A DNA stretch of 64,000 nt from Antedon mediterranea (Eukaryota > Echinodermata > Crinoidea > Comatulida > Antedonidae): NCBI RefSeq assembly GCF_964355755.1, contig NC_092676.1:22116288-22180287 (forward strand), given 5' to 3'. The notes below the pieces were generated by a model. It worked only from the letters and a program-made list of their open reading frames with translations. It was not told the DNA's origin and did not search any database. The first letter of the stretch is position 1; the number at the start of each line of letters is the position of its first letter. Below are positions 1 to 64,000 of the stretch, one piece after another. Made by a program: the position numbers and the translations under genes.

Positions 1-219
1 AATTTTGTATAAGAAATAAAATGTTAAAATTATCTTAATTTAACATAGTATATAATTATGTTGACATCATTCAAGAAATAGAGTTGATACTAAACCCATG
101 CAGTATAACTATAATGTTACTAATGTAGATAATTTATACATTTGAGGAAACAGAGAGACACAAATAATTGATATTGTAATTACTCCATGCTTATTCTGTG
201 CATTCTTTTTCTATTTGAG

Positions 220-291
220 GTACTTGTCTTATAATCAAATAAGTACATTGTCAGCCAATGCATTTGTTGGTTTGACAGCATTGGAAGAACT
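220..291 (+). CDS. LRR cassette exon 1
   Basis: 72 nt; AG acceptor at 218-219 after a T-rich tract, GTAAGT donor from 292. Residues at positions 2,4,5,23,24 are Y,S,Y,E,E; it also carries Ser12 and Val17, shared with cassette 5. Confidence 0.85.
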
Positions 292-3200
292 GTAAGTGTA
301 TTGCTTTTTTACATATTTACAAGTTTGTCTTTATTTACTAATTATATTACACATTAATAACAATTATTATTTTTATAGGTTAAAAATAGAACTTTAAAAA
401 CAGAATTTTAATATAATTTTTTCAGGTTAATTATAAGGAGTCTTATTTTTTCTCAAATAGTATTTATTATTAGTATATTAAATTATATTTTAAATTATTA
501 TCTTGTCCATGCTTGCAATCACTGAATTATTGTTTAGTAATTTTGTATGAGAATGAAAATGTAAAGATTGTATTATTTTATCATTAAATTCAAGTGTAAG
601 AGTTTTTATCTATGTTATACTTGCAATCTATTAATTAATTGTTGTCTGTGTATGAAAGTTAGAATGTTTAAATTATCTTAATTTACCATTCAGTATATAT
701 TGACATCATTTTAAGTTCAATAGTTATACCCATACAGTATAAAGTATAATGTAGTATTACTAATGTAAATAATTTAAACATTTGAGGATTCAAACAGAAA
801 GACAGAATTATTGATATTGTAATTACTCCGTGTGCTTATTCTGTGCATTCTTTTTCTATTGGAGGCACTTGAATGGTAATCAAATAAGTACATTGCCAGC
901 CAATGCATTTGCTGGTTTGACAGCATTGAAATATCTGTAAGTGTATTGCTTTGTTTATGTATATTGTCACAAAATGTATTTATGAATTTGCTTTTCCTTC
1001 ATCCAATCTACATGGTAGATGGATGAAGATATTGTTTTTAACCACCTGACTATGTGGCGTAGGTTTTTTTTTTATTATAATCTATATATTATACATTGTT
1101 GTTGTTTATATATAATTTGTTATTGAGTTAGGGAGAATTACTTTTTTTTTCCGAAATAAAAGATGAATGAATGAATGAATATTAATTAATATTTCAATAG
1201 GTTAAAATTAGAAAGTTAAAACTACGTGTGAATTCATCCAGCATAAATAAATTACGTTATTCATTTTTGTCAGAAACAGTATTAACAATTGAAAATTATT
1301 ACAGTATTATTATTGTGTTAATTCATATTTCTATAGGATAAAAAATAGGACTTTAAAAACAGGTGTAAATTAATCCAGTAAATGACTGAATTATGATATT
1401 ACTTCGATATTAACAATTAAGGAGTTTTATTTTTTTTAATAATTTATATTAATAATATTAAATAATTGTGAAACTAATATCTCTTTCAAACTTTCCATTA
1501 CTTAATTAATTGTAGCAATTTTGTATGAGAAATAAAATGTTAAAATTATCTTAATTTAACATAGTATATTATTATGTTGACATTTGAGGAAACAGAGAGA
1601 CACAATTGATATTGTAATTACTCCATGCTTATTCTGTGCATTCTTTTTCTATTTGAGGTCCTTGTATGGTAATCAAATAAGTACATTGCCAGCCAATACA
1701 TTTGCTAATTTGACAGCATTGGAAACTCTGTAAGTGTATTGCTTTTTTACATATTTACAAGTTTGTCTTTATTTACTAATTATATTACACATTAATAATT
1801 AATAACAATTATTATTTTTATAGGTTAAAAATAGAACTTTAAAAACAGAATTTTAATATTATTTTTTCAGGTTAATTATAAGGAGTCTTATTTTTTTTCA
1901 AATAGTATTTATTATTAGTATATTAAATTATATTTTAAACTATTATCGTGTCCATGCTTGCAAACACTTAATTATTGCTTAGTAATTTTGTATGAGAATG
2001 AAAATGTAAAACCTGCCCAGTGGGCACAGAACATAATTTCAACGTTGAATCAACGTTGAAATATAGTTTATTTGTTGAAATCATGTTGTCAGCGTTTTTC
2101 AAATGTTGAATCAACGTTGAAATAACATTTTTTCCCTAACTATTTTTTTTACGTTTAGTAATAAACATTGAATCAACGTTGAAATAACATTTTCTTTTTA
2201 ACTAGTAATTTATGTTAATTAATAAATGTTGGTTTAACGTTGAAATAACATTGTCTTTCTAACAAATGTTTTACGTTAATTTATCAATGTTGATCCAACG
2301 TTGAAATAACATTGTTTTTAAAACAAATGTTTTACGTTAATTTATAAATGTTGATTCAACGTTGAAATAACATTGTATTTTTAACTAGAAATTTACGTTA
2401 ATTTATCAATGTTGATCCAACGTTAAAATAACATTGTCCTTCTAACTAGTAATTTACGTTAATTTATCAATGTTGATTTAACGTTGAAATAACATTGTCT
2501 TTCTAACTAGTAATTTACGTTAATTTGTCAATGTTGATCCAACGTTGAAATAACATTGTATTTTTAACTAGAAATTTACGTTAATTTATCAATGTTGATC
2601 CAACGTTAAAATCACATTGTATTTTTAACTCGAAATTTACGTTAATTTATCAATGTTGATCCAAAGTTGAAATAACATTGTATTTTTAACTAGTAATTTA
2701 CGTTAATTTATCAATGTTGATCCAACGTTGAAATAACATTGTATTTTTAACTAGTAATTTACGTTAATTTATCAATGTTGATCCAACGTTGAAATAACAA
2801 TGTATTTTAAACTAGAAATTTACGTTAATTTATTAATGTTGATCCAACGTTGAAATAACATTGTATTTTTAACTAGAAATTTACGTTACTTTATGAATGT
2901 TAATCCAACGTTGAAATAACATTGTCTTTTTAACTAGTAATTTAAGTTAATTTATCATTGTTGATCCAACGTTGAAATAACATTGTCTTTCTAACTAGTA
3001 ATTTACGTTAATTTATCAATGTTGATCCAACGTTAAAATCACATAGTATTTTTAACTAGAAATTTACGTTAATTTATCAATGTTGATCCAACGTTGAAAT
3101 AACATTGTATTTTTAACTAGTAATTTACGTTAATTTATCAATGTTGATCCAACGTTAAAATCACATAGTATTTTTAACTAGAAATTTACGTTAATTTATC

Positions 3201-6200
3201 AATGTTGATCCAACGTTGAAATAACATTGTATTTTAACTAGTAATTTACGTTAATTTATCAATGTTGATCCAACCTTGAAATAACATTGTATTTTTAATT
3301 AATAATTTACGTTAATTTATCAATGTTGATCCAACGTTGAAATAACATTGTCTTTTTAACTAGTAATTTAAGTTAATTTATCATTGTTGATCCAACGTTG
3401 AAATAACATTGTCTTTCTAACTAGTAATTTACGTTAATTTATCAATGTTGATCCAACGTTAAAATCACATAGTATTTTTAACTAGAAATTTACGTTAATT
3501 TATCAATGTTGATCCAACGTTGAAATAACATTGTATTTTTAACTAGTAATTTACGTTAATTTATCAATGTTGATCCAACGTTAAAATCACATAGTATTTT
3601 TAACTAGAAATTTACGTTAATTTATCAATGTTGATCCAACGTTGAAATAACATTGTATTTTAACTAGTAATTTACGTTAATTTATCAATGTTGATCCAAC
3701 CTTGAAATAACATTGTATTTTTAATTAATAATTTACGTTAATTTATCAATGTTGATCCAACGTTGAAATAACATTGTATTTTTAACTAGAAATTTACGTG
3801 AATTTATTAATGTTGATCCAACGTTGAAATAACATTGTATTTTTAACTAGAAATTTACGTTAATTTATTAATGTTGATCCAACGTTGAAATAACATTGTC
3901 TTTCTAACTAGTAATTTACGTTGATTTATCAATGTTGATACAACGTTGAAATAACATTGTCTTTATATCTAGAAATTTACGTTAATTTATCAATGTTGAT
4001 CCAACGTTGAAATAACATTGTATTTTTAACAAGAAATTTACATTAATTTATCAATGTTGATCCAACGTTGCAATAACATTGTATTTTTAACTAGAAATTT
4101 ACGTTAATTTATCAATGTTGATCCAACGTTGAAATAACATTGTCTTTCTAACTAGTAATTTACGTTGATTTATCAATGTTGATCCAACGTTGAAATAACA
4201 TTGTATTTCTAACTAGTAATTTTTTTCAAACAGTTATTATTTTTGTTTTTCAATGTTATTCCAACGTTATTTTAACGTTGAAATCCAGTTGTCATTTTCA
4301 AATGACATGTTTTCAACGTTGAAAAACTCTTGAAATTATGTTGTTTTTTCAAACAATTATTATTTTTTTTTCAATGTTAATTAAACGTTAAATTAAAGAT
4401 AAATTCTATTTAATACTTTGGTTAAAATGACATGTTTTTAACGTTTAATATTAAATAATTGTTTAAGTGCATTGCCATTGATGTTTCAACGTTAAATTAA
4501 CATTAGATTTCAGTTGGCGGTTTATTTTATCATCCTTTATTGTAAAACAAATGATTATTGGTTATTTAGGAATTTTAGATTGGCAAATTGTCTCTGTATA
4601 ATACAAAAATGTTCTAAGAAGTTGTTGAAAATTGAATGATCCTTTCATGCAAGATCAAATTTCATAAGATACGTGCTTGTCATTGGTTAGTTTCGTTTTG
4701 ATAAAATTTTGAAACTGGTGTCAGTAATTTCAGTTACTTCGACATAGGCTAGGCCTACAGTAGTAGTGGTGTGTAGAAAAAAAAGGCTCATCATTGAAAT
4801 TGTCAAATAAGTATGTTTTGAGGTAGGAAAACAATCTTTTTTATTTGTAATCTACTAATTTATAAGCTTTGAGCTTGACTATTTTACCCTTATCAAACAA
4901 TAGCTAGCCTCTAGTCTAGGCCACACATGCATAGCTAGGCTATAGCCTGGTAGGCTAGGCCTATATAGGCTAGGCTAGTAGGCTAGGCAGGCTGCCAAAC
5001 TGATGAACTGAATTCACTCACTAGGCCTAGTGGAAGCATTTAGTATTATGCATGTCAAGTGCAAACATTTGCCTTGCCAAGGATAACTACAGTTCTGTAC
5101 TTATTATGGTTATAAAATGGTATGTATTAGGCCTAGGCTAGGCCTTTTAGTTCAATAATACTTTCTTTATTTATCCAAAAGTATACATAAATATAACATT
5201 ATAATATTTAATTAGTTGGCCTAGCCTAGCTAGCTTTCTGCTAGGCTGTCTACAGTAGCTGCTAATGCTATTATTAGTGTTAATAGTATACAAACACATG
5301 TTGCTTGCCTAGCCTAGGACGGCTATTTGTTAAACTTACTCGCTTTCTTTATTTCAGATTGTAGGCCTAGCTAAGGCCCTTAGGCCTATGCCTAGCTAGA
5401 GTACAAAATAATGAAGTACATGTAGGCCTATAATCTTTTCTATGTGAATCAAACGAGAAAAATCTAATGGATGATCAATATTTTTATATACAAAAGGTTG
5501 GTATTTATAGTTCTTAACTTTAATATTGAATTGAATAAATATTACGCCGTGGTTAGGATTCCGGCACCGCAACTCAACTTCCCATCGTTAGGGAATCCGA
5601 CACGCTATTGCGCATGCCCAGAGCGAAGTAATTATAGCTTGCACTAGTGCCACAGACCGCGCACCACATTACCCGAGAGTCGGAGTGTTAACTAGGGATG
5701 TACTGTGTAGCCAAAGATATCTTTGCTGTGGCCTAGTTAGTCGTCGCGCGGGGGAGAGAGCGATGGATGAAACTTGGCCTAGGCCATACATGAATTAATA
5801 ATTATGCCACGCGTTAAAATAATTATTATGATATTGATAAGAATCAGCTTGCATATTTCAAGAAATGTACGAAAATGAATAGCGTAGCGTTGCGACACCG
5901 ACTTCTCCCGAATAGGTCTGTTTTATTTTTTCACATCCGCACGGCGGCTGCTGTCAACAAATCAACTTGTATACGATTGCATGATGTTATGTACAGTATA
6001 AATGCGTTAAATGAAATCTTTTATTTTGTACTTGAAAAATCATAAAAATTAAAACTAGTCATGCAATTATAATTCATAAATATATAAAGTTTATATATGA
6101 ATGAAGCAAATTTAATTACGAAATAAATAGGCCCAATGGTCACATCTAGCTGGTAGGCCTACTAGTATTAGTAGGCATGTAGGCCGGCTAGTTCGCCGTG

Positions 6201-9200
6201 GCGCAGCTATTAAAATGATCCATCGCTGTAAAGCTTGGTTCCCACTAGAACGTAACGCAAGGACGTAAACGCAACGCAAGCGTTTTAACCAATGACAAGC
6301 GAAGTTATAGACAGTTAGCAATCACAAGCGAATAAGCCATCGCTTGTGATTGGTCAATTTACTTGCGTTGCGTTACGTCCTTGTGTTGCGTCGCTAGTGG
6401 GAACCACGCTTTGGTCTGTTGTAGACAAAAATAGAGTCGCCGAATACCTCGCTCTGGGCATGCGAAATAGCGTGTCGGATTCCCTAACGCTGGGCAGTTG
6501 AGTTTCGTTGCCGGAATCCTAACCACGGCGTAAATATTAATACAGTGTTGCAATATTATTTACATAAATTGAATTGATTGCATAGTTTACAAGTAAGTGT
6601 GAAATGATGTTCTGAATTGAATTTTTGTTTATGTACAGTATGATTTTTGAACAATGTGTTAAAGATATAATTGAACTGAACAATTTTTTTTTAAATGTTT
6701 TGTTGAATATGCCGTCACTATAGAGTTGTTCACTTTGACCAAAAATTAGATTTTAAAAAATGCATTTGTACCTTAAAAGGGGGACAATTTAAACAAACAA
6801 TTGGTTTTTGGTTAAATGTACTGTTTATTTTGTATTTTTGTTAAGTGAAATCTTTATTGTTTTTGTTTATTTTCTACGGCAAGTGAATATCTAAATTGTT
6901 AAAATTGCAAAATGGCAAGGTATTCAAAGTATGATTGTATTAATCTTCATTGTTCATGTTTTTTGGGGACAATAAATCTTTCAACAATTAATTTTTTACT
7001 GTATTATTTTTGTTTAAAACTACAGTAACGTGATTGAATTTGTTTCAGGTTTGGAAAAATAATATTGCCACACTTTTGGAAAGCATAGGACAATGTCAAC
7101 ACAGGAATCGAGGCAACTGTTTATTGACTAATCGGAACAATGCAATTACAGTATTGTGTTATTACCATCATTTGGACTTCTGCAACATTAGCACAAGGCA
7201 CCTGTGACGTGTGTTGTATTTATTGTGTTTTACTGTAATCAGCCAATATTTATAGTTATTCAATCATGTTAGTTGGCAAACATATTACAAACTGGTTATT
7301 AGTATATTTTTTATACTTAACATTGGTACCTGAGAACTGTCAGTGAGGATGTACATTATTTGATTGTTGCTTGGATTTTGCCTGATGATTTGATAACACC
7401 TGATTAAATGTTATTTTATGTTTTTATAGAAATTAAAGATTAGTAAGATATACAGTATTTATAAAATGTCTCTATTGATGGATTCTGCGATGTAACAGTA
7501 ACTTTACTACTAACTACTTTAAAACCGTTGATTCAAATTGGATATAGTAATTCAACAAATCAAATTTCAACGTTAAATCTATGTTTAAATTTACGTTGAT
7601 GCAAATTTTCATTTCAACTTAATTATTACGTTGTTTCAACGTTAATAATGTCAACATTGAATCAACATTGATAATTTCAACGTAGACATTTTTACGTTGT
7701 TTCAACGTTGATAATCTATGTTGAATCAACGTTGACATTTTTGTTGAGGCAAACTTTCATTTTCAACGTTATTTTAACGTTACCTATTTTAACGTTGTTT
7801 CAACGTTGATAATTTCTATGTTGATTCAACGTTGACATTTACGTTGAGGCAAACTTTCATTTTCAACCATTTTTTCAACGTTATTTCAACGTTACCTATT
7901 TTAACGTTGTTTCAACGTTGATAATTTCTATGTTGATTCAACGTTGACATTTAAGTTGAGGCAAACTTTCATTTTCAACCATTTTTTCAACGTTATTTCA
8001 ACGTTACTTATTTTAACGTTGTTTCAACGTTGATAGTTTCTATGTTGATTCAACGTTGACATTTACGTTGAGGCAAACTTTCATTTTCAACCATTTTTTC
8101 AACGTTATTTCAACGTTACTTATTATAACGTTGTTTCAACGTTGATAATTTCTATGTTGATTCAACGTTGACATTTACGTTGAGGCAAACTTTCATTTTC
8201 AACCACTTTTTCAACGTTATTTCAACGTTTGCAGATAACGTTGAATTAACGTTAATTCAACCAATTTTTGCCCACTGGGTGTATTATTTTACCATGAAAT
8301 TCAAGTGTAAGAGTTTTTATCTATGTTATACTTGCAATCTATTAATTAATTGTTGTCTGTTTATGAAAGTTAGAATGTTTAAATTATCTTGATTTACCAT
8401 TCAGTATATATTGACATCATTTTAAGTTCAATAGTTATACCCATACAGTATAAAGTATAATGTAGTATTACTAATGTAAATAATTTAAACATTTGAGGAT
8501 TCAAACAGAAAGACAGAATTATTGATATTGTAATTACTCCGTGTGCTTATTCTGTGCATTCTTTTTCTATTTGAGGTACTTGTCTGATAATCAAATAAGT
8601 ACATTGCCAGCCAATGCATTTGCTGGTTTGACAGCATTGAAAAGATTGTAAGTGTATTGCTTTGTTTATGTATATTGTCACAAAATGTATTTATGAATTT
8701 GCTTTTCCTTCATCCAAGCTACATGGTAGATGGATGAAGATATTGTTTTTAACCACGTGACTATGTGGCTTAGGTTTTTTTTTCTATATATTATATATTG
8801 TTGTTGTTTATATATAATTTGTTATTGAGCTATGGAGAATTACTTTTTTTTTCGAAATAAAAGATGAATGAATGAATGAATATTGATTAATATTTCAATA
8901 GGTTAAAATTAGAACGTTAAAACCAGTCTGAATTCATCCAGCATAAATAAATTACGCTATTCACTTTTGTCAGAAACAGTATTAACAATTGAAAATTATT
9001 ACAGTATTATTATTGTGTTAATTCATATTTAAAAACAGGTGTAAATTAATCCAGTAAATGACTGAATTATGATATTACTTCGATATTAACAATTAAGGAG
9101 TTTTATTTTTTTTAATAATTTGTATTAATAATATTAAATAATTGTGAAACTAATATCTCTTTCAAACTTTCCATTACTTAATTAATTGTAGCAATTTTGT

Positions 9201-12200
9201 ATGAGAAATAAAATGTTAAAATTATCTTAATTTAAAGATGTATTGTCCCTTTGACTAATTACAAAAAAATAAAAAATAACACATTTCGAAAAAAAAGTGG
9301 GTCATTTTGAACTATCATAATAGTTATTAACTATTACCAAAAATTTGTTGAAAAAAAAATCATTTAACTGAAATACAGACGTTTTTTTGTTAAAAAAATA
9401 ACTTTGACTTCCATTCAAAGTTTTCGATCAAAACATATCCCATAATGAAACGTGCTTGTTTGGCTACTCTGTATATGCATAATCATAAAACTTCCTCACG
9501 ATCTGTGTGAAAATACCTTCTCAACAGTGACGAGTTGTAAACAATCCTAATTAGCATATGCATAATGCATACTCGTAGATTGAAATCTTTGTTTACTTTC
9601 GCTCGCGACGATTTTCCAGACGAAATGTAATCAAACTAATTTACCTGTTAATTATGTAAAATTGTTGCTTTTGGCTCGAATTTTCGACTTAAAGTGAACA
9701 ACTTTAATATTATTTTGATATGGCCAATTTAGATTTAGAATATTTTGACCTTCATTTTTTGTGTTTCAAGGGACAATACATCTTTAACATAGTATATAAT
9801 TATGTTGACATCATTCAAGTAATAGAGTTGATACTAAACCCATGCAGTATAACTATAATGTTACTAATGTAGATAATTTATACATTTGAGGAAACAGAGA
9901 GACACAAATAATTGATATTGTAATTACTCCATGCTTATTCTGTGCATTCTTTTTCTATTTGAGGTACTTGTATGATAATCAAATAAGTACATTGTCAGCC
10001 AATGCATTTGTTGGTTTGACAGCATTGGAAGAACTGTAAGTGTATTGCTTTTTTACATATTTACAAGTTTGTCTTTATTTACTAATTATATTACACATTA
10101 ATAACAATTATTATTTTTATAGGTTAAAAATAGAACTTTAAAAACAGAATTTTAATATTATTTTTTCAGGTTAATTATAAGGAGTCTTATTTTTTCTCAA
10201 ATAGTATTTATTATTAGTATATTAAATTATATTTTAAACTATTATCTTGTCCATGCTTGCAATCACTGAATTATTGTTTAGTAATTTTGTATGAGAATGA
10301 AAATGTAAAACCTGTATTATTTTACCATGAAATTCAAGTTTAAGAGTTATTATCTATGTTATACTTGCAATCTATTAATTAATTGTTGTCTGTGTATGAA
10401 AGTTAGAATGTTTAAATTATCTTGATTTACCATTCAGTATATATTGACATCATTTTAAGTTCAATAGTTATACCCATACAGTATAAAGTATAATGTAGTA
10501 TTACTAATGTAAATAATTTAAACATTTGAGGATTCAAACAGAAAGACAAAATAATTTATATTGTAATTACTCCGTGTGCTTATTCTGTGCATTCTTTTTC
10601 TATTTGAGGTACTTGTTTTATAATCAAATAAGTACATTGCCAGCCAATGCATTTGCTGGTTTGACAGCATTGAAAAGACTGTAAGTGTATTGCTTTGTTT
10701 ATGTATATTGTCACAAAATGTATTTATATATTGTTGTTGTTTATGTATAATTTGTTATTGAGCTATGGAGAATTACTTTTTTTTTCGGAAATAAAAGATG
10801 AATGAATGAATGAATATTAATTAATATTTCAATAGGTTAAAATTAGAACGTTAAAACCAGTCTGAATTCATCCAGCATAAATAATTACGCTATTCATTTT
10901 TGTCAGAAACAGTATTAACAATTGAAAATTATTACAGTATTATTATTGTGTTAATTCATATTTCTATAGGATAAAAAATAGGACTCTAAAAACAGGTGTA
11001 AATTAATCCAGTAAATGACTGAATTATGATATTACTTCGATATTAACAATTAAGGAGTTTTATTTTTTTTTAATAATTTGTATTAATAATATTAAATAAT
11101 TGTGAAACTAATATCTCTTTCAAACTTTCAATTACTTAATTAATTGTAGCAATTTTGTATGAGAAATAAAATGTTAAAATTATCTTAATTTAACATAGTA
11201 TATAATTATGTTGACATCATTCAAGTAATAGAGTTGATACTAAACCCATGCAGTATAACTATAATGTTACTAATGTAGATAATTTATACATTTGAGGAAA
11301 CAGAGAGACACAAATAATTGATATTGTAATTACTCCATGCTTATTCTGTGCATTCTTTTTCTATTTGAGGTACTTGTCTGATAATCAAATAAGTACATTG
11401 TCAGCCAATGCATTTGCTAATTTGACAGCATTGGAAGAACTGTAAGTGTATTGCTTTTTTACATATTTACAAGTTTGTCTTTATTTACTAATTATATTAC
11501 ACATTAATAACAATTATTATTTTTATAGGTTAAAAATAGAACTTTAAAAACAGAATTTTAATATTATTTTTTCAGGTTAATTATAAGGAGTCTTATTTTT
11601 TCTCAAATAGTATTTATTATTAGTATATTAAATTACATTTTAAACTATTATCTTGTCCATGCTTGCAATCACTTAATTATTGTTTAGTAATTTTGTATGA
11701 GAATGAAAATGTAAAACCTGTATTATTTTACCATGAAATTCAAGTGTAAGAGTTTTTATCTATGTTATACTTGCAATCTATTAATTAATTGTTGTCTGTG
11801 TATGAAAGTTAGAATGTTTAAATTATCTTGATTTACCATTCAGTATATATTGACATCATTTTAAGTTCAATAGTTATACCCATACAGTATAAAGTATAAT
11901 GTAGTATTACTAATGTAAATAATTTAAACATTTGAGGATTCAAACAGAAAGACAGAATTATTGATATTGTAATTACTCCATGTGCTTATTCTGTGCATTC
12001 TTTTTCTATTTGAGGTCCTTGTCTGATAATCAAATAAGTACATTGCCAGCCAATGCATTTGCTGGTTTGACAGCATTGAAAAGACTGTAAGTGTATTGCT
12101 TTGTTTATGTATATTGTCACAAAATGTATTTATATATTGTTGTTGTTTATGTATAATTTGTTATTGAGCTATGGAGAATTACTTTTTTTTTTTCGAAATA

Positions 12201-15200
12201 AAAGATGAATGAATATTAATTAATATTTTAAAAGGTTAAAATTAGAACTTTCAAACCAGTGTGAATTCATCCAGCATAAATAAATTACGCTATTCATTTT
12301 TTCAGATAAAATTACTAACAATTTAAAATTATTACAGGAATATTATTGTGTTAATTCATTAATTGATATTTCCATAGGATAACAAATAGAATTTTAAAAA
12401 CAAGTGTAAATTCATCTAGCATGAATGAATTTTAATATTATTTTTTTTTTTTCAGATTAATTATAAGGAATCTTATTTTTTTTTAATAGTATTTTTGTTA
12501 TTAGTAATATTAAATAATATTTTAAACTATTATCTTGTTCATGCATGCAATCTCTTAATTATTGTTTAGTGATTTTGTATGAGAATGAAAATATAATGAC
12601 TGTATTATTTTACCATGTGATTCAAGTTTACTCGCAATCTATTAATTAATATTGTTGTAGTATGTGTATGCAACTTAGAATGTTCAAATTATCTATCATT
12701 TAAGTACAAGAGTTGATACTAAACCCCATGCAGTATAACTATAATGTTACTAATGTAGATAATTTATACATTTGACGAAACAGAGAGACACAAATAATTG
12801 ATATTGTAATTACTCCATGCTTATGCTGTGCATTCTTTTTCTATTTGAGGTACTTGTCTGATAATCAAATAAGTACATTGCCAGCCAATACATTTGCTAA
12901 TTTGACAGCATTGGAAGAACTGTAAGTGTATTGCTTTTTTACATATTTACAAGTTTGTCTTATTTACACAATAATAACAATTATTATTTTTATAGGTTAA
13001 AAATAGAACTTTAAAAACAGAATTTTAATATAATTTTTTCAGGTTAATTATAAGGAATCTTATTTTTTTTCAAATAGTATTTATTATTAGTATATTAAAT
13101 TATATTTTAAACTATTATCTTGTTCATGCATGCAATCACTGAATTATTGTTTAGTAATTTTGTATGAGAATGAAAATGTAAAGATTGTATTATTTTACTA
13201 TGATTTTCAAGTGTAAGAGTTTTTATCTATTTTATACTTGCAATCTATTAATTAATTGTTGTCTGTGTATGAAAGTTAGAATGTTTAAATTATCTTGATT
13301 TACCATTCAGTATATATTGACATCATTTTAAGTTCAATAGTTATACCCATACAGTATAAAGTATAATGTAGTATTACTAATGTAAATAATTTAAACAATT
13401 GAGGAAACAGAGAGACACAAATAATTGATATTGTAATTACTCCGTGTGCTTACTCTGTGCATTCTTTTTCTATTAAAGGTACTTGTATGATAATCAAATA
13501 AGTACATTGCCAGCCAATGCATTTGCTGGTTTGACAGCATTGAAATGGCTGTAAGTGTATTGCTTTGTTTATGTATATTTACAATTTTATCTTAATTTAC
13601 TTTTATATTACATTAATATAAATTAATATTTTAAAAGGTTAAAATTAGAACTTTCAAACCAGTGTGAATTCATCCAGCATAAATAAATTACGCTTTTCAT
13701 TTTGTCGGATACAAGTATTAACAATTTTAATATATTACAGGAATATTATTATGTTAAATCATTAATTGATATTTCCATAGGATAAAAAATAGAATTTTAA
13801 AAACAAGTGTAAATTCATCTAGCATGAATGAATTTTAATATTTGTTTTTCAGATTAATTATAAGAAATCTTATTTTTTTTTAATAGTATTTATTATTAGT
13901 AATAGGCCTATTAAATAATATTTTAAACTATTATCTTGTTCATTCTTACAAATCTCTTAATTATTGTTTAGTAATTTTGTATGAGAATGAAAATTTAATG
14001 ACTGTATTATTCTACTATGATTTTCAAGTGTAAGAGTTTTTATCTATGTTATACTTGCAATCTATTAATTAATTGTTGTCTGTGTATGAAAGTTAGAATG
14101 TTTAAATTATCTTGATTTACCATTCAGTATATTGACATCATTTTAAGTTCAATAGTTATACCCATACAGTATAAAGTATAATGTAGTATTACTAATGTAA
14201 ATAATTTAAACAATTGAGGAAACAGAAAGACAGAAATTATTGATATTGTATTTACTCCATGTGCTTACTCTGTGCATTCTTTTTCTATTGGAGGTACTTG
14301 GATGGTAATCAAATAAGTACATTGCCAGCCAATACATTTGCTGGTTTGACAGCATTGAAATATCTGTAAGTGTATTGCTTTGTTTATGTATATTGTCACA
14401 AAATGTATTTATGAATTTGCTTTTCCTTCATCCAATCTACATGGTAGATGGATGAAGATATTGTTTTTAATCACGTGACTATGTGGCGTAGGTTTTTTTA
14501 AATATATCTATATATATATATTGTTGTTGTTTATATATAATTTGTTATTGAGCTATGGAGAATTACTTCTTTTTCCGGAATAAAAGATGAATGAATGAAT
14601 GAATATTGATTAATATTGCAATAGGTTAAAATTAGAACTTTAAAACCAGTGTGAATTCATCCAGCATTAATAAATTACGCTATTCATTTTTGTCAGAAAC
14701 AGTATTAACAATTGAAAATTATTACAGTATTGTTATTGTGTTAATTCATATTTCCATAGAATAAAAAATAGGACTTTAAAAACAGGTGTACATTAATCCA
14801 GTAAATGACTGAATTATGATATTACTTCGATATTAACAATTAAGGAGTTTTATTTTTTTAAATAATTTGTATTAATAATATTAAATAATTATGAAACTAA
14901 TATCTCTTTCAAACTTTCAATTACTTAATTAATTGTAGCAATGTTGTATGAGAAATAAAATGTTAAAATTATCTTAATTTAACATAGTATATATGTTGAC
15001 ATCATTCAAGTAATAAAGTTGACACTAAACCCATGCAGTATAACTATAATGTTACTAATGTAGATAATTTATACATTTGAGGAAACAGAGAGACACAAAC
15101 AATTGATATTGTAATTACTTCATGCTTATTCTGTGCATTCTTTTTCTATTTGAGGTACTTGTATGAAAATCAAATAACTACATTGCCAGCCAATACATTT

Positions 15201-18200
15201 GCTAATTTGACAACATTGGAAGAACTGTAAGTGTATTGCTTTTTTACATATTTACAAGTTTGTCTTTATTTACTAATTATATTACACATTAATAACAATT
15301 ATTATTTTTATAGGTTAAAAATAGAACTTTAAAAACAGAATTTTTAATATTATTTTTTCAGGTTAATTATAAGGAGTCTTATTTTTTTTCAAATAGTATT
15401 TATTATTAGTATATTAAATTATATTTTAAACTATTATCTTGTCCATGCTTGAAATCACTTAATTATTGTTTAGTAGTTTTGTATGAGAATGAAAATGTAA
15501 AGATTGTATTATTTTACCATGAAATTCAAGTGTAAGAGTTTTTATCTATGTTATACTTGCAATCTATTAATTAATTGTTGTCTGTGTATGAAAGTTAGAA
15601 TGTTTAAATTATCTTGATTTACCATTCAGTATATATTGACATCATTTTAAGTTCAATAGTTATACCCATACAGTATAAAGTATAATGTAGTATTACTAAT
15701 GTAAATAATTTAAACATTTGAGGAAACAGAAAGACACAAATAATTGATATTGTAATTACTCCATGTGCTTACTCTGTGCATTCTTTTTCTATTAAAGGTA
15801 CTTGTATGATAATCAAATAAGTACATTGCCAGCCAATGCATTTGCTGGTTTGACAGCATTGAAATGGCTGTAAGTGTATTTCTTTGTTTATGTATATTTA
15901 CAATTTTATCTTAATTTACTTTTATATTACATTAATATAAATTAATATTTCAAAAGGTTAAAATTAGAACTTTCAAACCAGTGTGAATTCATCCAGCATA
16001 AATAAATTAGGCTTTTCATTTTGTCAGATACAAGTATTAAAAATGTTATAATATTACAATAATATTATTGTGTTAATTCATTAATTGATATTTCCATAGG
16101 ATAAAAAATAGATTTTTAAAAACAAGAATAAATTCATCTAGCATGAATGAATTTTAATATTTGTTTTTCAGATTAATTATAAGGAATCTTATTTTTTTTA
16201 AATAGTATTTATTATTAGTAATATTAAATAATATTTTAAACTATTATCTTGTTCATGCATGCAATCTCTTAATTATTGTTTAGTGATTTTGTATGAGAAT
16301 GAAAATTTAATGACTGTATTATTTTACCATGTGATTCTAGTTTACTTGCAATCTATTAATTAATATTGTTGTAGTATGTGTATGCAAATTAGAATGTTCA
16401 CATTATCTATCATTTAAGTACAAGAGTTGATACTAAACCCCATGCAGTATAACTATAATATTACTAATGTAGATAATTTATACATTTGACGAAACAGAGA
16501 GACACAAATAATTGATATTGTAATTACTCCATGCTTATGCTGTGCATTCTTTTTCTATTGGAGGTACTTGAATGATAATCAAATAAGTACATTGCCAGCC
16601 AATGCATTTGCTGGTTTGACAGCATTGATACGCCTGTAAGTGTATTGCTTTGTCTACTTATATTTACAATTTTATCTTAATTTACTATTTTATTATGCTA
16701 ATATTAATTAATTTTTCAATAGGTTAAAATTAGGACTTTCAAACCAGTGTGAATTCATCCAGCATAAATAAATTAGGCTTTTCATTTTGTCTGATACAAG
16801 TATTAACAATTTAAAAATATTGCATGTGTTTTTGTGTTAATTCATTAATTAATATTTCTATAGGATAAAAAAATACTAGAATTTAAAACAAAAGTGTAAA
16901 TTCATCCAGCATGAATGAATTTTAATTTTTTTTTTTCAGATTAATTATAAGGAATCTTAATTTTTTTAAATAGTATTTATTATTAGTAATATTAAATAAT
17001 ATTTTATTAAACTAATATCTTGTTCATGCTTGCAATCACTTAATTATTGTGTTTTATAATAATTGTGTATGAGAATGAAATTGTAAGACCTGTATTAGTT
17101 TACAATGAGATTCAAGAGTTTATCTATGTTATACTTGCAATATATTAATTAATTGTTGTCTGTGTATGAAAGTTAGAATGTTTAAATTATCTTGATTTAC
17201 CATTTAGTATATATTGACATCATTTAAGTAGGCCTACAATAGCTGAAACTATAATACGCATGCAGTATAACTATGATGTAGTTACTAATGTAAATAATCT
17301 AAAAATTTGAGGAAACAGAGACACAAATAATTGATTATTGTCTGCTTATTCTGTGCATTCTTTTTTTATTTGAGGTCCTTGTCTGATAATCAAATAAGTA
17401 CATTGCCAGCCAATGCATTTGGTGATTTGACAGCATTGGAAAAACTGTGTATTGTTTTGTCTATTTATATTTACAATTTTATCTTAGTTTACTGTTATAT
17501 TACATTAATATTAATTAATATTTCAATAGGTTAAAATTAGAAATTTAGACCATACCAGTCGTTGTCTGCGTTAGGGATGGTCGTATTCCTAGTAGCTTTC
17601 TTAGGTAAGTTTTCGGATATATCGCATTTCACGGGAGCTTTGAAAGAAACTTAGTTTTTTTTATAATAAATCTGAAAATAACAGTCTTGAAACTTCCAAA
17701 ATGGTGTCAAAAGCAAGAAAAAATAGTAAACACTATATTCTAGGAATTATTTATAATAAAGTGACGTCACTAATAATTACTTTCAGGTGTTGAAATTAAT
17801 AAATAGTGATATTTCTTGAGTTAATAATCGAAATTCGCTGATACTTGGTAAATAGCTTGTATACGGTGATAGGGTTGCCAGGGCATTTAAAGCTTTCGCC
17901 CAATTTGTTCGTATCGAATATGAACGACCCTGTTTCAATGTGCCCTTGTTTTTTCTTGTTTCAAAGTGCTCCGGTCTCCCCTACTGAAATACGCACAGTA
18001 AACAAAAATGATACAATTAATATATTTTATGACACAATGTCCTGTGTTTTTTCATTATTTAGTCATTTTATGACTTAACATTTTTATTATTAATAATATT
18101 TTATCAGTATTGTTAGATCCATATTATTTGATGATTAATTTACTAGCATTACTATATTATATATATATATATATGTTTATTAAGCATATACTTATTGTTG

Positions 18201-21200
18201 TACCGGGATCCGGGTACATTGAAACACTTAAGTAGTTAATTTAATTAGCCTCCTCAACGAAAATTACCAAAGTTTTTTTTTTCTTTTTGACTTTAGTAAT
18301 ACTGAATGACACCCATTACTTGCTTTTGACACAATTTTGGAAGTTTCAAGACTAATATTTTCAGATTTATTATAAAAAAACTAAATTTCTTTCAAAGCTC
18401 CCGTGAAATGCGATATATCCGAAAACTTACCTAAGAAAGCTACTAGGAATACGACCATCCCTAACGCAGACAACGACTGGTATGGTCGACGACGCGTCTT
18501 TAATCAAAGCAGAGAAATCTGCAACAATTATAACGGTGATAGAGGGTGTGTAAAGACAAACTGCAATGTAGCTCACATTTGTTTGTTATGTAAAGGCCAC
18601 TCACAGTCAGCGTACAGGTGGTCAAAAAACGGACAAGGGCCTCAAGTGATAGGGGCCACTGCAAAACGTTAAACGAAACCGCTAACTTTAAAACCAAAGC
18701 TGGTTTGGTGTTGGTTTTGTTGGCAAACCAAAATCCACCTTTATTATTCAATTATCCATCCAATTCTCAACTTTAGTTCTGTTATTTTTATTTCTATTTC
18801 GAAAACTCAGTCTACGCGCATTCAGCGTCTGCATAACCGTTTTTTACGCTACATCAGCCACAACCAGAATCCTGATTTTCATTTCCATGTCCAATCTGCT
18901 GAGTCCCGTAGAACCTTTTTTGATCTTGTTTTTTTTTGTATAAATGTCTTAATTCTTTATTTGACTGTAACTTAGTTAGTCATTTTTATCTTAGAGTCCC
19001 TAGTCATCGTCTTAAAAGAAATCCTACTTTTCATATTCCTGTAGAGTAAATGTTTTTAAAAATGGTTTTATTAGTAGATTAAGTCAAACTTATAATTCTT
19101 TTACTTTAAGAAACCCTCAGTTAGATATCTTTATTAATAATTTCCGTAAGTTTCGCAACATTGTTAGTAGTTTAGTTTAATATTTTGTTTTTGTATGTGT
19201 ACGTGTTTGTCTGTGTTCCCTCCTGTAAGTGGTGAACCATGAGTTCACTGTTGGTTGGGAAATGAAATAAATAAATAAACTACGACACAACAATAACTAC
19301 CTCTATAAATATTGAACAGCTACATAAGCATATGGCACTGTGTCCAAACACGTATCTAAAGAACTAGTGTTAGACGGGTTGGTATATGGTTTTTCAAATT
19401 TCAAATCACTTCCAGAGCAATCGATTGAATGTAAGAACTTAAAATCGTCTACAAGGTAACCCGATACGGTTGCTGAATTGATAAAAACAGAAGTTACCAA
19501 GGGATATTTATTAGACCCATAGAACGTTATTCCATACAAACAATATCGCATAAACCCTATCGGCATCGCAGAAGGCAAATATTCCCACAAAAAGAGACTA
19601 ATCTTTGACTTGTCCGCAACCCGAGCTTGAACGAACTTATAGATATAGATCAGTATTCACTACAGTACGTCAAAATAGACGACGCTATTAGAATTATAAA
19701 AAACCAGGGTCGTGGAGCATTATTGATAAAAACAGATATAACCGACGCATTCAAAATAATACCCATCCACCCAGGACTCAGAGGCTACCATGGAATTAAA
19801 TGGAACGAACAATATTACTTCTTTAAACAATTTTTTTTTTTGCTGTCGTTCAAGTCCAAAAACATTTGACACACTATTTATTATTTGGACAACATCATAC
19901 AATACATTATTGTTTTGATTAACCCTCTACTCGTCTCTAATGATGATCTGGGTTCTTTAACTTGCATATAAATTTAAAATGAATAAACTGGACCTACGGT
20001 TTATAGTCCTTATCCGTCCGAGAAGACTTGCCGATATTGTTGGCTCTTTAGGTATGGTAAACTGTGCCATTGCCTTAATCGCCCGTCCATTTGACTCGCT
20101 TCAATAAAAACATCAGCATAAGAGTTGACACTATACCCATGTTTTATTAAATGTTTTAAGCCACAGATAATAATAAATCATGAAAATTAATTTTTACAAC
20201 TCAGTTATGGAATTAAAGTTTTATAAATGATTCTGATTTTGTACGGCATATACCAGAAAAATAAATAGTTTGTCTTTCAACAGGAGGTTAGAAAACAATA
20301 CTATAACTACCATTGAACCAGATGCATTCTCTTCTTTTGCTTCATCACTTTCACATTTGTAAGTTAGCCCTGTAATTTATATACAGTGTGAATTTTATTA
20401 TTTGGTTTTCTTTTTCATGCTTTGATGAGATTAACTAAACAATTTAATAAATAATTTACAGTATAGCTTTGCGTCATCTGACGTGATCATACTTTATACT
20501 AAGTAGGCCTACATTTGAGAATACTTGAGGACTTCTCAGGATACGGTGGGCATTGAAGCGACGACTTCCAAAAAATCACAATATTGGCATTCAATACCTC
20601 TTATAAACAAAGATTTACGATTTAATTGTTAATATCTGTAGTTGTCAAAATCTACTTATTGTTACTTCTGTACACAAAAAAAAGTATGTTGAAATATGTG
20701 AACTGAATATTAAAGAACATCGGGTAGAATATTACTGAGTAAATAAATAATTAATTAAATTTACCTACTACAACCATGATCACCTGTTTTTTAAACCACT
20801 TTGGAAGTAACAAAAATCTGAAACCTTACCTTCTAACCATTATTATACTGGTATTTTCTATCTTTCGTTTTAAAAATCACTTTGCACGTAAAATAAAGAA
20901 CTTTACAAAAATGATCACTTAATACTAACCGTAAAACTTATTATTTTTATTTTAGGTATCTCATAGGCAACAGTTTACGGGTTTACAGTGATAAGACGTT
21001 TAAAGAATTGGCAGTCTTAAGAGTATTGTAAGTAATGATAGATCTGCATTTGACAATTTGCTATTATCAAACTACTAGTTTTTAGTCGCGTGCAAACGCG
21101 ACTCTTACAGCTCATTATGTCGGTGAGTCAGTCGGTAAACACTAACTCAAATGTGAGCACGCGACTGCAGCCATGTATATGGCCTTGTTAGTTACAGGGT

Positions 21201-22118
21201 AATGCCTGGGTAATACAGGGTAATTGTGTATTATAATCTTAAATACAAAACATAGTGGTTTACTGCAACTAAATTGATTTATTAAGTTACTATGTTTAGA
21301 AAGCTTGAGGAACGACGATAATAAATATCTTTAGGCTTACCTTTTAACTTTATTTGCCTATTCTAATCAATTTAATAAAAACTATAGCGTTATTATAGTT
21401 TGTAGTTAAGTTGTCTTGTTGGTAAATTAAAATAATTCTAATGGTTCCGTCATAAGAGGGTTTATCATTGGTCATTAGCATTTCTAGGTATGACTTGACG
21501 TCATCACATTTCTGCAATTGTAACGTCATATGTTAGCTGTTTGATGCTTTGTAAGAAATAATTAAAAGTAGTTGGCTTAAAAATTAAACTTGACTTTACG
21601 TCATCGCATTTTGCAATTGTAACGTCATACGCTAGATGTTTGATGTGTTGAAATCGAATATTTAAAGCTCTGTCTACACTATCAAACTAGTTTGACAAAG
21701 TATGATGTGCCCAAATAAGGTAATAATATGACCAAATATGGTAGTGATATGACACCATCATGTCAATATATGGGCACATCACATGTTTTTTCACATAAAG
21801 TTTGATAGTGTAGACAAGGCTTAAGAGACTTTTCTACTTTTGATAAATATGTTGTGACAATCCTTTTTTTCTTTTTTATATAATCAATTTTTTCTTTATA
21901 TTTATTCATTTGGATGATGTTTAAAATATTGATTTTTATAAAGATTATACACTTATTAGACCTCTATTGCACACGCTTAATTTCACAGGCACTCAGACTT
22001 CCGACGGCTTTGTTGTCTTGTGAGTGTCAGTGTTTCCTGCGAACCCGTCGATGCCTCAGATTCTTGTGAAGATATAATGAATAGGCATAATCATTTGCAT
22101 AGTTGTCCGCTTAACTAA
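220..22118 (+). CDS. LRR-exon-array gene with truncated LGR-like hinge (5' end outside window)
   Basis: Spliced gene model read from the sequence. Exons: 220-291, 865-936, 1658-1729, 8576-8647, 9964-10035, 10609-10680, 11370-11441, 12015-12086, 12850-12921, 13479-13550, 14294-14365, 15155-15226, 15798-15869, 16564-16635, 17375-17446, 20284-20358, 20956-21027, 21989-22118. The first fifteen are 72 nt, start with the last base of a Leu codon and end with its first two (phase 2), so each adds exactly one 24-residue LRR built around NQISTLPANAFAGLTAL. Two diverged LRRs follow, then a Cys-rich exon (LCCL, SCEPVD, DSCEDIM) resembling the hinge before TM1 of LRR-containing GPCRs, ending in TAA. One repeat per 72-nt phase-2 exon is also the layout of glycoprotein-hormone/relaxin-type LGR genes. 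No signal peptide or LRR N-cap is visible because the 5' end lies outside. The product may be a soluble LRR protein or decoy, or the 3' end may be pseudogenic. Family call moderate; exon array firm. Confidence 0.75.
865..936 (+). CDS. LRR cassette exon 2
   Basis: 72 nt, phase 2-2, GTAAGT donor at 937. Positions 2,4,5,23,24 are H,N,G,K,Y, the only cassette with His at position 2. The intron after it holds a LINE-like 3' tail. Confidence 0.85.
985..1180. repeat. LINE-like 3' tail co-duplicated in LRR introns
   Basis: Ends CGAAATAAAAGATGAATGAATG, closely like the tail of the LINE at 33,150 on the other strand. Related stubs lie at about 8,700-8,881, 10,725-10,815, 12,130-12,212 and 14,405-14,603. 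Several begin with an inverted pair (CTTCATCCAATCTAC, GTAGATGGATGAAG). It was carried along by exon-array duplication and is absent after cassettes 10, 13 and 14. Confidence 0.5.
1658..1729 (+). CDS. LRR cassette exon 3
   Basis: 72 nt, phase 2-2. Positions 2,4,5,23,24 are S,Y,G,E,T; Thr15 and Asn18. The intron after it contains the 6.3-kb inverted-repeat insertion. Confidence 0.85.
2095..4225. repeat. 61-bp tandem satellite, about 35 units
   Basis: Head-to-tail units of 61 bp carrying TGTTGATCCAACGTTGAAAT and an AACTAG(A/T)AATTTACGTTAA half. The core AACGTT/TTCAACGTTGAA is palindromic. A block of seven units is repeated with a 426-bp shift (2955 corresponds to 3381), giving a higher-order repeat. 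Forms the left arm of the 6.3-kb element. Confidence 0.9.
4230..5540. other. Unique centre of the 6.3-kb element, left part
   Basis: Degenerate AACGTT repeats fade by about 4,510. From about 4,890 to 5,400 the DNA is dense in TAGGCCTA/CTAGGCTAG words. No frame of useful length and no RNA gene recognised. Confidence 0.5.
5543..6532. mobile_element. Nested 990-bp inverted-repeat element with 90-bp TIRs
   Basis: Starts TACGCCGTGGTTAGGATTCC and ends with the reverse complement. About 90 bp at each end match with few differences. Flanked by AATAT on both sides (5538-5542 and 6533-6537), a likely 5-bp target duplication. No transposase frame. It lies in the centre of the 6.3-kb element and itself carries a smaller MITE. 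Confidence 0.8.
6230..6412. mobile_element. MITE family A, copy 1
   Basis: About 183 bp with inverted ends containing GGTTCCCACTAG and CTAGTGGGAACC and an inner inverted pair (CGCAACGCAAGCG, CTTGCGTTGCG). Almost identical to 25,061-25,248. Sits inside the 990-bp element. Confidence 0.85.
6662..6980. mobile_element. MITE family B, decayed copy
   Basis: Begins AAGATATAATTG, ends GGGGACAATAAATCTT. It shares interior words (TTGTTGAATATGCC, CACTTTGACC) with the copy at 32,200. Ends are mutated compared with the other copies. Confidence 0.6.
7560..8245. repeat. 112-bp tandem satellite, five to six units
   Basis: The marker GAGGCAAACTTTCATTTT recurs at 7746, 7846, 7958, 8070 and 8182, i.e. mostly 112-bp spacing. 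Units are built from AACGTTGTTTCAACGTTGAT blocks. It forms the right arm of the 6.3-kb element and shares the AACGTT core with the left arm but not its unit. Confidence 0.85.
8576..8647 (+). CDS. LRR cassette exon 4
   Basis: 72 nt, phase 2-2. Positions 2,4,5,23,24 are Y,S,D,K,R. It ends TT|G instead of CT|G, still Leu at the junction. Confidence 0.85.
9235..9784. mobile_element. MITE family B, 550-bp copy in LRR intron
   Basis: Ends AAGATGTATTGTCCC and GGGACAATACATCTT, flanked by TA on both sides. Sister introns read TTTAACATAG without interruption, which proves a TA target duplication, the habit of Tc1/mariner-type elements. No coding frame. Confidence 0.85.
9964..10035 (+). CDS. LRR cassette exon 5
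   Basis: 72 nt, phase 2-2. Positions 2,4,5,23,24 are Y,Y,D,E,E; Ser12 and Val17 as in cassette 1. The preceding intron carries a 550-bp MITE. Confidence 0.85.
10609..10680 (+). CDS. LRR cassette exon 6
   Basis: 72 nt, phase 2-2. Positions 2,4,5,23,24 are Y,F,Y,K,R; only cassette with Phe at position 4. Confidence 0.85.
11370..11441 (+). CDS. LRR cassette exon 7
   Basis: 72 nt, phase 2-2. Positions 2,4,5,23,24 are Y,S,D,E,E; Ser12 with Ala17-Asn18, a mosaic of the cassette 1/5 and cassette 3/9 types. Confidence 0.85.
12015..12086 (+). CDS. LRR cassette exon 8
   Basis: 72 nt, phase 2-2. Positions 2,4,5,23,24 are S,S,D,K,R; differs from cassette 4 at residue 2 (TCC for TAC) and in its last codon pair (CT rather than TT at the junction). 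Confidence 0.85.
12850..12921 (+). CDS. LRR cassette exon 9
   Basis: 72 nt, phase 2-2. Positions 2,4,5,23,24 are Y,S,D,E,E, with Pro12, Thr15 and Asn18. Confidence 0.85.
13479..13550 (+). CDS. LRR cassette exon 10
   Basis: 72 nt, phase 2-2; acceptor context is TATTAAAG rather than TATTTGAG. Positions 2,4,5,23,24 are Y,Y,D,K,W. Protein identical to cassette 13. Confidence 0.85.
14294..14365 (+). CDS. LRR cassette exon 11
   Basis: 72 nt, phase 2-2. Positions 2,4,5,23,24 are Y,D,G,K,Y; Thr15 with Gly18. Confidence 0.85.
15155..15226 (+). CDS. LRR cassette exon 12
   Basis: 72 nt, phase 2-2. Positions 2,4,5,23,24 are Y,Y,E,E,E. It also has Thr9 and Thr21, the most changed scaffold among cassettes 1-14. 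Confidence 0.85.
15798..15869 (+). CDS. LRR cassette exon 13
   Basis: 72 nt, phase 2-2, TATTAAAG acceptor. Protein identical to cassette 10 (Y,Y,D,K,W at the variable positions), so these two came from one recent duplication. Confidence 0.85.
16564..16635 (+). CDS. LRR cassette exon 14
   Basis: 72 nt, phase 2-2. Positions 2,4,5,23,24 are Y,N,D,I,R; only cassette with Ile at 23. Confidence 0.85.
17375..17446 (+). CDS. LRR cassette exon 15 (damaged donor)
   Basis: 72 nt. Positions 2,4,5,23,24 are S,S,D,E,K, with Gly17-Asp18. The donor reads GTGTATTG where all other cassettes read GTAAGTGTATTG, a 4-nt loss. A GT remains but the consensus is lost, so splicing may be weak and read-through adds about 29 codons to a stop near 17,534. 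Confidence 0.75.
17549..18488. mobile_element. 940-bp element with about 170-bp inverted repeats
   Basis: Left end GACCATACCAGTCGTTGTCTG, right end its reverse complement at 18,468-18,488. The inverted repeats run about 170 bp each (to about 17,720 and from about 18,315). The interior has short frames and an (AT)n run near 18,160. No transposase seen; target duplication unclear because the right flank is DIRS-like sequence. Confidence 0.75.
18490..18672 (+). pseudogene. DIRS-like gag zinc-finger remnant
   Basis: Reads REICNNYNGDRGC, NCNVAHICLLCKGH, QSAYRW. The C..YN.G..C...C...H.C..C...H spacing is typical of the zinc-binding end of gag-like proteins in DIRS/tyrosine-recombinase retroelements (family knowledge). 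The last expected Cys is replaced by Arg (AYRW), and a stop follows at 18,670. Confidence 0.55.
18780..19281 (+). mobile_element. LINE 3'-end fragment
   Basis: Reads TRIQRLHNRFLRYISHNQNP then, after a frameshift, YKCLNSLFDCNLVSHFYLRV, ending at 19,048 in a stop. This is a pattern of the C-terminus of ORF2 in Jockey/CR1-type LINEs. The 3' end is GAAATGAAATAAATAAATAAA. It interrupts the DIRS-like remnant. Confidence 0.6.
19321..19890 (+). pseudogene. Decayed DIRS/PAT-like reverse transcriptase
   Basis: Frameshifted pieces in order: ELIKTEVTKGYLLDP, RINPIGIAEGKYSHKKRLI-FDLSA, QYSLQYVKIDDAI, LIKTDITDAFKIIPIHPG, GIKWNEQYYFF, and (next frame) CCRSSPKTFDTL. These match the RT blocks of tyrosine-recombinase retroelements, including TD-x-x-x-AF-x-x-IPIHP. 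At least two frameshifts and several stops. The region encoding the second catalytic block, RNase H and recombinase is missing. Confidence 0.75.
19924..20031 (-). repeat. SINE 3'-part fragment
   Basis: Shares GGACCTACGGTTTATAGTCC and the CTACTCGTCTC and GGTTCTTTAA words with the SINE copies at 52,270 and 61,405. The tRNA-like head is absent. Confidence 0.65.
20112..20283 (+). other. Resumption of LRR intron sequence
   Basis: AGAGTTGACACTATACCCATG matches the array intron word AAGTTGACACTAAACCCATG. This marks the right edge of the compound insertion. Nothing coding. Confidence 0.55.
20284..20358 (+). CDS. Diverged LRR exon 16
   Basis: 75 nt (25-residue repeat) after TTTCAACAG, with GTAAGT donor at 20,359. 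It reads RLENNTITTIEPDAF then SSFASSLSH. It keeps the LxLxxNxI and AF landmarks but not the array scaffold; phases match the array. Confidence 0.75.
20956..21027 (+). CDS. Diverged LRR exon 17
   Basis: 72 nt after a TTTTATTTTAG acceptor, GTAAGT donor at 21,028. Reads YLIGNSLRVYSDKTF then KELAVLRV. Phase 2-2. It is a single-copy LRR, the likely last repeat before the hinge. Confidence 0.75.
21664..21833. mobile_element. MITE family C, full copy
   Basis: Inverted ends GCTCTGTCTACACTATCAAAC and GTTTGATAGTGTAGACAAGGC, with inner ATGTGCCC/GGGCACAT. Related copies lie at 24,249, 27,075, 35,823 (fragment), 37,227 (left half) and 63,617. It is in the last LRR intron. Confidence 0.8.
21989..22118 (+). 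CDS. LGR-like cysteine-rich hinge exon ending in stop
   Basis: Acceptor TTTCACAG at 21,981-21,988, phase matching exon 17. The reading is HSDFRRLCCL, VSVSVSCEPVD, ASDSCEDIM, then 12 residues and TAA at 22,116. The CC pair, the SCEP stretch and CED(L/I)M fit the conserved hinge just before the first membrane helix of LRR-GPCRs (established family knowledge). No helix follows here and none is seen in the next kilobase in any + frame. An internal GTGAGT at 22,020 could act as a donor instead. This may be a truncated receptor, a secreted ectodomain or a pseudogene end. Confidence 0.55.
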
Positions 22119-23460
22119 AATATTGAACAAGGATAATTCAGGTAACAATAACAATGTTAATAAAGTCGAAACCATTCTCATCACTAACTTTGCCGCTGAT
22201 GGCAATAATCATCATCATTTCAAGTGCAGATTTACTGAGGACGGTATTCAGAAGTTGCTAGAGAATGACAATTTGCTAATCCTATATGATGTGTTAATCC
22301 TATATGATTTGTTAATCCTACTTGATTTGTTACTAAAAAACTTATATCATTTTGTAGATAATTATTATGGTAAAAAGATGGTTTATCTTGCGCTACCCTG
22401 AAAAGAAGTCGTTTTCAAGAAAGGGAGTATCTATCCTGTTGCATCATTGCTTGATCTGTTTATCCTGTGAGATTTGTTAATCACACGTAATTTGTGTCTG
22501 ATCTGATTTGCTAATTTAAATGACATTTTTAAATTATTGCTTAAAGTTAAATTATTTTGTCTTTTTGCTTAATTTATACTTAGATCTTTTTATATAGGCC
22601 TAAGCCTACTAACATTGTAAAATACATTTAACATAATGTTAGTTGATAAGTTCAATTAATTTGTTTATATAACATTTATGGTTCACACTAATACATTAAA
22701 AACACACATACTGTACATATATTAACGAATGCTACTGTATGTGATCCGTGTATGTACACAAAGCGATGTCACACGGGTGGTATGTGCATATTGTATTCAG
22801 CTTTTGTTCTTGAGTAACTGACCTGACATGGAGGTATACAACTAAATACTCTCTCAATATTTAATTTGTTATCAAACATATATCTTTTCATTTAGGCTGA
22901 ACGTACACATTAAGTGTCAAACATAGGAAACGGACAATAATTTAACATCAATAGTGATAGAGGGCACTATTGATTGATTGATTGATTTTATTCGATATTC
23001 ATAAAAATAGTTAAAATATACAATGTACATATTAAAAAATAATACCAGGATAACCCATTAAGTCGACAAATAAAAAGTAAACTTATTTCCAATGGGGTCC
23101 AATCCGTACTAAAGTACAAATATGTTAAAGAGGGCGCAATAATAAAAAGTATAATACGTATGCCATAAATAAATTTTATACCATTATGGTAGAGGGCACT
23201 AAAGTACAAATTGTGATAGAGGGCGCTATAGTACAACAGTATACAGTAGACACATACTCCCTGCAATGAGATACACGACATTGTGGTTCAAATGTGTGTA
23301 ATGATCAGATTGACGATAGGTTATGTACTTTCTTTTGAAGTAGACTGCCTTTTGCAATCGGAATTTATACCATAAGAGATACAGACAGTGCGCATGTGCA
23401 ATTCAGTTAATGTATTCATTAATTGTATCCTCTGTTTTATCCAGCTTGTGCACTCATTTC
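22119..23460. other. Intergenic stretch between two convergent genes
   Basis: A 92-codon + frame (22,123-22,401) with a TATATGATTTGTTAATCC microrepeat has no recognisable domain. A LINE 3' stub on the - strand lies at about 22,978-23,115, with short repeats of GATAGAGGGCGC near 23,100-23,230. No gene supported. Confidence 0.5.
22978..23115 (-). mobile_element. LINE 3' stub with (AATC)n tail
   Basis: On the - strand it ends GAATAAAATCAATCAATC. Upstream it reads TDWTPLEISLLFICRLN. Looks like a 5'-truncated LINE end. Confidence 0.5.
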
Positions 23461-26400
23461 TCAGTCATTTTCAACTTTTTCTGTCTCGGCATTATTGCTT
23501 GTATCATTTTCCTGTTTCTGAAATGTGAGTTATACAATTTCCCTATTAGGTAAGATCATCAAACAAAATCTAAAACGATAAACCGTTTACAACAGAAATC
23601 AGACTGTGATATATTCAAATGGGATGTTTTGTTATAGGAAAACCCCGAACCCAAAAATGTGTAAATGTGTAACTAGGCCTACTTTAAATAACATAATGTG
23701 GCTTAATACTGGGGCTTTACGGTGTTGCGTTTAGATTTCATAGTAAAAGTAATGGAAATACGGTAAAGCGATTGTTCGAAATGGTATCAATCTCTTCGAC
23801 TACGTTATATCTTCCAAGGACAATGTTGTATCTCGTAAGTTTCGTATAATGTGGCCATATAATATATGAAATATAACCTTTTATTTCAATGAAATATAAC
23901 ATTTGACATCCACTTGGGAATGAGATTAGTCCATGAGAAAAAAATATCATTCCCCGAGCGTCTCAAATGTCATCTCTAAGCAGGCAATATTCGTAAAAAT
24001 TTAACTCCTTTCATACCTCCTCTGAACTATTTTTCATCATGACTTTTACGTCGTCAAGAGCGTCTTTTACAGCTTCTAAACTTTCTAATACACCACCAAG
24101 CACACCTACAAGGGACTAAAACATAAAACATGTATATATAAATATATTACTTTGAAATTTGCTCTTTTAACTCGTTTAAATTTAAATATAAGTGATTGCG
24201 CTCTAGAGGCCTATGAAATCTAAGGTCCACAATAATAGAGGTCCATTCAACTCTGTCTACACTATCAAAATAATGTGACAAATGATGATGAAATCATCGT
24301 GTAATATGGGCACATCACATTTTTTGTCACATCAAGTTTGATAGTGCTTAAGGTTTTCATGAAAAGGCTTTCATTTAATGAAATTTATATTAAAATGTGG
24401 TTATTTTTGTTTTAAGAATTTGCTTCTTGAATTTTCCAATTTTCTTTGTTTAAATCAGTTATTTTATTTTGTTGTCATATTGAAATTTTTATCGCTCAAA
24501 GAAAATTTTAAAAAGTTGTCATTGTCATTGTCAAAACAATTAATGGTTCAATACCTGTTTTAAACATGCTTCAAAAAGTTCGTTACGGTACTGAAATAAA
24601 AGAAAATAAAATAGATATATTTGATTTTTTTTTTAAATTGCACAATTTGAAACAAATGATGATTTTGTTTATATACTTTATAAATGACACCTATACATTC
24701 GAGTTGCTGTTATGTCCAGTACAAGCATTAAATAGTAAAAAGATGCCTGATTATTCATAGGATGATCCATCAAAGGCAAACGCTATTATAAATAAAGTTT
24801 ATCTAACTAACTAGTTTATCATTATGTTATTGTACAATGTTGTTATATTGTGGAAATAAATAGAAATGGAAATACATGGATGCTATTGTGTTTTATTACA
24901 TACATTAACGTAATTATAATTAGTGACAAAATATTTGACAATTTCACTAAAAGCGCTGTGATTGATCATTATCATTGTTAAAGCAAATAAGGTAAACATT
25001 GCAACACTAAAATTATCACATATCAATGTAACTCACAAGTCAATATACTTTACAAGCAATAAAGCTTGGTTCCCACTAGAACGTAACGCAAGGACGTAAA
25101 CGCAACGTAAGCGTTTTAACCAATGACAAGCGAAGTTATTATATAGACAGTTAGCAATCACAAGCGAATAAGCCATCGCTTGTGATTGGACAATTCACTT
25201 GCGTTGCGTTACGTCCTTGTGTTGCGTCGCTAGTGGGAACCACGCTTTACGTACAGTAAAGTGATCTTTCAGATATTGTACACTATCCTAACCCCTCCTG
25301 GTATCCAAATCACATTGTATGAGATATTTAGGCCCTTATTATATGTTCATGTTTATTGATTGATTCTCATTATGCCGCAACTCAAAGACGTATTCTTAAC
25401 GCAAGTAAATATGACCAATGACAAGCGATCGATCATTGAAACTGTCTCTTGTCATTGGTCAACTCGCTTGCGTTGCGCCTACGTATTAGTAGGAACGAAA
25501 CTTAAGTTACTTAACGTTAAGATATCTCATGTTCTTTTTAATTTGGTGGGAGTTGTGGGAGGATCGGTTGAGGTAGTAAATATTAATCTAGCTACTGTAC
25601 ATTAAAAAAATACATTGCAATAGAAAGTAGCACATCATGTTAAGTTCAACATTTTATTTCACCTCCCACCACCAAAATGCATATCTTCCACTGCTTAATA
25701 TAACTTCTACATAACTATGTTGTGTTTGAATATTCTTTTATCTCACAATGAATGCCTAACGAATGATATATGCCTACTATTATTTCAGTTTGCGTGTTCA
25801 AAAGAATAATCATATTCTAATTAATTAATTAAATTAGCTTCACAAATGTATTTTAAATATTTCAAGGTAGTTTACACGGTACGGAAACTGTTTCGAACTT
25901 GGCTGAAATAATCCAAATTCAATAAATGTTCAAGCATGATAATTTAAAAATGTTTAGGCTTTTAGTGAGTATTAGCAATAAAAGTGTACAAAATATAATT
26001 AGCCTACTGTTTCTAACACCGATTTATCTGCTGGCGCTGTGTGTTTTTTTTTTCTCCTATTTAGGCTATAGCTTAAGCTGTGGTGACACCAGTGGCGTCC
26101 TGCAAGCGAAAGGCCTATGCATTACTGTAGCCTATATATTGAGTAGACGCCTTATCAAAGTTAAGCATTATATTATACTGTACCTCATGACCAGGCTCAG
26201 ATAGTAGTAGCGTAGACACTACGTTTTTTAGTTTAGTATTAGCAGATAATGGCTAAACGTTCGAGTAAAGAGTAGTAAAATAGACGAGTTAATGAGTTAA
26301 AATTTGTATTCATAAATTGTTTTTAATGATATCTCGCATGATCCTGGAAAATTACCTTTTATGTTACTTCATAATTGAGAGAAAACGTAGGCCACTCCAA

Positions 26401-27676
26401 AATTACTAAACAATAATAGGCCTACCGGTAAATTCATCGGGCGTTCATAAAACCACCTTTGGATGAATGGAATTTAAGAGATATTTTTGGCAGCAGAAAC
26501 ACTTCTCTGGTTAATCCTCAACCTTTCAACATACCACTTCTGCCTTACTTACATTCAGTTTTTTTGGAAAGGATAAACGATGATTATGAATGACAATATG
26601 AGAGCACATTAACAGTTTATCTTAGCAGCATTTGAAATCATTTGAAAAAACAGTAATAACAATACGTATTGTTATACTTACCCTTCTCTTTATCTGAAAA
26701 AATGAAATGAATAAAGAATATTAAGAAAAAATCACATTTGCCATTCCATGCGTATGGGGTAATTACCTGAGTTGTTTAACGGGTTAAACTACATTTTAAA
26801 ATAGTCCTGGGCGGGTAACTTTCCTGTTTATATTGCATAGACACATTATAATTATTTGTTTTAATTCTTTCTCCTTACCTCTGACTCTTGAATAAACAGG
26901 GGTAAGGCTTGTATTGTGTCTCCAAACGTTGATTGATGTAGCATGCGATTCCGGTAAGCTGTTGGTATTCTACCAGCTATAGATGTAGATGACGCTGGAG
27001 GGATAGGAGGAACCTATAGAGAAATGACTGAGTTAAGCTTATAGTTCTACTACAAGTCTTTTAAATAAGTGTAATGACAAACATTATGTGACAAAAAATA
27101 TGATGTACCCATTTTTTGGACATGATGATGTCATATCACTACCATTATTTTGGCATATCACTGCCATATTTGGGTACATCACAGGTTTTTAGTCTAACAG
27201 TGTAGACAGAGCTAAAGAAAACTGGTTGATTTGGATAAATATTCTTTTTATTAAAGGCCAAAATACTCCAAATGTGTTCTTCAATTTAGAAGGTGGACCT
27301 AGGCTTTCTAATAACTATAAATTGTGTTGAAAATGTTAGGAAAATGAAAGTATTCAAAATAGCACCTACTTTAGCTTTATCATTGTTTGAACATGACTAT
27401 AATTCAATTTATTTTGTTTCAGTTAAAAAGCAGGAGGAACAAGCCAGTTTAACCATGGAGGTATAACCTCCATGGTTTAACCAGCGAAGAGTTAAATTTA
27501 ACTCTTCCCTGGTTGAACCATTCTATGCATTGTGCTATTTGAATAAATAACATAAATTTATTATGCATATAAAGGAAATTATTACCTACTAGCTTTATTA
27601 TTTATTTAATTACTTGTGTGATAAAGGAAATTGAATAACACTTTCTACTTACCTTCCTTATTACTTTAAGTCCCAT
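23461..27676 (-). CDS. Small coiled-coil protein, unrecognised (five exons, 108 aa)
   Basis: Exons on the - strand: 27676-27653 (MGLKVIRK), 27013-26879 (45 codons), 26693-26682 (IKRR, a 12-nt microexon), 24115-24017 (33 codons), 23517-23461 (ends VEND-stop). All junctions are phase 0 with AG acceptors and GTAAG/GTATG donors. Exon 2 is Pro-rich, then AYRNRMLHQSTFGDT. Exon 4 (SLVGVLGGVLESLEAVKDAL, DDVKVMMK) is an amphipathic helix that would form a coiled coil. The last exon is short and acidic. The helix exon resembles those of the two neighbouring genes. I do not recognise the family. The microexon is the weakest part; the frame is unchanged if it is skipped. Confidence 0.65.
24249..24353. 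mobile_element. MITE family C copy
   Basis: ACTCTGTCTACACTATCAAA to TTTGATAGTGCTTAAGG, about 105 bp, shorter than the copy at 21,664. Lies in an intron of the small coiled-coil gene. Confidence 0.7.
25061..25248. mobile_element. MITE family A, copy 2
   Basis: 188 bp, almost identical to 6230-6412, with a 5-bp longer TTATATA segment inside. Flanks (AATA and TACG) allow a TA target duplication if the element starts AAGCTTGG. Confidence 0.85.
25370..25496. mobile_element. MITE family A relative, diverged
   Basis: Shares CCAATGACAAGCG and its inverse CTTGTCATTGGTCAA, plus CTTGCGTTGCG, with copies 1 and 2. Outer ends are mutated. Lies 120 bp from copy 2. Confidence 0.55.
27075..27213. mobile_element. 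MITE family C copy, left end decayed
   Basis: Contains TATGTGACAAAAAATATGATG and ends ACAGTGTAGACAGAGCT. About 140 bp, in an intron of the small coiled-coil gene. Confidence 0.65.
27447..27520. other. Compound three-arm palindrome
   Basis: Arm 1 GTTTAACCATGGAGGT (27447-27462) pairs with ACCTCCATGGTTTAAC (27466-27481). The segment 27473-27496 then pairs with 27497-27520 (22 of 24 positions) around a perfect AAGAGTTAAATTTAACTCTT centre. The middle segment can pair with either side. Confidence 0.8.
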
Positions 27677-27689
27677 TTTAAGACTCCCG

Positions 27690-28677
27690 TAATATTCACC
27701 GTTCTCTGACCAGCAGTGAAGGGTTACCTAGTGATTGTCTTTGTTAATAATACATGCATATAAACAAATTTCTACCGGTCGATCTGCTGCTTCATTGTGT
27801 TTATTCTTCAACACAAACGTGTTTCCTTGCTCACATCAATATTAATAACTTCGAATTTTTAAGTATTGAATCAGTCACGAAATATAATTATATTTGTTTA
27901 GTGTGCAGTAAGAATTGATGTATAGTCAATAGGATTAAATTCAGTATTGTTTACATGTGAATATTGACAGGCTAATTCAATAGTATGAGTCTAATGACCG
28001 TGATAAGTGTCTTTATAAACGTTTATAAACCTTATGAAATGTTGGGGTATGTCTGAAATTGATTAGACCTACTTGAAACACGCAACTCTAAAACAAAATA
28101 AGTAGGCCTACAGTTTACAAAATCCCAAAAATGTTTCCACCCTGGATTATCTATTTCATTTTACAATTTTTTTAAATAAAATGCTTGGATCCACTGCTTC
28201 CAGGTTAGAGACACGTACGGTTCTGACAGCAACCTTCGTCCGCTATAGGCCTACATTGTGTGTGTCCTGACACTTTAGGCCTAATAGTGCCTCTTAGCGC
28301 TTCACAAGCGGTTGGGATTAATTGTCCTAATTGTTTTTATAGTGAGGGAGATTACTTTAGACGGTTATGTGTAAGAAGTTAGCTGTAGTGCTATGAGTTA
28401 TGGATGAGCATGTTAACAGGTAGTGCGAATGCTCTACCTTTATGCAAATCGACTGAAAATTTTGTAATCACCTCCGTCGTCATCATCGAATAATTTAATT
28501 TTCAGTGATAAGAAAAATACTCAATCATAACACGTTTATAGGTATTGGATAGATTTTAATCACATTGAGCTATAACATATCACAGAAAAGACGATTGAAA
28601 ATATCAAACTTATACAAAATATAATATACGATAGTTAAAATTGTACCACTCTCAAAGTGGAGTATCACAGACTTAGA
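27690..28677. other. Intergenic, nothing recognised
   Basis: AT-rich spacer between the start of the 108-aa gene and the end of the 500-aa gene. I see no coding signal, and no clear AATAAA on the - strand directly after 28,678. Confidence 0.4.
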
Positions 28678-31369
28678 TTATCTTGTTGATTGAGCACTTA
28701 GTTTTCTCGACGCTTGTGAAGTAACAGATGATGCCCTAGATTTCACCCTGGATCTTAATCTGTTGGACCGACTGCTGCCTGGCGGTTCCTGAGGTGGAGA
28801 TGGGGCAGTTGTGTTTCTACCGGAATTCACTTGCTGCTCTTTTCCATCGTCTGACTGGGCTATAGTCTCAGTCGTTGCTACATCACCCGGGTCATCGGTG
28901 TCTGGTGTTTTGGGTTTAATATCGGGTGTTAGCGGTTTATCGTCAGATTTATTTGTATCATCTTCTGTAGTTCCGTCTGGTTTCGTTGGCTGTTCATTCT
29001 GTTTTCCAGAACCGGTTTCTTCCATTTTTAGATTTTTGTCCGACATTTGTTTATTCTCATTTTTTTCTTTAATTGGTGTCCCAGGTTTACTTTCTGTTGA
29101 CACTGAATTTTTCTCTAGTACATTTTCTGTATTTGTATTGGGTGTTGTCGGCTTTTCATTTTCAATTGTATCCTCCCTAGCAGGAGACATCTTATCTTCT
29201 TCAGTGTCTTCTAAACTTTTTGTCTCTTCAGTGTTGTCTGGCTTCGTTTCATCTTGTGCATTATTACTATATGGTGTTGATGGCTTGCTATTCACATGGT
29301 CGTTATTTTCTTGGTCTTCTTTTGTCTGTGATTCCGAGGGCGTTGGTTTATCGTCTGATTCGCCAGGTTCAGTGTCTAGTTGATCGCTAACCACTGCTGT
29401 TATTTTCTTATCTCCGTTATCCATCGGTATGTTTTCCATCTGTTTAGCTTCTGATGCAATTGCATTCTAATGAAGAAAGTAACAGTATCATGGTAGTTTT
29501 TATAATAACATGTTATGTCTGTAGTATTTTTATAGGATTATCGTATTATTTATCAGAGGCCGATCTAGGGGTACCGATGGGGTCTCTGCTGCGTAAGAGT
29601 AAGCTAGAGATACCAGATAAAGCTGCATAATACTTATTCACAGTAGGCCTACTTGTTTATGGTTTACAGTAGATGGTCATTTCAACGTGAATATTGTTTA
29701 TATTTTCATGGCACTAACTCTAACAAGTGCGTGGATTTTTTATGTTAACAAATAATAACAAAATAGAGCGAGAATTGATTTATTAGTACATCAATGGTGA
29801 CATATCCAGGATTTTGAGGTACTCTGTGCTGATATTAACCTAATTTTAAATATTTTTTCTTTAATCTTGAGATTTTTTTATGCTAGAAGTGTAGGCCTAA
29901 TTGATACCTTGTTCACGTTCTCAGAGGTAGGTCTATCTGTTCTCTTCATGAGATGTTGTAGTTCATTCAAAGACTCTTGCACTGCTTGTAGTTGCTGTAA
30001 TACCGTCACAAAATGATCTTTCATGGACTGTAGTAGACAAAATAATGTAACATATAATAGATACAGGTACATATACAGATGATCTTAGACTGAGTTATTG
30101 GTTTAAATCCTATCTACTGCAAGGTCAGTTCTCAACTTCTCCTAAAGTGCGGTATGTTTAAGTATACGGTTTTGATATGTTTTTTCTCTGAACGGATTTA
30201 CACCTATTTGGACAGTTTCAATTCGCTACCGTTATAACCACCATTACTAATAATACTATCACCGTTATGCAGTAGATAAGTGATAGATTACTGTTTCTAT
30301 TTACTCAAAGTCCTCATGAGAAACAAACTCCATAACTTACACCAGCTAGTTTCTACATTATGATTACTCTTTAGATCATTCATATAATGTAGAATAAGTA
30401 AATTGTTATGCATTAATTACTTCTTGTATACCTATTCATGCATGAAGTATATACTTATTAATATTTTTTTAATTAGGCTACCTATCTTACTTACCGATTT
30501 AACGACGGTTGAGAAGAACTCGTATGTTCGCTCATCTGGTGGTAATTTCAGAGTATTTTTCTTTTTGTTATCTTCCTATCAATCAAGATATACATAACAC
30601 CATCAGACAAGTAAAATACAAGTATTGTAAACAAATCTGAAGCCTAGAATTCATTAATAATAAAACATATACACATTTTTACAAAGAATAAAAATAATAT
30701 TATACCCTAAATTTAATTGTATTTATGAAATATTATACATTATTCACCTTAAACACTTCGGTGCGAATCGAAGAAAATCCGTAATAGCAGCAGCTAATAT
30801 AAACTATACTTATACAAAATAAAATATGTGAAATAACTTTCATTAAGAATAAATACCGGTTCTTTGTCTTTTTCTTTGTTTTCTTTTACTTGTTCTTCCT
30901 TCTCTTTAATTTGATTTTTCTTTTCCTTTTCTGCACCGTCTTTGTCCCCCTTTTCTACCACATCTTTGTCACCCTTTTCTACCACATCTTTGTCACCATT
31001 TTCTGCCACATTTGTATCTCCTTTTTCCATCACATCTTGTTCGTATTTTTCTACCACATCTGTATCACCTTTTTCTGTCACATCTTTATCACTCTTTTCA
31101 ACCACATGTTCGTCATTATTCTTTTCTTCTGCAACTTTCTCTTCCTTTACAGACTTTTCTTCATCAGTCTTTTCTGAAATTTCCTCTTTATTACTGTCAG
31201 TTACATTTTCGTTGGTACTCTCTGATATACCTTCTGCTTTCTCATTACCAACATCTCCTTGCACTGGTTCTATTGTGGTAGTTTCTTCTTTATTCTTATT
31301 TCCTTCTTCTTTGGAATTCGCTTCCTCCACTTCTCTAGCATTTTCCGGCTCTGAATTATTCGTAGACAT
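28678..31369 (-). CDS. Acidic, repeat-rich coiled-coil protein, unrecognised (four exons, 500 aa)
   Basis: Exons on the - strand: 31369-30857 (171 codons), 30575-30495 (27), 30027-29908 (40), 29466-28678 (262 plus stop). All junctions are phase 0. The start is ATG at 31369 (MSTNNSEPENAREVEE). Exon 1 is Glu/Lys-rich with an eight-residue repeat of the form VVEKGDKD. Exon 2 reads KLPPDERTYEFFSTVVKS. Exon 3 (KDHFVTVLQQLQAVQESLNE, LQHLMKR) is the predicted coiled coil. Exon 4 is a long acidic disordered region with TP/SP sites (KPTTPNT, KPLTPD, KPKTPD), ending in a basic Ser/Arg tail (NRLRSRVKSRASS). The tail is unlike the rest and could bind RNA, DNA or microtubules (inference). An upstream MATR-like ATG (31,404) with a GTGAGT donor does not join in frame. 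Confidence 0.7.
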
Positions 31370-31409
31370 ATTTTTGATAAACAAAACTCACCTCGTAGCC
31401 ATTTTATAA

Positions 31410-33145
31410 ATTTCAGTAATTCATTTCAAAATGATAGGAATAAATTCATTCATTTCAGAAGCCGGTATTCTATATATGTCGACAATAAATTCTTACGCAT
31501 ATTCTATATTCATACACATATTAATTTGTCATTACTTATAAACTTGCAAAAGCTCGCCACCTACCGGCCGACAACAAACGCATTCGTATTTGGCTAATAA
31601 TATTATTTCAATCGAAAACGCCCCCTGTAAACAGTGCAGCGTAAGCATCGTATTTATATTGTACCTTTTTTTACTATTTGTTAATCTAAATGCTATGTCT
31701 ATTTTTATACATAGAATTAGAATAATTATTACGCACTAAATGTAAAATTCACCATTATAAAAGCAGTTAACCAACTTTCAATTGTTACAAAAATAATAAT
31801 TGGATGATTTAAAAACCATCTGTAGAATTCTTTCTTATCGATCGGTTATTAACAGTAGTATAATGGTAGCCTTTTCAGATCAATCCAAAGTATTGAATTT
31901 ATTGACATTACAAGAAATTACCAACGACAAAACTCAACAATAAGCGTCAGAAAATTATTAATAACAATACTAATGTAAATAAATATCAATATATTTTGGA
32001 TTATGGTGTTGAAATTAGTGTTTGTATCGGAAGCGTCATGACAACCGTACTATCCAACATTACTCATCGATCTTTCCTCATCATTATACACAATTCTATA
32101 AGATTGTAGTAATTATCAGTTTTCCTGTCTCTATATAAAAGCAATCCCTTAAACTAGTTATACTCTATAGGCAAATAATGATATACATTTTTTTAGTTAA
32201 AGATATATTGTCCCCCTGAAAAAAAAAAATCTTAAAAATGTTTTTGTTGAATATGCCATTTTAATGTAACATAATAGTTATACACTTTGACAAAAAATTG
32301 GATTAAAAAAAATGTATTTTACCTGGAAAAAATGCAATTTAAAGCAAAAAATTGTCAAATTGGCTGCCAGCCAATGGGTTTTTGGTTGAATTTGTCATTT
32401 TATAAGTGAAAACATTATTTTTTTTCCATTTTTTTTCTTCTTTGGAAGTGAGTAACTTTATTAAAACTACAAAATAACATATTCAAAGTCTGATTTAATT
32501 AATCTTCATTTTTTATGTTTTTGGGGGACAATACATCTTTAAATGTGCCTTTGAAATATGAAGTTTTGACTTATGCATTATGTTTAATAATAGACAGGTC
32601 TTATGTTGAATCTCTGGAGCTTGGCCTTTATTGGAAAAAATGAAGATTTAAATTAGAATTAACAGTAGTGTTAGTATTGATGATGTTACCAAAGCTCGCC
32701 TCGATGAATGCAGCAACTGATGATGGATGCTTTGACTACACTACATTCTCTCCTTCCCTGCCTGCCCATGTTAAGAATTACATACAAATATTACAGGGGG
32801 CTTCTTCTCTTTGAAATGTAATCAGTTTTTTCTGTGTGTAAAATATTTCGCTCGGCCTACATAATTTTTCCATCAATGGCATGAGAACATATTTCTTTGG
32901 TTATAGGAATCTACTAAGTTCGTATTTCGTTTCATTTCATTCAATGTGGATACAGTTTAGTGGAATAATAGCGAAAACTGTTCCCAACTGAAAGCTACGG
33001 GGTTATCATACAGGTGGTGATTATTGTTTTTGATTTTGATAAAAATGACACAACATGTCCACGTGACTTTTGACATTCACATATAGTTGAATGTCGTATT
33101 ACGGCTCTGATATATGCACACTCGTTATACCATTCTATAATTGCA
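31410..33145. other. Intergenic with one MITE
   Basis: Apart from the MITE at 32,200-32,539 I see no gene, RNA or clear regulatory site between the start of the 500-aa gene and the LINE end. Confidence 0.4.
32200..32539. mobile_element. MITE family B copy
   Basis: AAGATATATTGTCCCCC to GGGGGACAATACATCTT, 340 bp, flanked by TA on both sides (32,198-32,199 and 32,540-32,541). The interior matches 36,213-36,561 in opposite orientation. Confidence 0.85.
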
Positions 33146-34500
33146 ATATTCATTCATTCATTCAATCTTTTATTTCGCAAACTCTGGTCCATAGAAAGTA
33201 AATTACATATAAATGAAATAAATAAAATAAACAAAATTACTACTACTCATCTCAGGATGGCATTCCATCTGGAGAGCATCTTCGACTTAACTAAGACATT
33301 GCTTATAATCGTTGAGATTAAAATATTTTTGCTTGCATTAAGTCTACACATCAGGCCATATATTGATATTCTTAACAATTCATAAAAAGAGGGAATTCTA
33401 CATTCCGTAAACATGAGGCTGGCACTGCAATGTCGAGGCCTTTGAAACAACATTCTTAAACCATTATTGTAGCATACCTGGAGAGATCGCAAGGTACCTT
33501 GATTATAGTTGCACCATAATGTAGCACAATACATATTTACACAATATGTTCTAAATAAAACACATTTCACATTGATAGAACACATACTAAATTTTCTGAC
33601 CAAGGAGTTGGCTCGGATACACAAAGATCTGTATTGCCGCTTTATATCAAACTCATCACATAAATCCAAGGATATAACATGACCAAGATATGTGGTTGAG
33701 TCCACATATTCTAAGCTTTTGCCATTAATGGTAATAATAGGTTTCAATTGAATCCTCCGTGACTTAGGACAGATTATCATACAAGATGATTTCTTAGCAT
33801 TGTAAACAATATCATTTTTGGCCGCAAAGCATTCAGAAATTTTAATTAGATGTTGCCACCCTGATGCAGAAGGTGATATAAGCACCATATCATCTGCATA
33901 CGATAGGTTGTTAAATTTAATATAATTTAACTCACACCCTTCTTTGCTGTTGCTAAGCTTAATGATAAGATCATTTATATATATATTATACAGATGGGGA
34001 GACATTACTCCTTCCTGTCTAACACCATTTGATGGAAGGGCTCCGAAAAGGATTTGCCCCATTTAACAATGAAACACTGCTGAATATTATACCAAGCTTT
34101 TAGTACTCTAACAATTGGACATGGAGTATCATTAATAATTAATTTCTTTAAAAGTGTCCAATGGTTCACCCTATCAAAGGCTTTAGAAGCATCGAGGTAG
34201 CATACATAGACAGGGCTACCATTACGATAGTAGTAATCAGCTATTTGTTTAAAAACAAAAATACAAGTTTCTGTACCATGGTTAGATTTAAAGGCAAATT
34301 GTCTGTCATCAGAAGTTATAGTATCACCAGATAATTCGATAAGAACATGTTCTAAAACCTTAGATATTACACAGGCTAGGGCAATCAGTCTATAATTATC
34401 CTTGCTTGTAATGTCACCTGACTTAGATTTTACGATAGGTACAAGAATGACATCAGTCATACCTCTTGGGACCGTACCGTATTTTAAACAAAGGTTAAAA
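33145..34500 (-). pseudogene. 5'-truncated LINE with frameshifted reverse transcriptase
   Basis: Two overlapping frames (34,500-34,005 and 34,062-33,247) together cover RT. The first has DNYRLIALACVISKVLEHV and YLDASKAFDRVNHWTLLKKL. The second has GVRQEGVMSPHLYNIYINDL, the catalytic SYADDMVL block, and TYLGHVIS. The frame breaks near 34,030-34,060, just before the GVRQ block. The 3' end is GCGAAATAAAAGATTGAATG with (GAAT)n at 33,150. The 5' side stops at a (TTG)n run near 34,500, so endonuclease and ORF1 are absent. Non-LTR type; clade not decided. Confidence 0.85.
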
Positions 34501-34559
34501 CAACAACAACAACAACAATATAACGACAAGGAACATATTATAAACATTGTATACATTTA

Positions 34560-35086
34560 TTTCCATTTTTATAATTGATATAAATGACTATTTTCAAATG
34601 ACACCCGTGTTATAGAACGTATACTTACTTTGCATTAAATAAACGTTAGGCTTGAAAACCAATTAAACAACTTTAAATTATTTATTGGAAGTCTGCATAC
34701 GTAGGTTAATATAAATTATGAATATAACAATAACCTTTTTATCAGTTTCAATTAGAAATACTATTTAGGATTGGTTTTTATGAAATCACATGTACGCCTT
34801 AGTAAGAATGTTAAAATGACATGACAGGTTTTACTTGGACATAGTTATATTCAAGCGCGCGATATCACATTGCATTACTCCCTCACGGATCTAAATGTTT
34901 TAAGTGGGTTGTATTTAACGAAACGAAATCCTGATATAATATTTAAAAATAACCAATACAATATACTAGTAAAAATATATAAATTCCATTATGGTAAAAT
35001 ACAAATTAGTTTGCATATTGCATCTGTTAATAAGCAAAACGTGTAGTCAAAGTCATTTCACAATTAATATTCTATCGTCGTTCGTA
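34560..35086. other. Spacer, nothing recognised
   Basis: AT-rich DNA between the LINE and the end of the 243-aa gene. No coding or repeat signal noticed. Confidence 0.35.
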
Positions 35087-38000
35087 TTATTTTATTGCGA
35101 ATATCGTGGTGCTATGCGCCAGCTCGTCGTCACTAAGTTCTACAATGTTTGATTTTTCATCAGATGTTGGGAAATTTCCATACAGTGCGTGGAACGTAGA
35201 TGACTGTAGCATTCTTTCCGAATAACCACTTCTTGGAGATTTGCTTAAAATGGAGAGAAAGTAAAACAAGATTGATTTGTGAACATTTCAATATTATATT
35301 AATATATATATTAAGATACAGTAGAGCTCTTACGAAAATACCTTTTCTGTTCTAAAGTTATTAATATTATAATGGTATTATCTTTATGTACATTCTTCAA
35401 AAAAAATCGTCATTGCTTGCTCATTTCAGTCCATTGGTTTAATATTCTTTATTCCAAAAATCATTTGATTTATTTACAGAATTATAGATTTGTATTCGTT
35501 CAATTTCTGGTAGATCTAAATTATTTAGTATTATTAGAAAGTCTTTTGTGCCTGCAAAAAACTAAGGCAGACCAACCTTTTATTTATATCTGAATCATTC
35601 CACGTGCCGTGAATTGCACTTGCAAATCTTGACGAATGAAATGCCCACTCCATCTATATTGATAACAAAAAAATAATGTGAGTATGATTTCTCGAGATTG
35701 TATATGTAAACAGTACGGTAGAACAGAAACCGAAAAGAACCGATCACACTTATTCCCTGAATGTAAGACGGCGCCAGGTTTTTAAATACTGTAAAATCAT
35801 TAAACTATTTTGAAAAAAAAAACGTGTGATGTGCCCAAATATGGTAGTGATATGCCCAAATATGGTAGTCCAACGGAACAAGTGTGAATTGCTATTGGAT
35901 TTTGTTACGGTTTTAATAACTCTCAACTTACATGTCTTCTGCTTGTCTTCATCACTACCATATCTCGGACTTCTTCCAGAGATACTTTTAGTTTGTCTAA
36001 TTCGTCAACAATGTACTTTATAATATCTTGTGCGTCCTATTTCAATGTACAGCAATGCAGTATAAAATAAAAAGATATATATTGAGTGAAATTTATATCT
36101 GATATAATTACCTTTTTAAGGCTGGTAATAGATTTGTAAGAAAATTTTCTTTAATTAGAATTAGTAAATGTAGAATTTCTTCATTTATTTTGAGTTTCTT
36201 TCTGGCTGTTTTAAGATGTATTGTCCCCCAAAAACATAAAAAATGAAGATTAATTAAATCAGACTTTGAATAGGTTATTTTGTAGTTTTAATCAAGTGAA
36301 TTACTTCCGTAGAAAAAAAACCGGAAAAAATAATGTTTTCACTTATAAAATAACATGAAAAATGGTTAAATTCAACCAACAATCCATTGGCTGACAGCCA
36401 ATTTGACCATTTTTTTCTTTAAAATCCAGTTTCTTCAGGTAAATAAAAATTTGTTCGATCCAATTTTTGGTCGAGGTCAATAACTATTATGTGACATTAA
36501 AATGGCATATTCAACAACAAAAATTGAAAGAAAAATATTTTTCAGGGGGACAATACATCTTTATAGTTATTACTAATTTTACAAACGTGTATCTTCATCG
36601 AGATATAGTCCACCGATACACCTACGTACCTACACAGTAAATTGCCTTTGGATTTATTTTGAGTAAGCTATTTTTGTTTGTTTTTACTTTGTTTCCAATT
36701 ATTTTTTCTAAAGATTTTACTCACGACTATAATGAAAAAAAAAACAATAATATGCTGAGTATGTATTTGTTGTGAATAATATCTACTCTACTGCCTTACT
36801 AACTATAACGACTAAAACACCATATTGTCCTACTTTTGCATTCTATTGTGATTATTTATACCACGAACTCGAACATTACAAGCTTACAATTGTTTCCAGA
36901 ATGCTGAACTGCATTTATTTTTATATGTTTTTCTCATTAACTTGATATTTGTGTGGGTAATTGCAAACTCGATCTATTGCTCAGTGAGTACAGAACTGAT
37001 GGGTTTCTTTTATTTTCAATAAGTCGACTATATTCAGGAATAATTAAAATTTCATTATTGCTAGACAATAAAGTTAATTATCAAATATACACTTAAATCG
37101 TTAGCATGGAAAGAAATTGTGCCTTATGGACTTCAAATAAAAAGCAGTCTAACTTAACGATTCACTAGACAGAGAGGATCGAGGCAAGCACATAAAAAAA
37201 ATGATTTGAATGTTATGTATAGAACTAAAGCTCTGTCTCCACTATCAAACTTTATGTGACAAAAATGTGGTGTGTCCATATATGGATATCAATACCATTC
37301 TGGTAAAAGTTTTTATTCAATGTGTTTTCATTAAAAAAACAAATAAGATATTTTTAATCTTTCTATTGTGGCATGGTAATGTTTTTATATTTTTATATAA
37401 TTGCATTTGTTAAAATTGTTTTTTTATCTTTTATGCTTTATTTATATGTTATGAATAAATTTGTATTCCATTGTAAATCACACTTATATCATACTATATT
37501 TCTTTATCATTATTATTATTATTATTATTATTGTTATTATTATTATTATTGTGTACTTATTGCTGTATTTATTGCATAGAGAAGGAGAATAAACTGAATA
37601 AATACATTTGACCAAATGAATTATGATTTTGTCACCGTAATAACCTTTCCCAACTTCCTTGACGTGCAATTCAAATTATTTATTTTTTTATCAACGAACA
37701 TCAGAAGATGCAATACATTTTCAAGTTCTTTACAGATTCTTTACAGATGAACATAAAATTATAAATATAATTATTTTTCACCTTTTCAATATGATTTCCC
37801 ATCATTGATATGCGGTAGTCCTGCATCTCGTAACTGCTTTCTGGTGTATCATCTCTCTATTGAAAAAACAAATATGCAAGATATAATAATACTAAAGATA
37901 AATAGCAAAAAAAAATACCCAATATTGAGTCTTATCCGCGTATCTCATCAGTGGCAAAATATTCAACTCATAAAACCATCAAGATTTCCATTTCATTTTT

Positions 38001-40601
38001 TATTAATATCTTTTATCAAGTCTGGCCAGTGTATCTTTTATATACATATCCGTAATTCATTCATACCTTATAAACAGTTATAACAAACTCGATACGGTAT
38101 TATGATATTTACAAAGAACTTATTGTGGGATATCAATTCATTAAAATTCAAATAAAGATTACACGTACGTGTAGATGCATTCTCAAATTATTTATTAAAA
38201 CTGCAAGCATTGTAGACTTATTATTAATTGTAGTGATGATGTTGATTGCCAGGCAAATCCTGACAATGACTCTAAGAATATGGTGATGACGAGGGTGGTT
38301 GTGATGGTGACGATATTGATAAGAGGCTAATTAGACCTTTATTGTATTTTTATCGGTTAATATTTTGACTGTTATTATAATATATTTACTACTTTTTTGT
38401 ACGGTTCGATAGCCATCACAGCTTGTTGCTCTTGAAGACTTTGGATTTGTTTCATAAGTTCTTCAACATTCACTCGTTCAGCTGCTCTCTGCTTTTTTCT
38501 TTTACGCCGCTCCTTTTCGTCTCTTGCATCTAACGTCTAAAAAATTAGAAAATGATATGTTAGTTATGTAGAATTCTAGTTAGGGCTATTTATCATACTT
38601 TGCATTTCAGTTGGTGATGTAGACTACCAACTTAAGCCAAACTATCATATTATTATTATGCACAGACTTCTAAGTAAGTTATTATATAATGGTTTGCATT
38701 TCAGTTGGTGATGTAGACTACCAACTTAAGCCAAATTATCATATTTTTATAGTTGTTGATGTAGATTTTAAGTCAGGCCTAAATCATAGTTTGCTTTTAT
38801 GATTATTTTGAAGGCTTCTACACTACTCATTATGCCTTACTTTTTTTTTGGATGAAACACTAAAGAATGTTATATATATAAACTATATATAAAGTTTGAC
38901 TAAAACGCAACCCTAATTCGATACGTCTTAGAAAGTACCTTACATAACTATTCAATTATCTTTATTATAATTGTTTTTTCTCCTGGGCTTTTCGGATATA
39001 AAAACCATTGTATCTGTAAAGTGGTTTCAATAAAAATGTGTAGTATGGGTTGATGCTTTACATATAAATTGTTACTTCTACGTACGAAACTGGTATTTAA
39101 AACCTGCTTGTTTGAGAATTTTTTTATAAAGAAAGAATATTGAACTAATACTACATACCTTTTGTTCATGTTGCTCGAGTACAGCCGGTACAAGACTAGA
39201 ATAGCGGCCACTGGCAAAAGCAGACGATCTCCTGACCCTGTTCTTGTGATAAGCCATTGGCCAAACACCAACCGTACCTAAAATAAACTTAAACCTGAGT
39301 CCTCGAAAATTTACAAATTAGATGAGAAAAAACAGCTACTTTATAAACAAAAGCATTACTGTATCTGTAACTCAAAATGAAAACAAAATAAGGTTTCACT
39401 GGCAGATCATTGAATCATGTCTAAACCTTAGTAACTCTATCTTCTAATAATTAGGCATACATAATAATTATATTTTATTGCGTGTTTACATTGTTATTAG
39501 TCTACAATATGAAAAACAATCGATAAGGTGAACGGCGGTCGATCTGTTGCCTCGACTTATTGGTTGATAATAATTATGAACAATAATTTTGATTATGCGT
39601 GAAAATGCAAATCATCGCCAATATCATCTATTTTCCATACAGTATCATATTAATATTAACAATACCAATACCTTGTCATAATTCGTGTCACAACTGAGTA
39701 TTCATTAATTATTTTGTTCGTTTAGTAATTTATAAAAAAAATGATTATTTTTTGTCACAAAACAACAGTATTGTAACAGTATAAAGTCTTTAGGAAGCTT
39801 TCGATTGGCGACTAACTACCACCCAGGTCAGGTCAAGTCAATCGATGTGTCGTGGACTCAAACATGCAGTGCACGTTTCAGATATGTATGCACTATTAAA
39901 ACTTTTACAATGCTTATACAGATATATATATATGTACATTTTTCAAGATAATTAGTTAAGGTGTTACGTTTTTATATTGTGTTTCTTAAGCTCAGGAAAA
40001 CAAATATCATGTATGTTTATATTATGTGACAATAAATTGAATTTTGAATCTTGAATATATGTTGCTTTCTTCCTTGTAGATTAGACTATATTCTTAAAAT
40101 ATAACATTATTTATACCAACAAATTATCCTTGTTATATTGGAATTCATACGTACATTATTATAAATTAAATATGTATACAATTAAATTACTTTTTCTTTC
40201 TGGCTGTTTATTAACTTTATCTGTTTGATTTAACTTTTCGCCTCTTTTATTGTATCTTCATTGAGATCCAACCACTGATACAGCATTAGGCTATCATTTA
40301 TAAATTTAAATGAACAAACTAATTCAACACATTACAATCAAGATCATTACATCTAACTATTACTAAAGATCGTATAATAGGTCCATGGCACCATATATTG
40401 ATAGCATCCATGTATCGTTTTTTATTTTACAATTAGAGAAATTACATCACGCAATATTTAAAAAAAAAAATAGATAAAAAGAAAAATATGTAAGGGATTA
40501 CAATGCTGGACATATCACTCTATATGTAAACTTCTACTATCCTCACCTGTGTTAGTAATTGATGGTAAGTGTCCTTTCACATTCTTTGTCTTACAATCCA
40601 T
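35087..40601 (-). CDS. Basic/coiled-coil protein, unrecognised (seven exons, 243 aa)
   Basis: Exons on the - strand: 40601-40547 (starts MDCKTKNVKGHLPS), 39277-39159, 38536-38393, 37856-37782, 36036-35932, 35653-35577, 35243-35087 (stop). Phases agree at every junction: 1, then 0 four times, then 2. Exon 2 reads MAYHKNRVRRSSAFASGRY. Exon 3 is a strongly charged helix (DEKERRKRKKQRAAERVNVE) that continues as a coiled coil (LMKQIQSLQEQQAV). Exon 5 (YIVDELDKLKVSLEEVRDM) resembles the helix exon of the two downstream genes. Exon 7 has YSERMLQSSTFHALYGNF, similar to RMLHQSTF in the 108-aa gene, then an acidic ELSDDELAHS. The weakest donors are GTAGTA (exon 3) and GTTGGT (exon 6). Function unknown; a structural or cytoskeletal role is only a guess. 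Confidence 0.7.
35823..35872. mobile_element. MITE family C fragment
   Basis: GTGTGATGTGCCCAAATATGG with a second ATGCCCAAATATGGTAG; inner part of the family only, next to exon 5 of the 243-aa gene. Confidence 0.45.
36213..36561. mobile_element. MITE family B copy, inverted
   Basis: AAGATGTATTGTCCCCC to GGGGGACAATACATCTT, 349 bp, opposite orientation to 32,200-32,539. The right flank is TA; the left is TT, so that target site has mutated. In an intron of the 243-aa gene. Confidence 0.85.
37227..37305. mobile_element. MITE family C, left half
   Basis: AAGCTCTGTCTCCACTATCAA then TGTGACAAAAATGTGGTGTG. The right inverted end is missing. Confidence 0.55.
37508..37550. repeat. (ATT)n microsatellite
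   Basis: Run of ATT with one GTT interruption; a similar run is at 41,576-41,601. Confidence 0.8.
38601..38750. repeat. Short direct duplication in intron
   Basis: TTTGCATTTCAGTTGGTGATG and the following 30 bp occur at about 38,600 and again at about 38,694. Between exons 2 and 3 of the 243-aa gene. Confidence 0.8.
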
Positions 40602-41796
40602 TGTGACCCTTTCGGAAAAAAAATTAATTACATTAATTATTAGTATTATTATTAGTGTAAAATGAACTTAATCTAACTTTTGTTTTTGACAAAAGAGTCG
40701 CTAAACAATATATATCAAAAAAGTGGTGTTTATATAAAAAGCAAATCATACAGAGAAAAAATGACAATGTTGTGGGCATCAGTGGATGGATCTCAACGGA
40801 GATGCAAATGCAAGCAAAACAATAAATCAAAACAACAAAATAAAAACAGCCAGGGAGAAACGAACAGCTTTCGAGTAACAACCCTTCCTCAGTGCAGTGG
40901 GAATCCTGAAAGTCACTCTAAGTTTCTCTGTCAGTAGGCCTATCTATTCAATTTTGATTGACCAAGTTGCTTAACAGTTACCTGTATTATAGCGTTTCCT
41001 TGACAATCTACCAACCTATATAGTATGTCACTATTATGCATACAAAACACTGTACAACGCATAAAGAATTTAATCATCTCGCAGAGCTCACTAAATTTGC
41101 ATTGCAATAGGTGATGTGTAATATTAAACTCTTCTATTTATAAAGCAGCCCAAACCAATTATAAATTGTTAGGTTAAATTGGATGTGCTGACATTATTAA
41201 AATATTGCTAAAAAACTGTAATGATGCATAAATCGATATTCTCAATGAATAAAAGGTACGTTCGTGTAGAAAGCCAACATCATTATAAACTATAGTTTAA
41301 TGTTTGTATTTAGAGAAAAAAATAGACAAGACTTGCGTTACATCATAATATTAATAAAACATTGTAATAAAACATATAGATGCATACACGTGTAAGAATG
41401 ATAATGAATAATGATTGGCCGTGTAGAAACGCCACAGCATTAAACTATAACGGCTTGCATACCGAGGGCAAATACAATAACACTTTACATTACAGCATAA
41501 TCACTCGCTATTACTTGCACAGATCTTGGAAAACACAGCGCTTTGAAACCTTTGTCTCTTGCGCTTTATAAATGTTATTTATTATTATTATTATTATTAT
41601 TACAAATAAACATTTGCATTATTGTAAAGAAACTCCGCCACTGCACGACACGTATATGGTGCCATGTTTAGCAACAATTCAATCTGCAGCGTCGTTTTCT
41701 CATGCATTTTTTTAATTGACCCAAAAAATCAACTTTATTAGATCCTAAATCAGCAAACAGGGCCTATAGTAGTAGTAATCAAACTTACCGATCTTT

Positions 41797-41873
41797 GAAA
41801 CCTGTTTCGGCACGGTTCCGGTCCGGCGCATACAATGTTTCACGCGTACCGGAACTGTGCCGAAACAGGTGTG
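41797..41873. other. 77-bp hairpin with 22-bp arms
   Basis: CCTGTTTCGGCACGGTTCCG (41,801) pairs with CGGAACTGTGCCGAAACAGG (41,850), with one mismatch and a loop of about 25 nt. Could be a tiny MITE or a transcribed hairpin; nothing decides. Confidence 0.65.
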
Positions 41874-42367
41874 AAAGACCCTTTAACCATGTTTGAATTG
41901 TTATTTTCTTTCCCTTTGATATTCCAATAGGCCTAGTCTAAATAAAAAAGAAGCCTTCTATCTTGAAATGAAGCCCAGTGGGCTTGATTTCGAGATGGGA
42001 TTATTTTCGAGATTATTTTTTTAGTCCAAAATGGGGACTTCTTTTCGAGATGAGCTTCTTTTGCGGTGTTTTCTTTTATAGTCTCTATAATTGGCGCTAA
42101 CAGCAACGTATTGACAAGATCAATACATATTTAGTTACAGTATGTTAGATATCTTATTTGGATAGTACCGTAGTACACTGCTATTCAAACATGCTTAAGA
42201 AATTAGCTCATCGGTATACTGTAATTTGATTATACGGTAATAACCAACTGATTAGCAGTAAATTTAATCCGTTGATAACAGGCGAGAGTAATGCATGCAG
42301 GTTAAAAGTTGTGTGTAGCCTACAACGATGAGGGTGCTGTAACAAATTGTACTAGCTCATTCCGGCC

Positions 42368-42479
42368 GCGTAATTTTTTTTTCCAGGACGAACGTGGGCA
42401 GAAATCATGAATAATTCATGATTAATTATGACATAATAGGGAACATTATACACGTTCGTCCTGGAAAAAAAAAACACGC
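42368..42479. mobile_element. 112-bp MITE with 9-bp target duplication
   Basis: Inverted ends GCGT..TTTTTTTTTCCAGG and CCTGGAAAAAAAAAACACGC, with inner GACGAACGTG/CACGTTCGTC. Flanked by ATTCCGGCC on both sides (42,359-42,367 and 42,480-42,488). Duplications of 8-11 bp are usual for Mutator-like elements (family knowledge). Confidence 0.85.
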
Positions 42480-43398
42480 ATTCCGGCCTATTAATATCTT
42501 ATATAATTCCTGCCAATATAATAAGAAATTCAGGTCAATTAAAAAAGAAAACAACAACAACTTTCTATACTAAACTATTTTTTAAAACCCGTTAGGAAAG
42601 GTATCTCATCATTTTAAGTACCTACTCCAAGAACGCAAGGAAAACATATAATTCGCGCTGCCAGTGGAGTGACGTAACAGACAAATTTGAAAAGATTGGC
42701 ACTCTCAATTTGTCCAGTACACAAACAATTAAATTAAAAACAAAACAGTTTTACAAAAATAGTAAAATAACTTTCTGACGAGATTATTTAATAATCATTT
42801 AGCGGAGTCCATATATTCATTGCGTATTCACGCGTAGGAGACTTTAAAAAAGTATAACGACGTGGCAACAAAGTTATGTGATGACAAACTTACTTTTCTT
42901 TTGTTTTTATTTTCGCGCTATATGAAAAAAATGATCCACCACCCACACAAAATTTGATTTATGTTCCTATTGTCAAAGAATGTAGCCTATGACTGGTATT
43001 ACAGCATCATTTCTCAAACTACTTATTCATGTTTTTTAGTCTTAATTTATGTTATAATTATTTTAATTTTACATTTATTACGGTATTTTTATCTGAAATT
43101 TGCCTACCTGAGCTTAACAATACATAATTTATTATGCCTACTATTTTACAAGCAATCAGTCTCTGAATACTAGCAAACTTAAACAAGGTGTGGCATGCAC
43201 ACATCTTCGTTTGCTCGAGTTTTCTAATTAAAGATTATTGAAAAACACTTTACTTGTATAATAACAATATCCCGTATCTATCAAAGTAAAAAATACATAC
43301 AAATACAAATAAAATCAAACTTATAATATATTATAAACAAACCAAAACAATAAATATAGATAGTTTATGCTCCTTAAGAGAACTGTGTGACTTGATAA

Positions 43399-43623
43399 TT
43401 AATAATTCTTGTAAATCTGTGTCTCGGATTTCTTGAGCAGCTTTGTTATTTCTTCAATGTCTAGATTGTCATCTTCTTGCGACAGCACCTTAATGATATT
43501 TAATGTTCTCGTCAAATGACCTTTTTTGTTCCTGCAACTAAGTTTTACTGCACAGCCTTCCTTTCCTCCATTACGATGCGTTTTCAAACAGTCTCCGGGT
43601 ATAACACAAATTCCAATTGTTTT
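43399..43623 (-). pseudogene. Unrecognised fragment, possibly retroelement-derived
   Basis: Reads GICVIPGDCLKTHRNGG, CRNKKGHLTRTLNIIKVLSQ, then a Glu-rich helix and a stop at 43,399. The KGxLTRTLNxIxxL helix followed by paired acidic helices resembles N-terminal regions of some BEL/Pao-type polyproteins. An upstream in-frame TAA lies near 43,629, and I see no convincing splice acceptor. Low confidence. Confidence 0.25.
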
Positions 43624-44095
43624 GTTTAATTAACCTCGCTCTGCTACCATTTTTGTTTCGGAGTCTCAAAACAAACGTAGGCCCCAACTGTAATAAACTG
43701 AATTGACTGGTCGACAAACACATAAATTAAACGCATCAGCACAATAATTGTTTGGTGTCGCCGAAGCTTCCATTTATTTGTTGTATTGGCTACACCCAGC
43801 ACAACAACCTGTGCGATGTTTATCTATATATAAATTTACGTAAGGGCAAAATTCGGTAAATCGCGCCTTACTTCTAGAATTTTCACTCGATGGTATGTAA
43901 AGTTGGTTCGTACTTTCGGTACTTATTTTAACCGCCTGATGTAACCCTGTTTACTAATTAAATTGAGTTAGATAATTAGTTATTGACGATTAAAACGAAT
44001 TTAGGTTCAAAGATTTGCCCCAAATAGGGGTGTTTTCCGATCGTGGTATACACTGTCTAATGGATGTCCATCTTGAAAAATACCCGCCAAAAAAA

Positions 44096-45215
44096 TGCGA
44101 GGAGGCTTCGCATTTTTCTATCTCCTCCTACGATAATTGTTTTTAATAGCTGAAAACCGGTTGAACAGCTAGAGTACACCATCATAATGTTGAAGACAGG
44201 CCGATTTTCTTTAAAAAATACTATTTTGATAGATTTAATATACGATTATACAAATGTATTGATTTGCGATGAATGGAACATCCCAATCTCTCAGTCTGCC
44301 AGAGTTGGTTTAACACAAGTACTGTAGGTAAATTTATGAGCCCTTGGTTTAACACATACGGTAGGTAAATATATGGGCCCTTTGAGAATAAACTTGCAAT
44401 ACTTTGACAATACTGTAAATACCTATTAACTATTTTTCATTTGAATCGAACATTTCTTACTGTGAATGTTCGTACTGTTAGATGTAATATAAAAATATAT
44501 ACAAATAAACTTTATTACTGAGACTGTGGATAGGCTCTACTGTTAGATATACAAATAAACTTTATACTGACAGTTCCTTCTCAACGTTTGTATTAATTAA
44601 TAATTACCAAAAATATAAACGTCGTAGTGGTGTATCGTGACATGTACTTTAATATTTCAATCGATTATGACAGTGACAATTTTAACAAAGTATTAAATCG
44701 CAAATGTTTTAGGCCTACTGTATTTAGAGGTATATTATTTATAGGCCTATAAAACATGAACAAAATATTTCGTTACTCAGTGGATAAAGAATATATTTAA
44801 AAATTGTTCCTCTTTGTACCTATCCGCTTTCCCATCCCTCAACCCTAATGTTACATAGCGAGGAGGCTTCGCATTTTCCTATCTCCTCCTACGATAATTG
44901 TTTTTAATAGCTGAAAACCGGTTGAACAGCTAGAGTACACCATCATAATGTTGAAGACAGGCCGATTTTCTTTAAAAAAATACTATTTTGATAGATTGCT
45001 AGAGTACACCATCATAATGTTGAAGACAGGCCGATTTTCTTTAAAAAATACTATTTTGATAGATTTAATATACGATTATACAAATGTATTGATTTGCGAT
45101 GAATGGAACATCCAGTAGTTTGGTTTAACACAAGTACTGTAGGTAAATTTATGAGCCCTTGGTTTAACACATACGGTAGGTAAATATATGGGCCCTTTGA
45201 GAATAAACTTGCAAT
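44096..45215. repeat. 310-bp direct duplication with inner tandem copy
   Basis: 44,096-44,400 and 44,859-45,215 share GAGGAGGCTTCGCATTTT, GCTGAAAACCGGTTGAACAG and the GTAGGTAAATATATGGGCCC end. In the second copy about 70 bp starting GCTAGAGTACACC is itself doubled (44,929 and 44,999). Confidence 0.85.
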
Positions 45216-46590
45216 AGGTTCGGAAAATGTTAAAAACCAATTTCTATTATTTGAATCGGTAAACAGTTTCCATTTATTATACATTGATAATGAAACATGA
45301 AATATTCCTATTTATGTCCCTCGAGGTTCATTACAATTTATATTTAGTAGTCCCACGGACTTCATCTTAGCCACTCCCCCGAGTGCTAAGGCCAAATTTA
45401 TGATACCCTACTTTCTATGTAGTTACAGTTAGTTCTTGACGATAATAATAATACAACGAATTTAGGTTACACCCTTCGGCCGCGAAAACGTTTCTGTACA
45501 AATATGATACCGATTGGCTTTATTTCATTCAACAGCGACCATAATCTCGGCAATTACAGGATAGATAAACTATTTTATTATTGATGTGCTTATAAATTAA
45601 GACTCATGTAAACAGCTTGATTACATCATTTTACAGACAAACGAAACTTTTTTAAACCTACTGTTTCAATAACTGAGTATAATACTGTATACGTTTTCAT
45701 AAGTAAGTGCATATACATTTTCGTGTTTTCATTGACGAGATTGTAATAGTAACTTCAGTAACTATTACAGTACTTATTTATTATACGACACAAGACAATT
45801 GTATCTGACAGGTACGTACATTATTCTAAAAAATAAGTCTAGATAGATCCCTTAGGCGTCATAAATCACAGGCCAACAAATCAGTACTCATGACAGAAAT
45901 TCGACCCAGTTTGGTTCACACAAATGTTTACAGGAAGTTCAACACCACAACCGATGATTTGCCCTAAATATTTAGGTAGACTACAGTTTAATTTTTCACT
46001 GAATAGGAGCTTGAATTTCCGATTTCCATTTCGCAGAATGTCTAGGTCTATTTATTTAGTTTGGTTCTTATAATATATAAATACAATCAACTTTATTACT
46101 GCGGTTCCATCACCACCACCACGTGCTGCCGCCCAATTCCCGTACATACATTTCCATTTCTCCCTAATTTCTTTAATCCACATAAATTAATTGTCCTTTA
46201 TGGAATCCAGTATTGGTTTTGTTGTCTCTATTTCTGAATACCCCAATTAGGGGGACACTTCCGTTTTTGTTTAGTGTCCCAAAAAAGTCCCCGTCCGTGG
46301 ATTCTACTGTATTCGAGAACCATCTGTGAGCACCCCTAGATGGTACGCGAGCGAAGCGAGCGTGCCATCTAGTATAGCTAATTTGCATAAAGGTGTAACA
46401 AAGAACAATAGGCCTACAGTATGCTCTATTGCACACTGACGTATTCATCTTCTGAACAATATAAATGAAATCATATATAATAAAATAGAATAGTGTTTCT
46501 TTATTATGTTTTTTTTTTCATCAAAAAATGTTTGTTTACTGTTGTTATGTAAGCTTCCGGTTTCTCAAGTACTTTTGGTCAAAATAAAGG
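45216..46590. other. Non-coding stretch upstream of KIF3B
   Basis: No gene seen. Contains an imperfect palindrome at 46,336-46,372 (CTAGATGGTACGC, GCGTGCCATCTAG). Confidence 0.4.
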
Positions 46591-46698
46591 CGATCATCGT
46601 CTACGCATGCGTACAAATTCCGTTCAATTTTTCTATCGCGAAGCACAACATTGTGTGGAAAATGTGAATTTATTTTGCAAAGATAATTATTTATTTTG
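46555..46698 (+). promoter_or_regulatory. KIF3B: Likely KIF3B promoter and non-coding first exon
   Basis: A GTAAGT donor after TATTTATTTTG at 46,698 would end an untranslated exon that splices to 47,394. Upstream are an ETS-type CTTCCGG (46,553) and an NRF1-like CTACGCATGCGTA (46,600). The transcription start cannot be fixed from sequence alone. Confidence 0.45.
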
Positions 46699-46869
46699 GT
46701 AAGTAAAACCATTTGTAGTGATATATGTTATTTTTATAAACCACCTAGTAAAACTTTGCTAACATAATGAATCATTGTCGCATATGAATCATCAAAAGAC
46801 AGTTTCTTTTTTCAACCAACGTCTTCCTGGCTGGCTGGGCTTCACTCACTCAGTCAGTCAGCAGGGAGG

Positions 46870-47245
46870 GGGGAGGGCCTAGCCTAGGCCTAGTTAGGCT
46901 AGACCTAGCCTAGGCTAGATATAGATAGTGGTTAGGCCTGGGTTCTGGGCAAAGAGTTCAAGGGAGGTGAATGGTCTTAAGCGTTGCTAGGAAAAATAAT
47001 AGCCTAGGCCTACCTAGTCTACTATTCTATCTAGCCTAGGCTAGTACTAGTTTTACTACTAAAAACTAGGCCAGCTAACCTAGTTAGGCTAGTAGCTATT
47101 TAGGCCTAGTGGCTAGGCCTAGCTAGTTGTGTATGTATTGTATGCCATACAATAATTAGCCTAGGTCTAGCCTACCTACTACTACTAGGCCTAGGTTAAA
47201 AAGAAGTAAGACTAGCCTAGCCTAAAGAGTAAGATTAGGCTAGGC
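46870..47245. repeat. AGGCCTA/CTAGGCTA-rich tract in KIF3B intron 1
   Basis: Dense irregular array of TAGGCCTA, CTAGGCTAG and GCCTAGCC words, like 4,890-5,400 and 48,715-48,790. TAGGCCTA is its own reverse complement. An RFX half-site-like GTTGCTAGG lies at 46,983. Confidence 0.7.
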
Positions 47246-47393
47246 CTAGAGGAAAGGATCATGATGATGCAATTTGAATCAATGAAATTTAAAACGTTAT
47301 TTTTCTTTATTATGGCTGCCTAAATAATATGATATGGGCACTTTGGATCGACATTTCATGAAGAACTTTGAATTAAATATAATTTTCTTACAG

Positions 47394-47430
47394 GAACATA
47401 AAGTGTTTGTTCTGAAAGACAACAAAAATG
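47394..47430 (+). CDS. KIF3B: KIF3B start exon
   Basis: Acceptor TTCTTACAG; 34 nt of leader then ATG directly at the GTGAGA donor, so only the first Met is coded here. The next exon begins SKKAETIK. Confidence 0.85.
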
Positions 47431-50400
47431 GTGAGATACATTATAATTTTTAAAAGGTTTATGACAAATCAAATCAAAAGAATAGCAAGATCAATGGTCA
47501 TTGGTGGATTCAAGATTTTGAAAAATTATAAAAAGAGATGCTGAACTTACTGTACCTAATGTCCTGTCTATTGCAATACAGTTTCAGGGGAGGGGCGTTT
47601 CATGCTGATTTACAACCGTCTATGATTTTGCAATAATGCACAAAAAGTTCCCCATGATTTAATAATTATTAACAATAACTGTAACTTCACCTAAATTACT
47701 GTAACACCACTTCCCTCAGTTGAAAAAAAGCAGTGTGTGAAAGTGGATTGAACTTTATCATTATGTGTGATTTTGTTCCCCAAAAAAACCTTTTTATCAT
47801 ACCTTGAGATACCCAGAAAAGATTATAATGAAATACCCAGTCTTCAATACGTATTAATTAAGTTTCACTGTAATAATTGACCTGACAGCAAAATTATCAA
47901 TAGGAATAAGAAATTAACGGTTTGTTCACTTAATTTTTGTTTTCATTCAGTCTAAAAAAGCAGAGACCATCAAAGTTGTTGTGAGATGTCGTCCACTTAA
48001 CAGCAAAGAAACAGCTGCTGGACATAAACGCATTGTTGAGATGGATGTAAAGAAAGGCGTGGTTCTGCTTAGTAATCCAAACAGTCAAGGCGAGGCATCA
48101 AGAAATTTTACCTTTGATTCAGTTTACGATTGGAAGTAAGTTTACCGTATTTGAACATTTTGATATTAGTTAAGTCTCGCTCATACAACCAACTGAATCC
48201 ATCGACATTCTTCAGCCTAGGCTTAAAAGAATCTTTAGAATATCGATACTCTTTTATTATATTATATTAGAAAGCATTGAACAAAGTCATGGGTTATTAC
48301 AAACCAACTTTGGTAAGAATGCTTGCCTCATATTTAAAGACACCTTCTCTACATTTTTTAGATCTATTTTAAGATCACAAACTATATTTAATGTAAAAAT
48401 AATACTATATGGTCCTATTGCGATAACTTTTTTCGTCTTTAAATGGTTAAAAATGTGAAAAATAAGTCGATTCTAATAATTATAGCGGCCCGCTATAAAT
48501 CCCAAAATGCATTGCGCGCGGATTGATATTTCTGTTTTTCTTCTGTAATTCACCCACTTTGCGATCGATCGTGAGGCCAAAACAAATGGAAGACTCCTAA
48601 CTTTTCAGCGAAAATACCGGTTTCCCCCAATTTGTATCAACGGAGTCTGGCAAAAATAGAAAGACAATTAATGCAGCAAATAACTGACGAAGTCAGGCTA
48701 GGTATATACATAGCTAGTGTACGATGTTCGTACGTTACCGATGTTTACCAGCTAGGCCTACAAAACTAAGCCTAGCTAGGCTAGGCCTAAAGACCGTCCA
48801 CGAGAGGTCAGTCGCCGCGAGCTACTTAGGTAGTGCATTGTTTCTCACTTTTTATCATAATTTACCATAAAACGTACATTTAAGACAAGGAATGACCTGG
48901 TTTAATGTTTTTAAAGTAATAATATGTATTATTTTTACAAAACTTTACAAATTGTAGGGAAGGTGTCTTTAAATTTGTTTAAATATCTATATGCCTGAAA
49001 GCTCTTCTAATTTTTCTGCCTGTTTTACTTTATCGTTTGATTTAGCTTTTTTTTTATATTTGTTTTGAGATTCACCACTGACACCCACAGCACTGTCATT
49101 TTTCAGTGGATTTGCAGGCCTTGTCTTTTGAAAATTATAGGTGTGCTACAAATTGCACTCCTCAATACTGTACATTCAGGGGTGCTGTAGGTGTGCTGTT
49201 TGTATGTTGGTGTGTAGAAGTTTAAGCGTGTTGTAAATCGCACTGCTCAAGGGCAGTTTATGAGTGTGTTAGGTGAGTGATCGCACTCGCTCGCCTTAAA
49301 AGACAAGGCCTGATATACAGTATATATATATAAGCACAGTGGGAGGTACCTCCACTCAAGCACTAAACTCACTCAGTATCAATTCAGAACATTTTTAAAA
49401 TACAAAAACATAATGAAGAAAGGATTGGATTTGTGTAGAAACCTGCCTAGGAAGAAATGTTTCACACCTGTATATTTATGGGTTTATTTGTGGGTTTGTT
49501 TGTTTGTGGGTTTGTTTATTTCTGAGTTTGTTTATTTATGGGTTTGTTTGTGGGTATAGAGTTCTGCGGTGTGATGTCACAACGATAGATGGCGCTGCAA
49601 GGTTGACCAACCAAAAAATGCATTCAACGCTACTATGTTGATAAATAGATATCTGTATTTCCATCAAATTATGTATCTTAGCTTGATTTTTGTTAAACTT
49701 AAACTGTAGTTGAAGAATAAATAGATTTATTATAAACAAATATTTAGTGATCTTTTGAAATTTTAGTTTGTTTTTATTGATAATTATTATGTTTTAACAT
49801 GACTACTTCAATAGGTGAAGGTGAGTCCCGTATTCATTCTGAACGTAGGGGAATGAGCTGTTAGGAGCTCATTGTACTAAACCTCGGCATTATGTGGTAG
49901 GGTGGCCAGTTCCTTTCCACGCCGCCTTTTTTCTCCCTAGTATTTTCAACCAGGTACTCATTTACAGCTGAGTGGACTGGGAGTTGTCGGGAATTGAACC
50001 CGGGTCTATCTGTATGACATTCAAGTGTCCTAACCACTCGGCTACCCTCAATAAGCCTATTCCAAACCATCAGGCAGGTGGAAAGCATTTTTGGTTGGCT
50101 AGCAACCGTCGTAAAGTCAACACCGCAGAACTCTATGTTACTGTTAGTTTGAGGGTTTGTTTCTTTGTGGGTTTGTTTGAATATTCTAAAAAGGTCACAG
50201 TCTTTTCACAACAAATTAATTGATTTCAGCTCGATACAAAAGGCGTTATATGATGAGACATTTCGCCCTTTGGTGGAGTCTGTTTTGAATGGTTTTAATG
50301 GTACAATCTTTGCATATGGACAGACAGGTACTGGGAAAACTTACACTATGGAAGGTAATAATTTTTGAATAAATAAAGCTCAAAAGACATACTGTAGTTT

Positions 50401-53400
50401 TAATAATGTTGCTCATTGTTTATCTACCGTAAATCTTCTAATAGTAACCCACATTGCAATAGTACCCCCTCCCCCCTCTAATAGTAACCAATAGGTTAAT
50501 CTATAATAATAACCCATTACTGTAACCCATGGAGGTTACTGTTGGAGTCACAACAACTTTTGATGCAGTCGTATTTTAAAAATTAGGAGATAATGCATGT
50601 TGATCTCGGGAGTGGGGAGGTTTGAGTGTTTTTGAGTTTATAAAATAAAGTTGAACGAAATTTGTTTATTCGTCCTGTTTTATTATTTTGCTATGAGTTG
50701 CTGACTGGAAAAGGTGGGGGTGGGTTACTATTTTCAGGGGCCTAATTTAACCACCCTACACACTTCCAAGTGTCAGCAACTGTGTTTTTGTTTAGTGTTT
50801 GTAAACTATGGAATTTTGCTAGGCTACGTGAAGGGAATAATGGGCTAAATTCTCCATATCTACAATTATTGAACCACATCCATTTTTTTTTTTTTTTTTT
50901 GGTTTGTAGGTGTGCGGGGCGATGTTGAAAAAAGAGGTGTGATACCAAACTCTTTTGACCATATATTCACTCACATTGCCCGTAGTCAAGACCAACAGTA
51001 TTTAGTAAGGGCATCGTATTTAGAAATTTATCAGGTAAGTTAGGTTTTCTACATAGAGATGGATTTCAGGACTGGACTGAGGACACATTATGTTCAATTC
51101 TGGTTCATTCCCACCGTGCCATATTGGTTTCTCTTTATGACCATAGTAAAGAAAAAAGAAGAAGCCAACATCTACCTACAGAAGGCAAAATATATAACTG
51201 ATAATTAATTGAAATTCTAACTCACAGTGAATTGGTTTTGAGATCACCATTTGTTAATAATAATAGTATGTATCGTTTCTTTCTCTGAAAAGAAATTGGA
51301 AGATTATTTACTGTAATTCTCTTCCAATTTTTTAATAATCTTCTATAGTAAGTCAGAATTAATTAATTATTCTATAAAATGAACTCCTTCATTAAATATT
51401 CATTATCCGTATATATTTATTTCATGAGCTTAATATCCTATCATCATTCAATGTACATGTAAATGAACAAGATGAATAATTCTATGTAATTTGAACTGAT
51501 ATATTCCCTACTGTATATAGGAAATTGTGAATTTCTTAATACAGTGTATCATGTCCATTATTTTTTTGTAAAAATTGTGATCTATAGTTCTTTTTAGTCA
51601 TGCGATGCATACTGTGACTCATTCAATTATAAATGTCTATATATTTCCTGTATCTAGGAAAAAATGGTAAATTCCATAATACAGTGTATCATGGTTCATT
51701 TTTTTTTATTAGAGACAATATCACATGTGATATGTTTTTTGTCATATGTGTCATTATTATTAAAACCTATTTTAATTCCTTAGGAAGAAATTCGAGATTT
51801 ATTAGCAAAGGACCAAAGTAAGAGACTAGACTTAAAAGAACGTGCTGACACAGGGGTTTATGTAAAGGTATACGATTTAGCGTTATATTTTACTGCGTAT
51901 TTGAATATTTTTTTAGTAGATGCTTTAGAGCAAAAACAACTTAATATCTGGTCCAAACAATATTTTATTATATTTTATATTTTTATTATCGCACTAATTG
52001 GAGGAATTTGGTGTTTTTTTTTTGGTATTGACTATACTAAATTACTATATTAAGATAAAGAATTTTGCAAACAGTCTTTGATTGATTTTATATAGAAACA
52101 AAAATATAAATAATGGAGGTCCTCAATGGAAATAATTTTTTCTTGTTGTTAAACTTTCTTTGGTAATATTCTCAGTTTATTAAATAATATTGTTTTCTAG
52201 TACTTTTTTTCATTTATGTCCACTTGTTTATAAGTTTGTTTGTTTGTTTGTTTGTTTTATCTTTATACTGGGTGACCTCTTCAGTCAAAGACTGATCTCC
52301 CAGAGGGCCCAGTTGGTGATGAGTGGCTGTGATGTACTAATACACCGGGGTATCCCCTACTCGTCTCGAAAGATGTACTAGGTTCTTTAAAGTGCACACG
52401 AGCAAGTTGTGTACACTGGACCTACGGTTTATAGTCCTTATCCGAGAAGACTCGTTCTACCACCAGAACCATGGTGAGGAATAAAGTTGTATAATTAAAT
52501 GAACTGAATTAAAATGAATGAATGAACTTTTGTGTTTTTCAGGATTTATCATCTTTTGTTACCAAAAGTATCAAAGAGATCGAACATGTTATGAACGTAG
52601 GGAACACTAACAGGTCTGTAGGGTGAGTGTGTAAATCTAATTGTGCCCTCTATGGTTGGTACTAGTAGTTATTTATATTGACAATTGATAGCGCCCTCAC
52701 TTGGTTGGTGGTTTATTTGTGTTGAATATTTCCCTTGCCTTTGATGTTGATTCAAGATGGAAGCAGCTCTGATTAAACCAACAATAGATGTGTTATCTAT
52801 TGAAAAAACCAAGTTGTGTGTTTTTTTTTATTTCAACAATATTTAACAAGGGTGGTCCATCCAGCCAAAGCTGATCATTACACATGCAACAATTAATAAT
52901 ATTTATCGCTTAAAGGCGCCCTGAATTTTGCGTTACATTATTAAATTGAAATTTATTACTATTATTATAAAACAATGTTTTTACAAAATATTTTCATTTG
53001 TTGAAAGCCTGAATGTCCTGCTAAGCCCAGTTCCGATTCCTTAAGATAAAACACTCAATCTTTCAACTCATTCTACGGTTTAATATTGTATATTCATTTT
53101 TTGTGTGTGATTTTATACTCAGAGCTACCAATATGAATGAGCACAGTTCAAGATCTCATGCCATATTCATAATCACAATCGAATGCAGTCAGGTAGGAAA
53201 TGGTTATCTTTATTGTGAAATAGATAATCTGTGGAAAAAATAACAATTCTCTAATATACTGAATACTGAAAAGCTTTATTTGTCCATTATCATAATAAAA
53301 TAACACTAAAAATTCATCTTAAAGATTGCCAGATAAAAAAACAGATAAATATAAAATATTTAAAAAAATTCATATACAGAATACACACACATTTTTTGCA

Positions 53401-54871
53401 CTCAAATTGCGGTTAAAATTTGGAACATTGATAAAAAGTTGTTTAAAAAGTTTCATTTAAATATCCCATTTACACTATTCAACATATCAGAAGTTTTATG
53501 GCCCAGTCACAGAAATTGGCTTCCTATGCGCAGGAACATTAGAATTAGAAATGAGATTTATTTGTATAAAATAAAAACTCATATTTTGTTTAGTGTTTTG
53601 GCAAGACCAGTCAAATAGGTATTTTAACCAAACAAATATATGAATTTATTGTGGAATCTTTGCTTATACTGTAGGTTGGATTAGACGGTGAGAATCATAT
53701 ATGTGTAGGCAAATTGAACTTAGTAGATTTAGCAGGCAGTGAACGACAGGGAAAGACAGGTGCAACAGTAAGTATTGCTAAGGGATCATATAAAAATCAT
53801 CTACTGCAGTTACTGCAGAAACAATTTTGTTCCTTTATTATTTAAAAAAATTGAGCTGCCATTGGAAAAAACAGTGTGTATGATAACCTCCAAAATGTGC
53901 TATATATTGCATAAATAGTTATAGAGTACATATACAGTAATCAAAATGTAGTTAATTGCAGTAACTGATGTAGAATATTTTTCACATGATCCCTAAATAT
54001 ATTAAAACTGTTAATCGACTGTTTTTATTCTGACCAATATACAAAAAAATGCTAAAAATAACAATAATAAGTAATAATGTAATCAGTGTTACTATTAGTC
54101 CAGCTGCTTTTTTGCATAATTTAATTGTTTTTTTTAATCATAAATATACAGTGATCATTTATATTTGTAAGTAGGTTATTTTTTTAATACTAATTCATAA
54201 TTCTCAAATAAAATATTGGTTTCTCTTGATTCATGCATTTTTTGAATAATTCATATTTTTACTTTATTATGTGGATACTGTAATTCTTATTTGGTTTCTG
54301 GATTATAAAAAAACATATGTATGGTTTTGGTGAACTTTCAATATTATAAAAATATTACCAATTGAATTGGTAATTTTTATTTAATTTGGTATAATATAAT
54401 TTCTTTTTTCTTAACTATTTCTAAACAAATCAGAGAATGGAAATAGGCTTTAAGAGATCGGGGCCTATCAAAATTATCCCCTTAGTGGTGTGTGCTGAAT
54501 AGGAGTTACCTGTAGTGTTAAAACATTGTTGTCCCTTGTTCGTTTCATGGACAAGTGTCTGAATGAATATGAGTATCCTACAGGAGGAATTTCACTCTAT
54601 ATAATAGTGCTGTCTTAAAATCGACCTACTAACTAAGAAATCTGATCTTTAATCTTTAATTTGTGTTATTTTATAAACTGTATACTTGTATTAACAGTAA
54701 ATAATATCTTTTCAGTCATAATTCGGTCACTTCATTTGTATTTCAGTATTTCAGTATTTATTGGTACTCACTTTCGAATCAGTGGCACACACCTTTCGGT
54801 GGTGCGTCCATACAAATATAAACAACAACATATAAAAGGAAAATGATGATAAAACTTACATAATTAACTAA

Positions 54872-54905
<34 letters not shown>

Positions 54906-57900
54906 ACAGAATAAAGGTACGATAGGTGAACAGTATAAATAATACATAATCATGATAAAATTACTACATAAATCGAAATAAGCACAAATATATGTTTATA
55001 ATATGTACTTGAAATTATAGATATAGCAAACAGCAAGTACAAGATTTTATTTGTTTAATGATTAGTTATTGGTATATCTAATTGGTCTATCAATGTATGA
55101 ACTAAATAAGCTAAAATGTCTGACTGAAAAAAAAACAAAAAAAAAAAACTTATACATAGAAAATAAAACTAAAAAACAATTGGATAACAGTATAACGATA
55201 CAATAGGTCAAAAGTATAAATAATACATAATCATGATTATTTTTACAAAAATCGAGATAAACACAAATATATATGTTTATATGTATTTGAAGTTAGATAA
55301 GCAAATAAACTAGTTTATCAATGTAAAAGCCAAATAGGCTAATTATTGGGGTAATGTTGGTAATTTCTTATATATATCTAACCTGGTATCCCAGGCACTT
55401 TGTAGGTATTTTTTACAAGCCAAGTCAAAAATTTCCCCAAGAACAACGTTTTCATTATATAAATTGTCTAATAACAAATGTAATTTCATTTCAGAGGTTC
55501 CTTCGTAGAAAGATTTCCAATAATGTTCAAACCCGTTATTCATTAATTGTAATTTTATTGGGTAGAAGATTTCTTCTCTTAATTTACTAAATGTATTACA
55601 TTCTAACATAAAGTGTGCGATAGTTTCAGTGTCATTATTGCAGAGTGCACACATACCCGTACTCGTGGGTGACCATGACTGTTTCCTACCTTCAAGGTTT
55701 AGAGAGTTCGATCTCGCCTTAAATTTCAAACAACTTCTTTTAAAGTCATTTTTGTAAAGAAGGTATGGTTCTAGTATCGGTTTATTCTTGTACAATATAT
55801 ATTGTGTCAGAGAAGATTTTGATTGTGCTCTCTTCTGCCATTCGTTATTATCGATATCTTTGTTCTTGCATTTAAATTGAGTTAACCACTTACCAGGTGA
55901 TTCGTTGGTGAACATATCACCCATGTTACATTTATGTAAGGCTTCTTTAACCTGATTTAACCATCCCCATTTTAATTTATCTTCAAGAATGTTTATGGCG
56001 TTAAAAATCACATTGGACCATCTGTCCTTCTCCATGTTTTTTAGGCGGTTAAAATATTTAATCCGAGAGTAGTTTTGAAGCGATTCTAGTGATTGCCAGC
56101 CCAAGTCACCATATAGAGCCTCTTTTGCAACGTTACGCGGAGCCTTAAGAATGGTTCTCGCCATTAAAAACTGCAGGTTTTCAACTTTTGCCATTGTTGT
56201 TTTTCCGTTACAGTACCAAACTGAGCATGCGTAATTAATGGTAGGGATTCCGATAGATTTCCATAATAGCTCCCCGTAATAAATTCTGTTAAAATCATCT
56301 TGTTCATTTATAATGGATTTAATATATGCAATGATGCGATTACCCTTCTTGATAACTTCGTCTATGTGAAGATTGTCCGACAACGTACGAGAAATATATA
56401 CTCCCAAGTATTTGTATTTATCAGTTTCTGTTATAGAATTGTTTCCTAACCTCCATTTTCTATATAAGTTGGTCCTTTGTCCTGTGATAAGGACATTTGA
56501 TTTATCATAATTAAATGACATTTTCCATTCTTTAGCAAATTCTGTAGTAGTTTGTAGGAGCATTTTAAGTTCCTTCTCGTTTTCTCCTATTAGCACGACG
56601 TCGTCGGCCCATAATAAACAATTAATTTTAGTGTTAAAGATGTTAACACCTAGATCTGAGTTGTTAAGCATTATACGTAATTCATTGATGTATATTGAGA
56701 AGAGTGTTGGCGTTAACGAGCATCCCTGTTTAACACCTTCATCGATATCAAATAACTCCGTCTCTAAATTAGCAAATTGGACCTTACATTTAACATTCTC
56801 ATATAAATTTTGTACGATATTAATTAGGTTACCTTTTATACCGATTCGGCGTAATGCTTTTATTAGTCCTTCTCTCCAGACTGTATCGAATGCTTTTCGG
56901 AAATCAAGAAAAGCCAAAAATGTCTTTTTACCCTCGGCTTGTCGAGTAGCTATCAAGCTTTTAAGGGTGAAGATATGGTCTTCACATCGTCTATCTTTAC
57001 GGAAGCCCCCTTGTGCTTCGGTTAATAAATCATACTCTTCAAGGAATTCTGATATTCTTCGAGAAATTATTCGACTATAGATCTTAGCAATGCATGAGTT
57101 TAAGGTAATTCCTCTATAGTTATCTAAATTTCGCCGGTCGCCTTTTTTAAATATAGGAACTATTGTGCCGTTGTTCCATTCATCTGGTATACATTCGAGA
57201 TGGGAGAGCCTTTTAAACAGTTTATACAGTGTTGCAACAATTGTGTTACCGCCGTTTTTTATCAATTCGTTAGAAATATTATCATTGCCCGGGCTTTTGT
57301 TGTTTTTACATAGGGAGACTGCGTATTTTACATCTTCACATGAGAATTCGAGTTTATCCAGAGTAGCGGTTTGAACATTCATGTTGTAGCTGTCAGCTAA
57401 ATTGTCATTAAATAGATCATTCTCTACATCTAAGTTTTTCTTACCTAAGGTATTAAAGTAATTGGTTAACGAGGACTTAATTATGGGTGCGTCTGATGTT
57501 ACATTGTCCGTTCCCGGAATTATTATAGATGTAACATTGTTTGTTCGTTTATTTCCTTTTAAAACTGACCAGAAGTCTCTAGACTGAGGTCCGCCTTTTT
57601 CCATTATTTTTGAACATCTATCCATCCGGATTTGCATCATTTTTTGTCTAATTAATGTTTTACATTCGTTTCGTTTAGTTTGATAATCTTTCCAGAGATT
57701 ATCTCTTATAGTTTTATTAAAGTCAGAATTAGTTTTGTTCTTACAATATAGTCGGTGTGCTCGACACGCTTTTTTTCGTTTTTCCATTGACTGTTCAATA
57801 TCACAATCAAACCAATGTTTACTTTTTCTGGACTGTTTTTTATAGCCTATTGTCTCTTCGGCAGCAGACACTACAAGGCGTTTCCACGATTCCCAAGCTT

Positions 57901-60900
57901 CGTTAGCATTTAAATGGGCTGGGTCCCAGTTAGTGAATTTAGATTCAAGGTCCTCTTGGAACGTTGTCCAATTGTGGTTATACTTTATATCCCATCGTTG
58001 TTTAAATGTTTCAGGGATTGTGTTATTATTATTAAATGATTCCACATTCATATCAATTATAATCATGTTATGATCGCTTCCTATGTGAAAGTTACATTGG
58101 TCATCTATCATGAATTCATTTATATCTTTTTGAATATTTGCTGATACAAGACCATAATCCAAAACACTTTTATGTTGATTCTTTACCCACGTAAATACTC
58201 CTGTACATTTTTCACTACCGTTAAGGATAAACAGATCACCATCATTACTAAAATCAATAAGTCCTTGACCATTATAGTTTATAGATTCGTCTCCATCGTT
58301 AATCAAGTGACCAATTTTGCCGTTGAAATCTCCAAGAATTATTATTTTAGCATCATTGTCATTTTGAGAGATCTCTAAATTTTCCGCTAATAAGGAGACA
58401 AACATCTCATCAGTCAAGTTGCGATCGGTTCCTTCACATGGAAAATAAACTAAAGCTATGTAATATATTGAATTGGTAGAACTATTAAATTGCACTTTTA
58501 CCCATAGTCGTTCGAGGGTATCACATCTCGTATCTAATACATTGTCATCTATGATCTTAATGTCGTCCCTAATTAGGAAGCCGATCCCGCCTTGACTTTT
58601 TTTAGTATATGATGATCTATTTTTCCCAATCCAATTGTAACCTTTGATTTGTATTTCTTCCTTATCTTTTAGAAATGATTCGACTATTCCAAATAAATTA
58701 ATTTTATTGATGTTTACAAATTTTTGGATATCATACTTTTTGCTTTTGTAGCCTCTGATATTATTGTATGCTATTTTAATGTTAGTATTAGTATTACATG
58801 ATTTAGATTTCTTTTTACCTCGTCTAACTTTAACATGTTTATGATTAATCTTATTTGGAGGCACGTAGTTTAACATAGGATCAGGATTTACACTATTGAT
58901 ACTAGCGATATCTTCGCTATTTTTGTTAATTGTTATCTCATTTATACAGGTATTGTTATTACATTCGTCAATTAAGAAATCGTATATATTGTCATGATTA
59001 AAAGACATTACATTACCCCGCAGGTTTCTCCTGGTTGGTTCAGGATCGGCGTTTACTTCATTGCCTGTTTCCTATGGAAGTCGACATTGATAGTTCTTAT
59101 GTCCAAATTCGAAGCATCCGTGACATTGTACTGGTTTACCATGTTTACAGTCTTTCATCTGATGGTTCCTTTCACCACAGTAGTAACATCCGGTTCTGTT
59201 TGTTTGTATTTGTCTACTATTGTGTCGATAATTTAAGTTAGTGTTTGGACGGTGCTGTTTGTTGCGATATGCCTGTGTTCCTATCGGCGACGAGTAGTGG
59301 CCTGATGAAGTTCGGTGCGATTTGTTTGTTTCTTTATCTTTCACAATCCTGTGTACTTTGTTGATATTGGTCAGTAATTTCTTCGTTCCGTAGTTGCTGA
59401 GGTGAAGTCTACTCCTATTGAGGGATCCACTTTCACATTCGTTATTGTACAGTTTGAAGGTTGTGTCGTTGTCAATTATTTTACAGTCCTCTTTTGACGC
59501 GATTCCTTTGATTTCCCTGTTCAGTTTGTCTACTCTACCTTGATGTTCCATAACATCTTGTCTAGGACATATTGTTGATAATATAATGGATGTGCTGGGC
59601 GATTTCGTTTTAACATCCTGTATTATTTGTGCGAACTCGTTTGGGGCGTTGTTTGCATCCTCGTCTTTTGTGCAGTCGTTCGTTCCGCCATGAATTATTA
59701 TGGTATCAAAACTGTTCGCGTCTAGTGATCTCAATGATTCTTTTATATCTTTCATTTTTGCTCCGGGTAGACAAGAGACTTTAGTCTTCATCAATCCTCT
59801 TTCATTAATATTCTTGATTATTGAGTCTCCTATAATAAGGGTGTCTGTGTTCAATGGTATACCATTTGTTCTTTCGTGTAGATCTTTGGTACGGTCATTC
59901 TTTGTTTGGTCACACATAGCATTGCGTTGCAGTTCTAAGTCATCTTTTAGTTGTTTATTTTCCTGTCGAAGAATGTTATTTTGCTCTTTGATCTCATTGA
60001 TGATTTTAAATTGTTTATCTAATGATTTTCGTAGTGAAGTTATAGTGTTTGGTATTCCTCTACATGATTCGCAAAACCAACTGGTTGCTCGCTTTCCAGT
60101 TGCGGAGATTCCAATACATTGTGGGTGAAAATCAGTTTGGCAAAATGAGCATTCGATGCTTTTTCCTTTGGCGATATGATTTAACATACAATGCTCTACA
60201 CATTTAATCGTCCGATTAGTGATACTAGACGTGCTTGTTGAAGGTTGTTGTGATTTGGTTTGCGAGCTTGGAGGGGATTGAGGTCTCGGAGGTGTTCGGT
60301 TTGTAGACGCCATATTTAAGATTTAATTTAGGATCTATGTCGAATTAATTATTATTATAACTATCATTTGGTATCTGGTTCATTCAGATCGTTCAGATAA
60401 CTTCTTATAATAGTTCTGGAACGTTTTCCGACTTACAGTTATCCAGATAAATATACAGCACCCAGACGGTCTAAATATTTCAATGATGTAGGATAGCTTG
60501 GTTGGCGTGGTCCAGCAGTATTAGCGTGGGCCTAAACAAGCTGTCTATTGTTCTCTATCTATACAGGACGCTATCTTTCCCCAGTGAGAGATGTACACTT
60601 CTGCTACGTTGGCCTTGGAAATTTAGTAAAATAGTTATATGAAAACTCACCATTTACTGCTTATTTTCTCAAGATATAAACTATGGTTGGATTCCTCAAG
60701 TTGAGATATACTTAACGTTATACCTTTCAAATAAAAATGTTGTTGAAGACTTGAAGAAATTCAGCTAAATTGAGATTAGAATTTAAACGTCCCGCGTCTC
60801 GTCCCTCCGCGTCTTGAGATCTTTTTTGTTGTATACTGTATATTGTTTTTAAATGTATTATTTTAAAGAAGGATAATGTTTGTCCCATTTATTAAATTAT

Positions 60901-63584
60901 TTGAGAAAATTTTTTTGGGGGGAAAAATTAATTTTCTTATTATTGTAATCCTCAACCTCTATAGATAGAGATTTTTTTATAGAAATGTTTTATTTATAAA
61001 GCGCCATAAGTTTTAACAAATGGTCCACCTTCATTAATGATGGTATTAAATTATTAAATAAATCTATACCAATTTTTTTAATTAAGATTTTATCCTACAG
61101 GGTGTACGTTTAAAAGAAGCGACAAAGATCAACCTGTCGCTGTCGGCACTAAGCAATGTCATCTCGGCTCTTGTTGATGGACGTAGCTCCCACATACCCT
61201 ACCGTGATTCCAAGCTAACCCGTCTTCTGCAAGACTCCTTAGGTGGCAACGCTAGGACCGTGATGGTAGCCAACATTGGGCCTGCCAGTTATAATTTTAA
61301 TGAAAGCATTACCACACTAAGGTATACAACTCATTTTACTGTGAAAATTGAAATAGTTGACTGTACAGCCATCTATTTAATTGAAACACTAACATTTATT
61401 TATTCGAGCGAGTGAGCGGCCGAGCAGTTAAGACAGTGGAACCGTAATACGTTGCCATAACATCGGCAAGGGTTCGAGACTCACTCGCTCCATGGTTCTG
61501 GTGGTAGAACAAGTCTTCTCGGATAAGGACTATAAACTGTAAGTCCAGTGTACACATCTGGTGCACTTTAAAGAACCTACAGTAGTACATCTTTCGAGAT
61601 GAGTAGGGGATTATTCTGGTGTACTAGCTCACACACAGCCACTGTAACAAACTCATCATATATATACTGCTGTATTTGGCGATATCGCTGTTGGATGTAT
61701 GTGAAATAAAATAATAATATGCAGTGCCTTAATCGGTCAGCCACTTGATTCTAATCATAATCTTCATCATTATCAATTATCATCATTGATATCCTTCAAC
61801 ATGTTCTGTTGCATCCCTGTTGTAATAATAAATAAATATAATATTTTATTATTAGAATGAAATATTGAGACTTACTTATTTTTTTCCTTCATTTATTTGG
61901 CATCTCAATAAATAACATTAAAAATACATCAATAATATATAAAATCACCTTAAATATTAATATACATGTACATCAAAAAAGCAAATAAAAATGGCGGGAT
62001 ATTATATATTATTGATATTTTGTTAGGTATGCTAATCGTGCAAAGAATATCAAGAATAAACCAAAGATAAATGAAGATCCAAAAGATGCGCTGCTGCGTG
62101 AGTTTCAAGATGAAATCTCAAGGTTAAAGGCTGAACTCAACAAGAAAGGAGAAGGAGGTGGTGGTGTAGGATCTTCAGTAGGAAAGAGGAAACGTAAAAA
62201 GAAAATAGGAGGAAGACAAGGTAACATAAACATATTACCTGGTTAATAATAATAGCTAGATTGTGAAGCTCAAGTAAACAAATACAATTTTGATAAATTA
62301 AGCTTGGTTCCCACTAGGATTCAAAGTAAGGATGTAAGCACAACACAAGTGACTTGCCCAATCACAAGTGCTTTATTATTTGAACTTTCGCTTGCCACTT
62401 GCAAAATGCTGTTTACTTTTTGTCAGTTGCAGTATATTTAATATAATAAAAATACACACTATATTTACGCCTGTTGAGAAGATCGGGCCTTCCGGCCCTC
62501 GAAACCTAAAAAAACAAAAACAACATCCTCTAAGAAATTAAGCCAAAAATGGTACCAATGGATTTTGAATGCGGGCTTAACACCTTAGCTTCTGCGGGAC
62601 CTGCCCATTCAGCCAATCGAAACATTAGTATTTTATCAATAGCCATAGTGCCCCCTATTTAGGCATAGATAGTGTGAATTCATGCCTAGGCGTAAATGCA
62701 GCCACTATGTAATAAAAATGATACATTTCCAGGAGAACCCGGATCTGATGGAGAAATAGAAGAAGATAGTGAGGATGAAGTTGAAGTGATGGACGAAGCT
62801 GAATTATACAAAGAGGCCCAGCAAAAACTAGAGCATGAGAGGCAGACGATTCTTGCTAATCAGAATATGATAGCAGAGGTTCGTTGGTCACGTTTTCCCC
62901 TTGATTTTATGTTATTTAAGATTGTGTTGAACAACTAACCCTGGATAACTAAATTTGATGAATTATCCGTCAGCTTATCACTCTAGCCATTAACCCCTTT
63001 AATGGCTTGATTTGTAGTTGGGTATTTGTAATGTTTAGTAGTTGTTCTCGGGAGTAGGTAGTTATCCTATTTGACTGGGGTTTTTTTCAGAAGATAATCA
63101 GAAGATTTAGCTCCTCAAAATCCTCACTGTTTATATGCAAGCAGTGAGAGGTGTTTGCAAGTGACCAATCCAATATGCCTATTGTTTAGGGATTTGTCCT
63201 AGAATCTTTTCCTTAATGAGGAGTCACTATCTGGAATGAAAGAAAAGAAACAGTTTTTAGTCAATGATTTATGATTGAATTTTGTTGATTTTAGGTCCTT
63301 TGGTAAATTTAGTAAATAATTGCTTCACTGAGTGACTCTAAATCTTTTGATTGGAGAGTGATTGTAAAATTATTTTTTTACTACAGGAAAAAGAAAAGAT
63401 TTTATCAGAAATCAAGTTAAAGCAGACTGACCTAAAGAAACAACATCAGGCACAAGACGCACTCAACTCCAAGATCAAAGCAATGGAGAGTAAACTATTA
63501 GTTGGTGGTAAAAGTATCATAGACCACACGAATGAGCAGGAGAAAGAGTTGGAGAAAAAGCATCTACAGTTAGCAGAACAGCAG
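47428..63584 (+). CDS. KIF3B: Kinesin-II motor subunit KIF3B (KRP95-type), 3' end outside window
   Basis: Plus-end-directed microtubule motor subunit that pairs with KIF3A and KAP3 for anterograde intraflagellar transport (family knowledge). Coding exons: 47394-47430 (ATG at 47,428), 47951-48135, 50230-50354, 50910-51034, 51784-51867, 52543-52622, 53123-53192, 53675-53767, 61101-61321, 62027-62220, 62733-62878, 63387-63584. All phases agree. Motor landmarks: VVVRCRPLN, the P-loop [19 protein letters not shown] (switch I), LVDLAGSER (switch II), and [19 protein letters not shown]. The neck then has [20 protein letters not shown]. After it come the Gly-rich/basic and the acidic segments typical of KIF3B, then the stalk with [15 protein letters not shown]. 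The remaining stalk and tail lie beyond 64,000. The intron after 53,767 holds an antisense LINE. Confidence 0.95.
47951..48135 (+). CDS. KIF3B: KIF3B exon, motor start
   Basis: Encodes the first beta strand ([11 protein letters not shown]) to [10 protein letters not shown]; phase 0 in, 2 out. Confidence 0.95.
48338..48969. mobile_element. MITE with AAGACACCTTC ends
   Basis: Inverted ends AAGACACCTTCTCTACA and TGTAGGGAAGGTGTCTT, flanked by TA on each side, about 630 bp. The end logic (AAGA...TCTT, TA target) recalls family B, but the interior differs. Lies in the intron after exon 47,951-48,135. Confidence 0.75.
49858..50053 (-). repeat. tRNA-derived SINE
   Basis: On the - strand the head reads TAGCCGAGTGGTTAGGACAC (A-box region) and CCCGGGTTCAATTCCCG (B-box region), followed by a non-tRNA body (GTACCTGGTTGAAAATAC, GGAAAGGAACTGGCC). 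The acceptor stem does not close, so it is not a functional tRNA. Confidence 0.75.
50230..50354 (+). CDS. KIF3B: KIF3B exon, P-loop
   Basis: Encodes [19 protein letters not shown] and the ATP-binding [13 protein letters not shown]. Confidence 0.95.
50910..51034 (+). CDS. KIF3B: KIF3B exon
   Basis: Encodes [15 protein letters not shown] to ASYLEIYQ. The acceptor has an unusually pure poly-T tract (about 18 T) starting near 50,883. Confidence 0.95.
51784..51867 (+). CDS. KIF3B: KIF3B exon
   Basis: Encodes [19 protein letters not shown] to DTGVYVK, phase 0-0. Confidence 0.95.
52262..52475 (-). repeat. SINE family D copy, head missing
   Basis: Reverse orientation to 61,405. Shares CCCCTACTCGTCTCGAAAGA, GGTTCTTTAAAGTGCAC, GGACCTACGGTTTATAGTCC and TTCTACCACCAGAACCATGG; stops before the tRNA-like part. 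In a KIF3B intron. Confidence 0.75.
52543..52622 (+). CDS. KIF3B: KIF3B exon
   Basis: Encodes [20 protein letters not shown] and NTNRSVG, leading to switch I. Confidence 0.95.
53123..53192 (+). CDS. KIF3B: KIF3B exon, switch I
   Basis: Encodes [20 protein letters not shown]; contains the SSRSH nucleotide-sensing motif. Confidence 0.95.
53675..53767 (+). CDS. KIF3B: KIF3B exon, switch II
   Basis: Encodes [20 protein letters not shown], then [17 protein letters not shown] is switch II. The 7.3-kb intron after it carries the LINE. Confidence 0.95.
54850..55340 (-). repeat. Tandem duplication in LINE 3' region
   Basis: The block with AGTATAAATAATACATAATC, a CACAAATATATG word and TCTATCAATGTA/TTTATCAATGTA occurs twice, about 290 bp apart, each bordered by an A-rich run (54,870-54,903 and 55,130-55,150). 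Confidence 0.8.
55343..59008 (-). CDS. LINE ORF2: endonuclease and reverse transcriptase (1,221 aa)
   Basis: N-terminal APE-type endonuclease with [28 protein letters not shown] and [13 protein letters not shown] has [35 protein letters not shown] (about residue 700), [18 protein letters not shown] and the catalytic LLWADDVVL (about residue 800). A C-terminal [18 protein letters not shown] finger follows, as in many CR1/Jockey-type ORF2 proteins. No stop or frameshift across 3.7 kb, so the copy is young and may be competent. Catalytic residues look complete. Starts at MSFNHDN, 63 nt after ORF1, so translation probably needs reinitiation. Confidence 0.93.
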   Translation of the reverse strand: MSFNHDNIYDFLIDECNNNTCINEITINKNSEDIASINSVNPDPMLNYVPPNKINHKHVKVRRGKKKSKSCNTNTNIKIAYNNIRGYKSKKYDIQKFVNINKINLFGIVESFLKDKEEIQIKGYNWIGKNRSSYTKKSQGGIGFLIRDDIKIIDDNVLDTRCDTLERLWVKVQFNSSTNSIYYIALVYFPCEGTDRNLTDEMFVSLLAENLEISQNDNDAKIIILGDFNGKIGHLINDGDESINYNGQGLIDFSNDGDLFILNGSEKCTGVFTWVKNQHKSVLDYGLVSANIQKDINEFMIDDQCNFHIGSDHNMIIIDMNVESFNNNNTIPETFKQRWDIKYNHNWTTFQEDLESKFTNWDPAHLNANEAWESWKRLVVSAAEETIGYKKQSRKSKHWFDCDIEQSMEKRKKACRAHRLYCKNKTNSDFNKTIRDNLWKDYQTKRNECKTLIRQKMMQIRMDRCSKIMEKGGPQSRDFWSVLKGNKRTNNVTSIIIPGTDNVTSDAPIIKSSLTNYFNTLGKKNLDVENDLFNDNLADSYNMNVQTATLDKLEFSCEDVKYAVSLCKNNKSPGNDNISNELIKNGGNTIVATLYKLFKRLSHLECIPDEWNNGTIVPIFKKGDRRNLDNYRGITLNSCIAKIYSRIISRRISEFLEEYDLLTEAQGGFRKDRRCEDHIFTLKSLIATRQAEGKKTFLAFLDFRKAFDTVWREGLIKALRRIGIKGNLINIVQNLYENVKCKVQFANLETELFDIDEGVKQGCSLTPTLFSIYINELRIMLNNSDLGVNIFNTKINCLLWADDVVLIGENEKELKMLLQTTTEFAKEWKMSFNYDKSNVLITGQRTNLYRKWRLGNNSITETDKYKYLGVYISRTLSDNLHIDEVIKKGNRIIAYIKSIINEQDDFNRIYYGELLWKSIGIPTINYACSVWYCNGKTTMAKVENLQFLMARTILKAPRNVAKEALYGDLGWQSLESLQNYSRIKYFNRLKNMEKDRWSNVIFNAINILEDKLKWGWLNQVKEALHKCNMGDMFTNESPGKWLTQFKCKNKDIDNNEWQKRAQSKSSLTQYILYKNKPILEPYLLYKNDFKRSCLKFKARSNSLNLEGRKQSWSPTSTGMCALCNNDTETIAHFMLECNTFSKLREEIFYPIKLQLMNNGFEHYWKSFYEGTSEMKLHLLLDNLYNENVVLGEIFDLACKKYLQSAWDTRLDIYKKLPTLPQ
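59072..60313 (-). CDS. LINE ORF1: PHD-like finger, SGNH hydrolase, zinc knuckles (413 aa)
   Basis: Ser/Pro/Gln-rich start, then a PHD-like finger at about residues 38-84 (CVEHC, CSFC, HPQC, CESC; first pair is C-x3-C). A coiled coil follows at about 92-135. An SGNH-type hydrolase occupies about 157-335, with IIGDSI (nucleophile Ser) and HGGTND. The usual DxxH block reads SRLHLSNYG, so Asp is replaced by Ser while His is kept. Two CCHC knuckles ([28 protein letters not shown]) end the protein. The start at 60,313 gives MASTNRTPP. Role by family: RNA-binding/particle protein for retrotransposition; esterase role is unclear. Confidence 0.85.
   Translation of the reverse strand: MASTNRTPPRPQSPPSSQTKSQQPSTSTSSITNRTIKCVEHCMLNHIAKGKSIECSFCQTDFHPQCIGISATGKRATSWFCESCRGIPNTITSLRKSLDKQFKIINEIKEQNNILRQENKQLKDDLELQRNAMCDQTKNDRTKDLHERTNGIPLNTDTLIIGDSIIKNINERGLMKTKVSCLPGAKMKDIKESLRSLDANSFDTIIIHGGTNDCTKDEDANNAPNEFAQIIQDVKTKSPSTSIILSTICPRQDVMEHQGRVDKLNREIKGIASKEDCKIIDNDTTFKLYNNECESGSLNRSRLHLSNYGTKKLLTNINKVHRIVKDKETNKSHRTSSGHYSSPIGTQAYRNKQHRPNTNLNYRHNSRQIQTNRTGCYYCGERNHQMKDCKHGKPVQCHGCFEFGHKNYQCRLP
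60640..61100. other. Rest of KIF3B intron 9
   Basis: AT-rich, no features noticed between the LINE leader and the exon at 61,101. Confidence 0.35.
61101..61321 (+). CDS. KIF3B: KIF3B exon, alpha4-alpha6 of motor
   Basis: Encodes [20 protein letters not shown] and [19 protein letters not shown] to ITTLR; microtubule-binding face. Confidence 0.95.
61405..61660 (+). repeat. tRNA-derived SINE family D, full head
   Basis: Head GCGGCCGAGCAGTTAAGAC (A-box region) and GGGTTCGAGACTC (B-box region), then body CCATGGTTCTGGTGGTAGAA and GGACTATAAACTGTAAGTCC. Same body as 52,262 and 19,924 in the opposite orientation. In a KIF3B intron. Confidence 0.8.
62027..62220 (+). CDS. KIF3B: KIF3B exon, neck
   Basis: Encodes [20 protein letters not shown] then a charged helix and a Gly-rich, basic stretch ([18 protein letters not shown]). 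Ends phase 1. Confidence 0.93.
62300..62375. mobile_element. MITE family A fragment
   Basis: AAGCTTGGTTCCCACTAGG then CACAACACAAGTGACTTG; left end only, diverged from 6230 and 25,061. Confidence 0.55.
62733..62878 (+). CDS. KIF3B: KIF3B exon, acidic hinge
   Basis: Encodes [20 protein letters not shown] then the start of the coiled coil. The donor is GTTCGT, a weak consensus, but frame and homology continue in the next exon. Confidence 0.9.
63387..63584 (+). CDS. KIF3B: KIF3B exon, stalk
   Basis: 66 codons of coiled coil with [20 protein letters not shown], a conserved KIF3B stretch. Donor GTTAGA. No later exon is visible before 64,000. Confidence 0.92.
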
Positions 63585-63616
63585 GTTAGAGTCTTTATAT
63601 TAAAGATAACAAAATA

Positions 63617-63790
63617 GTTCTATATACACTATCAAAGTTTATGTGACAAAAAATGTGATGTGCCCATATATGGACATGATGATGTCATATCACATATTTG
63701 AGCATATCACTACCATATTTGAGCATATCACTAGCATATTTGAGCATATCACTACCATATTTGAGCATATCACTACCATATTTAAGTGAT
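63617..63790. mobile_element. MITE family C copy with 21-bp tandem expansion
   Basis: Left part ATACACTATCAAAGTTTATG and GATGTGCCCATATATGG matches the family. It is followed by about five copies of a 21-bp unit ATATTTGAGCATATCACTACC (63,690-63,785). The right inverted end is missing. Confidence 0.75.
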
Positions 63791-64000
63791 TTCTTTCATT
63801 CCTTGTCTAATATTCTTTTAAATAATTCCTGATCCAAATGTGCTGAATGTAACCTCACAGTTGAGATATATTTTTCCTCTAAATAGTTATTTAAATACTT
63901 TCTTCTCTAGATGGCTAAATATTCCAAGCACCCTCTGCGCATAAGTTCTTGCTCTAAGTATTTCAAACACTCTTTTCAAAGAATGTCTCAACTGAAAAGG

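Follow-up and report, generated by a model that had tools for sequence, protein, structure and literature searches.

We identified an array of 15 exons on the same strand (positions 220-17446) of the window, i.e. the whole 64,000-nucleotide stretch of DNA analyzed here; each exon is 72 nt long, in phase 2 and encodes one 24-residue LRR. The reading we favor, at a probability of roughly 55%, is that they belong to one constitutively spliced LRR recognition protein that is shaped by unequal exchange and conversion in the germline together with selection for diverse contact residues. The cassettes would then be ordinary coding exons of a single LRR gene, transcribed and joined head to tail in their genomic order, resulting in a solenoid with 15 or more repeats. 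The array would have grown via tandem duplication, mostly of a two-exon unit in which B precedes A, and the cassettes would have kept swapping short tracts by unequal crossing-over or gene conversion. Selection would hold the scaffold residues and diversify five exposed beta-strand positions, giving a varied concave binding face.

The cassettes were located with a 79-nt probe taken from the window (one cassette plus donor), with up to 32 mismatches permitted across the 64 kb. We found 15 matches with 0-13 mismatches, all on the plus strand (Table 1), and no sixteenth cassette at this threshold; the best match in three mononucleotide-shuffled windows had 40-41 mismatches. The initial annotation had also counted fifteen, but this number is a lower bound: bases 1-219 already belong to an array intron (99% identity to bases 11151-11369), and the array continues past the left edge of the window. 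All 15 cassettes have an AG acceptor, a codon split into CT and G, which corresponds to phase 2, and an open reading frame, with stops in both remaining frames. The donor is GTAAGT in 14 of the 15, the exception being E15, where GTGTAT follows the exon end. The splice sites are uniform among cassettes, without a pattern of strong and weak sites. Concatenated in order, the exons encode 360 amino acids without a stop, a product that matched LRR_8 in Pfam (E 5.8e-153). The modular, frame-compatible layout described in the initial annotation was thus borne out.

Table 1 Features of the array and its surroundings (positions within the window)
Feature	Position	Strand	Evidence
LRR exon E01, class B	220..291	+	probe scan, frame and splice sites
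LRR exon E02, class A	865..936	+	probe scan, frame and splice sites
LRR exon E03, class B	1658..1729	+	probe scan, frame and splice sites
6264-bp insertion, E03-E04 intron	2016..8279	.	empty site visible in E05-E06 intron
LRR exon E04, class A	8576..8647	+	probe scan, frame and splice sites
548-bp MITE-like insertion, E04-E05 intron	9236..9783	.	inverted ends
LRR exon E05, class B	9964..10035	+	probe scan, frame and splice sites
LRR exon E06, class A	10609..10680	+	probe scan, frame and splice sites
LRR exon E07, class B	11370..11441	+	probe scan, frame and splice sites
LRR exon E08, class A	12015..12086	+	probe scan, frame and splice sites
LRR exon E09, class B	12850..12921	+	probe scan, frame and splice sites
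LRR exon E10, class A	13479..13550	+	probe scan, frame and splice sites
LRR exon E11, class A	14294..14365	+	probe scan, frame and splice sites
LRR exon E12, class B	15155..15226	+	probe scan, frame and splice sites
LRR exon E13, class A, identical to E10 in sequence	15798..15869	+	probe scan, frame, BLAST
LRR exon E14, A-type exon after B-type intron	16564..16635	+	frame and splice sites, flank comparison
LRR exon E15, final recognised cassette, donor no longer GTAAGT	17375..17446	+	probe scan, splice sites
Possible terminal-exon tail (speculative)	17447..17534	+	reading and hydropathy
Element with inverted ends, right edge of array	17548..18487	.	sequence comparison

The introns fall into two classes, A and B, in a largely alternating order. 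Over the 215 nt preceding the exons, members of class A differ from one another by 1-6% and those of class B by 1-15%, and A differs from B by 20-31%, excluding E03 with its deletion, the chimeric E14 and the divergent E15. The near identity of introns that had been noted at the outset therefore holds within but not between classes, and two introns carry insertions. The larger one (6264 bp) has perfect 11-bp terminal inverted repeats (CCCAGTGGGCA) and an apparent TG target duplication, and contains a 61-bp tandem array (2102-4222) as well as a 112-bp tandem array; the E05-E06 intron represents its insertion site without the element. The smaller, MITE-like insertion (548 bp) has the inverted ends AGATGTATTGTCCC and a TTAA-like target duplication.

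The two-exon unit has a spacing of 1406 bp for both E05-E07 and E06-E08. When three sites in the 5' part of the exons were paired with sites in the flanking introns, 71 of 81 pairs were incompatible, a figure that depends on these three sites only and that recurrent mutation could also yield, compared to 16 of 162 pairs of upstream and downstream intron sites. In addition, the upstream intron of E14 differs from that of E09 (class B) at 2/150 positions, and its exon from E10 and E13 (class A) at 4/72. These comparisons support short-tract exchange among cassettes, presumably by unequal crossing-over or gene conversion. Of the two sources of a repertoire envisaged in the initial annotation, alternative splicing and unequal exchange, the latter thus gained support as a germline process.

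Variation among the cassettes clusters at residues 2, 4, 5, 23 and 24, which correspond to the exposed x residues in LxxLxLxxN. Variable nucleotide sites make up 12/15 in these five concave codons versus 8/57 elsewhere (Fisher p 2.5e-6), and the residue entropy at the five positions gave 2/42504 in an exact permutation. This concentration, the main signal in the array, was overlooked in the initial annotation. The exon boundary lies inside the motif, between LxxL and xLxxN, so that residues 23-24 form one strand with residues 2, 4 and 5 of the next exon. Since the boundary cuts the contact strand, each new junction gives a new strand. An alternation of EE and K-x at residues 23-24, considered as a salt-bridge ladder, was explained by the two-exon unit.

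Concave divergence was about 25-36% across flanking-intron differences from 1% to 25%, with means of 0.267, 0.289, 0.249 and 0.356 at flank bins of 0.012, 0.062, 0.148 and 0.245 (12, 18, 15 and 60 cassette pairs, respectively), and it exceeded flank divergence in 92/105 pairs. The scaffold codons diverged by 0.017-0.060, with flanks reaching 0.245. In the 12 closest pairs, which are non-independent, flanks differed at 34/2716 positions and exons at 72/864; 67 of these 72 exon differences were nonsynonymous. Among seven disjoint closest pairs, concave exceeded flank divergence in six, while the two closest of them differed at only 1/15 concave sites, with E10/E13 at 0. Part of the excess reflects tract exchange rather than point selection, because the 240-nt flank value of the 12 closest pairs (0.012) was likewise exceeded by their non-concave exon sites (0.035) and by the 60 intron nt nearest to the exon (0.036). 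Tests of exon versus intron variable sites in seven overlapping groupings, uncorrected, yielded p values of 8.5e-4, 1.6e-3, 0.011 and 0.041 in four groupings and no excess in the other three (p 0.135, 0.93 and 1.0). The minimum numbers of synonymous (5) and nonsynonymous (25) changes did not reject the neutral expectation (p 0.26, 0.13 and 0.054 at kappa 1, 2 and 4), and with this non-significant result the dN/dS argument by itself was dropped. It is the position of the variation and its independence of intron divergence from which we infer selection for difference at the five concave positions, on top of a fixed scaffold.

Exposed LRR positions are known to be variable in general, which would also fit a conventional LRR gene whose exons were recently duplicated, in which exposed positions drift, buried ones do not, diversity is not selected for and no repertoire exists; in a variant of this explanation, a fixed single ligand requires an uneven surface and the repeats specialise once. 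Both the non-significant synonymous and nonsynonymous counts and the three groupings without excess agree with relaxed constraint. However, drift should track intron divergence, and concave divergence is already 0.267 at a flank difference of 1.2%; we regard this explanation as unlikely. Alternatively, cassettes might be skipped or chosen at splicing, generating many binding faces from one gene. All of them are frame-neutral with matching phases, splice variants differing in LRR combination are described for brown-algal genes of the same design (PMC11378527), and LRR-exon skipping is reported in human NLRs (PMC6642158). On the other hand, the splice sites are strong and near-uniform in 14/15 cassettes, and BLAST revealed no copy of the array in inverted orientation; we consider such a combinatorial receptor improbable.

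A further concern is that the array is dead or partly dead, i.e. a relic truncated at its 3' end, or that its cassette number was distorted by assembly of near-identical repeats. Near-copy tandem repeats assemble poorly, and the last donor is degraded. Array homology ends at 17547, where a transposon-like element with 173-bp inverted ends (96.5% identity) adjoins, and is not resumed beyond it. Moreover, a Pfam scan of downstream ORFs of at least 45 amino acids (149/171 on the plus and 118/123 on the minus strand, excluding LINE-internal/opposite ORFs) gave no match to LRRCT, transmembrane-receptor, TIR, ROC or COR. Yet all frames and acceptors and 14/15 donors are intact, and scaffold codons stayed at 0.017-0.060 despite flanks of up to 0.245, so that we consider decay or misassembly quite improbable.

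The constitutively spliced protein would be of an extracellular type, judged by its similarity to extracellular LRR proteins: IGFALS, LRRC15, LGR4 and TLR13 head the PDB sequence matches, LRRD1, an intracellular protein, ranks third, and LGR5 is also among the best. Most likely, it would function as an extracellular recognition protein, immune or otherwise, whose ligand-binding face would change across germline generations and not within one individual.

Brown-algal LRR-ROCO genes were reportedly addressed in earlier work by Zambounis et al. 2012. In a later account, these genes have 72-bp phase-2 exons with one LRR each, tandem and shuffled, in Ectocarpus and Saccharina, with selection acting on sites of the concave face and with alternatively spliced LRR exons; S. 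japonica also has 15 sequences with shuffling LRR exons that are not ROCO, most of them LRR-only (PMC11378527). Our array shares the tandem 72-nt phase-2 single-LRR exons and the diversity at concave positions, which is evident here from the concentration of variable sites and not from positive selection in a strict dN/dS sense. However, the algal selected sites are 14, 16, 18 and 19 of a 23-residue unit, inside one exon (PMC11378527), whereas the variable residues here are split by the exon boundary, pointing to another register. ROC-COR was not matched in the exons or in the 149 + 118 downstream ORFs; a more distant 3' part is possible, and the gene is not classed here as ROCO. The window moreover looks animal, given a CR1-like LINE and a KIF3B-like kinesin. 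For Tetrahymena, LRR genes with tandem uniform exons and phase-2 introns, as found here, are described and attributed to exon shuffling, but these exons are 90 bp long, encode a 30-residue repeat and occur in thousands of genes (PMC6564038). The view in the initial annotation that the layout is not standard is thus only partly right, as both arrangements were published.

Dscam-type clusters contain tandem near-copy exons under mutually exclusive choice. Such exons are common to both systems, but here head-to-tail joining yields a sensible solenoid, and a Dscam-like single-cassette product, a lone 24-residue LRR, would be odd. In the VLR system, an incomplete gene receives copies of cassettes by a somatic process. 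The cassettes of our array are instead exons with splice sites, not unspliced donor cassettes; shared is the 24-residue LRR length of VLRs and amphioxus VLR-like proteins, which bind antigen with the concave face (PMC4731796). LGR/glycoprotein-hormone-receptor genes also have phase-2 LRR introns (PMC11378527), and LGR4 and LGR5 are among our top PDB matches, whereas near-copy exons and near-identical introns within a class distinguish the array; downstream scans of the window revealed neither a 7TM region nor LRR caps, and the 5' part lies outside it.

What is apparently new is a probable animal gene in which the exon boundary splits each contact strand across two exons; the open-licence literature searched offered no conspicuous animal case of such a design, which does not prove its absence. 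That the brown-algal design evolved independently in an animal gene as a receptor combinatorial at exon junctions, where a change of neighbor in the germline or in RNA makes new strands and orders, is an idea to which we give small odds. If the host is an animal, the array would represent an independent instance of the exon design that raised the question of brown-algal adaptive immunity. In an animal lineage, transcripts and individuals can be compared, making it testable whether germline exchange, splicing or both are the source of diversity.

No start, signal peptide, caps or anchor are in view. Left unspliced, E15 would speculatively be extended by 29 hydrophobic residues, beginning with the Leu of the junction, before a TAA. 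As a membrane anchor this tail was rejected: the introns homologous to it downstream of E10, E13 and E14 are likewise open, over 22, 22 and 29 residues, respectively, with the same 4 nt omitted, so its openness is inherited from the AT-rich intron and is weak evidence. A poly(A)-like AATAAA lies at 17665, a motif expected to be frequent in AT-rich sequence. A six-frame pattern scan gave no LRRCT match and, on the plus strand, no LRRNT match, and the matches obtained, two to LRRNT on the minus strand and six to LRR, were chance-like; the LRRNT, LRRCT and LRR-core patterns miss the cassettes too, their motif being split. For a 31-nt core conserved among the cassettes, no exact match was obtained in collections of genome contigs and viral contigs, neither of which comprises animal genomes as such.

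Scanning both strands of the window with a cassette probe at up to 32 mismatches recovered fifteen LRR exons (E01 to E15), each 0–13 mismatches from the probe, and no sixteenth; in three mononucleotide-shuffled control windows, the best match had 40–41 mismatches. Every cassette is 72 nt long, directly preceded by AG and in phase 2, with a codon split between CT and G at both ends. The reading frame is open in all cassettes, and both other frames contain stops in 15 of 15. The donor is GTAAGT in 14 of the 15 and GTGTAT after E15. Spliced in silico, the exons yield a 360-residue LRR protein matching Pfam LRR_8 (E 5.8e-153). These results confirm the array of phase-2 exons described in the initial annotation.

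Features of the LRR exon array and its surroundings
Feature	Position	Strand	Remark
LRR cassettes E01–E15	220–17446	+	probe scan
Insertion in array intron	2016–8279		6264 bp
Insertion in array intron	9236–9783		548 bp
Element with 173-bp inverted ends	17548–18487		adjoins right edge of array
Kinesin exons	50153–61412	+	last nearest KIF3B (3b6u, E 7.3e-38)

Bases 1–219 align at 99% with 11151–11369, the intron before E07; the window thus opens within an array intron, and the array extends further left. To the right, homology to the array stops at 17547, immediately before the inverted-end element; the best array match in the 813 nt past this element is unconvincing (E 0.012). Two intron and cassette classes, A and B, mostly alternate along the array (B A B A B A B A B A A B A for E01–E13, followed by E14 and E15). 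The near-identity of introns noted earlier holds within classes but not between them: over the upstream 215 nt, divergence is 1–6% within A, 1–15% within B and 20–31% between A and B, with E03, E14 and E15 left out and the E05 stretch being partly insertion sequence. The spacing is 1406 nt for both E05 to E07 and E06 to E08, which shows that a two-exon unit has been duplicated; the E10 and E13 exons are identical. The 6264-bp insertion site is present in empty form in the E05–E06 intron. AACGTTG-rich tandem arrays (2102–4222 and 7674–8229; 61-bp and 112-bp units) lie inside one large inverted-repeat insertion.

Sequence comparison supports the proposed exchange between cassettes as a germline process; combinatorial splicing is a hypothetical further source of diversity. 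The comparison used 36 informative sites in 14 cassettes, all except E15. Three sites in the 5' part of the exon, in residues 2 and 5, were incompatible with sites in the flanking introns in 71 of 81 pairs, compared to 16/162 both for upstream versus downstream flanks and for 3' exon sites versus flanks (PHI-like permutation, p 0.014). However, only three sites underlie the 71/81 figure, and recurrent mutation under selection could produce the same pattern. The clearer case is E14. Its upstream intron differs from that of E09 (B) at 2/150 positions and from the seven A cassettes at 23–28 of 144–148, whereas its exon is nearest to E10 and E13 (A; 4/72) and differs from B at 8–12/72. Downstream, E14 is nearest to E15 (10/96), then E10 and E13 (13/100); since other A introns (24–40 of 80–97) are farther than B introns (16–22 of 87–97), its downstream class is not simple.

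The x residues of the LRR motif LxxLxLxxN, which are exposed on the concave beta-sheet, correspond to residues 23, 24, 2, 4 and 5 of the cassettes. Their codons hold 12 variable nucleotide sites out of 15, compared to 8/57 elsewhere (Fisher p 2.5e-6). Residue entropy averages 1.64 versus 0.23 bits, and just 2 of 42504 five-residue choices gave as high a contrast. Taken alone, this clustering is insufficient to demonstrate selection for diversity, as weaker constraint at exposed sites would also produce it. Concave divergence was largely independent of intron divergence: when all 105 cassette pairs were binned by flank divergence (0.012, 0.062, 0.148 and 0.245; n=12, 18, 15 and 60), mean concave divergence was 0.267, 0.289, 0.249 and 0.356, and non-concave exon divergence 0.035, 0.017, 0.060 and 0.047, respectively. 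Concave exceeded flank divergence in 92/105 pairs, which are not independent, and in 6 of seven disjoint closest pairs; the two closest of these differ at only 1/15 concave sites, and E10/E13 at none. The 12 closest pairs show 34 flank differences in 2716 positions and 72 exon differences in 864, 67 of the 72 being nonsynonymous. Minimum synonymous versus nonsynonymous changes (5 versus 25) did not depart significantly from neutrality (p 0.26, 0.13 and 0.054 at kappa 1, 2 and 4), and exon versus intron variable sites gave uncorrected p values of 8.5e-4, 0.011, 1.0, 1.6e-3, 0.135, 0.93 and 0.041 in seven overlapping groupings. In view of these weak or negative tests, positive selection for diversity among cassettes is likely but not proven. 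Residues 23–24 are E-x in B-type cassettes and mostly K-x in A-type ones, so that charge alternates over much of the concave face.

The design of the array is already known from other lineages. Brown-algal ROCO genes carry shuffled 72-bp phase-2 LRR exons that are alternatively spliced and in which positive selection acts on four concave sites, and S. japonica additionally has 15 non-ROCO sequences whose LRR exons shuffle, most of them LRR-only (PMC11378527); Tetrahymena has arrays of 90-bp phase-2 LRR exons (PMC6564038), and human genes show LRR modularity at the exon level (PMC6642158). The selected brown-algal sites (14, 16, 18 and 19) lie within one exon (PMC11378527), whereas in Antedon the strand is split between neighbouring exons, a difference in register that argues for an independent origin.

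In sequence, the closest solved structures belong mainly to extracellular LRR proteins (IGFALS, LRRC15, LGR4), with intracellular LRRD1 third in one ranking, and we infer that the array encodes a recognition protein that is either secreted or membrane-bound. Neither caps nor a signalling domain turned up in 149 of the 171 plus-strand and 118 of the 123 minus-strand downstream ORFs of at least 45 aa, a search that shorter exons could escape. As the next plus-strand gene seen is the kinesin, from about 50.2 kb, any 3' exons of the LRR gene should fall in 17.4–50 kb, unless E15 is terminal; E15 as a terminal exon with a hydrophobic tail is speculative.

The window is low in G+C. Two acidic low-complexity ORFs lie on the minus strand, one of 262 aa (28681–29466) without a Pfam match and one of 197 aa (30797–31387) with a sub-threshold match only. 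A LINE between kinesin exons (55343–60322, minus strand) has a 1242-aa reverse transcriptase/endonuclease ORF that looks intact and a second ORF of 416 aa matching GDSL-lipase, PHD-like and zinc-knuckle domains; it is CR1-like, a type that together with the low G+C points to an animal host. A second reverse transcriptase (33250–34556, minus strand) is spread across two overlapping ORFs.
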